Positions 1 through 64,000 of a stretch of 64,000 bases of DNA are shown here, piece by piece. The DNA is taken from the NCBI GenBank assembly GCA_021234155.1, contig JAJEKV010000030.1, forward strand, positions 6,445,890-6,509,889, in the 5' to 3' direction. The notes under the pieces were generated by a model, which did not search any database, was not told the origin of the DNA, and was given only the letters and a program-made list of their open reading frames with translations. This DNA comes from Isoetes taiwanensis (lineage: Eukaryota > Streptophyta > Lycopodiopsida > Isoetales > Isoetaceae). Position 1 is the first letter of the stretch. Each line of letters opens with the position of its first letter. Position numbers and translations under genes: made by a program.

Positions 1-629
1 CGAGTGTAAAATTGGGGACGCATGGACCATGGAAGCTGATAGGTCTAAGGAGAAATGTCATGCCAGGAGGGACAAGCATGATTGAATCAAGGCTATTGCA
101 GGCGATATTCCATGCATCATGAAAAGCCTACGAGAAGAAGAAGAAGAAAAAGAAGCGATTTTACCATCTAGAGGAAAGAAGCAGCAATGTTTACATCATT
201 CATCGAATCCAACCATACATCCTATGAGATGAAGAAGAAGGAAAAAAAAAAGGGAGCATTTTAACATTTTACATGATTGATCCAAGCCAACCATACAACC
301 AAGCTTATGAGATGAAGAAGAAGAAAAGGAAGGAGGAGGAGCACATTTTAAGTCATCCATCCAACCACAGATCCCAGATGAAGTGTTAAAATCAATGGTG
401 CTTTTTTTTATGTGAGAATTTGAAGCAGATGAACCTGGGTGTCGTCGGTCACGCCATCACCAGCTGCATGGAAGTCAAGCACGTTGACCTGCTTATGTGG
501 TAAAGGTAACAATGGAGAAGAAAACCATGGTTTTTGTGCAGGCAGATCTGGCTTGACCTGGTCGTGAATGCCGCGCGCATGCAGGATCCCGGTCAAGGTC
601 AAGAGCATAGCAACGAAAACGCCCTCCAT
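1..629 (-). CDS. GH28 polygalacturonase, 5' two exons (partial at window edge)
   Basis: Secreted pectin-degrading enzyme of glycoside hydrolase family 28, hydrolysing homogalacturonan in the cell wall. Exon 1 is 629-435 (65 codons) and starts MEGVFVAMLLTLTGIL, a hydrophobic signal peptide. It ends in the family's N-terminal signature VNVLDFHAAGDGVTDDTQ. The donor is GTTCAT at 434. Exon 2 runs from 127 off the window edge after an AG acceptor at 129-128. It reads AFHDAWNIACNS, then VPPGMTFLL and GPC, as expected directly after DDTQ. The reading frame is open throughout and the 307-bp intron has standard ends. The catalytic part of the enzyme lies outside the window, so activity cannot be judged. 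Unlike the other gene pieces here, this one shows no frameshift although it has several CpG sites. The family is sure; the choice between exo- and endo-acting type is not possible. Confidence 0.9.
128..434 (-). repeat. Intron 1 of the polygalacturonase gene, CTT-rich repeats
   Basis: On the plus strand this is GAAGAAGAAG-type purine tracts followed by diverged copies of a block of roughly 90 bp containing CATCC..CCAACCAT..ATGAGATGAAGAAG. On the gene's strand these are polypyrimidine CTT runs. About three diverged copies can be followed between 140 and 380. The repeat expansion lies wholly inside the intron, since both splice sites sit outside it. Confidence 0.6.
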
Positions 630-922
630 CTCAGCGATTACTCACGGCTTCACTATTTGGAACTCCGTCTCTGCCATTTGTTTGTTCGAATTCTATTACC
701 GATTCCTGGCTTTTTTTTGCTGGCTGCTATGTTTGGTCGAATTCTATTACCGACCCCTGATCCCTGTAGCCGATCCACAAGGCCCCAAAAAAAGAACCAC
801 TAGATTTAACTAGATTTTTATGCACCAATGTAGTTTTTTATGCATGAATTTATTTGCTAGAAGAAAACCACATGCCATAATGCGACAGTAGTTTGTTGAA
901 AGTGATTCCTGACATAGTTATA
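630..922. other. Region upstream of polygalacturonase, no gene seen
   Basis: This is the 5' flank of the minus-strand polygalacturonase gene, so its promoter should lie here. I see no convincing TATA box on the minus strand. A short direct repeat, TCGAATTCTATTACCGA, occurs at about 686 and again at about 737. Confidence 0.4.
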
Positions 923-1042
923 TTGCTGGTTATTATCAACGTTATAGTGGTTTGTAAAGACTAGTAGTGCTTTTTGAGATAGTTGCTGGTTATTATCATT
1001 GTTATAGTGGTTCGTAAAGACTAGTAGTGCTTTTTGAGATAG
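923..1042 (+). repeat. Tandem duplication, 60-bp unit x2
   Basis: Two near-identical 60-bp copies at 923-982 and 983-1042, each starting TTGCTGGTTATTATCA and ending TTTTTGAGATAG. There are only a few differences. No coding content is seen. Confidence 0.85.
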
Positions 1043-1587
1043 TTTTGTGCATATTATGTATGTATAATTATTTGGACCTCCGTCGATCCCCTGATGTTGT
1101 GTTTGCAGTTTTTTTATTTTATTGTTTCATATTGATGATGGCACTGCAATCTTGTTTTTTTTTTTTTGGTATAAGAGCTTGCCTTCATTTCCTTGATTTG
1201 GTGAAGATGAGCTGAGACCTATTTTTAGAGCTGGGAATATTTCAACTCCCCTTCGGATATTGCTGTTCCTAATGTCATCTGCAGCAGTTTAACAAAATGC
1301 ACCAAGTAAAATGACATGATTATGCACAATTTTCTGGTCTCATCATTGTCAAGCCATGTAAGGAAAATAAAAAGAATCAGCTCAGAATCCTATTAAAATG
1401 ATCTGATAACAAGGTGTGGGCATAGAACAGCTTGACAATAAAATGCACTTTGATATATTTCCAATCACCCTATAAAATGCAGGGTGAGAGCATTCCGAAC
1501 TTGGAAATGCAGCGAATCTATTTTACATTTTGTGCTACCTTGCAAAATGCGAAAAACACTAATAGGTACTTGTTACAATTCTGCTTC
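1043..1587. other. No gene recognised
   Basis: AT-rich sequence with a T10+ run near 1150 and no recognised coding, RNA or mobile features. Confidence 0.4.
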
Positions 1588-1735
1588 TGCACTTCGATCG
1601 TTTGGAGTTGCTGCTTCTGAGGCTGTACATAAGCATTCCTGCAGATTGCATGTATGACCTTACAAATATACATGCAATCTGCAGGAATGCTTATGTACAG
1701 CCTCAGAAGCAGCAACTCCAAACGATCGAAGTGCA
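1588..1735. repeat. Perfect inverted repeat, 68-bp arms, 12-bp loop
   Basis: Arm 1588-1655 is the exact reverse complement of arm 1668-1735, and the 12-base spacer is GACCTTACAAAT. Pairing can resume outside the arms through ACAATT if an 8-base bulge (CTGCTTCT) on the left is looped out. Transcription in either direction would give a long perfect hairpin. It could be a hairpin-RNA or young miRNA-type locus, a foldback element, or a fold-back artefact of sequencing or assembly. No coding sense is apparent. Confidence 0.9.
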
Positions 1736-2016
1736 ATTGTAATTATAATATACTCCACCTTCAGAAAGGATCATCGAGCCATGTGCAGTATTCCACCAAT
1801 AGAAAACCTCAGAATGAGAATTGCCACATTGACCCTGGAGTAAAGTGGTCCCTTGCTCTGTCCCTGTCCACATCTACAATCAGCAGCTTCTCCTGGAACT
1901 ATTGTTTTTTTAACCAAAATTTTCCAATGATGCACCTTTGTGACAAACATGCATGCATTGCTTTCGATTCACAGTCTTTCAAAATTGTGGTGAGAGAAAA
2001 CTTTGAACATTCAGCA
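1736..2016. other. No gene recognised; 3' flank of the HAC-like fragment
   Basis: This lies downstream of the stop codon of the minus-strand histone acetyltransferase fragment (TAA at 2019-2017) and could include its former 3' UTR. No poly(A) signal was assigned. Confidence 0.3.
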
Positions 2017-2537
2017 TTAGCTCCTACCATTTGCGGTTTCTGCAGCCCACTGTCTCATCATTCATTGACTGCAGCTCTTCTACACGACTCCATTTGTTTT
2101 TTAAGTCGTCTCAAAGCATAATATTAGCCATTTCATGTTATTTAACTTACTTGCAACGAGGAACTCAGCAACATGGTTTGTTACAGGAACGTGAATGCAG
2201 GTGCAAGAGATACCACGTTTGTTTACAATGAGCACAACCGTCTTGCGAGCATATTGAACAACTTAATCCATGTCTAAAAAGGGCTTTTAATCTATGGCAT
2301 TTTGGATATGTGCATTGAGATATACCACACTCAGAAGAATGAACCAGAAGATCTATGATTTGCCGAAGCTGCAGTACCCAACATTCATTAAGAGGTCTTG
2401 GGAATAGGAACTCATGGCATATGATAGGAATAATGAACCAACCCGCTTCTGCCGACCTTCTGCCAAGCTGATCTTTTTCTTTCTTGTCCATAGGGTGTCT
2501 ATCCCTTTCATCTCCTGATTGTTCCACAGCATAGCAC
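2017..2537 (-). pseudogene. CBP/p300-type (HAC-like) histone acetyltransferase C-terminal fragment, ZZ-TAZ
   Basis: Three consecutive exon-like pieces read on the minus strand. 2537-2443 encodes the end of a ZZ zinc finger, CYAVEQSGDERDRHPMDKKE. 2368-2151 encodes a TAZ-type zinc finger: LRQIIDLLVHSSEC, then CTYPKC, GLSC, GCAHCKQTWYLLHLHSRSC, with the spaced H/C zinc ligands of plant HAC proteins. 2109-2017 encodes the basic tail RLKKQMESCRRAAVNE ... MRQWAAETANGRS and a stop. Defects: an in-frame TGA at 2167-2165, just before the last ligand motif VPRC; a one-base loss (GAAATG to GAATG) in the tail; and no sequence for the second ZZ region expected between the first two pieces. Splice sites of the pieces are mostly standard (GTAAGTT at 2150). 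In the intact family this part binds transcription factors in the nucleus. The catalytic domain is absent. Family assignment is confident; whether it is a true pseudogene depends on sequence accuracy. Confidence 0.8.
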
Positions 2538-5179
2538 CTACATAATCAACCAAACTCTAAACATATCCTTTTATTTTTGCATGCCCAATTGACAGGTTTT
2601 ATGATGCTTCCTGTGAAGTAATATACCCCCACTTTTGTTTCTCTTCTCTTCTTAATGGAAGGATTTTGTGGAAGAGGTATGAGAGGCTTAAGCATTCAAA
2701 CAATAAAAGCACCACAGACGGGACTTGTTAAACTAATAAAGCATCTGATTTAGCAAATCCAAAGCAGATTTTCAGCATAACTGTTCTATATTGTATTTTA
2801 ACTGGATCATCTATGGGGCACATTCCACATGTTATTGGATCCTTCTTCCTCAATTACCTTTCAAGGGATTCCTAGCCAACTGGTAGATCTAATTTGATGC
2901 CCACTGAATAGACACCAATAGAAATTACAACATGGCATGAGGAGCTTAAGAATTTGTATATTAAAGTGTACATTGAATTAAAGGAGATGCAGAGAGCGAT
3001 TAACAGAGAGGCAAGAATGAAGCTCTAAATATGTGATGCCTCCGGCATTCTGCTATGCTATGTGAAGCACCTGTATGCCTGGATGGATACACAAAGTGCA
3101 GCTAAACAAAGATGCAACCACCTGCAGTCAGCAAACTCCTTACCATTTCTCTTCATCGTTTTCATAATGATCCATGGGGAAGAGTAAAGCCATGTACTAA
3201 TCTTAAGCTGGATCAGGAACATGCTATTTCAATGTGAAAGCAATATCTTTGATGGCCTATTTATGCTTGTAAAGCTTGGCTTTGGTTGGGAGATACTAGC
3301 TACATAAGAGAGAGTCAGCAAATAAAAGGTGGTTGCCAGACAGTAAGTTATAGTATGAAGAAGAACTGGCGTCGGGTGACCCTAGTATCTTGTAAATAAA
3401 TAATGCCTCCAGTAAAAATTTGAATATGTATCTAACACAATCATGCTATTTCAGCATAAATAACCAACATTACCTCACAAATGAGAGAATCACAGCCTGT
3501 TGATGTACCTAGCAGTTAACAACAGACCATCGAAGTTGACCTAAGATCCATGAATTCCAAGTCTATATTCATAAATGACAGAGCAGGCGACTATCCTTCA
3601 ACTTAGGATGAATAACTGGAGTTCATTGGTTTACAACTTTCAAGGGTTCCCATTTCCTCTGTAGATATGGATCCGACCCAATTCGTCAACTGTCCCGAAT
3701 CTATGGATCAGATTTTCTTCAAGAATATGCAGCACCACCTAGCCGGCATCATGAATCCATAGCTTCAGGCATATTTTTGTAAAGGAAAACCTTAGAAAGA
3801 ATATTGTGATACGTCAAGAAAATTGGTAGCACCATCCTGCTCGCCATGTCTGATACATACCATGGATAAATATTAATTCAAGGATGGTAACATCCAGAAT
3901 CATGGGCGAATCAGGGGGGTTCACACCATAGGGTTAATTTAAGTTTAACGTATTGGTAGTATGTTAACTTAATGCATAACTTTGAAGTTGGTTCACACCA
4001 TTCAGTTACTTCCATACCATAATCGATTCAGCCCTTCCGCAATACAAAATGAAATTTTGCAAGTTTATCAGTTAAATTTTATGTTCACACTCATTCAATA
4101 TCATAACTTCTAATATAACAGATTGTATTTAATTTTGGATTCACACTGCTATTTGCTCACCCCTTATTGCTCACTTTGGATCATTGGATTCAAAGATAAT
4201 TCATGGAATATGCCAAATGAATGATTGAGGAATTTCCACATCACACCCATGTAGAACTCAGTGCTCCACATACATGTATTCATACCTGTACACATATGCA
4301 ACAAAGAGAATACAAATACAGAAATTGACACAAATGAAATCACATGTAGCAACTTCAAATTACATGTAAGCAACTTCACAAAGAAGCCTGCATAACAGAA
4401 ACCCAGCAGCTAAGAAGAGATAAAATAAATTTACATGAGCTCCCATGGCCCTTGAGGCCATATGCACAAAACATAGCATCCATGCAAAACCTGCCAGATT
4501 CTCAAGGATTCCAGTTGTACAACTCCACCTCACCTCGCCCCTCTAGCTGCTATATCTCCATCCATAGGGTGGCAATTGGAACCGCAGCTCCACAACCGAT
4601 GTATTTTTTTAGAAAGTTCGTTGATGCAACAAATGATTAATGTGTCTATACCGTCTCCAGCACAGAGAACACAGACTCGGGAAGAAATCGTTCCACCATC
4701 AAGCAATCAAAGAGCACAGCTGACGAGCCTTCAATCAACACGCCACATAACTACAATCACCGACATATTCCTTCTTGAGCACAAGAATTTCTTTACCTGG
4801 GAAACAAACAACGGGCAAAATTCTGACACTAACAATCCCATCTCAAGCCCCAGTGTTGCTGGCAAAACTAGGAACTGTTGGTCGCAAAACACCTAACAAA
4901 TAGAGACGGGAAAAAACACCCCGCAAGGCAATCTTCAGCGAGCTGAGCCCACCCAGTTGACAACAAGCTGAATCAACTTCCTGGAGGCCACAATAGCCTC
5001 AAATCCTACTTCTAGTAGATCAATGGCGAGAATCACAACCGACAAACCGAGAGCTGAGAAGGACAGAAAGCATGTACTAGATTTCTGGAAAGCTGAGGGA
5101 ACGAAGTTTGGATCGAAAGGGGAAAAACAACCCGCAATGGAGAGACAGAAATCGAAGACCAAAATTCATGCTTAGTGTG
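2538..5179. other. No gene recognised
   Basis: AT-rich sequence with many stops in all frames. I looked on the minus strand for upstream exons of the HAC-like gene (catalytic and PHD regions) and did not find any. An open frame at 5162-4935 (minus, 75 codons, starting MVFDFCLSIAGCF) has a hydrophobic stretch but no recognisable family. Confidence 0.4.
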
Positions 5180-5237
5180 GTGACGACCATATAAGTATTC
5201 ATGTCATACAAGGATTATACTCGTATATGGTCGTCAC
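5180..5237. repeat. Short inverted repeat, MITE-like
   Basis: GTGACGACCATATA at 5180-5193 is exactly inverted at 5224-5237, with 30 bases between; partial pairing continues outward (GTGTG / CACAC). The size fits a small stem-loop or a very short remnant of an inverted-repeat transposon. No target duplication was established. Confidence 0.6.
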
Positions 5238-5482
5238 ACGAATACAAAAAAGTAGTTGCATGGAGTAGGGTTTGAATTCACAATCTTCTAGTTGTGAGTC
5301 ATGCACCTTTGCCAAGTGCATTATCAATATTTATTGGAAATATTGGAGACAATTCCCCATGTTTTTCTCATATGCAGGACTGCTCCCAGGAGGTTCTAGA
5401 ATATTCTAAAACCTACATGCATGTGCGACACTTGGCGTGATCTCATCCATTGTAGTGGTGTGATCCTAACCGTCGGCCTAGG

Positions 5483-5490
5483 TATATAAG
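5483..5490 (+). promoter_or_regulatory. TATA-box-like element
   Basis: TATATAAG sits in GGTATATAAGGAGG, followed about 30 bases later by CATTCATCACAA. This is a plausible plant core promoter. No gene was recognised downstream. The surrounding 5.3-5.7 kb could be a retrotransposon LTR, but no second copy is present in the window. Confidence 0.3.
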
Positions 5491-5555
5491 GAGGCACTGT
5501 CTTCTTGCTTGCATTCATCACAATTCTTTTTAGCTAGCAGTTAGTGCATTTATCT

Positions 5556-5692
5556 ATTCTTTACCTTTATGTAGCTAGCTCCTACTTTGGCTCTTGTCTA
5601 GCCCTTACCCATACCCAAGTGCAATTTTCCATTCTTTACCTTAATGTAGCTAGCTCCTCCTTTACCTCTTGTGTGAGCCTTACCCATACTTT
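5556..5692 (+). repeat. Tandem duplication, 75-bp unit x2
   Basis: ATTCTTTACC..ATGTAGCTAGCTCCT starts at 5556 and again at 5631. The two copies are diverged and the second ends near TTACCCATAC. Confidence 0.75.
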
Positions 5693-7984
5693 GGTTTTAA
5701 AATGTCCTTACACTTTATTCCATGCTTGTTTGCAAGTAGTATTTACTCTATTTGTGCACAACATTTTGTCATGTGAGATGCTATTATCCATGAAAACTTT
5801 CTAGTTTTCCTATGGAATTGTTGAATATGGAACTTCAGATTGTTTTTTTTTTTTAATCAAATCTAAGCCGACGTTATTCCACTTGCATAGCTTTTATTTT
5901 TGCCAATTTTGCCTAGCCTTCTTTTTTACATACTTTGAGCTATATGTCCTTTTTACTTTTATAGGATTGCTCGATCATTGTCTTTTAAATTTCATGAGGC
6001 ATTGAATATACTATTATGCAATTAATTGAAAATGTGGCAAGATAACCATCTAGGAAGTAGTCGTCATCGTGGAAACCATATTTTGTGCTTACCATTTATA
6101 TTTCATACCTACCATCTTTCATTCGTTTATATGTGCCATTTTTATCCTAAAATTTTCTTGCTCCTTCCGTTCTTGCCAAGTGCTCTCTTTGTTTTTGCTT
6201 GTCTATTTGACTTATGTATATCCGAACTGTGTCGATAGAGTTTTACTTTCTAACTAGCATGATCTCTTATGTATTCCCCTTTCAACTTTCTCCTAGACAT
6301 CTTAAAATACACTTTCTCCTCCTTCTATGTGGCTTCTTCTAGCTTTAGTTTTATTTATGCCCATGATTTGGAGCCCTATTAAACATTGACTTGAAAGTCA
6401 TATTATGTGCTTCCTAGAATGCATTTTCTCTACCGAAAACCCAGAATGATATCTCTGCCTCTTTGTCAACATGTTTCTGTTTGGAGATGCCCATAAAGGC
6501 CATTTTGTCCACCTTGTCTCTATAGCTCTAGAAGACACATTTACCTTCTAGAGCTAGGTGACAAGTGTCTCGAGTAGTTAGCAACTGCTAGACACTCACC
6601 CTATTTAAAGCTTGGCATTTGAGTTTCCCGCATCAATGCTTTTGTGTGCATCTCCATTCTAGATTTTCCCTGAGCTCACTTCCCACCCACCCTCCCCCAT
6701 CTTCCCTTTTTCTGCTGATACATGCCATTCACTCCAATTTTGCTATTCGGCCTTGGAAGTATGACTTATTTTGATTATTGCTATATTTCTTAGTTTATGG
6801 TTATAGAGCCTTGGTGGCTTATATTGATATGGCCCTGTTGGTTTATGTCTTTAGAGCCTTGGTGCTTGCTTATGATTTTGAAGCTTTGGTGGCTGAATAA
6901 TAGAGCCTTGGTAGGCTTATATTGAAACCTGGTCTGGCATGGTTTTATCGTGTGTTGGTTCTATTGGAGCATGGTCAGCTATTGAGAGTTGTTAAAATGG
7001 TGGTTACATTGGTAGCCTTTGGTGCCAGTGCGACCATGGTCTTGTCTTACTCGTATTTTTGTTTTGCAGGATGACGAATCGTGTTTACGATTTTGGTTAG
7101 TGACGGATGACGTGGTTATGTTTACAATTTTGGTTGGTGAAGGTGCTGCTTTCGATCATGTCCTTGAACAGCTAGCAGCTCACACCTGCATGTGGCTTTC
7201 CTTTTACAACTTATCTATGAGAGTTCTTTTCCTTTTCAGTTGTGAATAACATCTGTTAGATGGTTGTTTATCTTTAGGGTTTCCTCGAAAACCTGAAAGG
7301 GCGAGGTTTTCATCCTGGGGATAAGCTTCTTTTTTTGAGATAGCATGTATCAACAACATGTTTATGTTTATGGAGATGCCCACAAGGGCAACAACTTAAC
7401 ATGTTTCTGTGTATGGAGATGTCCACAAGGGCCATTTTATCCATCTTGCCTCTATAGCTCTAAAACTTATCTTTTATGGTGAAGCCCTTAAATCCAAAAA
7501 GCAAAGGCTGGCAAAGCCTTGGAGGCAAAAAATATCAGCACTTTCCCTGCCACTAAAATGATGAAATCACCATCCAAGGTATATATCGTTTTGGTAAGAG
7601 AACATAACAAGCTTTCTAGTGAAATAAATTTTATTCGAAACTAAGTGATGGATCAAGAGTTATAATCAAAAGTATGTTACCAACAAAACTGTTGCAAAAC
7701 AGGTATCCGAATTGAGAAGTACAAAAGGTGAGTATTTTACATGATAGATCTGGGTCTAATTCTATACCAATATAAAGATTCTTTGTACGAGCCTTCCAAA
7801 GAGCCCAAGATCATCTTATTCTGATATGCATAGCTCAGGTTAATTTTTTCTCCCTTGAAGGACGTCATTTTATTTATCATCACATCATGAATACTTTCTA
7901 CATTACATTTTACATATCACGTGGAAGCCAATCCACTACTTAGATGCGATATGCTAGGAGTTGCTTTGCATGTGATTATTTAGT
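5693..7984. other. Non-genic region with dispersed repeats
   Basis: A segment of about 65 bp containing GTTTCTGTTTGGAGATGCCC and CTATAGCTCT occurs at 6469-6534 and again, diverged, at 7399-7464. A degenerate phrase, AGAGCCTTGGTGGCTTAT, recurs several times between 6800 and 6930. CTATTTAAAGC near 6600 resembles a TATA element. An open stretch at 7070-7250 follows a good acceptor-like TTTTGCAG, but its product is not recognised. Confidence 0.4.
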
Positions 7985-8027
7985 ACATAGGCAGGTTTAA
8001 GGTCTCTACAACAAGATCTGTTGGTCG

Positions 8028-8146
8028 CATTTGAACCCCTAACCTCGGGGCAATGGGATTTTAAAGTGTCCATTACTAGACCAATGTTGGCCATGTTTGA
8101 ATCCATGACCACGGGTATGGCAGTTTAAGATCCTGTCACTAAACCA
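8028..8146 (-). repeat. tRNA-like dimeric repeat (SINE-like)
   Basis: On the minus strand two modules follow each other. The first has an A-box-like TGGTTTAGTGACAGG (8146-8132) and a B-box-like region around GGATTCAAACATGG (8110-8092). The second has TTGGTCTAGTAATGG (8085-8071) and GGGGTTCAAATGC (8040-8028). Each has RNA polymerase III promoter-like spacing. No intact tRNA cloverleaf forms, so this is read as a tRNA-derived repeat rather than a tRNA gene. Confidence 0.5.
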
Positions 8147-8160
8147 TGCCTCGAAGGGCT

Positions 8161-9662
8161 ACATAGCTCAGGTTATGAGCTTGGAAGAGTTTCCATTCTG
8201 GCTCTTCTTTAGCATTTGGGTGTGCCTAGCTTGGCGGCAAGAATGTAGAGTTAGAGTTTGATATTTCGTTCGATTGCATCAGATCTGCTTTCGAGTGCAG
8301 GAAAATGGAGGTGGCTTGGGATGCACAAATTTTGAAGGCAATGAAGAAGAGTTCTTTGCTATATAAGCTTGCAACTCAACTCAATATAGAGGTGCAGCTT
8401 GTCCCTTTGCATTTTAACTAGTGTTTATGGTGTCTTGCTGGAGGCACCCGCGACGATCAGATTTAGGAAGGAACATGGCACCAGTTCTAAAAGAAGATAT
8501 ATAAGTCTTTTTCTCTTTCTTGCATCCTTACTAATTTATACAGTACCCACTTCTAGATGGATGTTGATAAGGAACCAATCACAGAGAAGAGATAGGGAAG
8601 AGATACTCCGCGCAGAAAATGACTTATTAAAGGATTATTCTCTTGATAAAAGGACTAGGTCTAGTTCCTCGATCTCCAATATGAAGTTCTTTTTTATGTT
8701 TTAGATCATGAAAGTTGCATTACATTTGTGGTTTGTTCTTATTAAGTGAGAGCAGCTAGAATTGTGTATGTAAAAACTTTGATGAACAATTTCTAGGTGG
8801 GTAATATTCACTTAGAACTAGCATATTGCATATAACTTAGTGGCTAATGATCATGTTTCATTTGGGTGATTTAGTATAATAGCATTGGATCATATTTGGA
8901 CGTGTGGTCTTGCTAGAGATGGATTTGGAGCTACCCATCAAATGATCTTTAGTAACCTAATCTGGGTTGTCGCCAGAATGCATGTTTAGATGAAGTGCTT
9001 GGATAGTAACTTCATTTTGCTTCCTCTATTACCTGAACCAAATTGTTTTGGTCTTACATATTTCCTTTATATGATTAAAAATATCCATTAAAAGTTAAGC
9101 CGTTGACATAAATAACATATAAGATAAGTCAAATGCCAAGGGAACATGCTGCCTTGTTTAGTTTAATGGACTTTGAACTCTAGTTTCCATACCAAGTTTT
9201 TTGTTTGAGCAAGGGAATGGAAAAATAGAATTTTCTATGGATGATTTAAGACAAGGTTGGCTTGCTGAACAAAGCCTTATTGAATTGTTGTGCATATGCC
9301 ATCACAAGCCTGCAATTTAGGTTTTGATCAATTTGGCACTTTGCAAACAACTCTCATGTCTATCCCTTTCATAACTAGTAAGGCTAAAAACCTAGTTCTC
9401 TTTTGTTTATGGGTTATGATTCTCTTGCATATGCGCTCATATATTCTTGCTCTTGTTATACTATTTTTTTTTTTTTTAATTTTCACAATGGAAACTACAT
9501 GTGGTGTGATGTTTTTGATCATGATCGTCTTCTTCCAATGTACAGATTTGAATAAATTGCTCAATAAATCAGAAAATCACAAATCAATAATCATATATTC
9601 TTCTTAAAATTAATACTGTTTTATTTCTTTTTCTAGAGTGCAATTCGGGCATTATTTTGCCT
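8161..9662. other. No gene recognised
   Basis: A short open stretch begins at ATG 8306 (MEVAWDAQILKAMKK) and reaches a possible donor at about 8390, but its family is not recognised. A T15 run lies near 9464. Otherwise unfeatured AT-rich sequence. Confidence 0.35.
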
Positions 9663-9731
9663 GATAGATAGATAGATAGATAGGTAGGTAGGTAGGTAGG
9701 TAGGTAGGTAGGTAGATAGATAGATAGATAG
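9663..9731 (+). repeat. Tetranucleotide microsatellite (GATA/GGTA)
   Basis: An uninterrupted GATA run changes to GGTA repeats in the middle and back to GATA, about 69 bp in all. Confidence 0.95.
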
Positions 9732-10139
9732 TTGTTTTAGCATCATGCCAGTAGGCAGCATCCAACTGGACTTTTGACCACACACCACACTACATTGCTC
9801 ATGTGACCACACACTACACTATAGTGCTTGGTTGGGCCCTGCCCCCAACCACTTTACATTGCATTTGTGGGATTTGACACCCAACAGTTCAAAGTGTGAT
9901 TCTGGATGGTCTCAAACTCGAGACCTGTAGTTGCTAAAAATAGTGTATTACCACTAGATCAAACACCCAGAGGCATGCAGCCCTTTTTCGTTAATGTAAT
10001 AGATGCTCTACTTTAACATTTTTTGTGATAAAATGGTTACAAATGGATGCAAAAAGTAACGTAAAGCGGAGTCAAAAGAAAAGAGCAAGAGACATAAAAG
10101 TAAGCAAAGTGTGTGTATATCATAATATATATACAATAA
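9732..10139. other. Non-genic flank of the left array arm, tRNA-like remnant
   Basis: On the minus strand 9962-9909 holds TTGATCTAGTGGTAATAC followed by AGGTCTCGAGTTTGAGACC. This resembles a degenerate tRNA-like A box and B box. No gene was recognised. Confidence 0.3.
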
Positions 10140-10177
10140 CTTAAGCACCCCCTTGTCCATAGAGATTTTGATCTCGA

Positions 10178-10287
10178 CCGTCGATTGTGAAATCGATGGT
10201 TCGAACATAGCCACCTCGTCTATTACATACAAGGGGGCAGCTTAATCCAGATTGATCTCGGCTGTTGAATGTGCTATATCAACGGCC
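10178..10287 (-). repeat. Two GACGGTCGAGATC-type hairpins in the arm tail
   Basis: CCGTCGATT/AATCGATGG (10,178-10,199) and GGCTGTTGA/TCAACGGCC (10,260-10,287) are stem-loops. On the minus strand each is followed by CGAGATC, as are the hairpins at 33.2-33.4 kb and 42.7-42.9 kb. Confidence 0.6.
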
Positions 10288-10664
10288 CAAGTTTAGCCAC
10301 GTTTGTTATGTGCAATTAATGCCATGTGATGAGGTGGCAGCAATATTTGGTGTAGCAGATCTTAACCGTTAGATAAAAAAGGTGAGCATAAATCCTAACC
10401 ATTAACTTTTTAATATTAAATTTGGTTTTTTTTAAAGGAGGTGAGGTGGCACCCTCATTAATAAAAAAGGTAGTGAGGTGGCAAAGCATTTATGAGTGGA
10501 TATTCTAGGAAGCTTCCTTTTGCTTAATTGCCTTCAAAGGCACGTAGCTTGCAGTAGAGGGATCGGATGAAGATGGGACCCACGTCTTTGGATTGCTCTC
10601 ATCGAGAGCTTTCCAATGAGTGGTGCTTTGGCACTATTTTCTCTCAGTTGGAGCCGACATGATT

Positions 10665-12500
10665 GAATATTAAGAATCTTCTGGTAATCTTTGAGTTTCA
10701 AGGAATCTATGGTAAGTTGAGGGAATCTAAGAGAATCTTTATAGGATCTTAGAGAATCCAGAGGAATATCATGAGAATCTTAGAGGATCTATAGGAATCT
10801 CGAGAGAGCATCTTTGAGAATGTAAGGGAATGTAAGGGAATCTTGATGAAACCTTTAAGATCCTAGAGGAAACTTGAAGGAATCTTGGGGTCTAGGGGAA
10901 TCTTCATAGAATCTATGGGAATATTCCTAAAATCTTTGAGAGTTTAAAGTAATCTTGATGGAATCTTGGAGAATCTAGAAAAATCTAGAAGAATCTTCAT
11001 AGAATCTAGAGGAATCTTGGGTTATTCTTTTGGAACCTAGGGGAATCCAAAAGGAATCTTCATAAAATCTTTAAGAACCTATAGGAATCTAGATGGAATC
11101 TTGGAGAATCTTGGAGAATCTTAATAAAATCTAGGGAATCTTTGTAGAATCTTAAGAATCTAGGGAATCTTTGTAGAACTTTAAGAATTTTATAGTATCT
11201 TTAGGAATCTAGGAGAATCTAAGCGAATCTTAAAAGAATCTTTGGGAATCTAGGAAAATCTTCCTGAAATTTTGGAGAATCTAGGGGAATCTTGATAGAA
11301 TCTTAGAGAATCTAAGAGAATCTTCATAGAATCTTGGGGAATCTAGGAGAATTTTCAGAGAATCTTGGGGAACCTAGAGGAATCATGGGATAATCTTTGG
11401 GAACCTAGGGGAATCTTAGGGAGTCTTAAGAGAATCTATGGGAATTTAGATAGAATCTTAGAGAATCTAAGGGACTCTTAATAAAATCTAGGGGAATCTC
11501 CATATAATCTTAAGAATCTAGGGGAATCTTGGTGCAATCTTGGAAAATGTAGGGGAATCTTCATAGGATCTTAGAGAATCTACAGGAATCTTAGAGAATC
11601 TACAGGAATCTTAGGAACTATCGAAGTCTTCATAGAATCTTGGGAGATCTAAGAGAATCTACATGGTTCAACAGAGAACCTTTGAGAATGTAAGGGAATC
11701 TCGATGGAATCTTAGAGAATCTAAGAGAATCTCCATAGAATCTTAGGGAATCTAAGAGAATCTGCATAGAATCTTGGGGAACCTAGAGGAATCATGGTAT
11801 AATCTTTGGGAATTTTAGAGAATCTTAAGAGAATCTATGGAAATATAGGAGAATCTAAGGAAATTTTCATAAAATCTTTAAGAATCTATGGGAATTTAGA
11901 TAGAATCATGGAGAATCTAAGGGAATCTTAATAAAATCTAGGAGCAGTCTAAGGGAATCTCAAAAGAATCTATAGTAATCTCAAGCATTTCTTTGGGAAT
12001 CTAGGGGAATCTTCCCAAAATCGTTGAGAATTAAGAATAATCTTGATGGAATCTTGGAGAATCTAGATGAATCTAGAGGAATCTAGGAGAATCTTTATAG
12101 AATCTTGGAGAATCTAGAGGAATCTTGGGGTATTCTTTTGAAATCTAGTAAAATCTTTGGAGAATCTTAGGGAATCTAGGAAAATCTACAGGAATCTTCA
12201 TAAAACCTTTAAGAATCTATGCTAATCTAGAAGAAATCTTGGGGTCTCTAGAGGAATCTTAATAAAATCTAGGGGAATCTAAGGGAATCTCGAGGAATCT
12301 AAGGGAATTTAGGGGAATCTAATAGAATCTTTGGGAATCTAGGGGAGCCTAAGAAAATCTTTCTAGAATCTTTGAGAATCTAGAAGGATCTTGATGGAAT
12401 CTAAGAGAATCTTCATAGAATCTTGGGGAACCTAGGAGAATCGTCATAAAATCTATAAGAATCTATGGCAATTTAGATGGAGTCTTGGAGAATCTAAGGG
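10665..12500 (+). repeat. Degenerate GAATCT minisatellite array
   Basis: More than 80 imperfect units of about 18-25 bp, built from GAATCTAGGGGAATCTT and GAATCTTGGAGAATCTA variants. All have GAATCT in the same orientation. There is no coding sense. The reverse complement of the same unit type forms the arrays at 17.9-19.2 kb and 43.0-43.9 kb. Confidence 0.95.
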
Positions 12501-13694
12501 AATAATGACGTGCATTAACAGTCGTTTGCTCTAGCTTGGTAACTAAATTTGTTTAAAGGGCCTCTTTAACTTGACCTTATGAATAGTGCAGTAGTTCATT
12601 TACTGATTATTGTAGCTCGACACTATTTGGTCTTACTCTGTGTAAAGAGGTTGTCTAATTCTATTTGGTCTTAGTAAGATAAGTCTGGTATGATGGTTTA
12701 GGACAAGTAACATACTCACCACCCTAACATTGCTTTGTTGTGTGACTGTTGAATATCATTCATGGTACAACCACTCGTAATGCAACTACTCATAGTACAA
12801 AAACTTGTATATATATATCTAGGAGCAGTCTAAGGGAATCTCAAAAGAATCTATAGTAATCTCAAGCATTTCTTTGGGAATCTAGGGGAATCTTCCCAAA
12901 ATCGTTGAGAATTAAGAATAATCTTGATGGAATCTTGGAGAATCTAGATGAATCTAGAGGAATCTAGGAGAATCTTTATAGAATCTTGGAGAATCTAGAG
13001 GAATCTTGGGGTATTCTTTTGAAATCTAGTAAAATCTTTGGAGAATCTTAGGGAATCTAGGAAAATCTACAGGAATCTTCATAAAACCTTTAAGAATCTA
13101 TGCTAATCTAGAAGAAATCTTGGGGTCTCTAGAGGAATCTTAATAAAATCTAGGGGAATCTAAGGGAATCTCCAGGAATCTAAGGGAATTTAGGGGAATC
13201 TAATAGAATCTTTGGGAATCTAGGGGAGCCTAAGAAAATCTTTCTAGAATCTTTGAGAATCTAGAAGGATCTTGATGGAATCTAAGCGAATCTTCATAGA
13301 ATCTTTGGGAACCTAGGAGAATCGTCATAAAATCTATAAGAATCTATGGCAATTTAGATGGAGTCTTGGAGAATCTAAGGGAATAATGACGTGCATTAAC
13401 AGTCGTTTGCTCTAGCTTGGTAACTAAATTTGTTTAAAGGGCCTCTTTAACTTGACCTTATGAATAGTGCAGTAGTTCATTTACTGATTATTGTAGCTCG
13501 ACACTATTTGGTCTTACTCTGTGTATTGTCTAATTCTATTTGGTCTTAGTAAGATAAGTCTGGTATGATGGTTTAGGACAAGTAACATACTCACCACCCT
13601 AACATTGCTTTGTTATGTGACTGTTGGGTCCTGCCTAATATCATTCATGGTACAACCACTCGTAATGCAACTACTCATAGTACAAAAACTTGTA
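11940..13694 (+). repeat. 881-bp segmental tandem duplication inside the arm
   Basis: 11,940-12,820 is repeated almost exactly at 12,821-13,694. The copied segment includes about 550 bp of GAATCT array, about 300 bp of unrelated sequence beginning AATAATGACGTGCATTAACA, and the junction motif with its TA run. Copies differ by a few substitutions and small indels, so the duplication is recent compared with the divergence of the array units. Confidence 0.95.
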
Positions 13695-14091
13695 TATATA
13701 TATATATATACATACATATATCTATAAAGGCCGCTGGATGGCTGCATTCTACAGCCAGTTTTAGCTCTGACCAATGTCTAGCAGATTGTATTATACATGT
13801 TATTTATGTATTTTAAGACCACTGACCTTTGTGATACTTTATTTAGGTCTGGTTATAGTGGACCTTGATGTCCTCTAGATTGTTTTAGGCTCTTTTCCAT
13901 ACGTTTCTTTAAGGGCAACATGGACGATTAATACCCATGGGTATTTTTATCTACATAACTAGTATAGATAAATAATGGTCTTTAAGTGTATCTTTCACTT
14001 TGTGCTTTCCGTATCCATAGGAAATCCGTGAAAATATCTGGAACTATACGTTTCATAGCGGGTTCCAGCTATAGCCATAAGTAATGGGGGT

Positions 14092-14410
14092 AGAATTTAT
14101 GCATAACTATCTGACCTTGTGGCAAACTTTATGAATGGCCAACAATTTATGGTGGACGGCGTGACTATAACATTGGGCAGAGGGCTTGACTGAATTCATA
14201 CTAGATTTGCCTTGGGGTGGTGGTTGATCCCTTGGCCTAATCTCATTCTTTATATTTAGCTTTTGTAAATAAGTTAGAATGTTGGAATTTTTGCATAACA
14301 ATCCTGCCGTGTGGCAGACTTTATGTATGACTAACAATTTATTATCGACGGCTAGTCAGCAAGTTTGGGGCAGCGAGCTTGACTGAATCCATACTAGATT
14401 CGCCATTTTC
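14092..14410 (+). repeat. Tandem duplication, unit about 192 bp
   Basis: GCATAACTATCTGACCTTGT at 14,101 recurs as GCATAACAATCCTGCCGTGT at 14,293. The similarity continues through GGCTTGACTGAATTCATACT and AGCTTGACTGAATCCATACT. The duplication lies immediately upstream of the AT-hook exon and could be part of its promoter. Confidence 0.7.
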
Positions 14411-14546
14411 ATATGCGCTTCGGGTTGCCAATCTTTAAGACTATGAATTCAATGCGGTCTGGGTTTCCGCAGAGCATCAAGGTAAATGAAAATGCTGAGT
14501 GCATGTTGGGTTCTTTTTCCCTTGCCAATTTTTCTGCTCATTCGCT

Positions 14547-14822
14547 ATGGCGCCAAAGAGAGGTGCTGGCCGACCCCCTGGTTCTAAGAACAAGATTCAG
14601 AAACAGGGCCTTAAGAGTGGTTTAGGCATTAGAAAAAATATTGCTGATGGACGGAGCAAGAATATTGAGGCAGCTAACATCCTCAGGAGATGTGTGATTA
14701 GATCGGCTACAATGAGGGCCGCTGCAGCCGCTTCTGGCAATGATCCTATCTATAATAATCCTGAGATATCCACTTTTGAGCATCTGGACGTCAACACCAG
14801 TTTGGACAACGATCCCAATCAG
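14547..14822 (+). CDS. AT-hook protein, single recognisable exon
   Basis: The open frame of 92 codons starts at ATG 14,547 and ends in GATCCCAATCAG before a GTTTGA donor-like site at 14,823. Residues 4-16 read KRGAGRPPGSKNK, a canonical AT-hook (GRP core in a basic context) that binds the minor groove of AT-rich DNA. A second basic region, LGIRKNIADGRSKN, and an alanine-rich RAAAAASG stretch follow, then an acidic end. No PPC domain or transposase domain was found nearby, so it is not a normal AHL protein as far as can be seen. Downstream exons were not identified; an acceptor-like CTGCAG at about 15,556 is the best candidate. It lies in the core between the two inverted array arms and may be element-encoded. 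An in-frame upstream ATG at 14,499 exists, but ATG 14,547 directly precedes the basic hook. Confidence 0.5.
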
Positions 14823-17800
14823 GTTTGAAAAAATTGTTATGTGCAATGAAGAAAGGTTTTTTTTAGAAAAAGCTTTTGTGCATGATCCGGGTTGTGCAAA
14901 AAAAGCAGTCAGATGTGCTATGATAACTTCGGGCTTTGCTTTTTTCGTATTCTAATGTTCTTGCTGTCACTAATTTGCTTAAATGCTTTTGATTTTGGCA
15001 TCTAGTACAGTTTAGCACGATCAAGCTTTATTTTACATCTTTGTGTGCTTTATTTCTGGTTTCTCTTTTCTTGCACCAAGTTCAGGTTTACAGATTTGTT
15101 CTGGGTATGCAACAATACGATTTTGCTGATTTTTAACCATTATATTTGTGTTGATCTCTTGGCGTCTGGTTAAGATGGATACCAGCCTAGAATCTTCTAA
15201 TGGCGACATACTGAAGCATTTCTTTGTCCATCTAAAGTTGCTTTTTATGATGTCTTAATAGTTTGGGTCTGCTACATTATGAACTGGCTGATCCTTTACC
15301 ATTTTACTTGTGTTTGCTCTCTTAGCCTCTGGTTTTTTCGGCCAGTAATAAAAAGTCTTCTAACTGATGCATACTTTAGCACTTTTTCATATAAAGCTTT
15401 GTCTCATAACTAGACGACTGTCCAATGTTGTTGTTTATGAGTTTTTAGCTTTTATAACAAAAGGATACGGATGAAAACAGAGTTTTGCTTCGCTTACCTG
15501 CTAGTGGCTTAGTTTATTACCCTGATTAAGGCTAATTTGCTTTGGTTTCACTGCAGGTAACACGCTTAACTCACCTTTTGTGGATTATAGACGTGCGTAG
15601 ACGGATGATACAACAAATCTGAAAATTACAAAAGAAAGAACAGGCTGTTTTTTACTGTTATACTTTTCTATGATACTCCACTTAAATAGTGCTGGTCCCA
15701 TCTTATTTTTTTGTCTGTGTAACAACTTTTTTCGGGCCTGTGTTGTTGCCAAAACATTTGATGGTACGTACACTATAATTTTCCTTTGGTATTTTGTGAA
15801 AACAGAATGGTCTAAAAGTCTTTATCTCTTTTAGACTTTTAGCCATATAGATGTTTTGCACTCTTTTGATAATACATTATACATAAGTTAAAAAACAAGG
15901 CTGTTTTTTTCTATCCTTTGTCTAGTTATTTCAGATCTATTTGGCTGTATTGCTCTTAATAATAAAGCTAAAAATACAATCAGAGATTTGTTTTATGTTC
16001 CTTTGGCCTCTGTTTTCCTGCCATGGTCCTTGAACGGAATTTTTTAGCATAATCCACCTCCTTGTATGCTCTGTAGTGACAGTTTAGGTGCTTTGAGTTT
16101 GGGATACCAATCTTCTTCACCTTGGCTTTATCTAGATGGTTAGAAGGAATTTGTGGCATTTAGCTTATATTTCTTTGTTACCCATACAAAGTTGGAAGAA
16201 TTCTCTTATGATTAAGCTCGGTATGGGGCCAAATATTTGGTCTTCATCAAGTTTAGACATTTACAGAATTTTTAACTTTGCTTGGTTCTTTGACTACCTT
16301 CTAGGAATAGTTTGTATGTTTGGAGTCCGGGAAACCTACTTTCTTCATATCAATCTACCCTAGAATGGTAAATAGGATGTCTGCCTTGGACTTGCAGCAT
16401 ATTCTGGTTAACCATACAATATGGATAAGACTCCCCTGTGGTTAAACTCGGTTTTGGGCCAAATACTTGGTCTTCATCAGATTTGACTTGCAGGTAGTGG
16501 TCTTGTTTATCTCTAGTTTGACTCATAACTATACAAGCCAGGTTGAAAGGTATGGGCCCGGGTAATGTCGGGACAGACTTAATCTCAAACTCTAACGAGT
16601 GTTAGTTTTTGGAGTAGAAGTGTTAGCTAGATTAGACCCTAGGAGTCTCATTAGATCCAGATGCAAAAGCAAGTAAAAATAGATGTTTTGTGTGACTGAT
16701 GGATGCACTTATGCTTTGAGGAGAAACAACAAGAGTTGGTTTAGGACTGTGGCCTTCTTTAGAGCATTCCGCACAGAGAAGCGGATGGAGCATGCTGCGC
16801 CGAGAAGCGGCAGTATGTTTGCCTTATTCTGTTAGGCCAACAAGCCCTAAAATATTTTTTAAGGGCAACAAACCTAAAATGCTAGGGTTGTTCAAAAACA
16901 CGAAAGCTTAATGTTACCTTTTAGCCTATGTCCAAATCATTCGTCGGATTAGACGTACCTTTTTTTTCCTTTTGAATGTCATATGAGTCTTTAATCTTGC
17001 AACGTTAGAATGCGACAAAACTAAAGCCGCAAGGTTATTTATGGCGAAAGTGCCAAATGGCAAACATGCTCTACATAAGCAAGGACCCACCCTTAAATTG
17101 TGCTCATTCTTTAACTTGGCATAAATATGGGTGTCTAGCATAACATTTTTAACCTTGCTATCTTGCTAAGATAAAAGAAAGAAGTCGTCCTCGTGACATT
17201 GATAAAGTAGAGGCCATGTGTTTTTTTTTTTCCAAAGGCATAGATTAATAAAACGCAAATATATGCAAACAAAAATGGCTAGCAATGGAGCCCATGCATG
17301 TATCATGCTTTTTTTTCTGTTTTAGCAAAGTGTAGGCTAAAGGAGGACATTTTCTTTCCCAAATATATTATGTGGGGAATGCTAGGCTAGTGTGCCTAGT
17401 AACGGCTTCCTCATGATGCAAATAAAAAGTGGCTCTATGTACCTTGTCAAGATGTGCATATCCCAAGCAACATGCATAAACGAGTTTTCTCCAAATAAAT
17501 GTGCGCATTAAGTATATTAGGCAGACGTCATACCTTACATTTTGTCATTGCCATAAGGTTCCAGATAGAAATACTTGTTGGCTTTGAAGTATCTTCATAG
17601 ATGCAAGAATCCTCCAAGTTGGAATACTTGTTGGAGTATCCCCATAGATGCAAGAATCCTCCAAACTACTTGAAAGATGTTGCCTTTGCACTGTATACTC
17701 CAGTAAATGCCATACCAAAATGGACCATTGGTGTAGCAGCTATTCCCAACATGTATAATTCGCACAACTAGAAACAAATGCATTTTTATATTTGTACAAC

Positions 17801-17880
17801 AGAATCTTGTTGCATGATAAAACTTGGCCAAAAAAGAAGCAAACAGTGGACATTGAATATATATTTATATTTATAGATAT
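14823..17880. other. Core between array arms, no further gene recognised
   Basis: AT-rich sequence with small internal duplications: GGGCCAAATATTTGGTCTTC near 16,225 against GGGCCAAATACTTGGTCTTC near 16,455, and a roughly 50-bp pair at 17,565-17,660 (GATGCAAGAATCCTCCAA). Further exons of the AT-hook gene could be here but cannot be picked out. Confidence 0.35.
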
Positions 17881-17903
17881 ATATATATATATATATATAC
17901 AAG

Positions 17904-19798
17904 TGGTTGTACTATGAGGGACTATACAAATTCGATTAGACGCCAAAAATGCAGTGCCATCCAACGAAGATTCTATTAGGATTCTCCTAGATTCTCCAAG
18001 GCTCTAGAAAGATTTCCCTAGATTCTATGAGATTCCGTCAATGTTGATTCCTCGAGGAATTGTACAAATTCGACTAGAAATCAAATTTAAAGTCATGCGA
18101 TGAAGATTCTATAGAGATTCTCCAAGATCCCATCAAGATCCTCTAGATACTCAAAGATTTTATGAAGATTCCCTTAGTTTCATATAGATTCTTAAAGATT
18201 CTCCTAAGATTCCTCTAGATTTTCAAAGATTATCCTAAGATTCCTCTAGATTCCCTAAGATTCCATGTAGATTCTTCTAGATTCCCTTAGATTCTACAAA
18301 GATTCCCTTGTAGAACACATCTAGTGTCAAAGATTTCCATAGATCCCCTTGGATTCCCCCTAGATTCCCTAAGATTCCACAAAGATCCCCTAGATTCTTA
18401 AGGTTTTTACAAAGGTTCCCTTAGATTTTCAAAGATTATCTAAAGATTCCTTTAGATTACCCAAGAACCTAGATTCTATAAGATTCCATCAATGTTGATT
18501 TCTCGAGGGATTGTACAAATTCGATTAGAAATCAAATTTAAAGTCATGCGATGAAGATTCTATAGAGATTCTTCAAGATCCCGTTAAGATTCTCTAGATA
18601 CTCAAAGATTTTGTGAAGATTCCCTTAGATTTCTCTAGATTCTTAAAGATTCTCCTAAGATTCCTCTAGATTTTCAAAGATTATCCTAAGATTCCTCTAC
18701 ATTCCCCAAGATTCCATGTAGATTCTTCTAGATTCCCTTAGATTCTACAAAGATTCCCTTGTAGAACACACCCAGTGTCATAGATTTTCATAAATCCCCT
18801 TGGATTCCCCCTAGATTCCCTAAGATTCCACAAAGATCCCCTAGATTCTTAAGTTTTTTACAAAGATTCCCCTAGATTTTCAAAGATTATCTAAAGATTC
18901 CGTTATATTACCCAAGATTCTATGTAGATTCTCGTAGATTCCCTTAGATTTTATGAAGATTCTACTAGATTCTCTCAGATTTCATCAAGGTTCTTCTAGA
19001 TTCTCAAATATTTTTTGAAGATTTTCTAAGATTCCCCTAGATGCTTTTGAGATTCCCATAGATTTCTTAACATTCTCTTGAGATTCCCTTGATTCCCAAA
19101 GATTATCCCAAAATTCCTCTAGATTCCCCAAGCTTCTACATAGATTCTCTTAGATTCCTTTAAATTCTATGAAAATTCCCCTAGACTATCCAAGGTTCCA
19201 CGGAATGATGCCAAACCACTACTCATTGAAAAGGATTCGATGAGAAGAATCTAATGGTGTGGGTCCCACTTTGATCCGAGATCTCGATTGCAAGATAAAG
19301 TCATTTGAAGGCAACACAAAAGATAGAAGCTTCCATGAAAGCTTCATAATTAATGGGGGTGCCACCTCATTACCTTTTCATTAAATAAGGGTGACACCTC
19401 ACCCCTTTAATATAAAAAACTCTAATTTAATAAGAAAATGAATGGCTAGGATTTCTCCTCCCCCCCTTTATCTAACGGTTGAGATTGCTTACATCAAATC
19501 CACTTTAGGAGGAACCTTCCTTGCACCTTCCTGGAAAAATCAAGGGCCATGATTTCGCCTCCCCTTTTTGATCCGATGGTCCAGGGATGTGTTGCATGCC
19601 CCAATGCATGGCCATGCATGCCCCATGCATGACCCATCTATAATCCAATGGCCCGCATCGCGCCACTCAACCAGTGCCCCTAATCTGACGGCAAACAAAC
19701 ATGTCATATATTTTTAGCACATTATATAAACCATGGGTGCATCGTTTCCCTGGGACACATGGAATAATTTTATAAATATAATGATATATATATACAAG
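17904..19798 (+). mobile_element. E1: array-bearing repeat unit (right arm)
   Basis: The unit starts TGGTTGTACTATGAGGG just after a TA run and TACAAG. It then holds AGATTC minisatellite (about 17,960-19,195) with an internal duplication of about 450 bp; GTACAAATTCG..AGTCATGCGATGAAG recurs at about 18,061 and 18,515. The distal module follows: ACTACTCATTG, GTGGGTCCCAC, AAGCTTCC, GGTGCCACCTCATTAC. The end is AATAATT..TATATATACAAG at 19,798. The distal module is homologous, inverted, to 10,430-10,660, and parallel to 43,915-43,985 plus 59,313-59,480. No protein is encoded. Confidence 0.6.
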
Positions 19799-20706
19799 TA
19801 TTTGTACTATAAGGGAGTCACAGTGAAAAAAAATGCATATCAGTATATAAAAGTGTAGTTATGCTTGGTAACGGGTCTATTAGCTATAGTGAATGAAAAT
19901 CGGGGAGTAAAATCCAAGCTTAAAAAGATTAGTATCAATTCAACTGGAGATTTGCGATCTAAATTTTTGCTTGAGTAATTTACAATAAAAATCTTAGCAA
20001 GGAAGTTGGAAAAACTGTATATTTCACTCTGCAGCATCACTTCCAGTAGAATACCAATCAAATATATTATATTTGTGCAGTTCCAAGAAAATAGAGCCGT
20101 TGCAAAAAAACCACTTACCCAAAGAAAACAATAAACAAAGCCAGTTGAAGCGAGGGAAAAAAAAATGGCATCGAGGTTTAGACGACTTAGAAAAGGCTTG
20201 AGTATTTATAGGTCTTGGAGGTCCACCCTTCTATAGAAAAACAAAGATTCACAAGAATAAAAAATTCATTAGAGACTTCACTGACCCATACAAACCTCCA
20301 ACCCAATAGCCACAGTTTGACCAGAGTCCTGGTTCAACAATCAAACAAAAAGAATGCATGACTCTTTACCTTCACCATGTTGTCGCTCTTCACATCTTTG
20401 CTTCGTCCATACATGTCATTGGTGGCTGCTGACATTGCTCGTCCCACATTTAACAGGGTATATACAACCAGACACCAGAGACAATACCTTATAGAACCCA
20501 AATACCTGTTTTGGGAGTTTCAAAAGTCGAATTCTTGGTTAGGCCGCTGCTTTATAATTTTCACAAAGTCGAAGATCAGAATACTGTTGCCTCCAGCAAG
20601 TTTTAAACCCCCTTGTTTCCAAACGCTCAAGAATCTCAAGTGTGCAATGAACTTGCTACTATAATTCAAAATAAATCTTTCATTTGCATATCCATAAGGA
20701 AGAAAT

Positions 20707-20830
20707 AGATTCCATGAGATTCCTTTCGAGACACTCAAGATATGCTCTTAGATTCGAAAAGATTGCCTAAATACCCCCTAGATTCTTTGAAGACTCTTTA
20801 AGATTCCCTTGACCCTCTTGAATCCAGTGT
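20707..20830 (+). repeat. AGATTC array remnant
   Basis: A short stretch of degenerate AGATTCC/AGATTC units is followed by CACGATGAAATGATGCC, the same phrase that ends the larger arrays. It is a relic of the array family within E2. Confidence 0.7.
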
Positions 20831-22145
20831 CACCACGATGAAATGATGCCATCGTTAACCAATGAAGAAGTAAATACCTAAAGGTCAAAGTCAGCACCAT
20901 AAGTTACAGTTAACCCTTGATAGTCAAGCTCATTTTTAGAGAGAGGCCTAATGACATGCATCACCTTATGGAGATAAACAACTAGAATCACAAACATCGC
21001 ATTCTTTCTTAACCACAGTCAACCTCTTACCCAACCATGCTAGGGAAGAATCTTCCCTCTTGGAAAATAGGTGGAACCAACCCAACCCTTGAGTTAGGAT
21101 TGTTTAGTCGTTCATGTCAATTGCTTGAAGTGGTCATACAATTAAAAGCGATTTGACACTCTAATTAGCTAAGAAGAACTCCTTTATACGATCTGGAATT
21201 ATTACAATCAATTAGCTACACGACACCCAGTTATGAAGTTATGACTATGTCTACTTTGCACTATTAGCTTAAGAGATTAGGACTTAGAACATGAAGATTT
21301 GAATTTGGGACTTGCTGGGGTTAGCATTCTCGAACATCTATAAAGATTTTTGTTAGATTACGCCGTGGTTTCTAAAAATTCATGAAATCACATCAATATT
21401 TTCTTTGCCATAATTGGGAGAAATTCTTTGTGATTTTCATAGGTTTCCATTAAATTTCCCAAGATCATATGAAGATTCTTCAAGATTCCTATCTCTCCCA
21501 AGTCCAACATTGCAGACCCTGAGACAACAAGAAAAATCAAAGTCAACTTCAAGAGTCAAGATAAACGTATAGAAATCAATATCAAAGCTAAAGCGAAAAC
21601 CCAATTGTGATGAAAGTCAATCTCAACCCATTGAATCAAAGTAACTTCAGTTGACAAAGATTGTTAAGATGCCCTTAGAATCTAGAACAGCCTTGGTCAG
21701 ATTGCAAGTTATCACAATACACTAGGATCATTTGGAACGCTTAGAGAACAAAATTTACGGACATTTGTACGTAGTTAGAAACACATGCGTATGGATAATA
21801 TAACCTAGATCCATTTGTATGGTACGGGTAGATCCCCTATTTATTAACACTTCACAAAGAATATTAGAATATTAGTTTGGCCCCTGGTTCTTGGAAATTG
21901 CCTCGAAATACATCTCTACACGAGGGGAAGGTCGCATGATGTATTTCAACAAAAAAATACCTTGCATGGAAGAAAGCAAAAGATTTCAAGAAGATAAGCT
22001 ATTATGCATCCTTTCAAGCGGTGGTTGCGAATCCTTTCATAACCTCTTCTTGTGGATGAGGCCTATGAGATGATTAAAGGGCTGCAAATAAATTGAATGG
22101 GAACAATGACACCCAAGCTAGAGCAAGCCACTACAAATAGACAAT

Positions 22146-22260
22146 GGCAAAATAAGAACATCCTTGGGGACATACGCTTTCATGGCATAATAAGAATATC
22201 CTTGCTGACATATGCTTTCATGGCAAAATAAGAATATCCTTGGGGACATATGCTTTCATG
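22146..22260 (+). repeat. Tandem repeat, 38-bp unit x3
   Basis: Three copies beginning GGCAAAATAAGAA or GGCATAATAAGAA at 22,146, 22,184 and 22,222, each containing ATATGCTTTCAT or a close variant. Confidence 0.9.
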
Positions 22261-22327
22261 AGCCGACTGGCCAAGGATTGAAAAAAGGTAAAAAGTTTTC
22301 CCCTCTAAACAAATAGTTCCAGATAGT

Positions 22328-22421
22328 AGCCAATTATAAGACTATATAGGCATCCATCATAAGTCGAATGTGCCAGCCAATTATAAGACTATATAGGCAT
22401 CCATCATAAGTCGAATGTGCC
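22328..22421 (+). repeat. Tandem repeat, 47-bp unit x2
   Basis: Two identical copies of AGCCAATTATAAGACTATAT...GTCGAATGTGCC at 22,328 and 22,375. Confidence 0.95.
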
Positions 22422-23571
22422 ATATGACTAGTTCATGATAAGAACGCCGCGACCAAGCTATTCAAACTGTAAAAGAATCTCCTATGTAATCATTTTGAAA
22501 TAGACACTATCCAGCCTTTAAATTCGAACTAATAAAATGGGTCCTCTATTTAGCCCCCTTGGAAACACTTAATATGATAAAATTGTGGATCTTAGCCTGC
22601 TATTTCAAAATGGAAGTCTTCTTATTGTATTTGTTGGAGATACTATGTCGTACTTGGTCCTTTATTAGAGTGGCCTTAGTTTGAAAAGGGAACAAATGCA
22701 TGAGGATCAATGCTCCACAAACATCCAAAGAAACTTCAGTTTGCAAAAAAATCAACACATAGCATAAAACAATAAGAGCAAATGTAAAAAATAGTGGAAT
22801 CGATCTTTGGTCAGAATGTGTGTCATGCAGGTTGGAGCCAACTCAAGAACCGGCATCAGGTCCTGCCATTCTAAGCTTCTATAAAATATCCGCCATGTCT
22901 GGCCTCCCGATTTAAACAGGCCTCAACTTTTGCAAAAACACAAAAGGCATAAAGCCTAGCTTCACATGCCTGAAGGCAGAGTCACATGGATCGATTGAAT
23001 TCGATGAGATAGAAGATGTGTGTGTTAATGTCGTGCAAATACAAAAGCAAGAACTCTGTAGGCTGCCAAATGATAAAATATTCTAGCAAAATCATAGTTA
23101 GTCCATCAAAATCGACGGTCAATTTTAATTGACTTAGCCTTAAGACATAGAACACCCTTGACAGTGAGTGCACATAAAGAAAAAAGTTTACATGAGCCTT
23201 ATAGTAAAAAGATCAAAATCGAACAATTTCTAACCTAGGAGGACATTCAAGCATGGACTAAGCCTTGGTTCAGGTTGATAATAGCAATAAGTTCAGGTTG
23301 ATAATAGCAATATCATCTAAGTTGGTTATTGCACATAACGCGGAGGACTGCATTGGACTCTACACATTGGCATACATATGATATTGTCGTTTAAAATAGA
23401 TTATAAATTAATTGTTCATAGAACCATGTGTTTCTACATATCTGAACCTAGCAGAAATCATCATGCCAGAAGATGCAACTAATATTTTGCTTAGCTCTAG
23501 GTGAAGCTGGGGTAACATATCCAAATGCCACAAAACTTGGAAATCAATACTCCAAAAATTGTCGTAAATGT

Positions 23572-23752
23572 TCTGGAATCTCAAGGGAATCTTAGGGAAC
23601 TTAATAGAATCCAAGTGCATCTTCATAAAATCTTTGAGAATCTATGGGGTCTTGGAGAATCTAGGGGAATCTATATTGATCTAATGGAATCTAGGGGAAT
23701 ATACATAGAATCTAAAAAAATCAAGGGGGAGAATCTAAAGGAATCTAGGATC
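23572..23752 (+). repeat. Small GAATCT array
   Basis: About eight degenerate GAATCT units in the same orientation as the array at 10.7 kb and opposite to E1. An isolated relic within E2. Confidence 0.8.
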
Positions 23753-24685
23753 TCCTTTTTGGATCAAGCATTTATCCCATGGCTAATGCGATCGTACATT
23801 CTCTTATAGCACACAAATACACCTCAAACAACTTCGTATCATCCACCAGGAACTGATGTGGCCGTAATTTTGTATACATGTTAAAGTCACCAATCCACTT
23901 TGAGTAAGTCCCCAATGAAAATTTAGTTCTATGGTGCGCATTTTGGCCCGACATAAGAGAGCAATAGAGCTAATAAAATAACAGTACAAAAGATGTTTTA
24001 ACATGAAAAATATCCAGCAATCCAAGATAGACAACAATCCGCTAGATTTTACAAATCTCTCCACATTGTTAACATACATCCTATATTATAATGTTATTGT
24101 GTAAGTGTTGGACCCAGCCCTAATTTGGACGGTCCAGATTTGACGAAACGGATGGTGAGGATGATGCCATGTCACAAAGTTTTAGGGTTCACGAGAGGAA
24201 GGAAAAACGCACGGCCAGGCTCTAGAACAAAAGCTGCAGAGGCGCAGAGATTAGCTTCCTAAGCAGATTGGCAAAGATTGCGAGAATGGCATGCATCAAC
24301 AGAGCTTCAAAACTTCAGAATCGCCATAGCATCATTCCGTTGGTTTGTGTTTACCACAGATTTGAAGAAGGTAGGATTTGAAGAGGATATGGTTTGCTTC
24401 CTGTAACTTCTTGAATAGCATCCTAGGTCTGCCGGAACTGCTTGAAACTCAGAGCTAAGGTAAGATTTATAGAAAACGTCCAAGCTATTCCAAGCCTTTT
24501 CTAACTGTACTAGGTCCAGATAGGTAACGAAATGACCCTGGATCAAAAGCTCAACGGAGCTGTGCAATTCCGTTCATGTTTTCCACGTTCATCATGGTAG
24601 AGGGTATCAGATTTCTGGCCAAGGCAAATGCTCGAAATGGGGGCTGCAGCATTTAATTTTTTTGATTCACAGAGTAGCCCCAATG

Positions 24686-25768
24686 GCTTATCATGGATGA
24701 ATGCCCTGGCAGAATGGCCCCCTTTGAAGTGATTAAGCAGGAAAAGGCTATTCACGGATTTTCCATACAGCAAAAATGATCTATGCTAAGGAAGGTTGCA
24801 GGGCTCTTTATGCTGGGTATATGTTGTCATTTTCTTTTGCTGGATATGTTAGTGTTCTACGTCATGCGCTATGACTACATCAGGTTTGTATCAAAAAACG
24901 TAACTTAAACATCAATTTCTGATTTTGATCTTTACACAGACTGAAAGTGAGTGATTATTTGTGTTCGTGGTGTTTCAAATGTCTGATATGCTTCCAGACT
25001 TTCTCTTCAGACCTGCCTTTGTCGAGGCAGAGCATATTAGCTACAATCTTCAGAGCTCGGCTATGGCGCCCTATGGCGAGCTATGGGAAAAGCTTAGAAA
25101 GATCTGCAACACTCTTCTCTTAAGCCATGGCAGGTTAGAATCATTCAGCTTTAAGAATAGATATGGTGTCTATGCGATTTGGAAGGCCACGTGAGCAAAT
25201 GGTAAAGAATATCAGGTATCATATCTGCTCCAAACAGTCTTTAACCTTACTTGGCTCCTCCGACGTGGTTTAATTTTCAGGTAACGTTCAGTGCTATTTA
25301 AGAATGGACTCGGATGTGGTACATGCTATGAGGTGCAGAATTTAATCAAACTTCCATAATTTTGAATGAAACACTTTGTATCCTACTGCTGATACAGATC
25401 TAGCATGTTGCAAATAAAATGTGAGTACGGGGCAAATTTGTTCCAATATGCCAGTCAAATTGCTTATCATGGATGAATGCCCTGGCAGAATGGCCCCCTT
25501 TGAAGTGATTAAGCAGGAAAAGGCTATTCACGGATTTTCCATGCAGCAAAAATGATCTATGCTAAGGAAGGTTGCAGGGCTCTTTATGTTGGGTATATGT
25601 TGTCATTTTCTTTTGCTGGATATGTTAGTGTTCTACGTCATGCGCTATGACTACATCAAGTTTGTATCAAAAAACGTAACTTAAACATCAATTTCTGACT
25701 TTGATCTTTATACAGACTGAAAGTGAGTGATTATTTGTGTTCATGGTGTTTCAAATGGCTGATATGCT
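24686..25768 (+). repeat. 307-bp direct duplication flanking the P450 fragment
   Basis: 24,686-24,992 and 25,462-25,768 are about 97% alike, both beginning GCTTATCATGGATGAATGCC and ending GATATGCT. The second copy lacks the P450 exon that follows the first. The pair therefore brackets the exon with about 470 bp between copies. Confidence 0.95.
24998..25195 (+). pseudogene. Cytochrome P450 fragment (helix B to C region, plant A-type)
   Basis: After an acceptor-like CTTCCAG the frame reads DFLFRPAFVEAEH, then YNLQSSAMAPYGELWEKLRK and ICNTLLLSHGRLESF. This is the RPAF..APYG..W..LRK..LLS..RLESF signature of clan-71 plant P450s, whose helix C W and R contact the haem propionates. Only about 60 residues of a roughly 500-residue enzyme are present. 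Two or three residues appear lost between DFLF and RPAF, and the frame fails after LESFSF. The haem-binding cysteine region was not found nearby. It lies between two 307-bp direct repeats inside E2. Family certain; subfamily not determinable. Confidence 0.85.
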
Positions 25769-28510
25769 ATGTGTTAATCTATCAAATCCTTTATACGCTT
25801 TCTGAGTTTACATTGTATTTCAGTTCTCTGTTCACATTTGCTCATGATGTGCCCTTTGCTGGCTTGCGTAAGCTTTCCATTGCTTTTATCTTATTTTGTG
25901 CTACATATCATTTCTGTATGAAAGAAGCGATTACTTGGAGGAGCTGCAGGGGGTAAATGCAAATTGCTTATTGCAGAAGTCTCATATCTGTTGCAACACT
26001 CCAACAGTTCTGGAAGGACAGATCTTTGCAATCGGGTTTCTTTGGCTTGCATAGTTTGGAAGATGGTGAATTGGCTGCAAATTGTATGTAAAACGTGCTT
26101 CAGCTAGATGTTTCAGGTTCTCAAAATGAAGATTATATTATGCATTTCTTATTATTTTGCATTTCTTATTTTATTTCTATCATTTCTATCATGCAAGGCT
26201 GATCCGGTTGCATACTTCACTCCAATTGTATTTGTTGGAGTATCAAATGCATGCCAGGAAATATCATCACAGGATATTTGTTGGAGTATCAAAAGCATGC
26301 CATGGCTATGCCCTTGCATGCCATTAACCCACTTATAATTCAAGGAAAGTTTAAAAACTTTGCACTTCAAACAATGCAATACAACTAACTTTTAGTAAAA
26401 GCAAGATCCTAAACCAAATGACTCTTAGTAAATTATAAGCAAGACCCTCAACCAAACATTTTGATGTGAATGCCGCTATCCATTTTGCATCTAACATTGT
26501 TGAAAGGGCGTTAAAATCATTAACTTTGGTACGCTTGAAAAATACAACATATGCGCTTTCTACTTGAGCACTTCTACTTGAGCAATGTTGCAAAAAAAAG
26601 GATTTTTTAGTACTCTCTCTCTTATGGGTATCCTTTCTAGAAAAAGGCTATTGCATCACACAGCACGGAGTGAAGGTGTACATTCAAGATACCTCAAGTC
26701 AAGGAGCACTGCTCAAAAACAATAGGAAGGAAGGAAGGAAACAATAGGAGGTTCACTCCAAATATAGTCTAGAAAGAGATCTTATGGGATGAAATTGCCC
26801 CTTAACTCACTATATACCTACCAAAGCGAAACATGGGATCTCTTTGAGTAATGATGTACTACCTCTTCAATGTGTAATTTTTAAGATGTCAATAGTAAAA
26901 ATTTAATTGCAGAGTTAATACTCTCTTTTGATTGTTCTTATAACTTTACAGGTTTCCAAATAATCCTTAGCAACACCGGGCAATCATTTATCTCCCGGAT
27001 ATTTCATTTATAATAAATGGTTATTGCACACTTTTCTCATTGCGGTTAAAACATTTATAGACTTCCCACTTATGCCCAAAGAACGCCGGGCACCAAGCAT
27101 TAGTAAGTAATAATGACTTTCTTTCAGAATTCTCGCCTAAACTACATAAACTACTGCACGGATCTTTAAATTTGTTAAATTTGTAGTTGTAGCAAAATGC
27201 TCACATATAAGAATTTTTCCAATTATAATACACCATGTCATTAGACCAACATCAAAATATGTAGCAAATATGGTATAATTCAATTCTATGATTTATCCTA
27301 TTACGACTGCTTCATAAAGGCTAGAACATCCTCTTTCATTGTATATGTTTCTTCCATTTACTCTTTTCAAAACTTATGGCACATTTATAAGTGATGTCCG
27401 CCTAATGTTTCAAGTAGTTGAAACCTCAATAGGGCAGTATAACTCTACTGCAATGGAGGGCTTCAACTTTGTCATTTCCGAGGCAATGGCTGAGGGAGTC
27501 ATTCCGTTTAATAATAAAAAGCTTATGGTAGCAAGAAGACCTCGTATCGGCTCCTCAAACTCAAACGTCTTAAACTTTGGAAATAAAAAAGAGGGACCAC
27601 AACAGTTTTGATATATTGGCATCATATACAAAGGCAGTAGAACCATTTTTTAGCTGCCGTTGTTATATCCAAGAAAATGGGACCTTTCAACCAATTTCTC
27701 CCTCAACTCAGAATCCAAATATAGACTCGGCCAAAATAAACCTAGGAAAAAGATAACGCCAAAATGCGCACTGGATCATTATGAACACATCTCCTGCTGA
27801 CTATGAATGATACTTCCCATTCTGGTATATGAAAGCAATATACAATATCAATTAAATGCGGTAACTCTACCTTGGCCAACAATATAGCTGCTATGGGCCA
27901 CAATCATTTAATGCATTCCTGCTGTGTGCTAACCTGCATTCTCTAGTCACATAGAGATCTGGCTTAAAGCAAATGTTCACAATATGTTGGCCTCTGAAGT
28001 CCAACATTTTAGACACGGACAGTATTTGCAATCCCCAACCCAATCAATTTTCTTTTTCTTTTGCCCTCTAGAACCTCCATGCATTCATGTCCCTAAATGG
28101 TGCTTCTCCTTGCCAAAAACACTCCTGCCCAGCACTAACCTTTGGAGCAGAAAGGAATCGTGAAGCCGACCACCTATCCGACACCAAAACCTCTAAGTTT
28201 CCCAAGTATTGTGATGTATTTCCAGTATCTGTCTTCAAAATGTAGCAAAACCTCTAAGTTTTCCAAGTATTGTGATATATTTAATGGAAGCTCTAAAATT
28301 AAGTCTAAGTACGTACCAGCGAAAGGTATGTCATATATGCATCAAGAAGAGCAACACACTGCAGAACAGATAGAATGACCACCAATTAAATTATCGTCCT
28401 TCTAACATCAAACATACCCTGTTTCTTGTAAGTAAAACCATCGGGCACACCCCCTTGAGACTACAATTACAGAAAATGCTCGATAAAGGCAAAACATAAA
28501 GTGAACTAAC
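25769..28510. other. No gene recognised
   Basis: AT-rich sequence with stops in all frames. A direct repeat of GGAATATC/TATTTGTTGGAGTATCAAA lies near 26,235-26,290. An open stretch at 27,411-27,610 was examined and not accepted. Confidence 0.35.
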
Positions 28511-28975
28511 CTCATTTTGCAGCACGTTGTACTTGTCACATGTATTATGCATGATAGCCATATTATGTCTTTTGTTATTGCTCAACATCTTTGAACAATC
28601 AGAAACAAACTCCTGACACATGGCACATGTATGGTCCCTTTTAATAGACAAATCGAAGGCAATGCACAGTCCTGTTTGCATGCACAACTTGTCTTCGTTA
28701 GGCTGCTCTTGCTTGCAGAGCATCAAATATAGTTGGCACATACTCATCATGTCAATGCCGAAGAATATAAGCCGAGAAAAGTATTAATACAAATAGTCCG
28801 GGCGTAAAAAAATTGTAAGAAATAAGAAGCACCTTGTCTTTAATATCGATGGGGTATGCAAAAAGATAAGTCTTGACAAATTTCTTAGCAAACATCTAAG
28901 TTATCCGGATCGACAAGAATTTCTCCGCTTGCTCGACAAACAACAAGCATTCATCGCCACGTAAAACCCCCGATC
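28511..28975 (-). pseudogene. Prosaposin-like protein fragment (tandem saposin B domains)
   Basis: Two exon-like pieces read on the minus strand. The first (about 28,975-28,833) encodes GDECLLFVEQAEKFLS, then DPDNLD and FAKKFVKTYLFAYPIDIKDK, a saposin B half-domain. The second (about 28,745-28,511) encodes CQLYLMLCKQEQPNEDKLC, MQTGLC, then a new domain, TCAMCQEFVSDCSKML, NNKRHNMAI and HNTCDKYNVLQNE. The cysteine spacing matches saposin domains, small lysosomal or vacuolar lipid-binding helix bundles. Donors are GTGCTT and GTTAGT. The first piece has two frameshifts: TCGAT where TCGGAT is expected, and a two-base loss after NLD. The C-terminal cysteine half of the second domain is missing. It lies in E2, on the strand opposite to the P450 fragment. 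Family confident; working status unlikely. Confidence 0.75.
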
Positions 28976-31900
28976 CTTAACTACTGGGGCAACCTCATCA
29001 TTGTATTTTATAGTCCCTCAAGCATATATCAACATTTCAACCAATTAACGCCTTTAATCTCTAATTCTAATACCTTGGTGGATCGATCTCGTTTTGAAAT
29101 CAAGGTCGGACGCAGATTTTGGATCCCTCAGAAGAACAACACCGCATTTAGAGTAATGCAACAATGGACAAAGAGTTAAAGTAATACTACTAGCTAGCTA
29201 AATCAAAGAGCCTTTCCTTGAACTGCAAATGCAACATTTGCATCAAAGAAAACGTGAAATACATGTGCTAAGCATTGGGATCATTTCGAATCTTTGGCCT
29301 TGCCACAAAGAGATTAGAAAAGATCAGCGATGAAATGATAGATTTTCAAACATAACATTACCACCAAGCCGACCATGACCTGCGACTTGAGGTCCAGAGA
29401 CTTATCAACGAAAATAGCCAGCCATCAACAATAAGCTCGGCCGATCAAAATGGGTAAGCTCAACCATGAACCCCGAGAAAACCATCAACAACCGATCAAA
29501 CACACGGTGGCCATGCCGATCAAACAAACCACGTAAATAAAAGGTCGACTTATCAAGAAAATGAAACAAATGGAAACGTTGAGAAGTCGTGGACACGGAA
29601 CAAATGCAACAGAAGTATCGAAACAAAAATGCAAAGACACCGCCGCTTCTTTGCAATAGAAATCATTCTTGCTTACGCTTAAATGGTTCACCAAATTTAG
29701 AACCAGTCCATTCCTAGTCGGTGATCACGGGTTCTTGAAATTGCCGATAAGTGCAATGTGAGCACGAGTCATAAGTAGACTAAACTGGTTCCTTCTTTCC
29801 CAAACCAGTAGCATCATATTAGCATAACGTTACACAAGCAAACAACCCATTAAAAAAAACGAACAGAGGTTTTGAATGGGCAAAAATCATATAAATCATG
29901 AAGAAATAGAAGTTCCAAGTTTCACGTCCAAATCCGTGATATCGACTTAATCCAGATAGAAGTTCCATTTATAAAACGGAAGAAACATAACAAACAAAGC
30001 ATTGCTAAAACATGATCTTGCCAGTCATATGACATGCAGACCACACTGTGGCAATCCAGATGCTATAAACTTGGTTATTTCTACTAGATTTAACATATGT
30101 GGATCTCTTTTAGCTTCGTTCCATCTAAAAATGTGCGCATCAAGCCAACAAACTTGGAAACAAATGACCATGGTGTCAACAAATAGGAGGTCTCAGAATT
30201 TAATCGATTTGCTACATGAACTTGGGAACATTACCTAAACCGACGAGTATAAGCGATTGAGCGAATATTTCACGGTTTTTGCTGGCCGTAATCGTATTTT
30301 CCCCGCAACAAAACGCCACAAAGAACTTAAAGAACATTCTAACCCTTATTTTGTTCTCCTTAAAGCACAAAAATTTTCTCGGCTATATTGGAAGCAAAAG
30401 GCAGGACGAAAATGAAATTTACAAAGCTATAAGTAAGGATTAAAAAATTACGGAAGGAGGATCCTATCGCATGACTTTGGTAATCGAATCTCTGGAGGCT
30501 AATCTCGACAAAAGGGTAGAGCCGAATGCTGCTTGGATCCTTCCCTTGGGTTGATTATGTAGCTTAGGAGGACTTAAATTAGAACCTTCCAGCCTGCAGG
30601 GCACCAAAACCAGCATAAATCCTATTAGACAAAAAACCACAAGAATTTAGGAAAGCACAAGATTTACCTGCAACTTCTTGAAATGTCATGCACAAAGCAT
30701 GACTCTCTGCCACAATTATAAGCTACATACCTCTAAATGACCTCCAAACATGATGGCTACTGCACCCATTATTTGCTGACTCCCTATTTGTATGATGCAC
30801 GCAAACAAAATTTAACATGTCAATGCATGTATCCAATCAAGATTAAAGCAAGAAAGAAAAGGAAAAAACAAAACCTAGTCAGCATTGTATATGCATTCTC
30901 CAACATAACTTTGTGTCTTGTGTTCAAGAACCATACTTAAAAACCGAAAGATCTCGAGTATCCATGGTTTTTTTGTCACATTCAATATCTTCTAGAAGTT
31001 TAACTTTAGACATGTGTTGCCCTCATAAGAAATACCTGTGGAAGACAAGAAAAGGAGATGAGAAAAAGCAATTCACAAATGGAAAAATAGGTTACAAACA
31101 AATTGTGCATGCATCATATCTCAGAACCTTTAGATTGTTGCAGTTACCTAAGCAATCATTATGACATAGCATACATGGAAAAACTTGTGCAATGCAATAG
31201 GACGATCTGGGCAGAGAACAATGTTTTTGCATGGGTCTCACATGCGTAAAAATTAACCATATGCTCAACGCAAACCAAATCCTAGCTTTAATCATGTGGA
31301 ATCCGTTCTAATCTAGACATGTCCTACAATCTAACAGAGCCAATCAAGCTGCCAGCAAAATCGAAAGCAAAATTGTTTCAAGCATAAACCTTGTGGGTTG
31401 CACAAATGCTCTGGTGCCACAAATCAAAATGCCCTGGTGCTCAAAATCGAAATGCCTTAATGCCAAAATCGAACTGTGAACCTTGAGAATGCTCTAACCC
31501 TAATGAACAGTCATGGATGGTGTCAAAAATCGTTAGAAACCCTTCCAGAAATGCCAATATTTCAGAAACTATTATGGTCTAAGACTGTTGTTTGTTGCTG
31601 CGAGGTATGTTGAGGACAGTAGGCATTGCTTCATTATCCAATGATATGAAACGAGTGCATGCAGCATATGTTGATTTCATAATGGTTCACATACAGGGAA
31701 TATAGCAGTCACAGAAGCATAAGTTGACTTCTCAGAAGCAAGGGATAGAAGGCTTGAAGATTGAAGCTTGGATGACTTAAGCACCTATCGAATAAAATAG
31801 ACAACTACATGCCATAGGGCAAGGAAAAGGACTTAAATATGTCTAATCTTTTGTTGGGGATGATACATCTCAAATGCTGAACAACATTTTAAATTTTGTG

Positions 31901-32177
31901 GTCATCAATTCAGTTACATAAAAATCTTAACAAGCATTTCTTGTGCGTATTAATCCTCCCCTGACTAGATTTATTCATCCCGCATGCGTACTTAAGATAA
32001 TGAAAGCCTACTGAAATTCCTAGATTGTGGCACATACCATGGCCATAAACCACCAAGAGACAGACCAAACTCACCTAGAAGGAACACTCACGCAGTCTTA
32101 TACAACATTATAAGGGCCCTCCATCATGTAAATTTCTTAATAACATGCACTGCAATTAATCAGCCTAGAAAACTTAC
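28976..32177. other. No gene recognised
   Basis: The minus strand near 29,130-29,085 could hold an upstream exon of the prosaposin-like gene (DPKSASDLDFKTRSIHQ before GTATTA), but this is weak. The rest is AT-rich. A degenerate phrase, AAATGC(C/T)CTGGTGC, repeats at 31,405-31,470. Confidence 0.35.
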
Positions 32178-32395
32178 CAGTCAAAATGAAGACATGGTCT
32201 TTACCACCAGATCTCCTCCATGCAGAGCCATTTGTGACAATGTCGATAGCTTTCCTCTGTCTTAAATAATCTTCATTGCCTTCATGATGCCGAAACTTCC
32301 CTTTGGCCTCCTTAAAGTTGCATCTCAAAGACTTAGAGATGCAAAAAAAGGTACCAAGATCACATCTGCTTGAGTTGGGTCCAAAACCCTCCCAG
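32178..32395 (-). pseudogene. GT47 exostosin-family glycosyltransferase fragment
   Basis: After an ACAG acceptor at 32,396 the minus strand encodes GRVLDPTQADVILVPFFASLS. After a frameshift it continues RCNFKEAKGKFRHHEG, AIDIVTNGSAWRRSGGKDHV and FILTG. Plant exostosin proteins (Golgi enzymes that build cell-wall polysaccharides) show VxDPxxADxFxVPFFASLS...W.RSGGKDHV in this order. The GTAAGTT donor at 32,177 falls within what would be the LTDP codon. The frameshift lies between ASLS and LRCNF (two extra or one missing base). The following exon with DPVAMW was sought at lower coordinates and not found. It covers about 70 residues of a roughly 450-residue enzyme. It lies downstream, in splice-compatible phase, of the two fragments at 32.5-32.9 kb. 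Confidence 0.8.
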
Positions 32396-32515
32396 CTGTA
32401 GATCCACCTAAATAGCTAAAAAGCACAATGCAGCAACCTAGATAAAAACCCACTTAAGAGTGTTCCATTACCCACTGTGAACCCTTCAAAGAAAAAATCA
32501 GCCAAATCAAATCAC

Positions 32516-32681
32516 CTTGTAGAATACGTAAACGATCCCACGCTTGAGAACCCATTGAAATAGCTCCAGCATCCAATACAGAGTTCCATACAGCTCCTGC
32601 TGATGCGGTAGATAACATAGATGAATAACCACTAAGAGAAAGCCCATAGCCAACTACAACAGTAACTGGTGTCCCATCAAC
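32516..32681 (-). pseudogene. Unrecognised exon between the ABCC and GT47 fragments
   Basis: A clean 166-bp open exon with TTGTAG acceptor and AAG|GTGATT donor. It reads VDGTPVTVVVGYGLSLSGYS, SMLSTASAGAVWNSVLDAGA, ISMGSQAWDRLRILQ. I do not recognise the family. Its start is in phase with the donor at 32,754 and its end in phase with the exon at 32,395, so the three pieces could be spliced together apart from their internal frameshifts. Confidence 0.5.
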
Positions 32682-32754
32682 CTACAAAATCGAACAACAT
32701 TATTACAACGTAGAATCCCCCAAACCGGATTGAAATGGTTCCCCATTCTCTTAC

Positions 32755-32941
32755 CAAGTGACACCTCCAAAGGCAACCACAGATATAGTTCGGCTTTTTG
32801 ACGGCACCTGCTACAGCTACAGAAGGGATCTCCCCAAGAATAGCAGACAAAATGGATGTCTTTCCTTCACCTGCCTCCCACTATTGCAACAAAGCTCCCA
32901 TTTCGAACATCAAATGTAATGTTTGAAAGTGTTTTTTCAGC
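32755..32941 (-). pseudogene. ABC transporter subfamily C (MRP-type) NBD1 fragment
   Basis: After a TGCAG acceptor the minus strand reads AEKTLSNITFDVRNGSFVAI and VGG, then (in another frame) GEGKTSILSAILGEIPSVAV. This is the strand leading to, and through, the Walker A motif (VGGTGEGKTS) of the first nucleotide-binding domain in plant vacuolar ABCC pumps. The Walker A itself is broken: two bases are missing (or one is extra) at the T codon between GG and GEGK. The Q-loop, signature and Walker B regions are absent; what follows does not resemble an ABC protein. Upstream exons are also absent, because the E2 tail starts within about 250 bp. This is a captured fragment. The donor GTAAGAG at 32,754 is good. 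Confidence 0.75.
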
Positions 32942-33204
32942 CTGCATGGAACGAAAAAGGTCGCACAGATAACCCTGTCAATTCGGCCTGGATATTCACA
33001 ATGGGCAGACGGATTTTTGACAAAAGCACAAGATCCCAAGCTTAACTTGGCCAGAGGAGCGGATCGATCGGTCGGATTTGTAACAGCGGCAGAAAAGGAT
33101 CTACCTCCTCCGTCACCATTGCTGCTCCAATCGACTGAACCCCAAGGAAAGCCACAGGGGCGCCATCGTGGAATTCGATGGAGAAATCGAATTGGGGCTT
33201 TTCT

Positions 33205-33525
33205 TGTGGGCCGTCCAAATCCGAGATGGACGGTCGAGATGAAATGCCCCAATACAGAGGATACCAATTTGGGGCTTTTGTTGTGGGCCGTTCATCTCAG
33301 AGATGGACGGCCGAGATCAATCTGTACCAACATTTTGGTACACCAACAAGAGGGATGCTTGGGGAGTTACGAGGTGGCACCGTCTGGACCGTCCATCTCA
33401 AAAGATGGACGGCCGAGATCAATCTCTACCCATCAATCTCTACATCATTTGTGGCACTGCCAACATTTGTGGCACTCAATATAATTGTATATATATAAGG
33501 ATATATATATATATATATATACAAG
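33205..33525 (+). repeat. E2 tail: three GGCCGTCC hairpins and TA-rich end
   Basis: Stem-loops of the form GGGCCGTCCA..TGGACGGCCGAGATC occur at about 33,208, 33,284 and 33,389; the second and third have 10-13 bp stems with very short loops. ATTTGTGGCACTCAATATAA and a long TA run ending TACAAG follow. The tail matches 42,680-43,013 closely from about 33,265 on. Confidence 0.85.
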
Positions 33526-34450
33526 TTTTTGTACTTTAAATGGGTCTATGAACTATGGTTTACGAAATCTGGGAACAAAATCCAAGATTAAGAGTGACAG
33601 GAATGGTAGCATCCATCCAGTCCAAAGTCATGAAGTTTTAAGCTAAACCCTTTGCTTTATTCGAGGTGTCTTTGGCTCAGCGAAATTAAATTGCATCTCC
33701 TCTAACAATGAGCATAGATATTTGGTAAATAGTCTTCATGCATCCACATACGTCATTGATAAACAAACTCTGATAAATATTTTGTTCCCTGCTTATGAAC
33801 TTCATTTATTGTCTTATTCTTGATGCGTATCCAATTTTATTCGAGGCAAATTCAACAACCGTACCAAATGTACAAACAAAAAGCTTGTCCTTGACTCCTG
33901 GGTCACTCGATGATAGACATTTCTGTATAGTTATACACTATTTGTAGTTGGAAGGTGCATTTTGTACTATAAATGTGTCCATGAACTATACGAACATCTG
34001 GGAATAAAATCCTCTACCTATATTAACATGCGTTGTAAGGCCCCAAAATATCATGCCTTACAATTTTGACAATGCTCTAATCTTTGCTTTATGATTACTC
34101 TACCACTGGGTCTTCTCAACCAATTCCCTTCGCCATTATGCTTTTGATACCTCAAGCTCTTCCATATACCGACAATTCAATCCTCCCATCATCTACCATG
34201 TCATGTTCATCTTAAGATGGTGGTCCCATTATACATGCTCTTAATACACTCTTAGCCCCAATGAACTGCGTGGGTCAGAACTATAACGGTCCTAAGGTAA
34301 CGAACGTCTATCAACTATAGTTTATAAACACCTGGGAGTAAACTTCGAGAGTATTACGATCAGCATATATGCCTAGACATTTGTTTGTACTATCAATGAT
34401 CTATCAACTATGGTTTATGAACATCTGTGAGAAGTCCAAGATTAAGAAGG
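33526..34450 (+). repeat. Degenerate head repeats of E3
   Basis: The phrase TTGTACT.T(A)AA..GTCTATGAACTAT..TTTA.GAACATCTGGGA.TAAAATCC occurs about four times, near 33,526, 33,958, 34,295 and 34,384, in varied form. It is also found once at the head of E2 (19,799-19,930). The spacing is irregular. Confidence 0.6.
34279..34303 (+). other. 25-bp match to bacterial/organellar 23S rRNA core
   Basis: CTATAACGGTCCTAAGGTAA, with AA before and CGA after, equals the highly conserved domain IV segment of 23S rRNA except for one base (GTAACGA where rRNA has GTAGCGA). This segment is also the known I-CeuI cleavage site region. The flanks do not continue as rRNA; on the right they continue as the E3 head repeat. 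Confidence 0.6.
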
Positions 34451-36879
34451 CTAGCATCTACGCCTGGACATTTGATTTAGTAATAACACACTAGTCTTAG
34501 AACAAATCGAGGCCGCCCACATTCACATTCAATGTAAGGTGGTTGGGGCCAAGACCCAACAATCACACAATAATGCAATGTTAGAGTGGCGTGGGTGTCA
34601 TACATCCTATGGGATGGTGCCAAGTGGCATGACGTAAACGAACAACTCTTGGTTGCAAAAGTTACCATCTTCCTGATTTGACCTAAGGAAAGAGGGAATT
34701 GTCCAGATCATTTCAAATTTAGTAGTCTAAATAAGCAAAACAGAGATCAACAAAGCCTTTGTTGAGATAACAAAGACCTAAGAATGATCTAACAAAACTA
34801 GGGAATTAAGGTGCTAGAGAGCACCATACACCACAATTTTCAACAAATATCACAACCTTGCCTAGCGTTTGCCCTTCGGGCAACCCCAAAAGTACAATTT
34901 TATGGTCTAGCAATAGGGTGCAAGCGGTACTTTTCATATTAAGTGTGGGGATTCTATGACGTTCTCTCATAATTAATTAAAACTTTGTTCAAATATTACT
35001 TAAGCTTTGTGTAAACATTACCTCAACAATTTCTTAGAGTATTGCAATGAAAATGCCATCTTGGTGTTGCACAATGCGAAGGCTTAACTTACTCGAAACC
35101 ACATTCCAATGACTATATGAAGCTATAGCGAAAGAAGAAAGAAAAATCTGACACAAAATGCAAATGCATAACTTACTCGAAATCATGTTCTAAATGCACA
35201 CAAATTATCGGTTCTTGCAATGAAAATGCCAGCTTGAACAACTCATGCTACTGAATGATAATTATCTCAGATAGACCTCGACAAATGCTGGTGAACCTTA
35301 AGTGCACTTTTAGTAAAACAAATATCTCAGCAATTCAATTGCTAGCATTCTAGTTTACATTTTCTTTTTAGGACATATTCCTTTTAAGAGTTCTCTTTCT
35401 CAACTGCAACCAAACAATAATGTTTTTCATGAATGGAACATGCTCGATCTTACTTATCTTCCCGTGCTATACCCCAACATACATTATCTCCATGTTACCT
35501 TTACTATAACCTATGGTGTGCAGTTTGCCACTAGTGTTACAGGAAAATTATATAAGTTCATCTCTTCAATGTGCTAAAGTGTTATATCCCAATACGGATT
35601 ATCTCCATGTTACCTTTACTATATCCTATGGCCTGCAGTTTGCCACTAGTGTTAAAACAGTTTGCCATTAGTGTTTGCCACTAGTGTTCATACAACCTCC
35701 TCTTAGCATGCTAGGATTATAGCTGGTTGACACACTCCCATCTTTTATCTAAGTTCAAAAATACAATACTTTTTTTAACCTAGACCTTATCATAAAACGA
35801 CCACCACACTACACAATCACAATAAGTGTGCTCTCTTTTTTCTGAATGTTCCTTTTACAACACCAAGGCTATTAAGACCTTGGGCAGACTCATAGATAGT
35901 AAAAGATACTTCTATCTTATCTTAAAGAATGACTATCTATAAAGGAGACACATTCACCAAAGGCAATTGGCATGGCCCGTCCTGTGGGCCAGGAGTGCTT
36001 CCTTAATGGCAAAACTAACGTTCTGTTATCTTACTAATTTTGTCAAATATCTACATTACATCGACCTCGCAATTCCTGAAATGGCAACTTGAAATGGAAC
36101 AATCAAGGAGCTCCATTAGCTTGTGTTTGTGCCTCATATCCGCTTTCATTATCTTTTTTAACATTGTGCAAAAGCAAACATGTTGAAGATTGGATACATG
36201 TACTGTGAAGGTAATTCTTCCCCATCAAATAACATATGGATGTTGCCATCAATCACTTTCAAACTTCTTCCAAACTAAGGAGAATTATGACCAAAACGTA
36301 ATTGAGCAAACTGCATAGGCAGAAAGTGGAATTCATGGTGCACATATGATGGATGGGTTGAACACCCGTTTTTTCATGTAAAATCCACTGTTCTATAAGA
36401 TATGAATCTTGTTCATTTGCCAATATGGCACATCATTATCTCAACTAGTCAGGTCAAACCACAAATGTGTAAAATTATAGATCCAGAAAATAGATTGGAA
36501 GTTGATAAAAAAGACAACTACAGTAAAATTGTGATTCTTTGTTTCCCAGACTTTGTGATTCTTTGTTTCACAGAAATGCCATGGAGCACTGATTTAAATA
36601 CTCAAGTCAAAAGAGGCTTCCAATCGCCATTGTACACGGTTTGCAAACAAATTTTAAAATAACAACGATATTTTTGACAGTAACAAATTACTATGGAAAA
36701 AACGAAAATTACCGGCGCACGAAAGCCACCATTTTCTCGCTGGCGTCGCAACAATATTATAACTGTGAGGTTGGCCTTACTAGCAATGCATATCCTATAC
36801 CAAAGGAGGAAGAGCTTTTTAGCTGAATTTCCAAGGGAAAATTTGATAGCCTAAGAATGTTGTTTATAAAGAATAGAAG
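34451..36879. other. No gene recognised
   Basis: AT-rich sequence. A tandem duplication of about 116 bp lies at 35,465-35,653 (ATTATCTCCATGTTACCTTT in both copies, followed by CAGTTTGCCACTAGTGTT). Confidence 0.4.
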
Positions 36880-37260
36880 TTGCGGACACTGAAATGGCAA
36901 GCATTAATATAGCCATTCTTCCTTTCAAGGATGCCAATCTTGTATTTTACGTCATAAGATGAACGACCGAAATCACCAAGCATGTGGTAGATATTTGACG
37001 ATGAACTAGACATGTCACTTGTTTGCACTCCGCTTTGGGCCTCATCAAGAACCATATATTGCCACGCCCCCGCCTTCAACAAAAAGAGGCAAGCACATTT
37101 TAACATTTACAACCCTAAACCAAAAATAAAGAGGCAAGCACCATGGAAGTGCCAGCCACACCAATCTTTGTTAATGCAACACCAAGTTGTCCTTCTTTGT
37201 GCCCATATCTGCAGTTAATTGTATTCCATGCTTCAATCCATTTTTTAATCCATTGGAACA
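36880..37260 (-). pseudogene. Two exon-like pieces of an unrecognised gene
   Basis: The minus strand reads NGMFQWIKKWIEAWNTINCR, YGHKEGQLGVALTKIGVAGT at about 37,260-37,145. It then reads WQYMVLDEAQSGVQTSDMSS, SSSNIYHMLGDFGRSSYDVK, YKIGILERK at about 37,070-36,915. The residue mix (W, G, acidic/basic alternation) looks protein-like rather than random. I do not know the family, and the exact splice sites are uncertain. It lies within E3 on the same strand as the dCMP deaminase fragment. Confidence 0.3.
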
Positions 37261-40200
37261 TGCCATTCAAGAAGTATGAGTTGTCTAGGGGCAAGCAAGG
37301 CCTCTTGCATACGTAAAGACTCTCAATTGATTTGCATAAAGGCAAGAATTAGATGAGACTAAATTAGGACAATGAACATGATGAAAAGAAAGAATTTGCT
37401 AGTGCACAATAGACTAGAAACACAACAAAATATACAAAAGCAAAGGCAACTTTGTGAAAGCGCTTAATCTACAAATTTTTTAGGCGGGGAAGATCAAAGG
37501 AGAAATGCACAGAGAAAATCATAGGCCTTTGCTGGCGCTTATAGAATAACACTATAAGTCTAATATACATATCAAATGCTATTAAAACAGAAGCTACATA
37601 TGACCCAAAGAGCTTAATAACAAAGAGCTTAATAACAGAGAAATGGAAAACTTGTAGCTTCAAACAACCGATGATTGCCATGAACGGGATCGCCTACAAA
37701 GCAAAGCAGTCTTAGCCTATGGCTATATGATCAGAAAAGCCCCTTACTACACTAGGCCGCCCCTTATAAAGATAAAAGCTAGAAATCTGTTATTGCCAAT
37801 CTGTTACTGCCAATATATATGGCAAGTACAATTGCTAAATAGCTACTATTATTGTCAATCTGTAACACAAGTACAATTGCTAAATGGCTACTGTTATTGC
37901 CAATCTGTATGGCAAGCACAATTGCACAAGCTCATCATGATGTTTTATTTTATCAAATGCAACTCGAGGTGTTAGCATCCAATAACGTCCATTCCCAGTC
38001 GTTTCTCGCTAGTCGTTCACTGGTCAGATATAGGTTCGTACATGCACATGTTGTAAACTACAAAAATTCTGTACGCAAAGTACAGGAGCTTGCCTTGCAA
38101 AGACAACTTGGTTCCATACACTATACTAATTGCGGCATATATGCTCGGTTTGAGTTCAATCTAAAATAATAGACTTTCATAACCATCATTTTTTCATTGC
38201 TTTCCCACGGATCTCGGTTTGATACCATGGCGGGAAGTGCGCTTAGCATTCGAAAGGTATTGGAAGTTTATTCAAATGAGGTCAAGGCCACATTGCCCTT
38301 TGAATTAAACAAAGGCATCACCGCAAATAAATTCTCAAATCCAATGCCTCATCACATGCCATGCGGTGCACATCACATGTGATGAGTCACTCTCACTGGT
38401 GATCCAAACAGATGATTCACTCTCTGTGTTGGCATGCAACTTGGTGACATTCCGCAGATTCTAGATGTGAACAATAGAAAGTAGTCATCTTTTGCAAATG
38501 TACATAGCAAGGCCAACCAATTAGTCCCACCAATGGGCGCTTATCTATGCTAAGAAGAACCTATATATTTTATAGCAAGAGTTTTTCAGAACTTGCAAAA
38601 CTTTTACATAAGAACTTGGAGCAAAATATGACTAGATAAATTTAGTGAATGAAATACATGAATACCGCTTTGAAGAACAATTAATCAAATGCAACCGACT
38701 TTCACTATATCGATTGATTCAAAAATTACCTTCTCGCAAAAATCCTTAACCTCTTTGATGCCTACAGTCCCATTTGTATCAGCATCAAATTATCTCAATG
38801 TGCATCATTTCTTTGTACTCCCGATTCTCTGAATACATTCTGAAACACTTTCCTGCAAAGTGCAGACAATCCACCAAAAGAGGCATCAAGGTGCAACAAA
38901 TATGCGACATAAAAAGCATTCCTATAGCAGTTTTGAAAGGGTAACCCTCGAGCAATATCATACCATATACAACTCTCTTTCTCTGTGTTGATCAAGCAGT
39001 CTGTTCTAATCAAATTTAGTCTTAGCCTTGTCTTTCAAATGGCTAACACATAGTACAACAAACTGAGCCATCCAGTACTGTGCTAGCAATTGTTGTACAC
39101 ATTATAAAAGACAATATATTAACAAGATAAATAGCTCATTTGCATTTCCAAATGGAGCAGACTAAGGATACCTCTATTGCCGAACCAGAGCGGCAGCCTT
39201 TGTTTGCCAAAGCAAAGCTTCATTCTTTAGTTGCAGAATGGATCAGATTGTCGGAATTGCGGCAATAGCATTGAACCTACAAACAACGTGTGATGCTCCA
39301 TTTCTGATCAAAAGCAATCAGATAGAGATATTTAACAGAGTTAGCTTACCAGGCACAGATCTTCAACAAAACTTTTGCTACTCTAGCCACTAATATTCGT
39401 GCTGAAATGATAGTCTATGGCTTTTCGGAAAATGTAGAGCATGAAAAAATGATTTCAAAGTGCAAGACCCACGAACTTGCCCTAAATCAAAATTCCCCTT
39501 CTTGTTTTAAGCTCAGCAGGTCTCGGACAGATACATCAAAAGTCCGCCTTTAGCATCAATTTATCTCATCTCATATTTGCCTCGTAGAGTAGGAAGCCGG
39601 TTCATGCAGATGCCAGTTTTGGCGCCACAAATTAGGCATATTTTGACCACAAAGTATCTGGAAATAGGATGAAACAGTTAGTAGCTCTTTTCCGGAGTTA
39701 TTATCTGAACCTCGAATCTTACAGAGCAAGCCACAACATTTTCCACTTTCATATTCCACAGAGGCTTCCACATACCTAAATGCTCCATCAAAGCGGCCGA
39801 TTAAGGCCGATCTTGCAATTGGTTCAGACTTTTTATTTAATTCCTTATTGTTGATAACTCACATCGCTTGTTTCAGTCCATTTTTTGCAGTGCATCCTTC
39901 AATACAATTCCTTAGTAAATCCAGATACACAACATTTTGAGTGCACATTTCCCTTTCACGTCCAATGCTATAAACTGAAGCTCTTTGATTGCAAACTAGC
40001 AGTGTTATCTAAGAGTTTTTCAAGGGTTTGTTGCCGAACTGTTAATTCTCTCTTGAGTTGCCATAAAATACATAAACAGTTTCCCAAAATAGGCAATGAT
40101 ATACTTCTGAAAGACACGTCATGGTTCTACCATACCTTCTACTAGTAATCTGCATTTGAAATTACAAAATTAAGGTAGAATGCCATTGCTACACGTTAGC

Positions 40201-40429
40201 CTTCTCACTTTTCAATATGCTATTTGGATTAACACAAGCTCTTTCTCAAAAAATAATGGATTCAGCCTTCTCAATTTGTTTGTAGACCTTGTGCCATTAT
40301 TGTCTTTAAAACCGGAGGAATTTGGAAAGCTTATTTCATAAAGACATCTTTGGGATACCCGATATGCAAAACGGGATCAATAAAGCAATAAATTATCAGG
40401 CGTAACACTAAAGCACGATAGAATATAGT
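37261..40429. other. No gene recognised; small tandem repeats
   Basis: 37,786-37,925 holds about three diverged copies of a ~55-bp unit (GTACAATTGCTAAATGGCTA, TTATTGCCAATCTGTATGGC). A minus-strand open stretch at 39,771-39,680 (VEASVEYESGKCCGLLCKIR) is not recognised. The rest is AT-rich. Confidence 0.35.
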
Positions 40430-41702
40430 ATACCTTCACTTTTGCCATCGATAGCAATTTCCGTGAAGCAAAGATATGAGAAATGGGAGGCCACTCTTGT
40501 CTTGATTTCCAAGATAGTATACAACTTCGCAATCCCAGCCTATTAGTTTAGAATTAGAGGTTAGAGTCAAAATTTCAAAATCAAGATGACTTTTCTGTAC
40601 AAATCATTAGCTCCAGGATTACCTGAATAATGATCTTTGCACATTCATTGCATGGGAACATGGTGACAAAAAGCTTCTCCAAAAACATATCCAACGCAGG
40701 ACACAAGCACCAGCTTCATAAAGGAGGATTTAGAAGTTAGACTAATAACAAAGATTGCCTTATTTTGACCACATGCGGATGCATGGTTTTTATTCAATAT
40801 TGCATTAACTTCGCGTGGCATACATACCGCAATTTAGGACCATTGTGTATTAGAGCCTCATACTAAACAAAGGCAAGCAAAAAGACTTAACGGGTATTTT
40901 GTCTTCAGCGGGTCACCATCTACAGATTTCTGCACAAGCAAAGCAACCTTAATCATATAACTCCCCTTCAGACAAAAAAAAAGAAATAATAGTATAACCT
41001 TTGCCCATGGAAGCTCATCATCTGAACAACCTCGTGGGAACCCGTTATACTCAATTCCTGCAATTGGACCATGCAATTGGACCATGACGTTTATGAAAAA
41101 TGACAATATGAACACATATAGCATGCACACATGCGTGTAAGATGTAGAGAGAGCATACCAAGGATAACATTGTCTTGGCTGACCAAGCAAGCACCAACCT
41201 GCAAAATTTAACCTCATAGATACACAGTGATCCGTGAAGGTAAAGAGCAGAAATACACTTAGCATGGCCTGGGACCCAAACTTGCTAGCTAATATACACA
41301 TGGAGACTATTCAAACAAATGTCGATGATCTAACAGTTTTTCTTTCCACAGAACCTTCCTCCAAATGGAAATTTATCACTGATATTGGCTCCTTTCATAG
41401 AAAATGATTTCACCAATACGTATACTTTAGGATCTCAAGGAATAAAGTTACCTGACGATTAGGATCTTTTGAACGCTGTGCTGAGAGAAAAGCAACTGCC
41501 ATGAAGTAGTCCTCCCAAGATAGGTATCTGCACAAATTAATCTAATAAAATACACGAACCTACAGAACATTTTGGTTTTAAGGTAAGAATCTCTGAATAC
41601 CACAAACTCGGTAAGCTCGTTAAAACTGACGGGTTGATTATCAGAAATGCGAATATCTTACCCTTGACGTTTGCACGGGTTGTAATGGTCCAAATTGAGC
41701 TC
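40430..41702 (-). pseudogene. dCMP deaminase, internal exons, frameshifted
   Basis: Cytosolic zinc enzyme converting dCMP to dUMP for dTTP supply. Minus-strand exons, in order: 41,702-41,662 (ELNLDHYNPCKRQ), 41,527-41,452 ([25 protein letters not shown]), 41,198-41,159 (VGACLVSQDNVIL), 41,057-40,999 (IEYNGFPRGCSDDELPWAK), 40,929-40,892 (KSVDGDPLKTKY), about 40,827-40,765 (YVCHA, EVNAILNKNHASACGQ), 40,676-40,623 (KLFVTMFPCNECAKIIIQ), and from 40,539 a degraded end (AGI..EVVYY). All phases agree through the fifth exon. Damage: one base missing in the catalytic HAE codons (GCGAAG for GCGGAAG, about 40,812); no AG acceptor before that exon; no GT donor after it; a second GCGAAG-type loss at about 40,527; no clear C-terminus or start exon. 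The PCxxC zinc ligands are intact. Identification is very sure; inactivity is likely unless the indels are assembly errors. Confidence 0.9.
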
Positions 41703-42659
41703 CTGGGTCGGAAATTAATCGCCACCCGTGATTATTTCCTTCAAGATTTCAATACTGCACCAGGCATCAATCATGAGTCTCCAGATTTAGGCTTTGCCTG
41801 AGTGAAAACTTGTCCGCCCCTGGCTTATTTCTACTTCTATCACCCTTAAGAGGTGCAAGAGAACAAATGAGAAAAGAAGAAAGAAGAAAATGAAATGAAA
41901 AGAGTGGAAGGACACTTTTACCCTAGAAAGACACAACACGATCAAAAATCTCCTCAGAACCATCCTCGGGCCGAGAAGCATATGGGAAGTGAGGAATGTG
42001 CGAAGAAAGCAAAGAGGCACCAATGGCAACTACGGCCTCCAAGGATGGCAGCTCCGACTACCGTAACCACATCTCGACCAGAGAGCATGAAACCGAGAAG
42101 ATGAAGGTGGGTTCGATTGGTCCGGGCGTTGGAAACAAAGCGCCATGGAGTGCTCAACATCTGTCCAACATTTGTAATGTGTTTTCACAATCACGCAAAA
42201 ACCTTGTTTGGGCAATGAAAACAAACCCCATTGGTTTTTCTCCTAGAGCCACCCTTAACTCATCGTTTTTTGACATATCTGAGAAAACCAAAATGTACCC
42301 TAAAATGTGAGCTACTACGTTAAATTTCTGGGCATTCGTTGTGTGAGAGCTTCTGCATAATCAGCAATAGCATGATGAAGATATATTGTAGTTGTGTCTT
42401 TCGCAAAAATTTGAGTCCGCTTGATCACCGCTTCAACTACTTTTGAACGAAACCGAGAGGGGCACTAGAATGGATCCGAGGTCGAGACATAGGAAAAGCG
42501 CAGGCGGAAGTAGAGAAAGATAAGTGCGTAAACGACCGGCGCACGGATATCACGATGTCCGGCAATCGGCCATAGATGGAGGAGTTCTTCGGGCAAGGGC
42601 CTGAGGAAATGGGAAAGAGGGCAAACTCCGACGTCACAGATCAGAAGCCCCAAATAAAG
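41703..42659. other. No gene recognised
   Basis: The missing first exon of the dCMP deaminase gene would lie here on the minus strand but was not identified. A GC-richer stretch at 42,450-42,640 has no open frame of note. Confidence 0.35.
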
Positions 42660-43013
42660 GGGTCAATTTGGGGGCTTAACATGGGCCGTCCAGATTTGAG
42701 ATGGACGGCCGAGATTTAAATGTCTACACACTCTGCATCAAGGGGCTTATTTGGGGCTTTTGTTGTGGGCCGTTCATCTAAGAGATGGACGGCCGAGATC
42801 AATCTGTACCAATATTTTGGTACACCAACAAGAGGGTGCTTGGGGAGTTAGGAGGTGGCACCGTCTGGACCGTCCATCTCAAAAGTGGACGGCCGAGATC
42901 AATCTCTACCAACATTTTGTGGCATCAATCTCTACACCATTTGTGGCACTGCCAACATTTGTGACACTCAATATAATTGTATATATATAAGGATATATAC
43001 ATACATATACAAG
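42660..43013 (+). repeat. E3 tail: three GGCCGTCC hairpins and TA-rich end
   Basis: Hairpins of the form GGGCCGTCCA..TGGACGGCCGAGAT occur at about 42,683, 42,767 and 42,868, then TTTGTGACACTCAATATAA and a TA-rich run ending TACAAG. From about 42,748 it matches the E2 tail at 33,265-33,525 nearly base for base. Confidence 0.85.
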
Positions 43014-43059
43014 TGATTGTACTATGAGGGAGCGTACAAATTTCGAGCCATCCAGTGAA

Positions 43060-43900
43060 GATTCTATAAAGATTCTCTTAGATTCTTCAAGGCTTAGAAA
43101 AAGATTCCCTAGATTCTCGAAGATTTCACGAAGATTCCCTTAGATTCCTCTACATTCTCTTGAGATTCTCATAGATTCTTTAAGATTCTCTTGAGTTATC
43201 CCTAGATTCTCAAAGATTAACCCAAATTTCCTCTAGATTCTCCAAGATTCTATGCAGATTCTCCTAAATTCCCATAGATTCTATGAAGATTCCCCTGCAA
43301 AACACATCCAATGTGAAAGATTCCCCAAAATTCCACAAAGATTCTTCTAGATTCTTAATATTCTACAAAGATTCCTCTAGATTCTCTAAGATTATATATA
43401 GTTTATGTAGATTCCCCTAGACTCCTTTAGATATTATGTATATTCCCCTAGATTTCATTAGATCTAAGTACATACCCCTAGATTCTCCAAGATTCCATTA
43501 AAGATCACGTAGATTCTCAAAGACTTTACGAAGATGCGCCTAGATTCTGCTAGATTTCCTAAGATTCTCTTAAGATCCCCATAGATTCTCTAATTCTGTT
43601 GAGATTCCTCTAGATTCCCGAAGTTTCTATGTAGATTCTCCCAGATCCCCTTAGATTCTACGAAGATTTCCCTAGATTCTTCGAGATTTTATCAAGATTC
43701 CCCTAGATTCTCAAAGGTTTTATAAAGATTTGCTTAGATTCTTAAAGATTCTCTTGTGATTCCCATAGATTCCTCAAGATTCTATTGATATTCCTTTACA
43801 TTCTTTAAGATCCTATGAAGATTCCTCTAGATTCTCTTAAATTCTCATAGATTCCATAAAATTCCAAGATTCCAGGAAGATTCTCAGTATTCGATCATAT
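43060..43900 (+). repeat. AGATTC minisatellite array of E4
   Basis: Degenerate AGATTCCCCTAGATTCT-type units in the same orientation as the E1 array and the reverse of the array at 10.7 kb. Confidence 0.95.
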
Positions 43901-44004
43901 TCACTTCAACTATGACGAAATGATATCAAAGCACTACTCATTGGAAAGCCCTCGACGAGAGGAATCCAATGGCATAGGCCTCACCCACAACGAAAAAGGT
44001 GCTC

Positions 44005-47000
44005 ACATCCCCCATAAAATCCTCCATTGAGGAACCGGGGTACTCGAGAGCAATGGGTTATTTTTTTTGCAATGGGGAATTCTTGAACAAAAGGGGGGAT
44101 TATTGAACAAAAAGGGTATATTCTAATGGAGGAATTAGTAGAAACAGGGGAGTGCAAATGCACATCGGGGTATTTTAAAAAAGGGGGATAAGGTCAAAAG
44201 GGTATTGCAAATGGATTGGGGTATTTTGAAGAAAAGGGGACTGTTTCAAAAAGGGAATTTGCGAATGGATTGGAGTATTTTCAAGAAAGGGGGATTGGTT
44301 CAAAAGGGAATTTGCGAATAGATTGGGGAATTTTTAAATAAAAGGGGATTGAGTTAAAGGAAAATTACGAAAAAAAGACAGAGGATTGCAATACTAGAGT
44401 ATTTTCAAACAAAGGGATAATGTCAAGAAAAAGGGTATTTTCAATGAAAAGTAAATTTATGGTTGTATACTAGCTAAATATTCGGGCTCAAGTCGGTTTG
44501 CATTTTCGAATGTCCCGCGGAGAGGCTATTTCAGCCTAATTACTGAGACCAGACATTATCTCGATAATGGCCTCCTCTCTTGGCCTCTATAAAATTGCAA
44601 TGATTCAAGAAATTTACTCGCTGCCCAAAGAACCTAAAATAGCCTCTGCCGGAAGGATTCGTTAGAGAATGTGCAGGCGGGCAATTTTCGCTTCTCGGAC
44701 CTTGGCTCGCCCTAACGGGCTCGCCAGGCCCTTACCAGTGCTTAAATTGCCCTACCGCACATTACCTATATCAAAATACTATCTACTTTCAAATTGTCAT
44801 ATGTAAATGGTCGGATCACCAAAGGTCCTTACAGCTTAAATTGCCACGGCACATTACCTATATCAAAATACTATCTACTTTCAAATTGTCATATGTAAAT
44901 GGTCGGATCATCTTAGAAGCCAGATTCTTACGTTCAAGAGTAGATTATGCATTGAGCTGTGATTTGCTAAGAGCCGGGCACGATGGCAACCCTCACCATC
45001 ACGTAAAAAGGCAAGCCCTTTTACTCGCACCATCATCTGCCATCGCCGAAAGCACAAGGCAAAACAGGGCCCCTCTCCGGCGATGGTTGCATGTGAACCC
45101 AGCCTAAGGTGGGTCAGAAATTTTTGTAGCTAAATCCAAAATAAAACAAAGAATGTGTTAGATTTGACATAGGACTATTTAGACTAGGCAAAAATTATGA
45201 AACAACAGCATAAGTGTGTGCATAAAAGTTGGGTAAAAACGTTTGTTTGAATTCTACGAAGAAATTCAAAGGAAAATCCTTGGCGTTCAGATATGGCGGT
45301 CGGTAGGGCGGCTATCATTTCTGCTCATTTCTGCTCGTTTACGCTCATTTACGCTTCGTTTACGCTCATTTTCGCTTTCGTGGATATGGCGGTCGGTAGG
45401 GCGGCTATCATGGCCTTTGCCATATAGCCAGAAGCTGTTGGATCTATATTCAAGGTATCGCTTGCATTCTTGCTCTATTTTTCTTGAATAACCCCTCTTC
45501 TTTGATCATTCAATGCGAGAGTAGGCTATGGCTGTAACCGCAAAGGCTCAAGATGTGCAGCTATGGTTTAGTATCTTGTTTTCAGACTTGGGAATGGAGC
45601 ATCGGCATTTCTCCATTTTCTCCATTTTCCTCATTTGCGCCATATCCAAATCCCTATTTCGATCATTGAGACCGATTTGGCTTTTGGCCTATTCATCAAC
45701 TCTTGGCAGCTCGGCTTCATATCTATTGCGCCGTCTAAGGCTTTGGCCGTTCGAGCCAAGCTTCTTGTTCCGGTATTTTGTCTGTAACTTCATTGCTCCC
45801 TTTATCCTCTGTTATTTCCCTTTCATGCCACCCGCCCACGTTTGATCATTTCTCTGTTTTCCGCCCGGCTTTGGGTTCTGCGATCCATCAAGTTTGGGTT
45901 CTTACTCACATATCCGGGTGAGATTCCACTCTTTTCGTTGATTATCCCCCCTTTTTCTTTGTATTTCGCCTCGATGCATGGCTTATTCAAGGTTCCGACA
46001 TTCTTGATCTGCAGGGTTTCCCCATAGATCGGCTAGATGAGCAGGTATTATCCTTCGCCCATAACCATGCCTTTCTAGGAGTCTTTCCTGAATGTTCATC
46101 TCTGCTGAGGACACAGGTATTTAATAGCACCTTTGGTCGATTAAATTTTTCCTTATGTTTCTACATGCATATCCTGTCATTTCGAGCAATGACAATGCAA
46201 ACTTTTGATATATCATTGATTTACAGGCTCATAACCAGTGCTGTATATTCATTTGCAACCATGTTAGTCAGATCCGGAACATCTGGACATCATGATTCTC
46301 ACAAGAATCTCATGGAGGAGCTGCACATATGTGTTTTCTTGCTGCTTCAAAGGTAAACATTAATTTTATTTGTAAGTGACAATATCTGCAAGGACATGCC
46401 TTCAGTGATTAGCATCAAAGTCGATGAAGTTTATATGTAATATATTAGAATGTCTTATACTACTTATTGTTTCCGTTTTCCATTTCTGATTTTCATTATT
46501 GATAATAATAATGAGGAAGAAACTATTTGCACCATTCCATTGAAAATGTATCTGAGCTATTATGGTCTTGCAGGTAAGAGCTAGAGTTTCCCTTTTTCTG
46601 TCTGCGTTTGTGTTTCTAGCGCAACAATAGAGGCTGGAAATTTTTGTGCCAAAATGGAGGGACATCTCCAACATCTCTTCATGGATTGGCATCAAAGTTC
46701 GAGATGTTCCGAAATGTGGTCACGTTTTGGCCACCATGCTCATTGAAAGTGTGTAGATTTACAAAGGTGTATTGAAATTTCATTTGCAAAGGTGTAATTT
46801 GATCAGTTTATTATTATCGTTGTTTTGAAATAATAAAAAGATTTGTCAATTTGTTACTGATTAGCTCTGCTCAAGTTGTTACTTATCAACTTATTTTTGA
46901 AATATATTAATTTACAAATGATAACAGGGTATTTTCTTATGAATGATGTCATACGGTGATAACAGGGTATGTAACAGGGTATGTTATTAATGGGGTATTA

Positions 47001-47236
47001 TTTGAAACAGGGAATTATTTGGAATGGGGTACTATTTAAAACAGGGAATTATTTGGAATGGGGTATTATTTAAAACAGGGAATTATTTGGAATGGGGTAT
47101 TATTTGAAACGGGGTATTATTTTGCAAATGATAATAGGGTATGATTTGAAATAAGGTATTACCTGAATAGGGTATTATCTTACGGATTATAACAGGGTAT
47201 GAATTTACATTTTTTGATTGGGGATTGGCGACACCA
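44005..47236. other. Left part of the CACTA-like element, no transposase recognised
   Basis: Subterminal repeats of GGGGTATTTTNAANAAAGGG and AACAAAAGGGG type fill 44,080-44,460. A tandem pair of about 94 bp lies at 44,740-44,909 (ATCAAAATACTATCTACTTT in both). GATATGGCGGTCGGTAGGGC occurs near 45,290 and again at about 45,383. AACAGGGTATTATTTGAAA-type repeats fill 46,920-47,210. The rest (45.4-46.9 kb) has short open frames but nothing recognisable. Confidence 0.5.
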
Positions 47237-50200
47237 AAGAATATGTAGCAAAAATATGTGGGGTTCGTGGGGATTTGATATAGATATAATTCTTGAAACC
47301 ATAGACCATATCCCTAAAACAATTCAATGGGTTATTATAAAAAAAAAACATAGATTTAAGATAAAAAATAGTCACATTAGCTCACTAGTTAGATTGGTTA
47401 AAGTAGTCTTATTAGGACATTGAGTTATTTTAGTAGAGGTTCAATCCCCAGATTTCATATTCTAAAAGCTTAAATGAAACCCAGATAGAGGCACGATATA
47501 CCATCAAAACCTTAGGCAAACTCTAGATTCGACATCTTAAAATCATAGGCGCCCCCAATCATAATTGAGCATAATCAAACGAGAGGTGTCCAGAGGCTCC
47601 AACATACCGGGTCAGAGGATTGATGATCCGACGACCGTGGTAGTCCGTGGTGCACCTCGCTTAGAATATGTAGCAAAAAATAAAGGGTTCCGTGGGGATT
47701 GGATATCTATAATTTTAAAACAATTCAATGGGTTATTATAAAAAAAAAAATAGATTTAAGATAAAAAATAGTCACATTAGCTCACTAGTTAGATTGGTTA
47801 AAGTAGTCTTATTAGGACATTGAGTTATTTTAGTAGAGGTTCAATCCCTCGTGATTTCATATTCTAAAAGCTTAAATGAAACCGTGATAGAGGCAACGAT
47901 ATACCATCAAAACCTTAGGCAAACTCAGATTCGACATCTTAAAATCATAGGCATCCCCAATCATAATTGAGCATAATGAAAACGAGAGGTGTCCAGAGGC
48001 TCCAACATACGCCGGATTGACAGATCGGGATAGGATTGACAGATCCGACGATCGTGGTAGTCCGTGGTGCACCTCGCTTAGAATATGTAGATAAAAAAAA
48101 ATAACAGTGGGGGATATCTATCCCATAAAACAATTCAATGGGTTATTATAAAAAAAACATAGATTTAAGATAAAAAAATAGTCACATTAGCTCACTAGTT
48201 AGATTGGTTAAAGTAGTCTTATTAGGACATTGAGTTATTTTAGTAGAGGTTCAATCCCCGTGATTTCATATTCTAAAAGCTTAAATGAAACCGTGATAGA
48301 GGCACGATATACCATCAAAACCTTAGGCAAACTCAGATTCGACATCTTAAAATCATAGGGCCCCCAATCATAATTGAGCATAATCGAAACGAGAGGTGTC
48401 CAGAGGCTCCAACATACCGGGCCGTAGGATTGACAGATAAACGATCGTGGTAGTCCGTGGTGCACCTCGCTTAGAATATGTAGCAAAATAACAGGGGATA
48501 TATAGATATCCCATATCCCTAAAACAATTCAATGGGTTATTATAAAAAAAAAAAATAGATTTAAGATAAAAAATAGTCACATTAGCTCACTAGTTAGATT
48601 GGTTAAAGTAGTCTTATTAGGACATTGAGTTATTTTAGTAGAGGTTCAATCCCCAGATTTCATATTCTAAAAGCTTAAATGAAACCGTGATAGAGGCACG
48701 ATATACCATCAAAACCTTAGGCAAACTCACATCTTAAAGATTCGACATCTTAAAATCATAGGCATCCCCAATCATAATTGAGCATAATCAAACGAGAGGT
48801 GTCCGTGAGGCTCCAACATAGATATGGGCCGTGAGGATTGATGATCCTTAAAACGACCGTGGTAGTCCAGGTGCACCTCGCTTAGAATATGTAGGGGGTT
48901 TATTGGGACATTGAAATAACAATCCCCTGGATATCATATCCCTAAAACAATTCAATGGGTTATTATAAAAAAACATAGATTTAAGATAAAAAATAGTCAC
49001 ATTAGCTCACTAGTTAGATTGGTTAAAGTAGTCTTATTAGGACATTGAGTTATTTTAGTAGAGGTTCAATCCCCTCGTGATTTCATATTCTAAAAGCTTA
49101 AATGAAACCGTGATAGAGGCACGATATACCATCAAAACCTTAGGCAAACTCAGATTCTACATCTTAAAATCATAGGCGCCCCCAATCATAATTGAGCATA
49201 ATCAAACGAGAGGTGTCCAGAGGCTCCAACATATAGCCTGGGCCGAGGATTGACAGATCCTAACGATCGTGGTAGTCTAGGGTGCACCTCGCTTAGAATA
49301 TGTAGCAAAATAACAGGGGTTCCGTGGGGATTTGATATAGATATAATTCTTGAAACCATAGACCATATCCCTAAAACAATTCAATGGGTTATTATAAAAA
49401 AAAAACATAGATTTAAGATAAAAAATAGTCACATTAGCTCACTAGTTAGATTGGTTAAAGTAGTCTTATTAGGACATTGAGTTATTTTAGTAGAGGTTCA
49501 ATCCCTCGTGATTTCATATTCTAAAAGCTTAAATGAAACCAGATAGAGGCACGATATACCATCAAAACCTTAGGCAAACTCAGATTCGACATCTTAAAAT
49601 CATAGGCGCCCCAATCATAATTGAGCATAAAAAAAAACGAGAGGTGTCCAGAGGCTCCAACATACCCGGGGCCGTAGGATTGACAGATCCGACGATCGTG
49701 GTAGTCCGTGGTGCACCTCGCTTAGAATATGTAGCAAAATAACAGGGGGTTCCGTGGGGATTTGATATAGATATAATTCTTGAAACCATAGACCATATCC
49801 CTAAAACAATTCAATGGGTTATTATAAAAAAAAAACATAGATTTAAGATAAAAATAGTCACATTAGCTCACTAGTTAGATTGGTTAAAGTAGTCTTATTA
49901 GGACATTGAGTTATTTTAGTAGAGGTTCAATCCTCAGATTTCATATTCTAAAAGCTTAAATGAAACCGTGATAGAGGCACGATATACCATCAAAACCTTA
50001 GGCAAAACTCGTAGATTCGACATCTTAAAATCATAGGGCCCCCAATCATAATTGAGCATAATCAAACGAGAGGTGTTTTAGTAGAGGTTCAATCCTCTGG
50101 TAGTATTCTAAAGATATAATGAAACCGTGATAGAGGGATATACCATCAAAACCTTAGGCAAACCTCAGATTCACATCTTAAAATCATAGGCGCCCCTAAT

Positions 50201-53200
50201 CATAATTGAGCATAAGATAAAAAGAGGTGTCCGTGAGGTCCAACATACTCGCTTAGGATTGATGTGATCCAAAACGACCGTAGGTAGTCCAGGTGCATTC
50301 GCTTAGAATAGATATAATTTTGAAACCATAGGGATATATCCCTAAAACAATTCAATGGGTTATTATAAAAAAACATAGATTTAAGATAAAAAATAGTCAC
50401 ATTAGCTCACTAGTTAGATTGGTTAAAGTAGTCTTATTAGGACATTGAGTTATTTTAGTAGAGGTTCGAATCCCCGGGATTTCATATTCTAAAAGCTTAA
50501 ATGAAACCGTGATAGAGGCACGATATACCATAAAAAACCTTAGGCAAAGTAGTCTTATCAGATTCGACATCTTAAAATCATAGGCGAGGCACGTATATAC
50601 CCCCAATCATAATTGAGCATAATCATAATTGAGCATAAAACGAGAGGTGTCCAGAGGCTCCAACATACGGCCCGGGCCGTAGGATTGACAGATCCGACGA
50701 CCGTGGTAGTCCTAGGGTGCACCTCGCTTAGAATATGTAGCAAAATAACAGGGGTTCCGTGTGGGGATTTGATATAGATATAATTCTTGAAACCATAGAC
50801 CATATCCCTAAAACAATTCAATGGGTTATTATAAAAAAAAACATAGATTTAAGATAAAAAAATAGTCACATTAGCTCACTAGTTAGATTGGTTAAAGTAG
50901 TCTTATTAGGACATTGAGTTATTTTAGTAGAGGTTCAATCCCTCGATTTCATATTCTAAAAGCTTAAATGAAAACAGATAGAGGCAACGATATACCATCA
51001 AAACCTTAGGCAAACTCAGATTCGACATCTTAAAATCATAGGCGCCCCAATCATAATTGAGCATAATCAAACGAGAGGTGTCCAGAGGCTCCAAACATAC
51101 GCCGGGGCCGTAGGGATTGATGATCCGACGATCGTGGTAGTCCAGGTGCACCTCGCTTAGAATATGTAGCAAAAAATAACAGGGGTTCTGTGGGGATTTG
51201 ATATAGATATAATTTTTGAAACCATAGACCATATCCCTAAAACAATTCAATGGGTTATTATTATAAAAAAAAACATAGATTTAAGATAAAAAAAAATAGT
51301 CACATTAGCTCACTAGTTAGATTGGTTAAAGTAGTCTTATTAGGACATTGAGTTATTTTAGTAGAGGTTCGAATCCCTCGTGATTTCATATTCTAAAAGC
51401 TTAAATGAAACCGAGATAGAGGCACGATATACCATCAAAACCTTAGGCAAAAGAGACATCTTAAAATCATAGGCCCCCAATCATAATTGAGCATAACAAT
51501 TCAATGGGTTATTATAAAAAAACATAGAGAGGTGTCACATTAGCTCACTAAATGAAAAGTAGTCTTATAGAGGCACGATATACCATCAAAACCTTAGATA
51601 GGCAAACTCAAAATTAGGACATCTTAAAATCATAGGCGCCCCAATCATAATTGAGCATAATCAAACGAGAGGTGTCCAGAGGCTCCAACATACAGTATAA
51701 AATAGGATTGACAGATCCGACGACCGTGGTAGTCCAGTGGTGCACCTCGCTTAGAATATGTAGCAAAAATAGGGGGTTCTTATTAGGGGATTTAGAGGAT
51801 ATCTATATGAAACCATAGACCAAAAAATTCAATGGGTTATTATAAAAAAAACATAGATTTAAGATAAAAAATAGTCACATTAGCTCACTAGTTAGATTGG
51901 TTAAAGTAGTCTTATTAGGACATTGAGTTATTTTAGTAGAGGTTCAATCCCCAGATTTCATATTCTAAAAGCTTAAATGAAACCGTGATAGAGGCACGAT
52001 ATACCATCAAAACCTTAGGCAAACTCAGATTCGACATCTTAAAATCATAGGCGCCCCCAATCATAATTGAGCATAATCAAAACGAGAGGTGTCCAGAGGC
52101 TCCAACATACCGGGGCCGTAGGATTGACATGATCCGACGATCGTGGTAGTCTAGGGTGCACCTCGCTTAGAATATGTAGCAAAAATAACAGGGGGTTCTG
52201 TGGGGATTTGATATAGATATAATTCTTGAAACCATAGACCATATCCCTAAAACAATTCAATGGGTTATTATAAAAAAAAAAAAAAACATAGATTTAAGAT
52301 AAAAAATAGTCACATTAGCTCACTAGTTAGATTGGTTAAAGTAGTCTTATTAGGACATTGAGTTATTTTAGTAGAGGTTCAATCCCCGTGATTTCATATT
52401 CTAAAAGCTTAAATGAAAACCGTGATAGAGGCACGATATACCATCAAAACCTTAGGCAAACTCAGATTCGACATCTTAAAATCATAGGCGCCCCAATCAT
52501 AATTGAGCATAATCAAACGAGAGGTGGTTAAAGAGGCTCCAACATAGCCCGGGCCGTGAGGGATTGATGATCCGACGATCGTGGTAGTCCGTGGTGCACC
52601 TCGCTTAGAATATGTAGCAAAATAACAGTGGGTTCCGTGGGGATTTGATATAGATATAATTTTGAAACCATAGACCATATCCCTAAAACAATTCAATGGG
52701 TTATTATAAAAAAAAACATAGATTTAAGATAAAAAAATAGTCACATTAGCTCACTAGTTAGATTGGTTAAAGTAGTCTTATTAGGACATTGAGTTATTTT
52801 AGTAGAGGTTCAATCCCTCAGATTTCATATTCTAAAAGCTTAAATGAAACCAGATAGAGGCACGATATACCATCAAAACCTTAGGCAAACTCAGGACATC
52901 TTAAAATCATAGGCGCCCCCAATCATAATTGAGCATAATCAAACGAGAGGTGTCCAGAGGCTCCAACATATTAGGGGCCGTAGGGACCAAAAAAAGATCC
53001 GACGACTTTGGTAGTCATAGGTGCACCTCGCTTAGAATATGTAGCAAAAATTAAGTGGGGTTCCGTGGGGATTTGATATAGATATAATTTTGAAACCATA
53101 GACCATATCCCTAAAACAATTCAATGGGTTATTAAAAAAAAAACATAGATTTAAGATAAAAAAAATAGTCACATTAGCTCACTAGTTAGATTGGTTAAAG

Positions 53201-56200
53201 TAGTCTTATTAGGACATTGAGTTATTTTAGTAGAGGTTCAATCCTCAGATTTCATATTCTAAAAGCTTAAATGAAACCGTGATAGAGGCACGATATACCA
53301 TCAAAACCTTAGGCAAACTCAGATTCGACATCTTAAAATCATAGGCGCCCCAATCATAATTGAGCATAATCAAACGAGAGGTGTCCAGAGGCTCCAACAT
53401 ACGCCGGGCCGTAGGATTGATGATCCGACGACCGTGGTAGTCCAGTGGTGCACCTCGCTTAGAATATGTAGCAAAATAATGTGGGGGTTCGTGGGGATTT
53501 GATATAGATATAATTTTTGAAACCATAGACCATATCCCTAAAACAATTCAATGGGTTATTAAAAAAAAAAAAAAAACATAGATTTAAGATAAAAAATAGT
53601 CACATTAGCTCACTAGTTAGATTGGTTAAAGTAGTCTTATTAGGACATTGAGTTATTTTAGTAGAGGTTCGAATCCCCTCGTGATTTCATATTCTAAAAG
53701 CTTAAATGAAACCGTGATAGAGGCAACGATATACCATCAAAACCTTAGGGCAAACTCAGATTCGACATCTTAAAATCATAGGCCCCCAATCATAATTGAG
53801 CATAATCGAAACGAGAGGTGTCCAGAGGCTCCAACATACGCCCGGGCCGTAGGGATTGACAGATCCGACGATCGTGGTAGTCCGTGGTGCACCTCGCTTA
53901 GAATATGTAGCAAAATAATGGGGGTTCTGTGGGGATTTGATATAGATATAATTTTTGAAACCATAGACCATATCCCTAAAACAATTCAATGGGTTATTAT
54001 AAAAAAAACATAGATTTAAGATAAAAAATAGTCACATTAGCTCACTAGTTAGATTGGTTAAAGTAGTCTTATTAGGACATTGAGTTATTTTAGTAGAGGT
54101 TAAAAAAAAATCCCTCAGATTTCATATTCTAAAAGCTTAAATGAAACCGTGATAGAGGCACGATATACCATCAAAACCATCAAAACCTTAGGCAAACTCA
54201 GATTCGACATCTTAAAAATCAGATTCGACATCTTAAAATCATAGGCGCCCCCAATCATAATTGAGCATAATTTAAACGAGAGGTGTCCAGAGGCTCCAAC
54301 ATACAAAAACCTTAGGGCCGGGCGACATCTTAAAATCAGGGATTCCCCCAATGATAATTGATCCGACGAAACGAGGGTAGTCCAGGGTGCAACCTCGCTT
54401 AGAATATGTAGCAAAATAATATGGGGTTCCTGTGGGGATTTGATATAGATATAATTCTTGAAACCATAGACCATATCCCTAAAACAATTCAATGGGTTAT
54501 TAAAAAAAAAACATAGATTTAAGATAAAAAATAGTCACATTAGCTCACTAGTTAGATTGGTTAAAGTAGTCTTATTAGGACATTGAGTTATTTTAGTAGA
54601 GGTTCAATCCCTCAGATTTCATATTCTAAAAGCTTAAATGAAACCGTGATAGAGGCAACGATATACCATCAAAACCTTAGGCAAACTCAGATTCGACATC
54701 TTAAAATCATAGGCGCCCCCAATCATAATTGAGCATAATCAAAACGAGAGGTGTCCAGAGGCTCCAACATACGACCGGGCCGTAGAGGATTGATGATCCG
54801 ACGACCGTGGTAGTCTAGGGTGCACCTCGCTTAGAATATGTAGCAAAATAACAGGGGTTCCGTGGGGATTTGATATAGATATAATTTTTGAAACCATAGA
54901 CCATATCCCTAAAACAATTCAATGGGTTATTATAAAAAAAAAAACATAGATTTAAGATAAAAAAATAGTCACATTAGCTCACTAGTTAGATTGGTTAAAG
55001 TAGTCTTATTAGGACATTGAGTTATTTTAGTAGAGGTTCAATCCCCAGATTTCATATTCTAAAAGCTTAAATGAAACCGTGATAGAGGCACGATATACCA
55101 TCAAAACCTTAGGCAAACTCAGATTCGACATCTTAAAATCATAGGGCCCCTAATCATAATTGAGCATAATCAAACGAGAGGTGTCCAGAGGCTCCAACAT
55201 ACGCCCCGGGGCCGAGGGATTGACAGATCCCGACGACCGTGGTAGTCCAGGGTGCACCTCGCTTAGAATATGTAGCAAAATAACAGGGGTTCCTGTGGGG
55301 ATTTGATATAGATATAATTCTTGAAACCATAGACCATATCCCTAAAACAATTCAATGGGTTATTATAAAAAAACATAGATTTAAGATAAAAAATAGTCAC
55401 ATTAGCTCACTAGTTAGATTGGTTAAAGTAGTCTTATTAGGACATTGAGTTATTTTAGTAGAGGTTCAATCCCTCGATTTCATATTCTAAAAGCTTAAAT
55501 GAAACCGTGATAGAGGCACGATATACCATCAAAACCTTAGGCAAACTCAGATTCGACATCTTAAAATCATAGGCGCCCCCAATCATAATTGAGCATAATC
55601 AAACGAGAGGTGTCCAGAGGCTCCAACATACGCCTGGGGCCGTAGGATTGATGTGATCCGACGATCGTGGTAGTCTAGGGTGCACCTCGCTTAGAATATG
55701 TAGCAAAATAACAGGGGTTCCGTGGGGATTTGATATAGATATAATTTTTGAAACCATAGACCATATCCCTAAAACAATTCAATGGGTTATTAAAAAAAAA
55801 ACATAGATTTAAGATAAAAAATAGTCACATTAGCTCACTAGTTAGATTGGTTAAAGTAGTCTTATTAGGACATTGAGTTATTTTAGTAGAGGTTCAATCC
55901 CCGAGATTTCATATTCTAAAAGCTTAAATGAAACCGTGATAGAGGCAACGATATACCATCAAAAACCTTAGGCAAACTCAGATTCGACATCTTAAAATCA
56001 TAGGCGCCCCCAATCATAATTGAGCATAATCAAACGAGAGGTGTCCAGAGGCTCCAAACATACGCCCGGGCCAGAGGATTGACAGATCCGACGACCGTGG
56101 TAGTCCGTGGTGCACCTCGCTTAGAATATGTAGCAAAAATAATGTGGGGTTCTGTGGGGATTTGATATAGATATAATTTTTGAAACCATAGACCATATCC

Positions 56201-59168
56201 CTAAAACAATTCAATGGGTTATTATAAAAAACATAGATTTAAGATAAAAAAAATAGTCACATTAGCTCACTAGTTAGATTGGTTAAAGTAGTCTTATTAG
56301 GACATTGAGTTATTTTAGTAGAGGTTCAATCCCCGTATTTCATATTCTAAAAGCTTAAATGAAACCGTGATAGAGGCAACGATATACCATCAAAAACCTT
56401 AGGCAAACTCAGATTCGACATCTTAAAATCATAGGCGCCCCCAATCATAATTGAGCATAATCAAACGAGAGGTGTCCAGAGGCTCCAACATACCTGATTG
56501 GGCCGAGGGATTGACAGATCCGACGATCGTGGTAGTCCGTGGTGCACCCTCGCTTAGAATATGTAGCAAAAAATAACAGGGGGTTCCGTGGGGATTTGAT
56601 ATAGATATAATTCTTGAAACCATAGACCATATCCCTAAAACAATTCAATGGGTTATTATAAAAAAAAAACATAGATTTAAGATAAAAAATAGTCACATTA
56701 GCTCACTAGTTAGATTGGTTAAAGTAGTCTTATTAGGACATTGAGTTATTTTAGTAGAGGTTCAATCCCCAGATTTCATATTCTAAAAGCTTAAATGAAA
56801 CCAGAGATAGAGGCACGATATACCATCAAAACCTTAGGCAAACTCAGATTCGACATCTTAAAATCATAGGCGTCCCCAATCATAATTGAGCATAATTGAA
56901 ACGAGAGGTGTCCAGAGGCTCCAACATACAGTCTGGACCGTAGGATTGACAGATCCGACGACTGTGGTAGTCCAGGGTGCACCTCGTTTAGAATATGTAG
57001 CAAAATAACATTGGGGTTCCGTGGGGATTTGATATAGATATAATTTTGAAACCATAGACCATATCCCTAAAACAATTCAATGGGTTATTATAAAAAAACA
57101 TAGATTTAAGATAAAAAATAGTCACATTAGCTCACTAGTTAGATTGGTTAAAGTAGTCTTATTAGGACATTGAGTTATTTTAGTAGAGGTTAGAATCCCC
57201 GTGATTTCATATTCTAAAAGCTTAAATGAAACTTAAATGAAACCCTGATAGAGGCACGATATACCATCAAAACCTTAGGCAAAACTCAGATTCGACATCT
57301 TAAAATCATAGGCCCCCAATCATAATTGAGCATAATCGAAAACGAGAGGTGTCCAGAGGCTCCAACATACACCGGGTCAGAGGATTGACAGATCCGACGA
57401 TCGTGGTAGTCCAGGTGCACCTCGCTTAGAATATGTAGCAAAATAACGTGGGGTTCCGTGGGGATTTGATATAGATATAATTTTTGAAACCATAGACCAT
57501 ATCCCTAAAACAATTCAATGGGTTATTAAAAAAAAAAACATAGATTTAAGATAAAAAAATAGTCACATTAGCTCACTAGTTAGATTGGTTAAAGTAGTCT
57601 TATTAGGACATTGAGTTATTTTAGTAGAGGTTCAATCCCCGTGATTTCATATTCTAAAAGCTTAAATGAAACCCGATAGAGGCAACGATATACCATCAAA
57701 ACCTTAGGCAAACTCAGATATTCGACATCTTAAAATCATAGGCGCCCCCAATCATAATTGAGCATAATCAAAACGAGAGGTGTCCAGAGGCTCCAACATA
57801 CGCCCGGGTCAGGGATTGACAGATCCGACGATCGTGGTAGTCCGTGGTGCACCTTGTTTAGAATATGTAGCAAAATAATGTGGGGTTCCGTGGGGATTTG
57901 ATATAGATATAATTTTGAAACCATAGACCATATCCCTAAAACAATTCAATGGGTTATTATAAAAAAAAACATAGATTTAAGATAAAAAATAGTCACATTA
58001 GCTCACTAGTTAGATTGGTTAAAGTAGTCTTATTAGGACATTGAGTTATTTTAGTAGAGGTTCAATCCCCGTATTTCATATTCTAAAAGCTTAAATGAAA
58101 CCGTATAGAGGCACGATATACCATCAAAACCTTAGGCAAACTCAGTATTCGACATCTTAAAATCATAGTGTCCCCAATCATAATTGAGCATAATCAAACG
58201 AGAGGTGTCCAGCATAATCAAAACGAGAGGCTCCAACATACGCCCGGGCCGTAGGATGGATGATCCGACGATCGTGGTAGTCCAGTGGTGCACCTTGTTT
58301 AGAATATGTAGCAAAATAAATGTGGGGTTCCTGTGGGGATTTGATATAGATATAATTTTTGAAACCATAGACCATATCCCTAAAACAATTCAATGGGTTA
58401 TTTAAAAAAAACATAGATTTAAGATAAAAAATAGTCACATTAGCTCACTAGTTAGATTGGTTAAAGTAGTCTTATTAGGACATTGAGTTATTTTAGTAGA
58501 GGTTCAATCCCCTCAGATTTCATATTCTAAAAGCTTAAATGAAACCCAGATAGAGGCACGATATACCATCAAAACCTTAGGCAAACTCAGATTCGACATC
58601 TTAAAATCATAGGTGGCCCCCAATCATAATTGAGCATAATCGAAACGAGAGGTGTCCAGAGGCTCCAACATACAACCGGGCCGAGGGATTGATGATCCGA
58701 CGATTGTGGTAGTCGGGTGGTGCACCTCGCTTAGAATATGTAGCAAAATAACAGGGGTTCCAGGGGATTTGATATAGATATAATTCTTGAAACCATAGAC
58801 CATATCCCTAAAACAATTCAATGGGTTATTATAAAAAAAAAACATAGATTTAAGATAAAAAAATAGTCACATTAGCTCACTAGTTAGATTGGTTAAAGTA
58901 GTCTTATTAGGACATTGAGTTATTTTTAGTAGAGGTTCAAATCCTCAGATTTCATATTCTAAAAGCTTAAATGAAACCGTGATAGAGGCACGATATACCA
59001 TCAAAACCTTAGGCAAACTCAGATTCGACATCTTAAAATCATAGGCGTCCCCAATCATAATTGAGCATAATCGAAACGAGAGGTGTCCAGAGGCTCCAAC
59101 ATACAGTCTGGGCCGTAGGATTGACAGATCCGACGACTGTGGTAGTCCAGGGTGCACCTCGTTTAGAA
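47237..59168 (+). repeat. Tandem array, about 27 units of ~430 bp, tRNA-like
   Basis: The landmark GTCACATTAGCTCACTAGTT occurs 27 times, first at about 47,371 and last at about 58,866. It is usually 427-435 bp apart, shorter (about 400) in the first units. Each unit contains a run of A on the plus strand, the tRNA-like block, AAGCTTAAATGAAACC, ACGATATACCATCAAAACCT, AATCATAATTGAGCATAAT, GAGAGGTGTCCAGAGGCTCC and GTGCACCTCGCTTAGAATAT. Some units are scrambled or partial (50.05-50.35, 51.45-51.75 and 54.3-54.4 kb). Open frames that recur in the units, such as minus-strand NCFRDMVYGF, are a consequence of repetition and are not consistently kept. The array fills 78% of the CACTA-like element. Confidence 0.95.
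47386..47448 (+). promoter_or_regulatory. Pol III-type A and B boxes in array unit 1 (repeated in the units)
   Basis: TAGTTAGATTGG (47,386-47,397) fits the tRNA A box at 11 of 12 positions. GGTTCAATCCC (47,438-47,448) fits the B box fully. The spacing is 40 bases, as in tRNA genes. Almost every array unit carries the same pair; three units have GGTTCGAATCCC. A TTTT lies between the boxes, which could end transcription early. A full cloverleaf was not obtained, so this is read as tRNA-derived rather than as a tRNA gene. Confidence 0.55.
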
Positions 59169-59785
59169 TACAAATAAGGAAAAGGGGGATTGTGGCCAAA
59201 TACCCCGATTCGAAAAATACATTTTATCCCCTGTTCTTCGACGGAAAAGGTGGATTTTATAGGCATTTTTGCGGGGTATTTTATAGGGTATTGGAGCACC
59301 TTTTTCGCTGTGACCTTCATCCGACCCCTTTGCTGCAAGTTACGGGCCTTTGAAGATAATTACAAAAAAGAAGCTTTCTCGAAATTCCTTCCATAAACGT
59401 TGGTGCCACCTCATTACTATTTTATTAAATGAGGATGCCACCTCAACTCCTTTAATAAATAAATTGCAACTTAATAAAAAAATTAATGGCCACGATTTCT
59501 CCTCCCCCTTTTGATCCAAGGGCCGAGATTGGCCACACCAAAAAGCACCTTTAGGGACCTTCCTTGCACCTTCTCTAAAAGCAAGGGCCATGATTTTGCC
59601 TTCCCCCTTGATCCGATGGTCTAGAGGCATGGTGTATGCCCCATGCATGACCCCATGTAGATCCTAAGGCCATAGCTATACCACCTCATTGGCCCCCAAA
59701 TAGACGACCTAGATTGATTTGAATATGTAAACAATCCATGGGTACATCGTTTCCCATGGACATATAGAATAATTATATATACAAG

Positions 59786-60988
59786 AAATTTATCGCAGCG
59801 GCCAAGCCGCCGCGAACATTTCTCTTTCCTAATCCACCTTTCTCGGTCGACTCATTTACTATTTGGAACTTTGTCTAGTTATTTTGAGTAAACTAATTAC
59901 TTGTTAGTTACGTGTCTGTTTCTAATAAGCACCCTTTCTAGTTGAAAAATTTTCGCTTTGTTGATTACATTGTATTTAGTTTTGTCAAACTCTAAACATT
60001 TGCATATCTAAATCTTGCACAACTCTAATTTGATTCATTGTCTACATGTACTCTTGGTCCTTTTGTTCACACATGGTGTGGAGCATTTGATCTTTAAGCA
60101 CATGGCTATTTTGACAACTAAATTGCTGCCACGTACATTATCAAACATGTAATTGCTTTGAATTCACTTTGAATATGTTTGAGGTATGCATGAAAACATT
60201 GGCTCATAGTTGTATATAAGTCTTCGTCCAGTTTTAGAGCTCATGTTTTTGAATTGTGTCACACCGTTATAATGAGCCATGTATTCAAAATGTATAGAGA
60301 CCAATAATCTAGTTCGCGTGTCTTTATGCCACAGACTTTTATAGTCTTTTACCATTTTACCTTGTGAAACTCGCATAAAATAGAAGGACAATATTCAATG
60401 AAGTGCGCATTTGTACAAATATACCCTCTTTTAGACTTCTAAGAAAGTGCTCAATCCCTTGGTTGCTGATTGGATTATATAAGGTGTATTCGGTATGAAA
60501 ACACCCATGGATGCATCAAAAATGTATGCCAAAGTGCAACTATGCCTATCCAAAAATTTGATGGCTACAAACTTAGAAAAGAGCATACGAATAAGATAAG
60601 GGTTTTAACATTCAACTACCCACTTGAAAATGCAAATCTCAAAAGATGATTTTTTTCTTGGATAAAAATACAGGTAACAAGTGATATATGTAAGCCCTGA
60701 CGAACCATTATCTTAACTCATGATTGTTGTTAAACTAGTGGGAGTAAAAATTGCTGAGAGAAAAGACATCACCCATGGAATTTTAACCATGTTACTATCG
60801 ATCAAATTCTGCCTCACATGGTAATAAGATGTGGCACTCCTTAAACTTGTAACAGATAAATCAACACAAAAATGAGTGCACCTTCAGTGTCTCCAAAAGT
60901 TCATCCTCTGCAATTTCATTGCTGAATGTGGTTCTTCCAACTCGATATCACTAGGCATAAAAGAAAGTCCAGGAGTCTGAGGACCATA

Positions 60989-60993
<5 letters not shown>
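59786..60993. other. No gene recognised
   Basis: AT-rich sequence right of E4. It starts with a GC-rich patch (GCAGCGGCCAAGCCGCCGCG) and has no recognisable coding, RNA or mobile signals. Confidence 0.4.

Positions 60994-61020
<27 letters not shown>
60994..61020 (+). repeat. T27 homopolymer
   Basis: An uninterrupted run of about 27 T. It may be the poly(A) tail of a minus-strand retrotransposed sequence, but the ~85 bp to the next T run are not recognised. Confidence 0.8.
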
Positions 61021-61106
61021 GTCACTTTGCAACCCAGATGCCAGTCCTACTAGCGCCCTATGAAACACGATAACAAAATTAAAGCTAAAGTGAGCATGTG
61101 CTAATA

Positions 61107-64000
61107 TTTTTTTTTTTTTTTTGAGGGATAAAAAAGATTTTATTTACTTAGAGAGAATGATACAAAGCCACATGGCAGAGGTGCACCCATCCACGAATAT
61201 GAGATGGGGGTAGCTACGTAGCTCCAGCTTGTACTATTCTCTTTCCCGACCTAGACCAGATTAAAATAGGTGCCCCATATTTCTTCCTTTACCTCTTCTT
61301 CACATTTAAAAACTAGCCTAAATTTTTAAGTCTTTCAAGTACCGGTGAAGTAGCCGAGTTGATGATATGAATACCTCCCGATTCTCGGTGAAGACTCGGG
61401 CATTCCTCCTTTTTCCATATTGACCCGGATCGTCTGTGCCCCGGCTATGTGAAAAGAAATCTTCTTCTTGGGACACCATTACGGAGGGAGAATTCTAGCG
61501 GCAATTCTTTGGTTCCTAAGGGGTATTCGAACCTATCCGGACTCAGGCCCATACTTGCAAAGCATCCCACATTCCACCAAACAATGTTCTATAGATTCTT
61601 CTTCCTCTTCACACATAGGGCAAAGTGGGCTCACGTTATTGTCCCATTTGGAGACTAGATGATTGACCCTTGGGACCCCGTGGATCACTTGCCAAAGAAA
61701 GGCGTTGATTCGTGGAGGGAGGAATTTCAGCCAAGCCGTTTCTCCGGATGTTTTTAAGGATGTCCTCGGTGATCACTAGCTCCCACTTGGGGAGATACTA
61801 GAAGAAATCCCTTAGTCTTCAAAACTTTGTAGCATGACTTCACAAACTTGTTAGGTAGCGAAGGATGTACGACCCATGGACTTTGATCTCCTCTATTTAT
61901 TGTGTTTGGGAGTACGGAAGCCACACATTCCCAAATTATCTTTGTGCCTCCTTTAAACCAAAAACAGGCTTGAAATGCTTCCCAAGCGGCGGGTGCTCTC
62001 CCATATACCATCGAGCACAAGAGTGTATACCACAGTTTTCCATCTCTTCACAATCCTCGGCGTACGCCACTATACCTAATGGGCCTTGTTTATTGTGCAA
62101 TTCCACTTTGGTACCCACCATGGAGGGAGGTCCTCGCTTTTAAATTTGCTGATATCAAGCGTGAATAGTTTCTTTATGGCATTCCAAGCGAAATAAGACC
62201 CTTCAGGAAGGGGGAGGCTTCTTTACATGGCTTGAGATCAAAGAAGAGAGACCATGGAAGCAACACCTTGACAGAAGGCTTACTATGCTTACAAGAATAC
62301 AATAGAGCTTGGTTGATGAGGTGCAAACACGGAGACTTCACCCTTTCCTGAAGAATCATCCATATGAATTTGGTGTTAATACTTTGCTCGTAAGACTATG
62401 TCAAACATACCAATTCCCCTTCTGTTTTTGTCCCTCTTGCACTTCCACCAAGCAATTTTGATCGTTGCACCTTCTTCATTACCTCCCAGCATTTAAGTTT
62501 GAATCAACCCTTCTAACTCCACGCACCTTCCCTCGGAGCAAGTAGAATTGATGATATGTATACATAAGTATTATTTAGCACATGTTTTGCCCAGTAATCC
62601 TCCCCGCAAGGGATAACTTTGCTACCTTCCACCAATTTAGGTGTTTATGTAGGCCTAGTAGCATTTCATCCCATATTCGTGCACTAGTGATGTTAATGCC
62701 CTTTGGGATTCCTAACAAGCTGGAGTGTTCACCCTCGGGGATAATTTTCCATGGTAAGCTTTCCAAACATATGGGATGCCTGTTCTCCAAAGGCCCTGCA
62801 GCGAGCATTTTTTTCCAATTTATGAGGCAACCTGAAGCTATTGAGAAGGTGGCGGTGGTTATCTGCACATGATATATTGTTTTCCTCTGCCTCGATAAAG
62901 CGAGAAATGAGATGCGCATCTTTGGTTCTGATTTGTTGAGAACCGTCCCACATTTCTAGTCCCTGAATGAGACCGTCTGCGGATGCTTGCAGGAATAGCT
63001 GTGAGAGAGCTTCTGCTGCTATATTGAAGAGGAAGGGAGCAAGGGGACAACCTTGCACGATGCCCTCTTAATCTCAAATATAGGAGATGATTCACCTTGA
63101 AATAAGACTGAGGCTCGAGCTGATCTCAATAGTTTCATTACCCCTTCTGTAAAAATATCCCCACAACCCAGCTTGAGCATCATTTTATGCAGAAAACTCC
63201 ATCTAATGCTGTCATATGCCTTGGTGAAATCTAGCTTTAGATAGGCTACTTTTTGTCCTGTTTTTCTGGCCCAGTGCAACCCTTCAAAAGTTTGCCGCCA
63301 CATTGCTCGAGAATACTCCTACCGGGTAAGAAGCCGTGATTGGGCTGTGAGATACCTTAAAGCTAAAATTGGTTTGATCTTCTCTCTGCCATAGCCTTGG
63401 CTATGATTTTGTAAAATGAGATAGGAGTGTGATAGGCCTCAATCATTAATTGTGCTTGGCTCCTTGCACTTAGGTACCCGGGCAATGCGGACTGTATTCA
63501 ATCTTGGGTTTAAATTTTCAGCTTGCAAGAAGTCATTGTATCTTGGAAAAAGATATCATTTTAATCCATTCCCAATTGCATTGGTAGAATTCGATGGGAA
63601 TTCCATCCATACCCGGACATTTATTCTTAGCCAATAAGAGGGTGGCTTTTCAAGATCCTCCATAAAGAGAGAGCGACTCGAGAATATCTTTTTGGCTAGA
63701 GCTCATTATAGGTGAAACTTTTGAGATCACTAACTCTTATTATGTATCTTGGAATGGTAGGTTATGTTCCCCAAAAACCTTGGAAATGATTATAGAAGTA
63801 CCTTTTTAGATCCCCAGGGGATTTGAGGGTCGAAATGTCGCCTAGTGCAATGGTTGATAGAGTAAGCGACCTCTTCTTTTTTTTTTTTGACTTAAAGAAG
63901 AACTTGGTGCATTTATCACCTTCATTTAGCCAAGTCAATCCTGCTTTGCATCTGTTCTCCATTATCTTGACTTCCTCTAGTGCCTTTTATCGTTCTATTA
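61107..64000 (-). mobile_element. L1-type LINE, decayed ORF2 (3' part; continues past the window)
   Basis: Read on the minus strand. 63,962-63,770: GLTWLNEGDKCTKFFFKSKK. About 63,625-63,570: CPGMDGIPIEFY. 63,303-63,070: VAYLKLDFTKAYDSIRWSFL, reverse transcriptase motif A. 63,058 on: QGCPLAPFLFNIAAEAL, motif B. About 62,830-62,580: ASGCLINWKK ... LSLAGRI. 61,740-61,590: INAFLWQVIHGVPRVNHL, then LCPMCEEEEESIEHCLVECG, the zf-RVT zinc finger. The poly(A) tail is T16 on the plus strand at 61,107-61,122. Damage includes one G lost just before QGCP (AGGGCATCG), loss of the catalytic (Y/F)ADD motif, which should lie about 62,920-62,890, and many stops. It cannot be autonomous. The 5' part lies outside the window. 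Confidence 0.9.

Follow-up and report, generated by a model that had tools for sequence, protein, structure and literature searches.

The long tandem array in the window, that is, the whole 64,000-nucleotide stretch of Isoetes taiwanensis DNA that was analysed, is a separate insertion in a CACTA-type element, which is only its host, and the array is itself mobile, moving either one copy at a time or as an entire head-to-tail array. Its insertions have an exact 5′ end, occur as multimers and as monomers, remove bases from the target without duplicating any, prefer a G^A site and show microhomology, and a larger family of elements shares the same 5′ end. We put the chances at about even that the 431-bp unit moves by one-ended, rolling-circle-like transposition.

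The array and its CACTA-type host

The original prediction described a CACTA transposon consisting largely of the array. Its CACTA context was right in kind: the host element runs from 43986 to 59312, with inverted ends of the form CACA[A/G]CGAAAAAGGTGCTC (CACAA/CACAG, not CACTA) and a 3-bp target duplication, ACC, at 43983–43985 on the left and 59313–59315 on the right, as is usual for CACTA elements. The composition was not as described, because the CACTA-type host is multicopy and is also present free of the array, and the array is mobile by itself. When the flanks of the window array are joined, the junction is spanned by at least 28 array-free host copies among the 46 matches listed in one genome search made jointly for three insertions; four were read. 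Host sequence without the array was seen in five stretches (L121–L124 and L128). In L128, the host part to the left of the array (45245–47236, plus strand) adjoins the right end of the host element (59168–59312, plus strand), which is 100% identical there and has the same end base.

The array itself, with 27 A-box units of about 431 bp each, occupies 47240–59166 on the plus strand, starting exactly at AATATGTAGC, with its last full unit ending ...CACCTCGTTTAG; these are the same ends as those of array insertions elsewhere. It is followed by an AATA tail (59167–59170, plus strand), in which the next unit is briefly begun before the host sequence returns; the ATA belongs to the host as well, so that the first three bases of the host right end overlap this tail. 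Outside the array, the CACTA-type element has entered a separate high-copy repeat (59313–59781, plus strand). Among five non-array window frames scanned, one, at 62732–63067, gave a weak RVT_1 match resembling a LINE reverse transcriptase (E 0.012) and another a weak RepB_primase_C match, both below the cut-off.

The array is common to the window and nine other loci, whose flanks are not shared. The ends were tabulated for 17 of 20 array loci (19 plus the window), leaving out L006, which is rearranged with inverted pieces, and C1046 and C908, in which the array exceeds the stretch read. Fifteen of the 17 start exactly at AATATGTAGC, with flanks that lack long similarity in this 1.66-Gb genome, and 12 of the 17 end about −14 to +21 nt from a unit end. 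A genome search for the unit outside long arrays, as the original prediction had suggested, found such copies, and the monomers L055, L058 and L064 have the same ends as the arrays. L058 is 431+19 nt long, and this terminal redundancy fits a circular or tandem template.

tRNA-like boxes and the quality of the unit sequence

The original prediction of a long tandem array whose units each carry a Pol III-type pair of A and B boxes was borne out. The A box TAGTTAGATTGG has 27 exact copies in the window, all within 47386–58892; with up to two mismatches allowed the count rises to 31, where the mean expected by chance is 8 and none of 100 shuffles reached 31. An example at 52324–52335 (plus strand) agrees with TRGYNNARNNGG at 11 of 12 positions, and its B box, at 52376–52386 (plus strand), reads GGTTCAATCCC. 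This B-box sequence, the one originally claimed, is exact at 19 places in the array, each 40 bases past an A box. Well-assembled short arrays of the 431-bp element read the canonical GGTTCGAATCC, which also occurs three times in the window array. Many window copies of the B box look mis-called because the well-assembled arrays read the canonical sequence, and, judged from those arrays, the true B box of the unit is canonical.

The differences among units of the window array point the same way. They lie mostly at CG/CHG sites (23 of 26 A-box intervals compared, the three left out falling outside 390–480 bp) and therefore look like base-calling errors. We had considered that the last unit differed from the inner units by descent (CGTTTAG versus CGCTTAG), but dropped this, since the difference fits the CG/CHG error pattern and since the two units of L001 are identical over the 417 nt present in the second, with an inner junction that reads CGTTTAG. 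Apparent unit divergence in such arrays can thus be base-calling noise at often-methylated sites.

With an A box matching at 11 of 12 positions, a B box at 11 of 11 and a spacing of 40, none of 1000 shuffles fitted Pol III as well. At the level of sequence this is the arrangement of a Pol III promoter, and the tRNA-like boxes may be transcribed by Pol III; they are kept in a consensus of older copies put together by eye. A run of four T, however, lies between them. The A box begins at base 148 of the unit, so that the element starts 147 bp upstream of it, and the boxes do not set the element ends. A covariance-model scan of the unit, proposed along with the original prediction, gave no Rfam tRNA at E values up to 10, and ARAGORN, in its bacterial code setting, likewise found none. 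Rfam matches to ceN111 (best E 0.46; 3.9 in L001) were below the gathering score and were taken as chance. The minus strand of the array holds two open frames, of 118 and 139 amino acids; the 431-bp unit is non-coding.

Insertion junctions, empty sites and the larger family

Empty sites were located for 12 of 16 insertions tested, the window array among them, and for L002, L009, C878 and large-family copy A none was found. No target duplication was seen at any of the 12, and the target had lost 0–40 bp. An apparent 9-bp target duplication at another locus, C914a, was rejected, the array there being truncated, with parts of the larger family on both sides. In all 12 cases the 5′ junction is followed by a host A, and G precedes the element start in 20 of 31 left ends counted (21 from the 431 family, 10 from the large one; P about 1e-7). 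Not in this count are C908 (g) and the older copies L130 (c), L133 (g), L134 (t) and L137 (c).

At the right junction, microhomology of at least 2 nt was found in 9 of 12 insertions, as a raw count. The raw lengths per host copy, in nucleotides, were 6, 6 and 0 for L008; 3, 3 and 2 for L064; 4 for L005; 4, 0, 4 and 2 for L001; 3 for C1034a; 3 and 3 for the window; 2 and 0 for L058; and 2 each for L055 and L007. At the low end, C1034b and large-family copy B had 1 and L003 had 0, and some host copies show none. Empty copies with poorer junction alignment (L076, L081, L085, L087 and, for B, L125 and L126) were left out of these lengths.

The larger element family has the same exact 5′ end as the 431-bp unit, with variable right parts, and forms runs of the type [431]n-[large]-[431]n. 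Its copy B likewise lacks a target duplication, and in two large relatives the end is formed by a palindrome of about 450 bp. At 17 Helitron Rep loci inspected (from 150 scored Helitron_like_N loci), up to 4.5 kb upstream, we found neither AATATGTAG on the same strand nor any sequence that matched the large element or the 431 unit significantly, and three reading frames of the large relatives had no Pfam match; thus, over these loci and frames, no partner gene, whether for Rep, a helicase or another protein, could be tied to the element ends.

How the array may move

In the one-ended, rolling-circle-like model, a nuclease acting in trans would cut the unit junction TTTAG^AATATG, and copying would go one or more rounds on a circular (or tandem) template. 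The exact 5′ end would be joined to a host site of the G^A type; the other end, having no sharp terminator, would mostly stop no more than about 20 nt from a unit end and be joined to host DNA 0–40 bp downstream, usually via microhomology. The outcome would be arrays of any unit number that start exactly, end loosely and leave the target unduplicated. What we infer here is the circle, the nuclease and the direction of copying; the junction pattern resembles rolling-circle transposition in an unfinished form. Several observations speak against the model: the loci and frames inspected above yielded no Rep, helicase or other protein tied to the element ends, canonical Helitrons insert without target loss, a clear terminal hairpin was not found in the 431 unit, the microhomology is a raw count and is missing in some host copies, and it is not obvious what the conserved tRNA-like boxes would do in a DNA mechanism.

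The junctions read on the other strand also tell against a rolling circle, in that they suit target-primed reverse transcription in which the 3′ end is exact and the 5′ end imprecise, as described for R1/R2 in passages of PMC2718515. A minus-strand RNA would then end exactly at ...GCTACATATT, the host G 3′-end would prime the cDNA, and the ragged right junction would be the RNA 5′ end joined by microhomology. We hold this to be possible but doubtful. R1/R2 insertions do show an exact end opposite a ragged one, as well as microhomology and target loss (same passages), members of the large family have one exact end in common and differ at the other, and the window contains the weak reverse transcriptase-like fragment noted above; on the other hand, none of the 12 empty sites shows a target duplication and no tail was seen, the ragged ends gather near a unit end in 12 of 17 431 arrays instead of being spread, and the A and B boxes are on the other strand. 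Target loss and microhomology, together with varying array lengths, would also suit extrachromosomal circular or linear satellite DNA captured at double-strand breaks by end joining, with no dedicated enzyme. This seems improbable, because capture should give starts of random phase whereas 15 of 17 arrays begin at the same base, and because host sites are biased to G^A.

Arrays running from monomers to many-mers of a short, low-GC unit recall the metazoan retrozymes, as portrayed in parts of PMC7229834, in which tandem repeats would yield circular RNA through a self-cleaving ribozyme, to be reverse transcribed. Such an origin is decidedly improbable here: neither a hammerhead nor any other Rfam ribozyme was found at E values up to 10 in the window array or a well-assembled copy, and the empty sites lack target duplications. 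The box scores described above, and the persistence of the boxes in the by-eye consensus, would favour a tRNA-derived SINE, the origin implied by the original prediction, or a Pol III-driven TRIM of the Helenus/Cassandra type turned tandem. The junctions largely refute this, and we consider it highly improbable: the promoter is not at the element start but 147 bp inside it, no LTR and no 3′ tail were seen, no tRNA matched, and none of the 12 empty sites shows a target duplication, whereas Helenus produces duplications of 4–5 bp (according to the abstract of PMC10886601). That a CACTA element carries and spreads the array, as might be suggested by its position inside an element with matching CACTA-type ends and a 3-bp duplication, is hardly credible and is refuted as a general mechanism by the array-free copies of the host sequence and the unrelated flanks of other arrays.

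Canonical Helitrons insert between A and T, and without target loss, whereas the 5′ junction here has mostly G before it and A after it, and the target, although never duplicated at the 12 empty sites, loses 0–40 bp. IS91 is a bacterial element with a known transposase. Canonical Helitron ends, as given in passages of PMC4067079, are 5′ TC and 3′ CTRR; the 431 unit begins AATATGTAGC and ends TTTAG, and membership of the canonical Helitrons fails. As for a hairpin near the 3′ end, none was clear in the 431 unit, and the palindrome noted above ends two large relatives. Helentrons and HINEs are characterized in the same passages by a T–T insertion preference and subterminal inverted repeats, as opposed to the G^A junction here, and no inverted repeats between the two ends of the 431 unit were seen by eye.

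Closer likenesses are found among tandem systems. In the portions of PMC10701932 compared, the Arabidopsis tRNA-Cys cluster resembles the 431 array in that a 0.4-kb unit containing a tRNA gene is repeated and overlaps a Helitron annotation, and its authors suggest IS91-like one-ended transposition without a terminator; in IS91, one end is enough to initiate and tandem copies arise, as in our model. One-ended rolling-circle transposition is thus proposed but not shown for that cluster, which is a single cluster of real tRNA genes with CTAG motifs, described in those portions without insertion junctions. The 431 family, by comparison, has many dispersed insertions, tRNA-like boxes only, no TC or CTRR ends, and junctions read against empty sites. 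The tandem arrays of truncated plant Helitrons (Xiong et al. 2016, as summarized in part of PMC12628747) have several to several hundred repeats, with many 5′ ends and many with a single 3′ Helitron end, and a rolling circle without a terminator is proposed for them as here, but the 431 arrays differ in their non-canonical ends and in the loss of target bases. Oyster HINE/Helentron elements, in excerpts from PMC7492417, likewise form dispersed satellite-like arrays of the rolling-circle class without target duplication; there the array lies between conserved flanks with subTIRs and a palindrome, while the 431 array has no carrier flanks. The animal non-LTR retrozymes (PMC7229834, in part) share a short unit and dispersed dimers to 62-mers, and differ in possessing a ribozyme and, where seen, target duplications.

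How satellite arrays arise and reach new chromosomal places is a long-standing question, and here whole arrays lie at many sites with a common start base and with empty sites that can be read. Tentatively, and as something less than probable, these elements might represent a class of plant mobile elements that transpose by one end alone, with a nuclease-defined 5′ end at G^A, repeated copying that gives monomers to multimers and another end closed by microhomology repair. Such a class would create satellites directly where it inserts, and would differ from Helitrons in its ends, its target and the loss of target bases. Should one-ended rolling-circle movement prove true, the insertions would provide evidence at the level of junctions for what has so far been a proposal for the Arabidopsis tRNA-Cys/Helitron cluster. 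The arrays would also scatter many Pol III-type promoters across the genome.

The array and its copies elsewhere in the genome

The head-to-tail array of ~431-bp units occupies positions 47240-59166 of the window (+ strand) and holds exact copies of the A box (27) and of the unit start, AATATGTAG (26), bearing out the tandem array of ~430-bp units in the original prediction. Around it lies a CACTA-type element (43986-59312), with the ends CACA[A/G]CGAAAAAGGTGCTC and a 3-bp duplication, ACC, on both sides. The prediction had taken the whole for a CACTA transposon made mostly of satellite; the array does lie inside a CACTA-type element, but it is itself the mobile part and the CACTA element its landing place, because the flanks of arrays elsewhere are unlike each other. 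We therefore conclude that the window array is a satellite that moves by itself and has here inserted into a CACTA-type element. The CACTA and gag-like repeats of the genome, noted by eye, and its many Helitron Rep domains suggest a plant.

One unit used as query against the genome (1.66 Gb, 1110 contigs) gave 172 matches in 19 scored of 2938 first-look candidates, from which nine loci were compared whole with their flanks, together with the ends of ten more, making 20 with the window. The left flanks of the nine whole loci and the window showed no mutual match, and their right flanks matched only in simple repeats (L005, L006 and L008) and in one 57-bp stretch, common to L002 and the window, at least 600 bases from the array. 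Looser settings gave a few further short, weak flank matches. The right flanks at C1026, C914a and C914b are related because a larger family, described below, comes after those arrays.

Both ends could be tabulated in 17 of the 20 loci. The exact start, AATATGTAGC, was found in 15; of the others, one reads TATATGTAGC and one is truncated. The far end was less sharp: in 12 of the 17 it fell in a range from ~14 nt before a unit end to 21 nt beyond it; the larger family followed in three (C1026, C914a and C914b), the array at C988 stopped well within a unit, and the far end at C1042 was scrambled. At L006 (C1078:20119000-20126600), inverted and direct unit pieces alternate on the left side of the array, as if by template switching. 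Unit ends on one strand extend over ~31 kb at C24:700526-731711, probably a longer array than that of the window.

The unit also occurs outside arrays, as the original prediction had proposed checking. The unit end, GGTGCACCTCGTTTAG, has 2955 occurrences in the genome (none for the backward-read control), and 20 isolated places were fetched from the first 100 matches listed. Three (L055, L058 and L064) are single copies at 98-99.8% identity with ends as in the arrays, and a fourth (L050), at 91%, has the same ends. The remaining 16 are mostly older, ~74-94% identical piecewise and often partial or tandem; at L061 the match is confined to the last 21 bp of the unit. In L058 a whole unit is followed by the first 19 nt of another, a redundancy that could come from a circular or tandem template but would not be expected from a linear monomer. 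A long segment is present three times on contig C2 (L045, L046 and L047); the copies are 86-90% alike over ~1.5 kb, and the same truncated unit lies in each.

Elsewhere in the window, a degenerate minisatellite of AGATTCT/AGATTCC-like words (10346-13728, 17846-19817 and 43037-43972) is linked to sequences like 59315-59652, and one copy appears to be split by the CACTA-type element; within it, 12817-13706 duplicates 11936-12821 at 97.7%. A LINE reverse transcriptase-like fragment lies at 62732-63067 (- strand), with a weak, below-cut-off match to Pfam RVT_1 (E 0.012).

Insertion junctions and mode of movement

The joined flanks of 16 insertions were searched in the genome and some of the matching sites were then aligned. 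Flank-spanning empty sites were found for 12: L001, L003, L005, L007, L008, L055, L058, L064, C1034a, C1034b, the window and one large element, B. None of the 12 has a target duplication. Target bases were lost instead: 0 in L001, 1-2 in L003 and C1034b, 6-8 in L058, ~9-11 in C1034a, 13 in L005, 14 in L008, 17 in L007, ~19 in the window, 37 in L064, 40 in L055 (a third empty copy suggests ~12) and 35 in large element B, from the one of three sites aligning throughout. The host base right after the 5' junction was A in all 12. The window call rests on the alignment, since host copies (ccaGC-ATAAC) and the occupied copy (ccaAAG-AATATG) differ there, and the C1034a junction shifts by two bases between host copies. 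G stood just before the start in 20 of the 31 left ends counted (P ~1e-7, with G taken as 20%), and the unit's own junction is likewise G^A (TTTAG^AATATG). Microhomology at the right junction was scored, as raw lengths uncorrected for chance, between the tail of the element and the host bases lost. In the best-matching host copy it came to 6, 4, 4, 3, 3, 3, 2, 2 and 2 nt for nine insertions, to 1 nt for two more and to 0 for L003; some further host copies of L008, L001 and L058 gave 0.

The best fit to these features, to which we would give about even chances, is that the unit moves by a one-ended, rolling-circle-like process: there is one exact end, a short matching target motif, no target duplication and multimers, with target loss and microhomology at the other end. 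A rolling-circle element lacking a terminator would have just such an exact start and loose far end. The same junctions, read on the opposite strand, would also suit R1/R2-type target-primed reverse transcription, for which target-base deletion and joining of the RNA 5' end by microhomology are possible (PMC2718515). Three observations make us regard this as less likely than the rolling circle: the ragged ends mostly fall close to the end of a unit, the host is cut at G^A just as at the junction between units, and a tail is absent from every copy read.

The array element behaves like a rolling-circle element without a terminator, yet it does not qualify as a canonical Helitron. The 4.5 kb upstream of 17 inspected of 150 scored Helitron Rep domains contained no AATATGTAG on the strand searched, that of the domain, and neither the large element nor the unit matched there significantly, so that no partner role can be assigned to canonical Helitrons. 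The genome is rich in Helitron_like_N domains, with 1813 candidates, of which 150 were scored; many lie in long open frames.

Of the published ideas found, the closest concerns an Arabidopsis tRNA-Cys cluster, where 0.4-kb repeats overlap a Helitron annotation and IS91-like one-ended transposition is proposed (PMC10701932). Truncated Helitrons arranged in tandem and with many 5' ends have been reported from plants (Xiong et al. 2016, via PMC12628747), and oyster HINE elements, with satellites between conserved flanks, resemble the present insertions in having no target duplications (PMC7492417). Helitron and Helentron features were taken from PMC4067079; a study of Fusarium describes non-canonical Helitrons and joined ends (PMC5148889), and the LTR elements Helenus and Cassandra carry Pol III-type promoters (PMC10886601; PMC7215508). 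Among the titles and abstract openings read, mostly outside subscription papers, we found no published array with these junctions.

A larger family with the same start

At C1026, C914b and C21, the array is followed by a second sequence, whose opening ~25 bp nearly match those of the unit; at C914 and C21 this large element lies between two arrays. As a genome query it gave 2176 first-look candidates, with 40 scored copies at least 96% identical. Of 13 copies fetched, ten are not next to the end of an array; these ten share exactly the same start base, and their left flanks look unrelated; one large copy (L091) is inserted in an old 431 copy. The right part diverges from large copy A at ~+236 to +293 in 11 of the 13, leading in L092, L095 and L099 into a second common type. 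These comparisons indicate a family with a constant start and a variable right part. Copies A and B are alike over ~2.4 kb, ending in a ~450-bp palindrome. For this right-end palindrome of the larger elements (loci L094+L102 at 2179-2632, L065, L066, L067 and L068), two copies that are alike in other respects carry the middle in opposite orientations, and related palindromes lie near the arrays at C914, C21 and C1026.

Promoter boxes and differences between units

The boxes were scored against the A-box consensus TRGYNNARNNGG and the B-box consensus GGTTCGANYCC. The well-assembled L001 unit fits them at 11/12 and 11/11, with a spacing of 40, a fit equalled by none of 1000 dinucleotide shuffles; a consensus of older copies, typed by eye, also fits (1/1000 shuffles as good). 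Judged by sequence, the boxes are a candidate Pol III promoter. Between them, at position 190, is the only T4 that the unit has on its + strand. The tRNA likeness in the original prediction did not carry over to tRNA models, ARAGORN and Rfam giving no tRNA. Among 18 older copies, conservation in the tRNA-like windows (151-225) averages 0.82-0.89 vs 0.60-0.91 elsewhere; this part is well conserved, not uniquely so.

With the L001 unit as reference, the differences in 23 window units affect ~20% of positions for CG/CHG cytosines and their immediate neighbours, 0.6-1.8% for positions 2-11 bases away and 3.3% for those farther off, the A run included. The second L001 unit (417 nt) is identical to the first. 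From this clustering and the identity of the L001 units, we infer that differences between units of the long array are probably mostly base-calling errors at methylated sites, and other satellites of the same assembly may carry similar errors.
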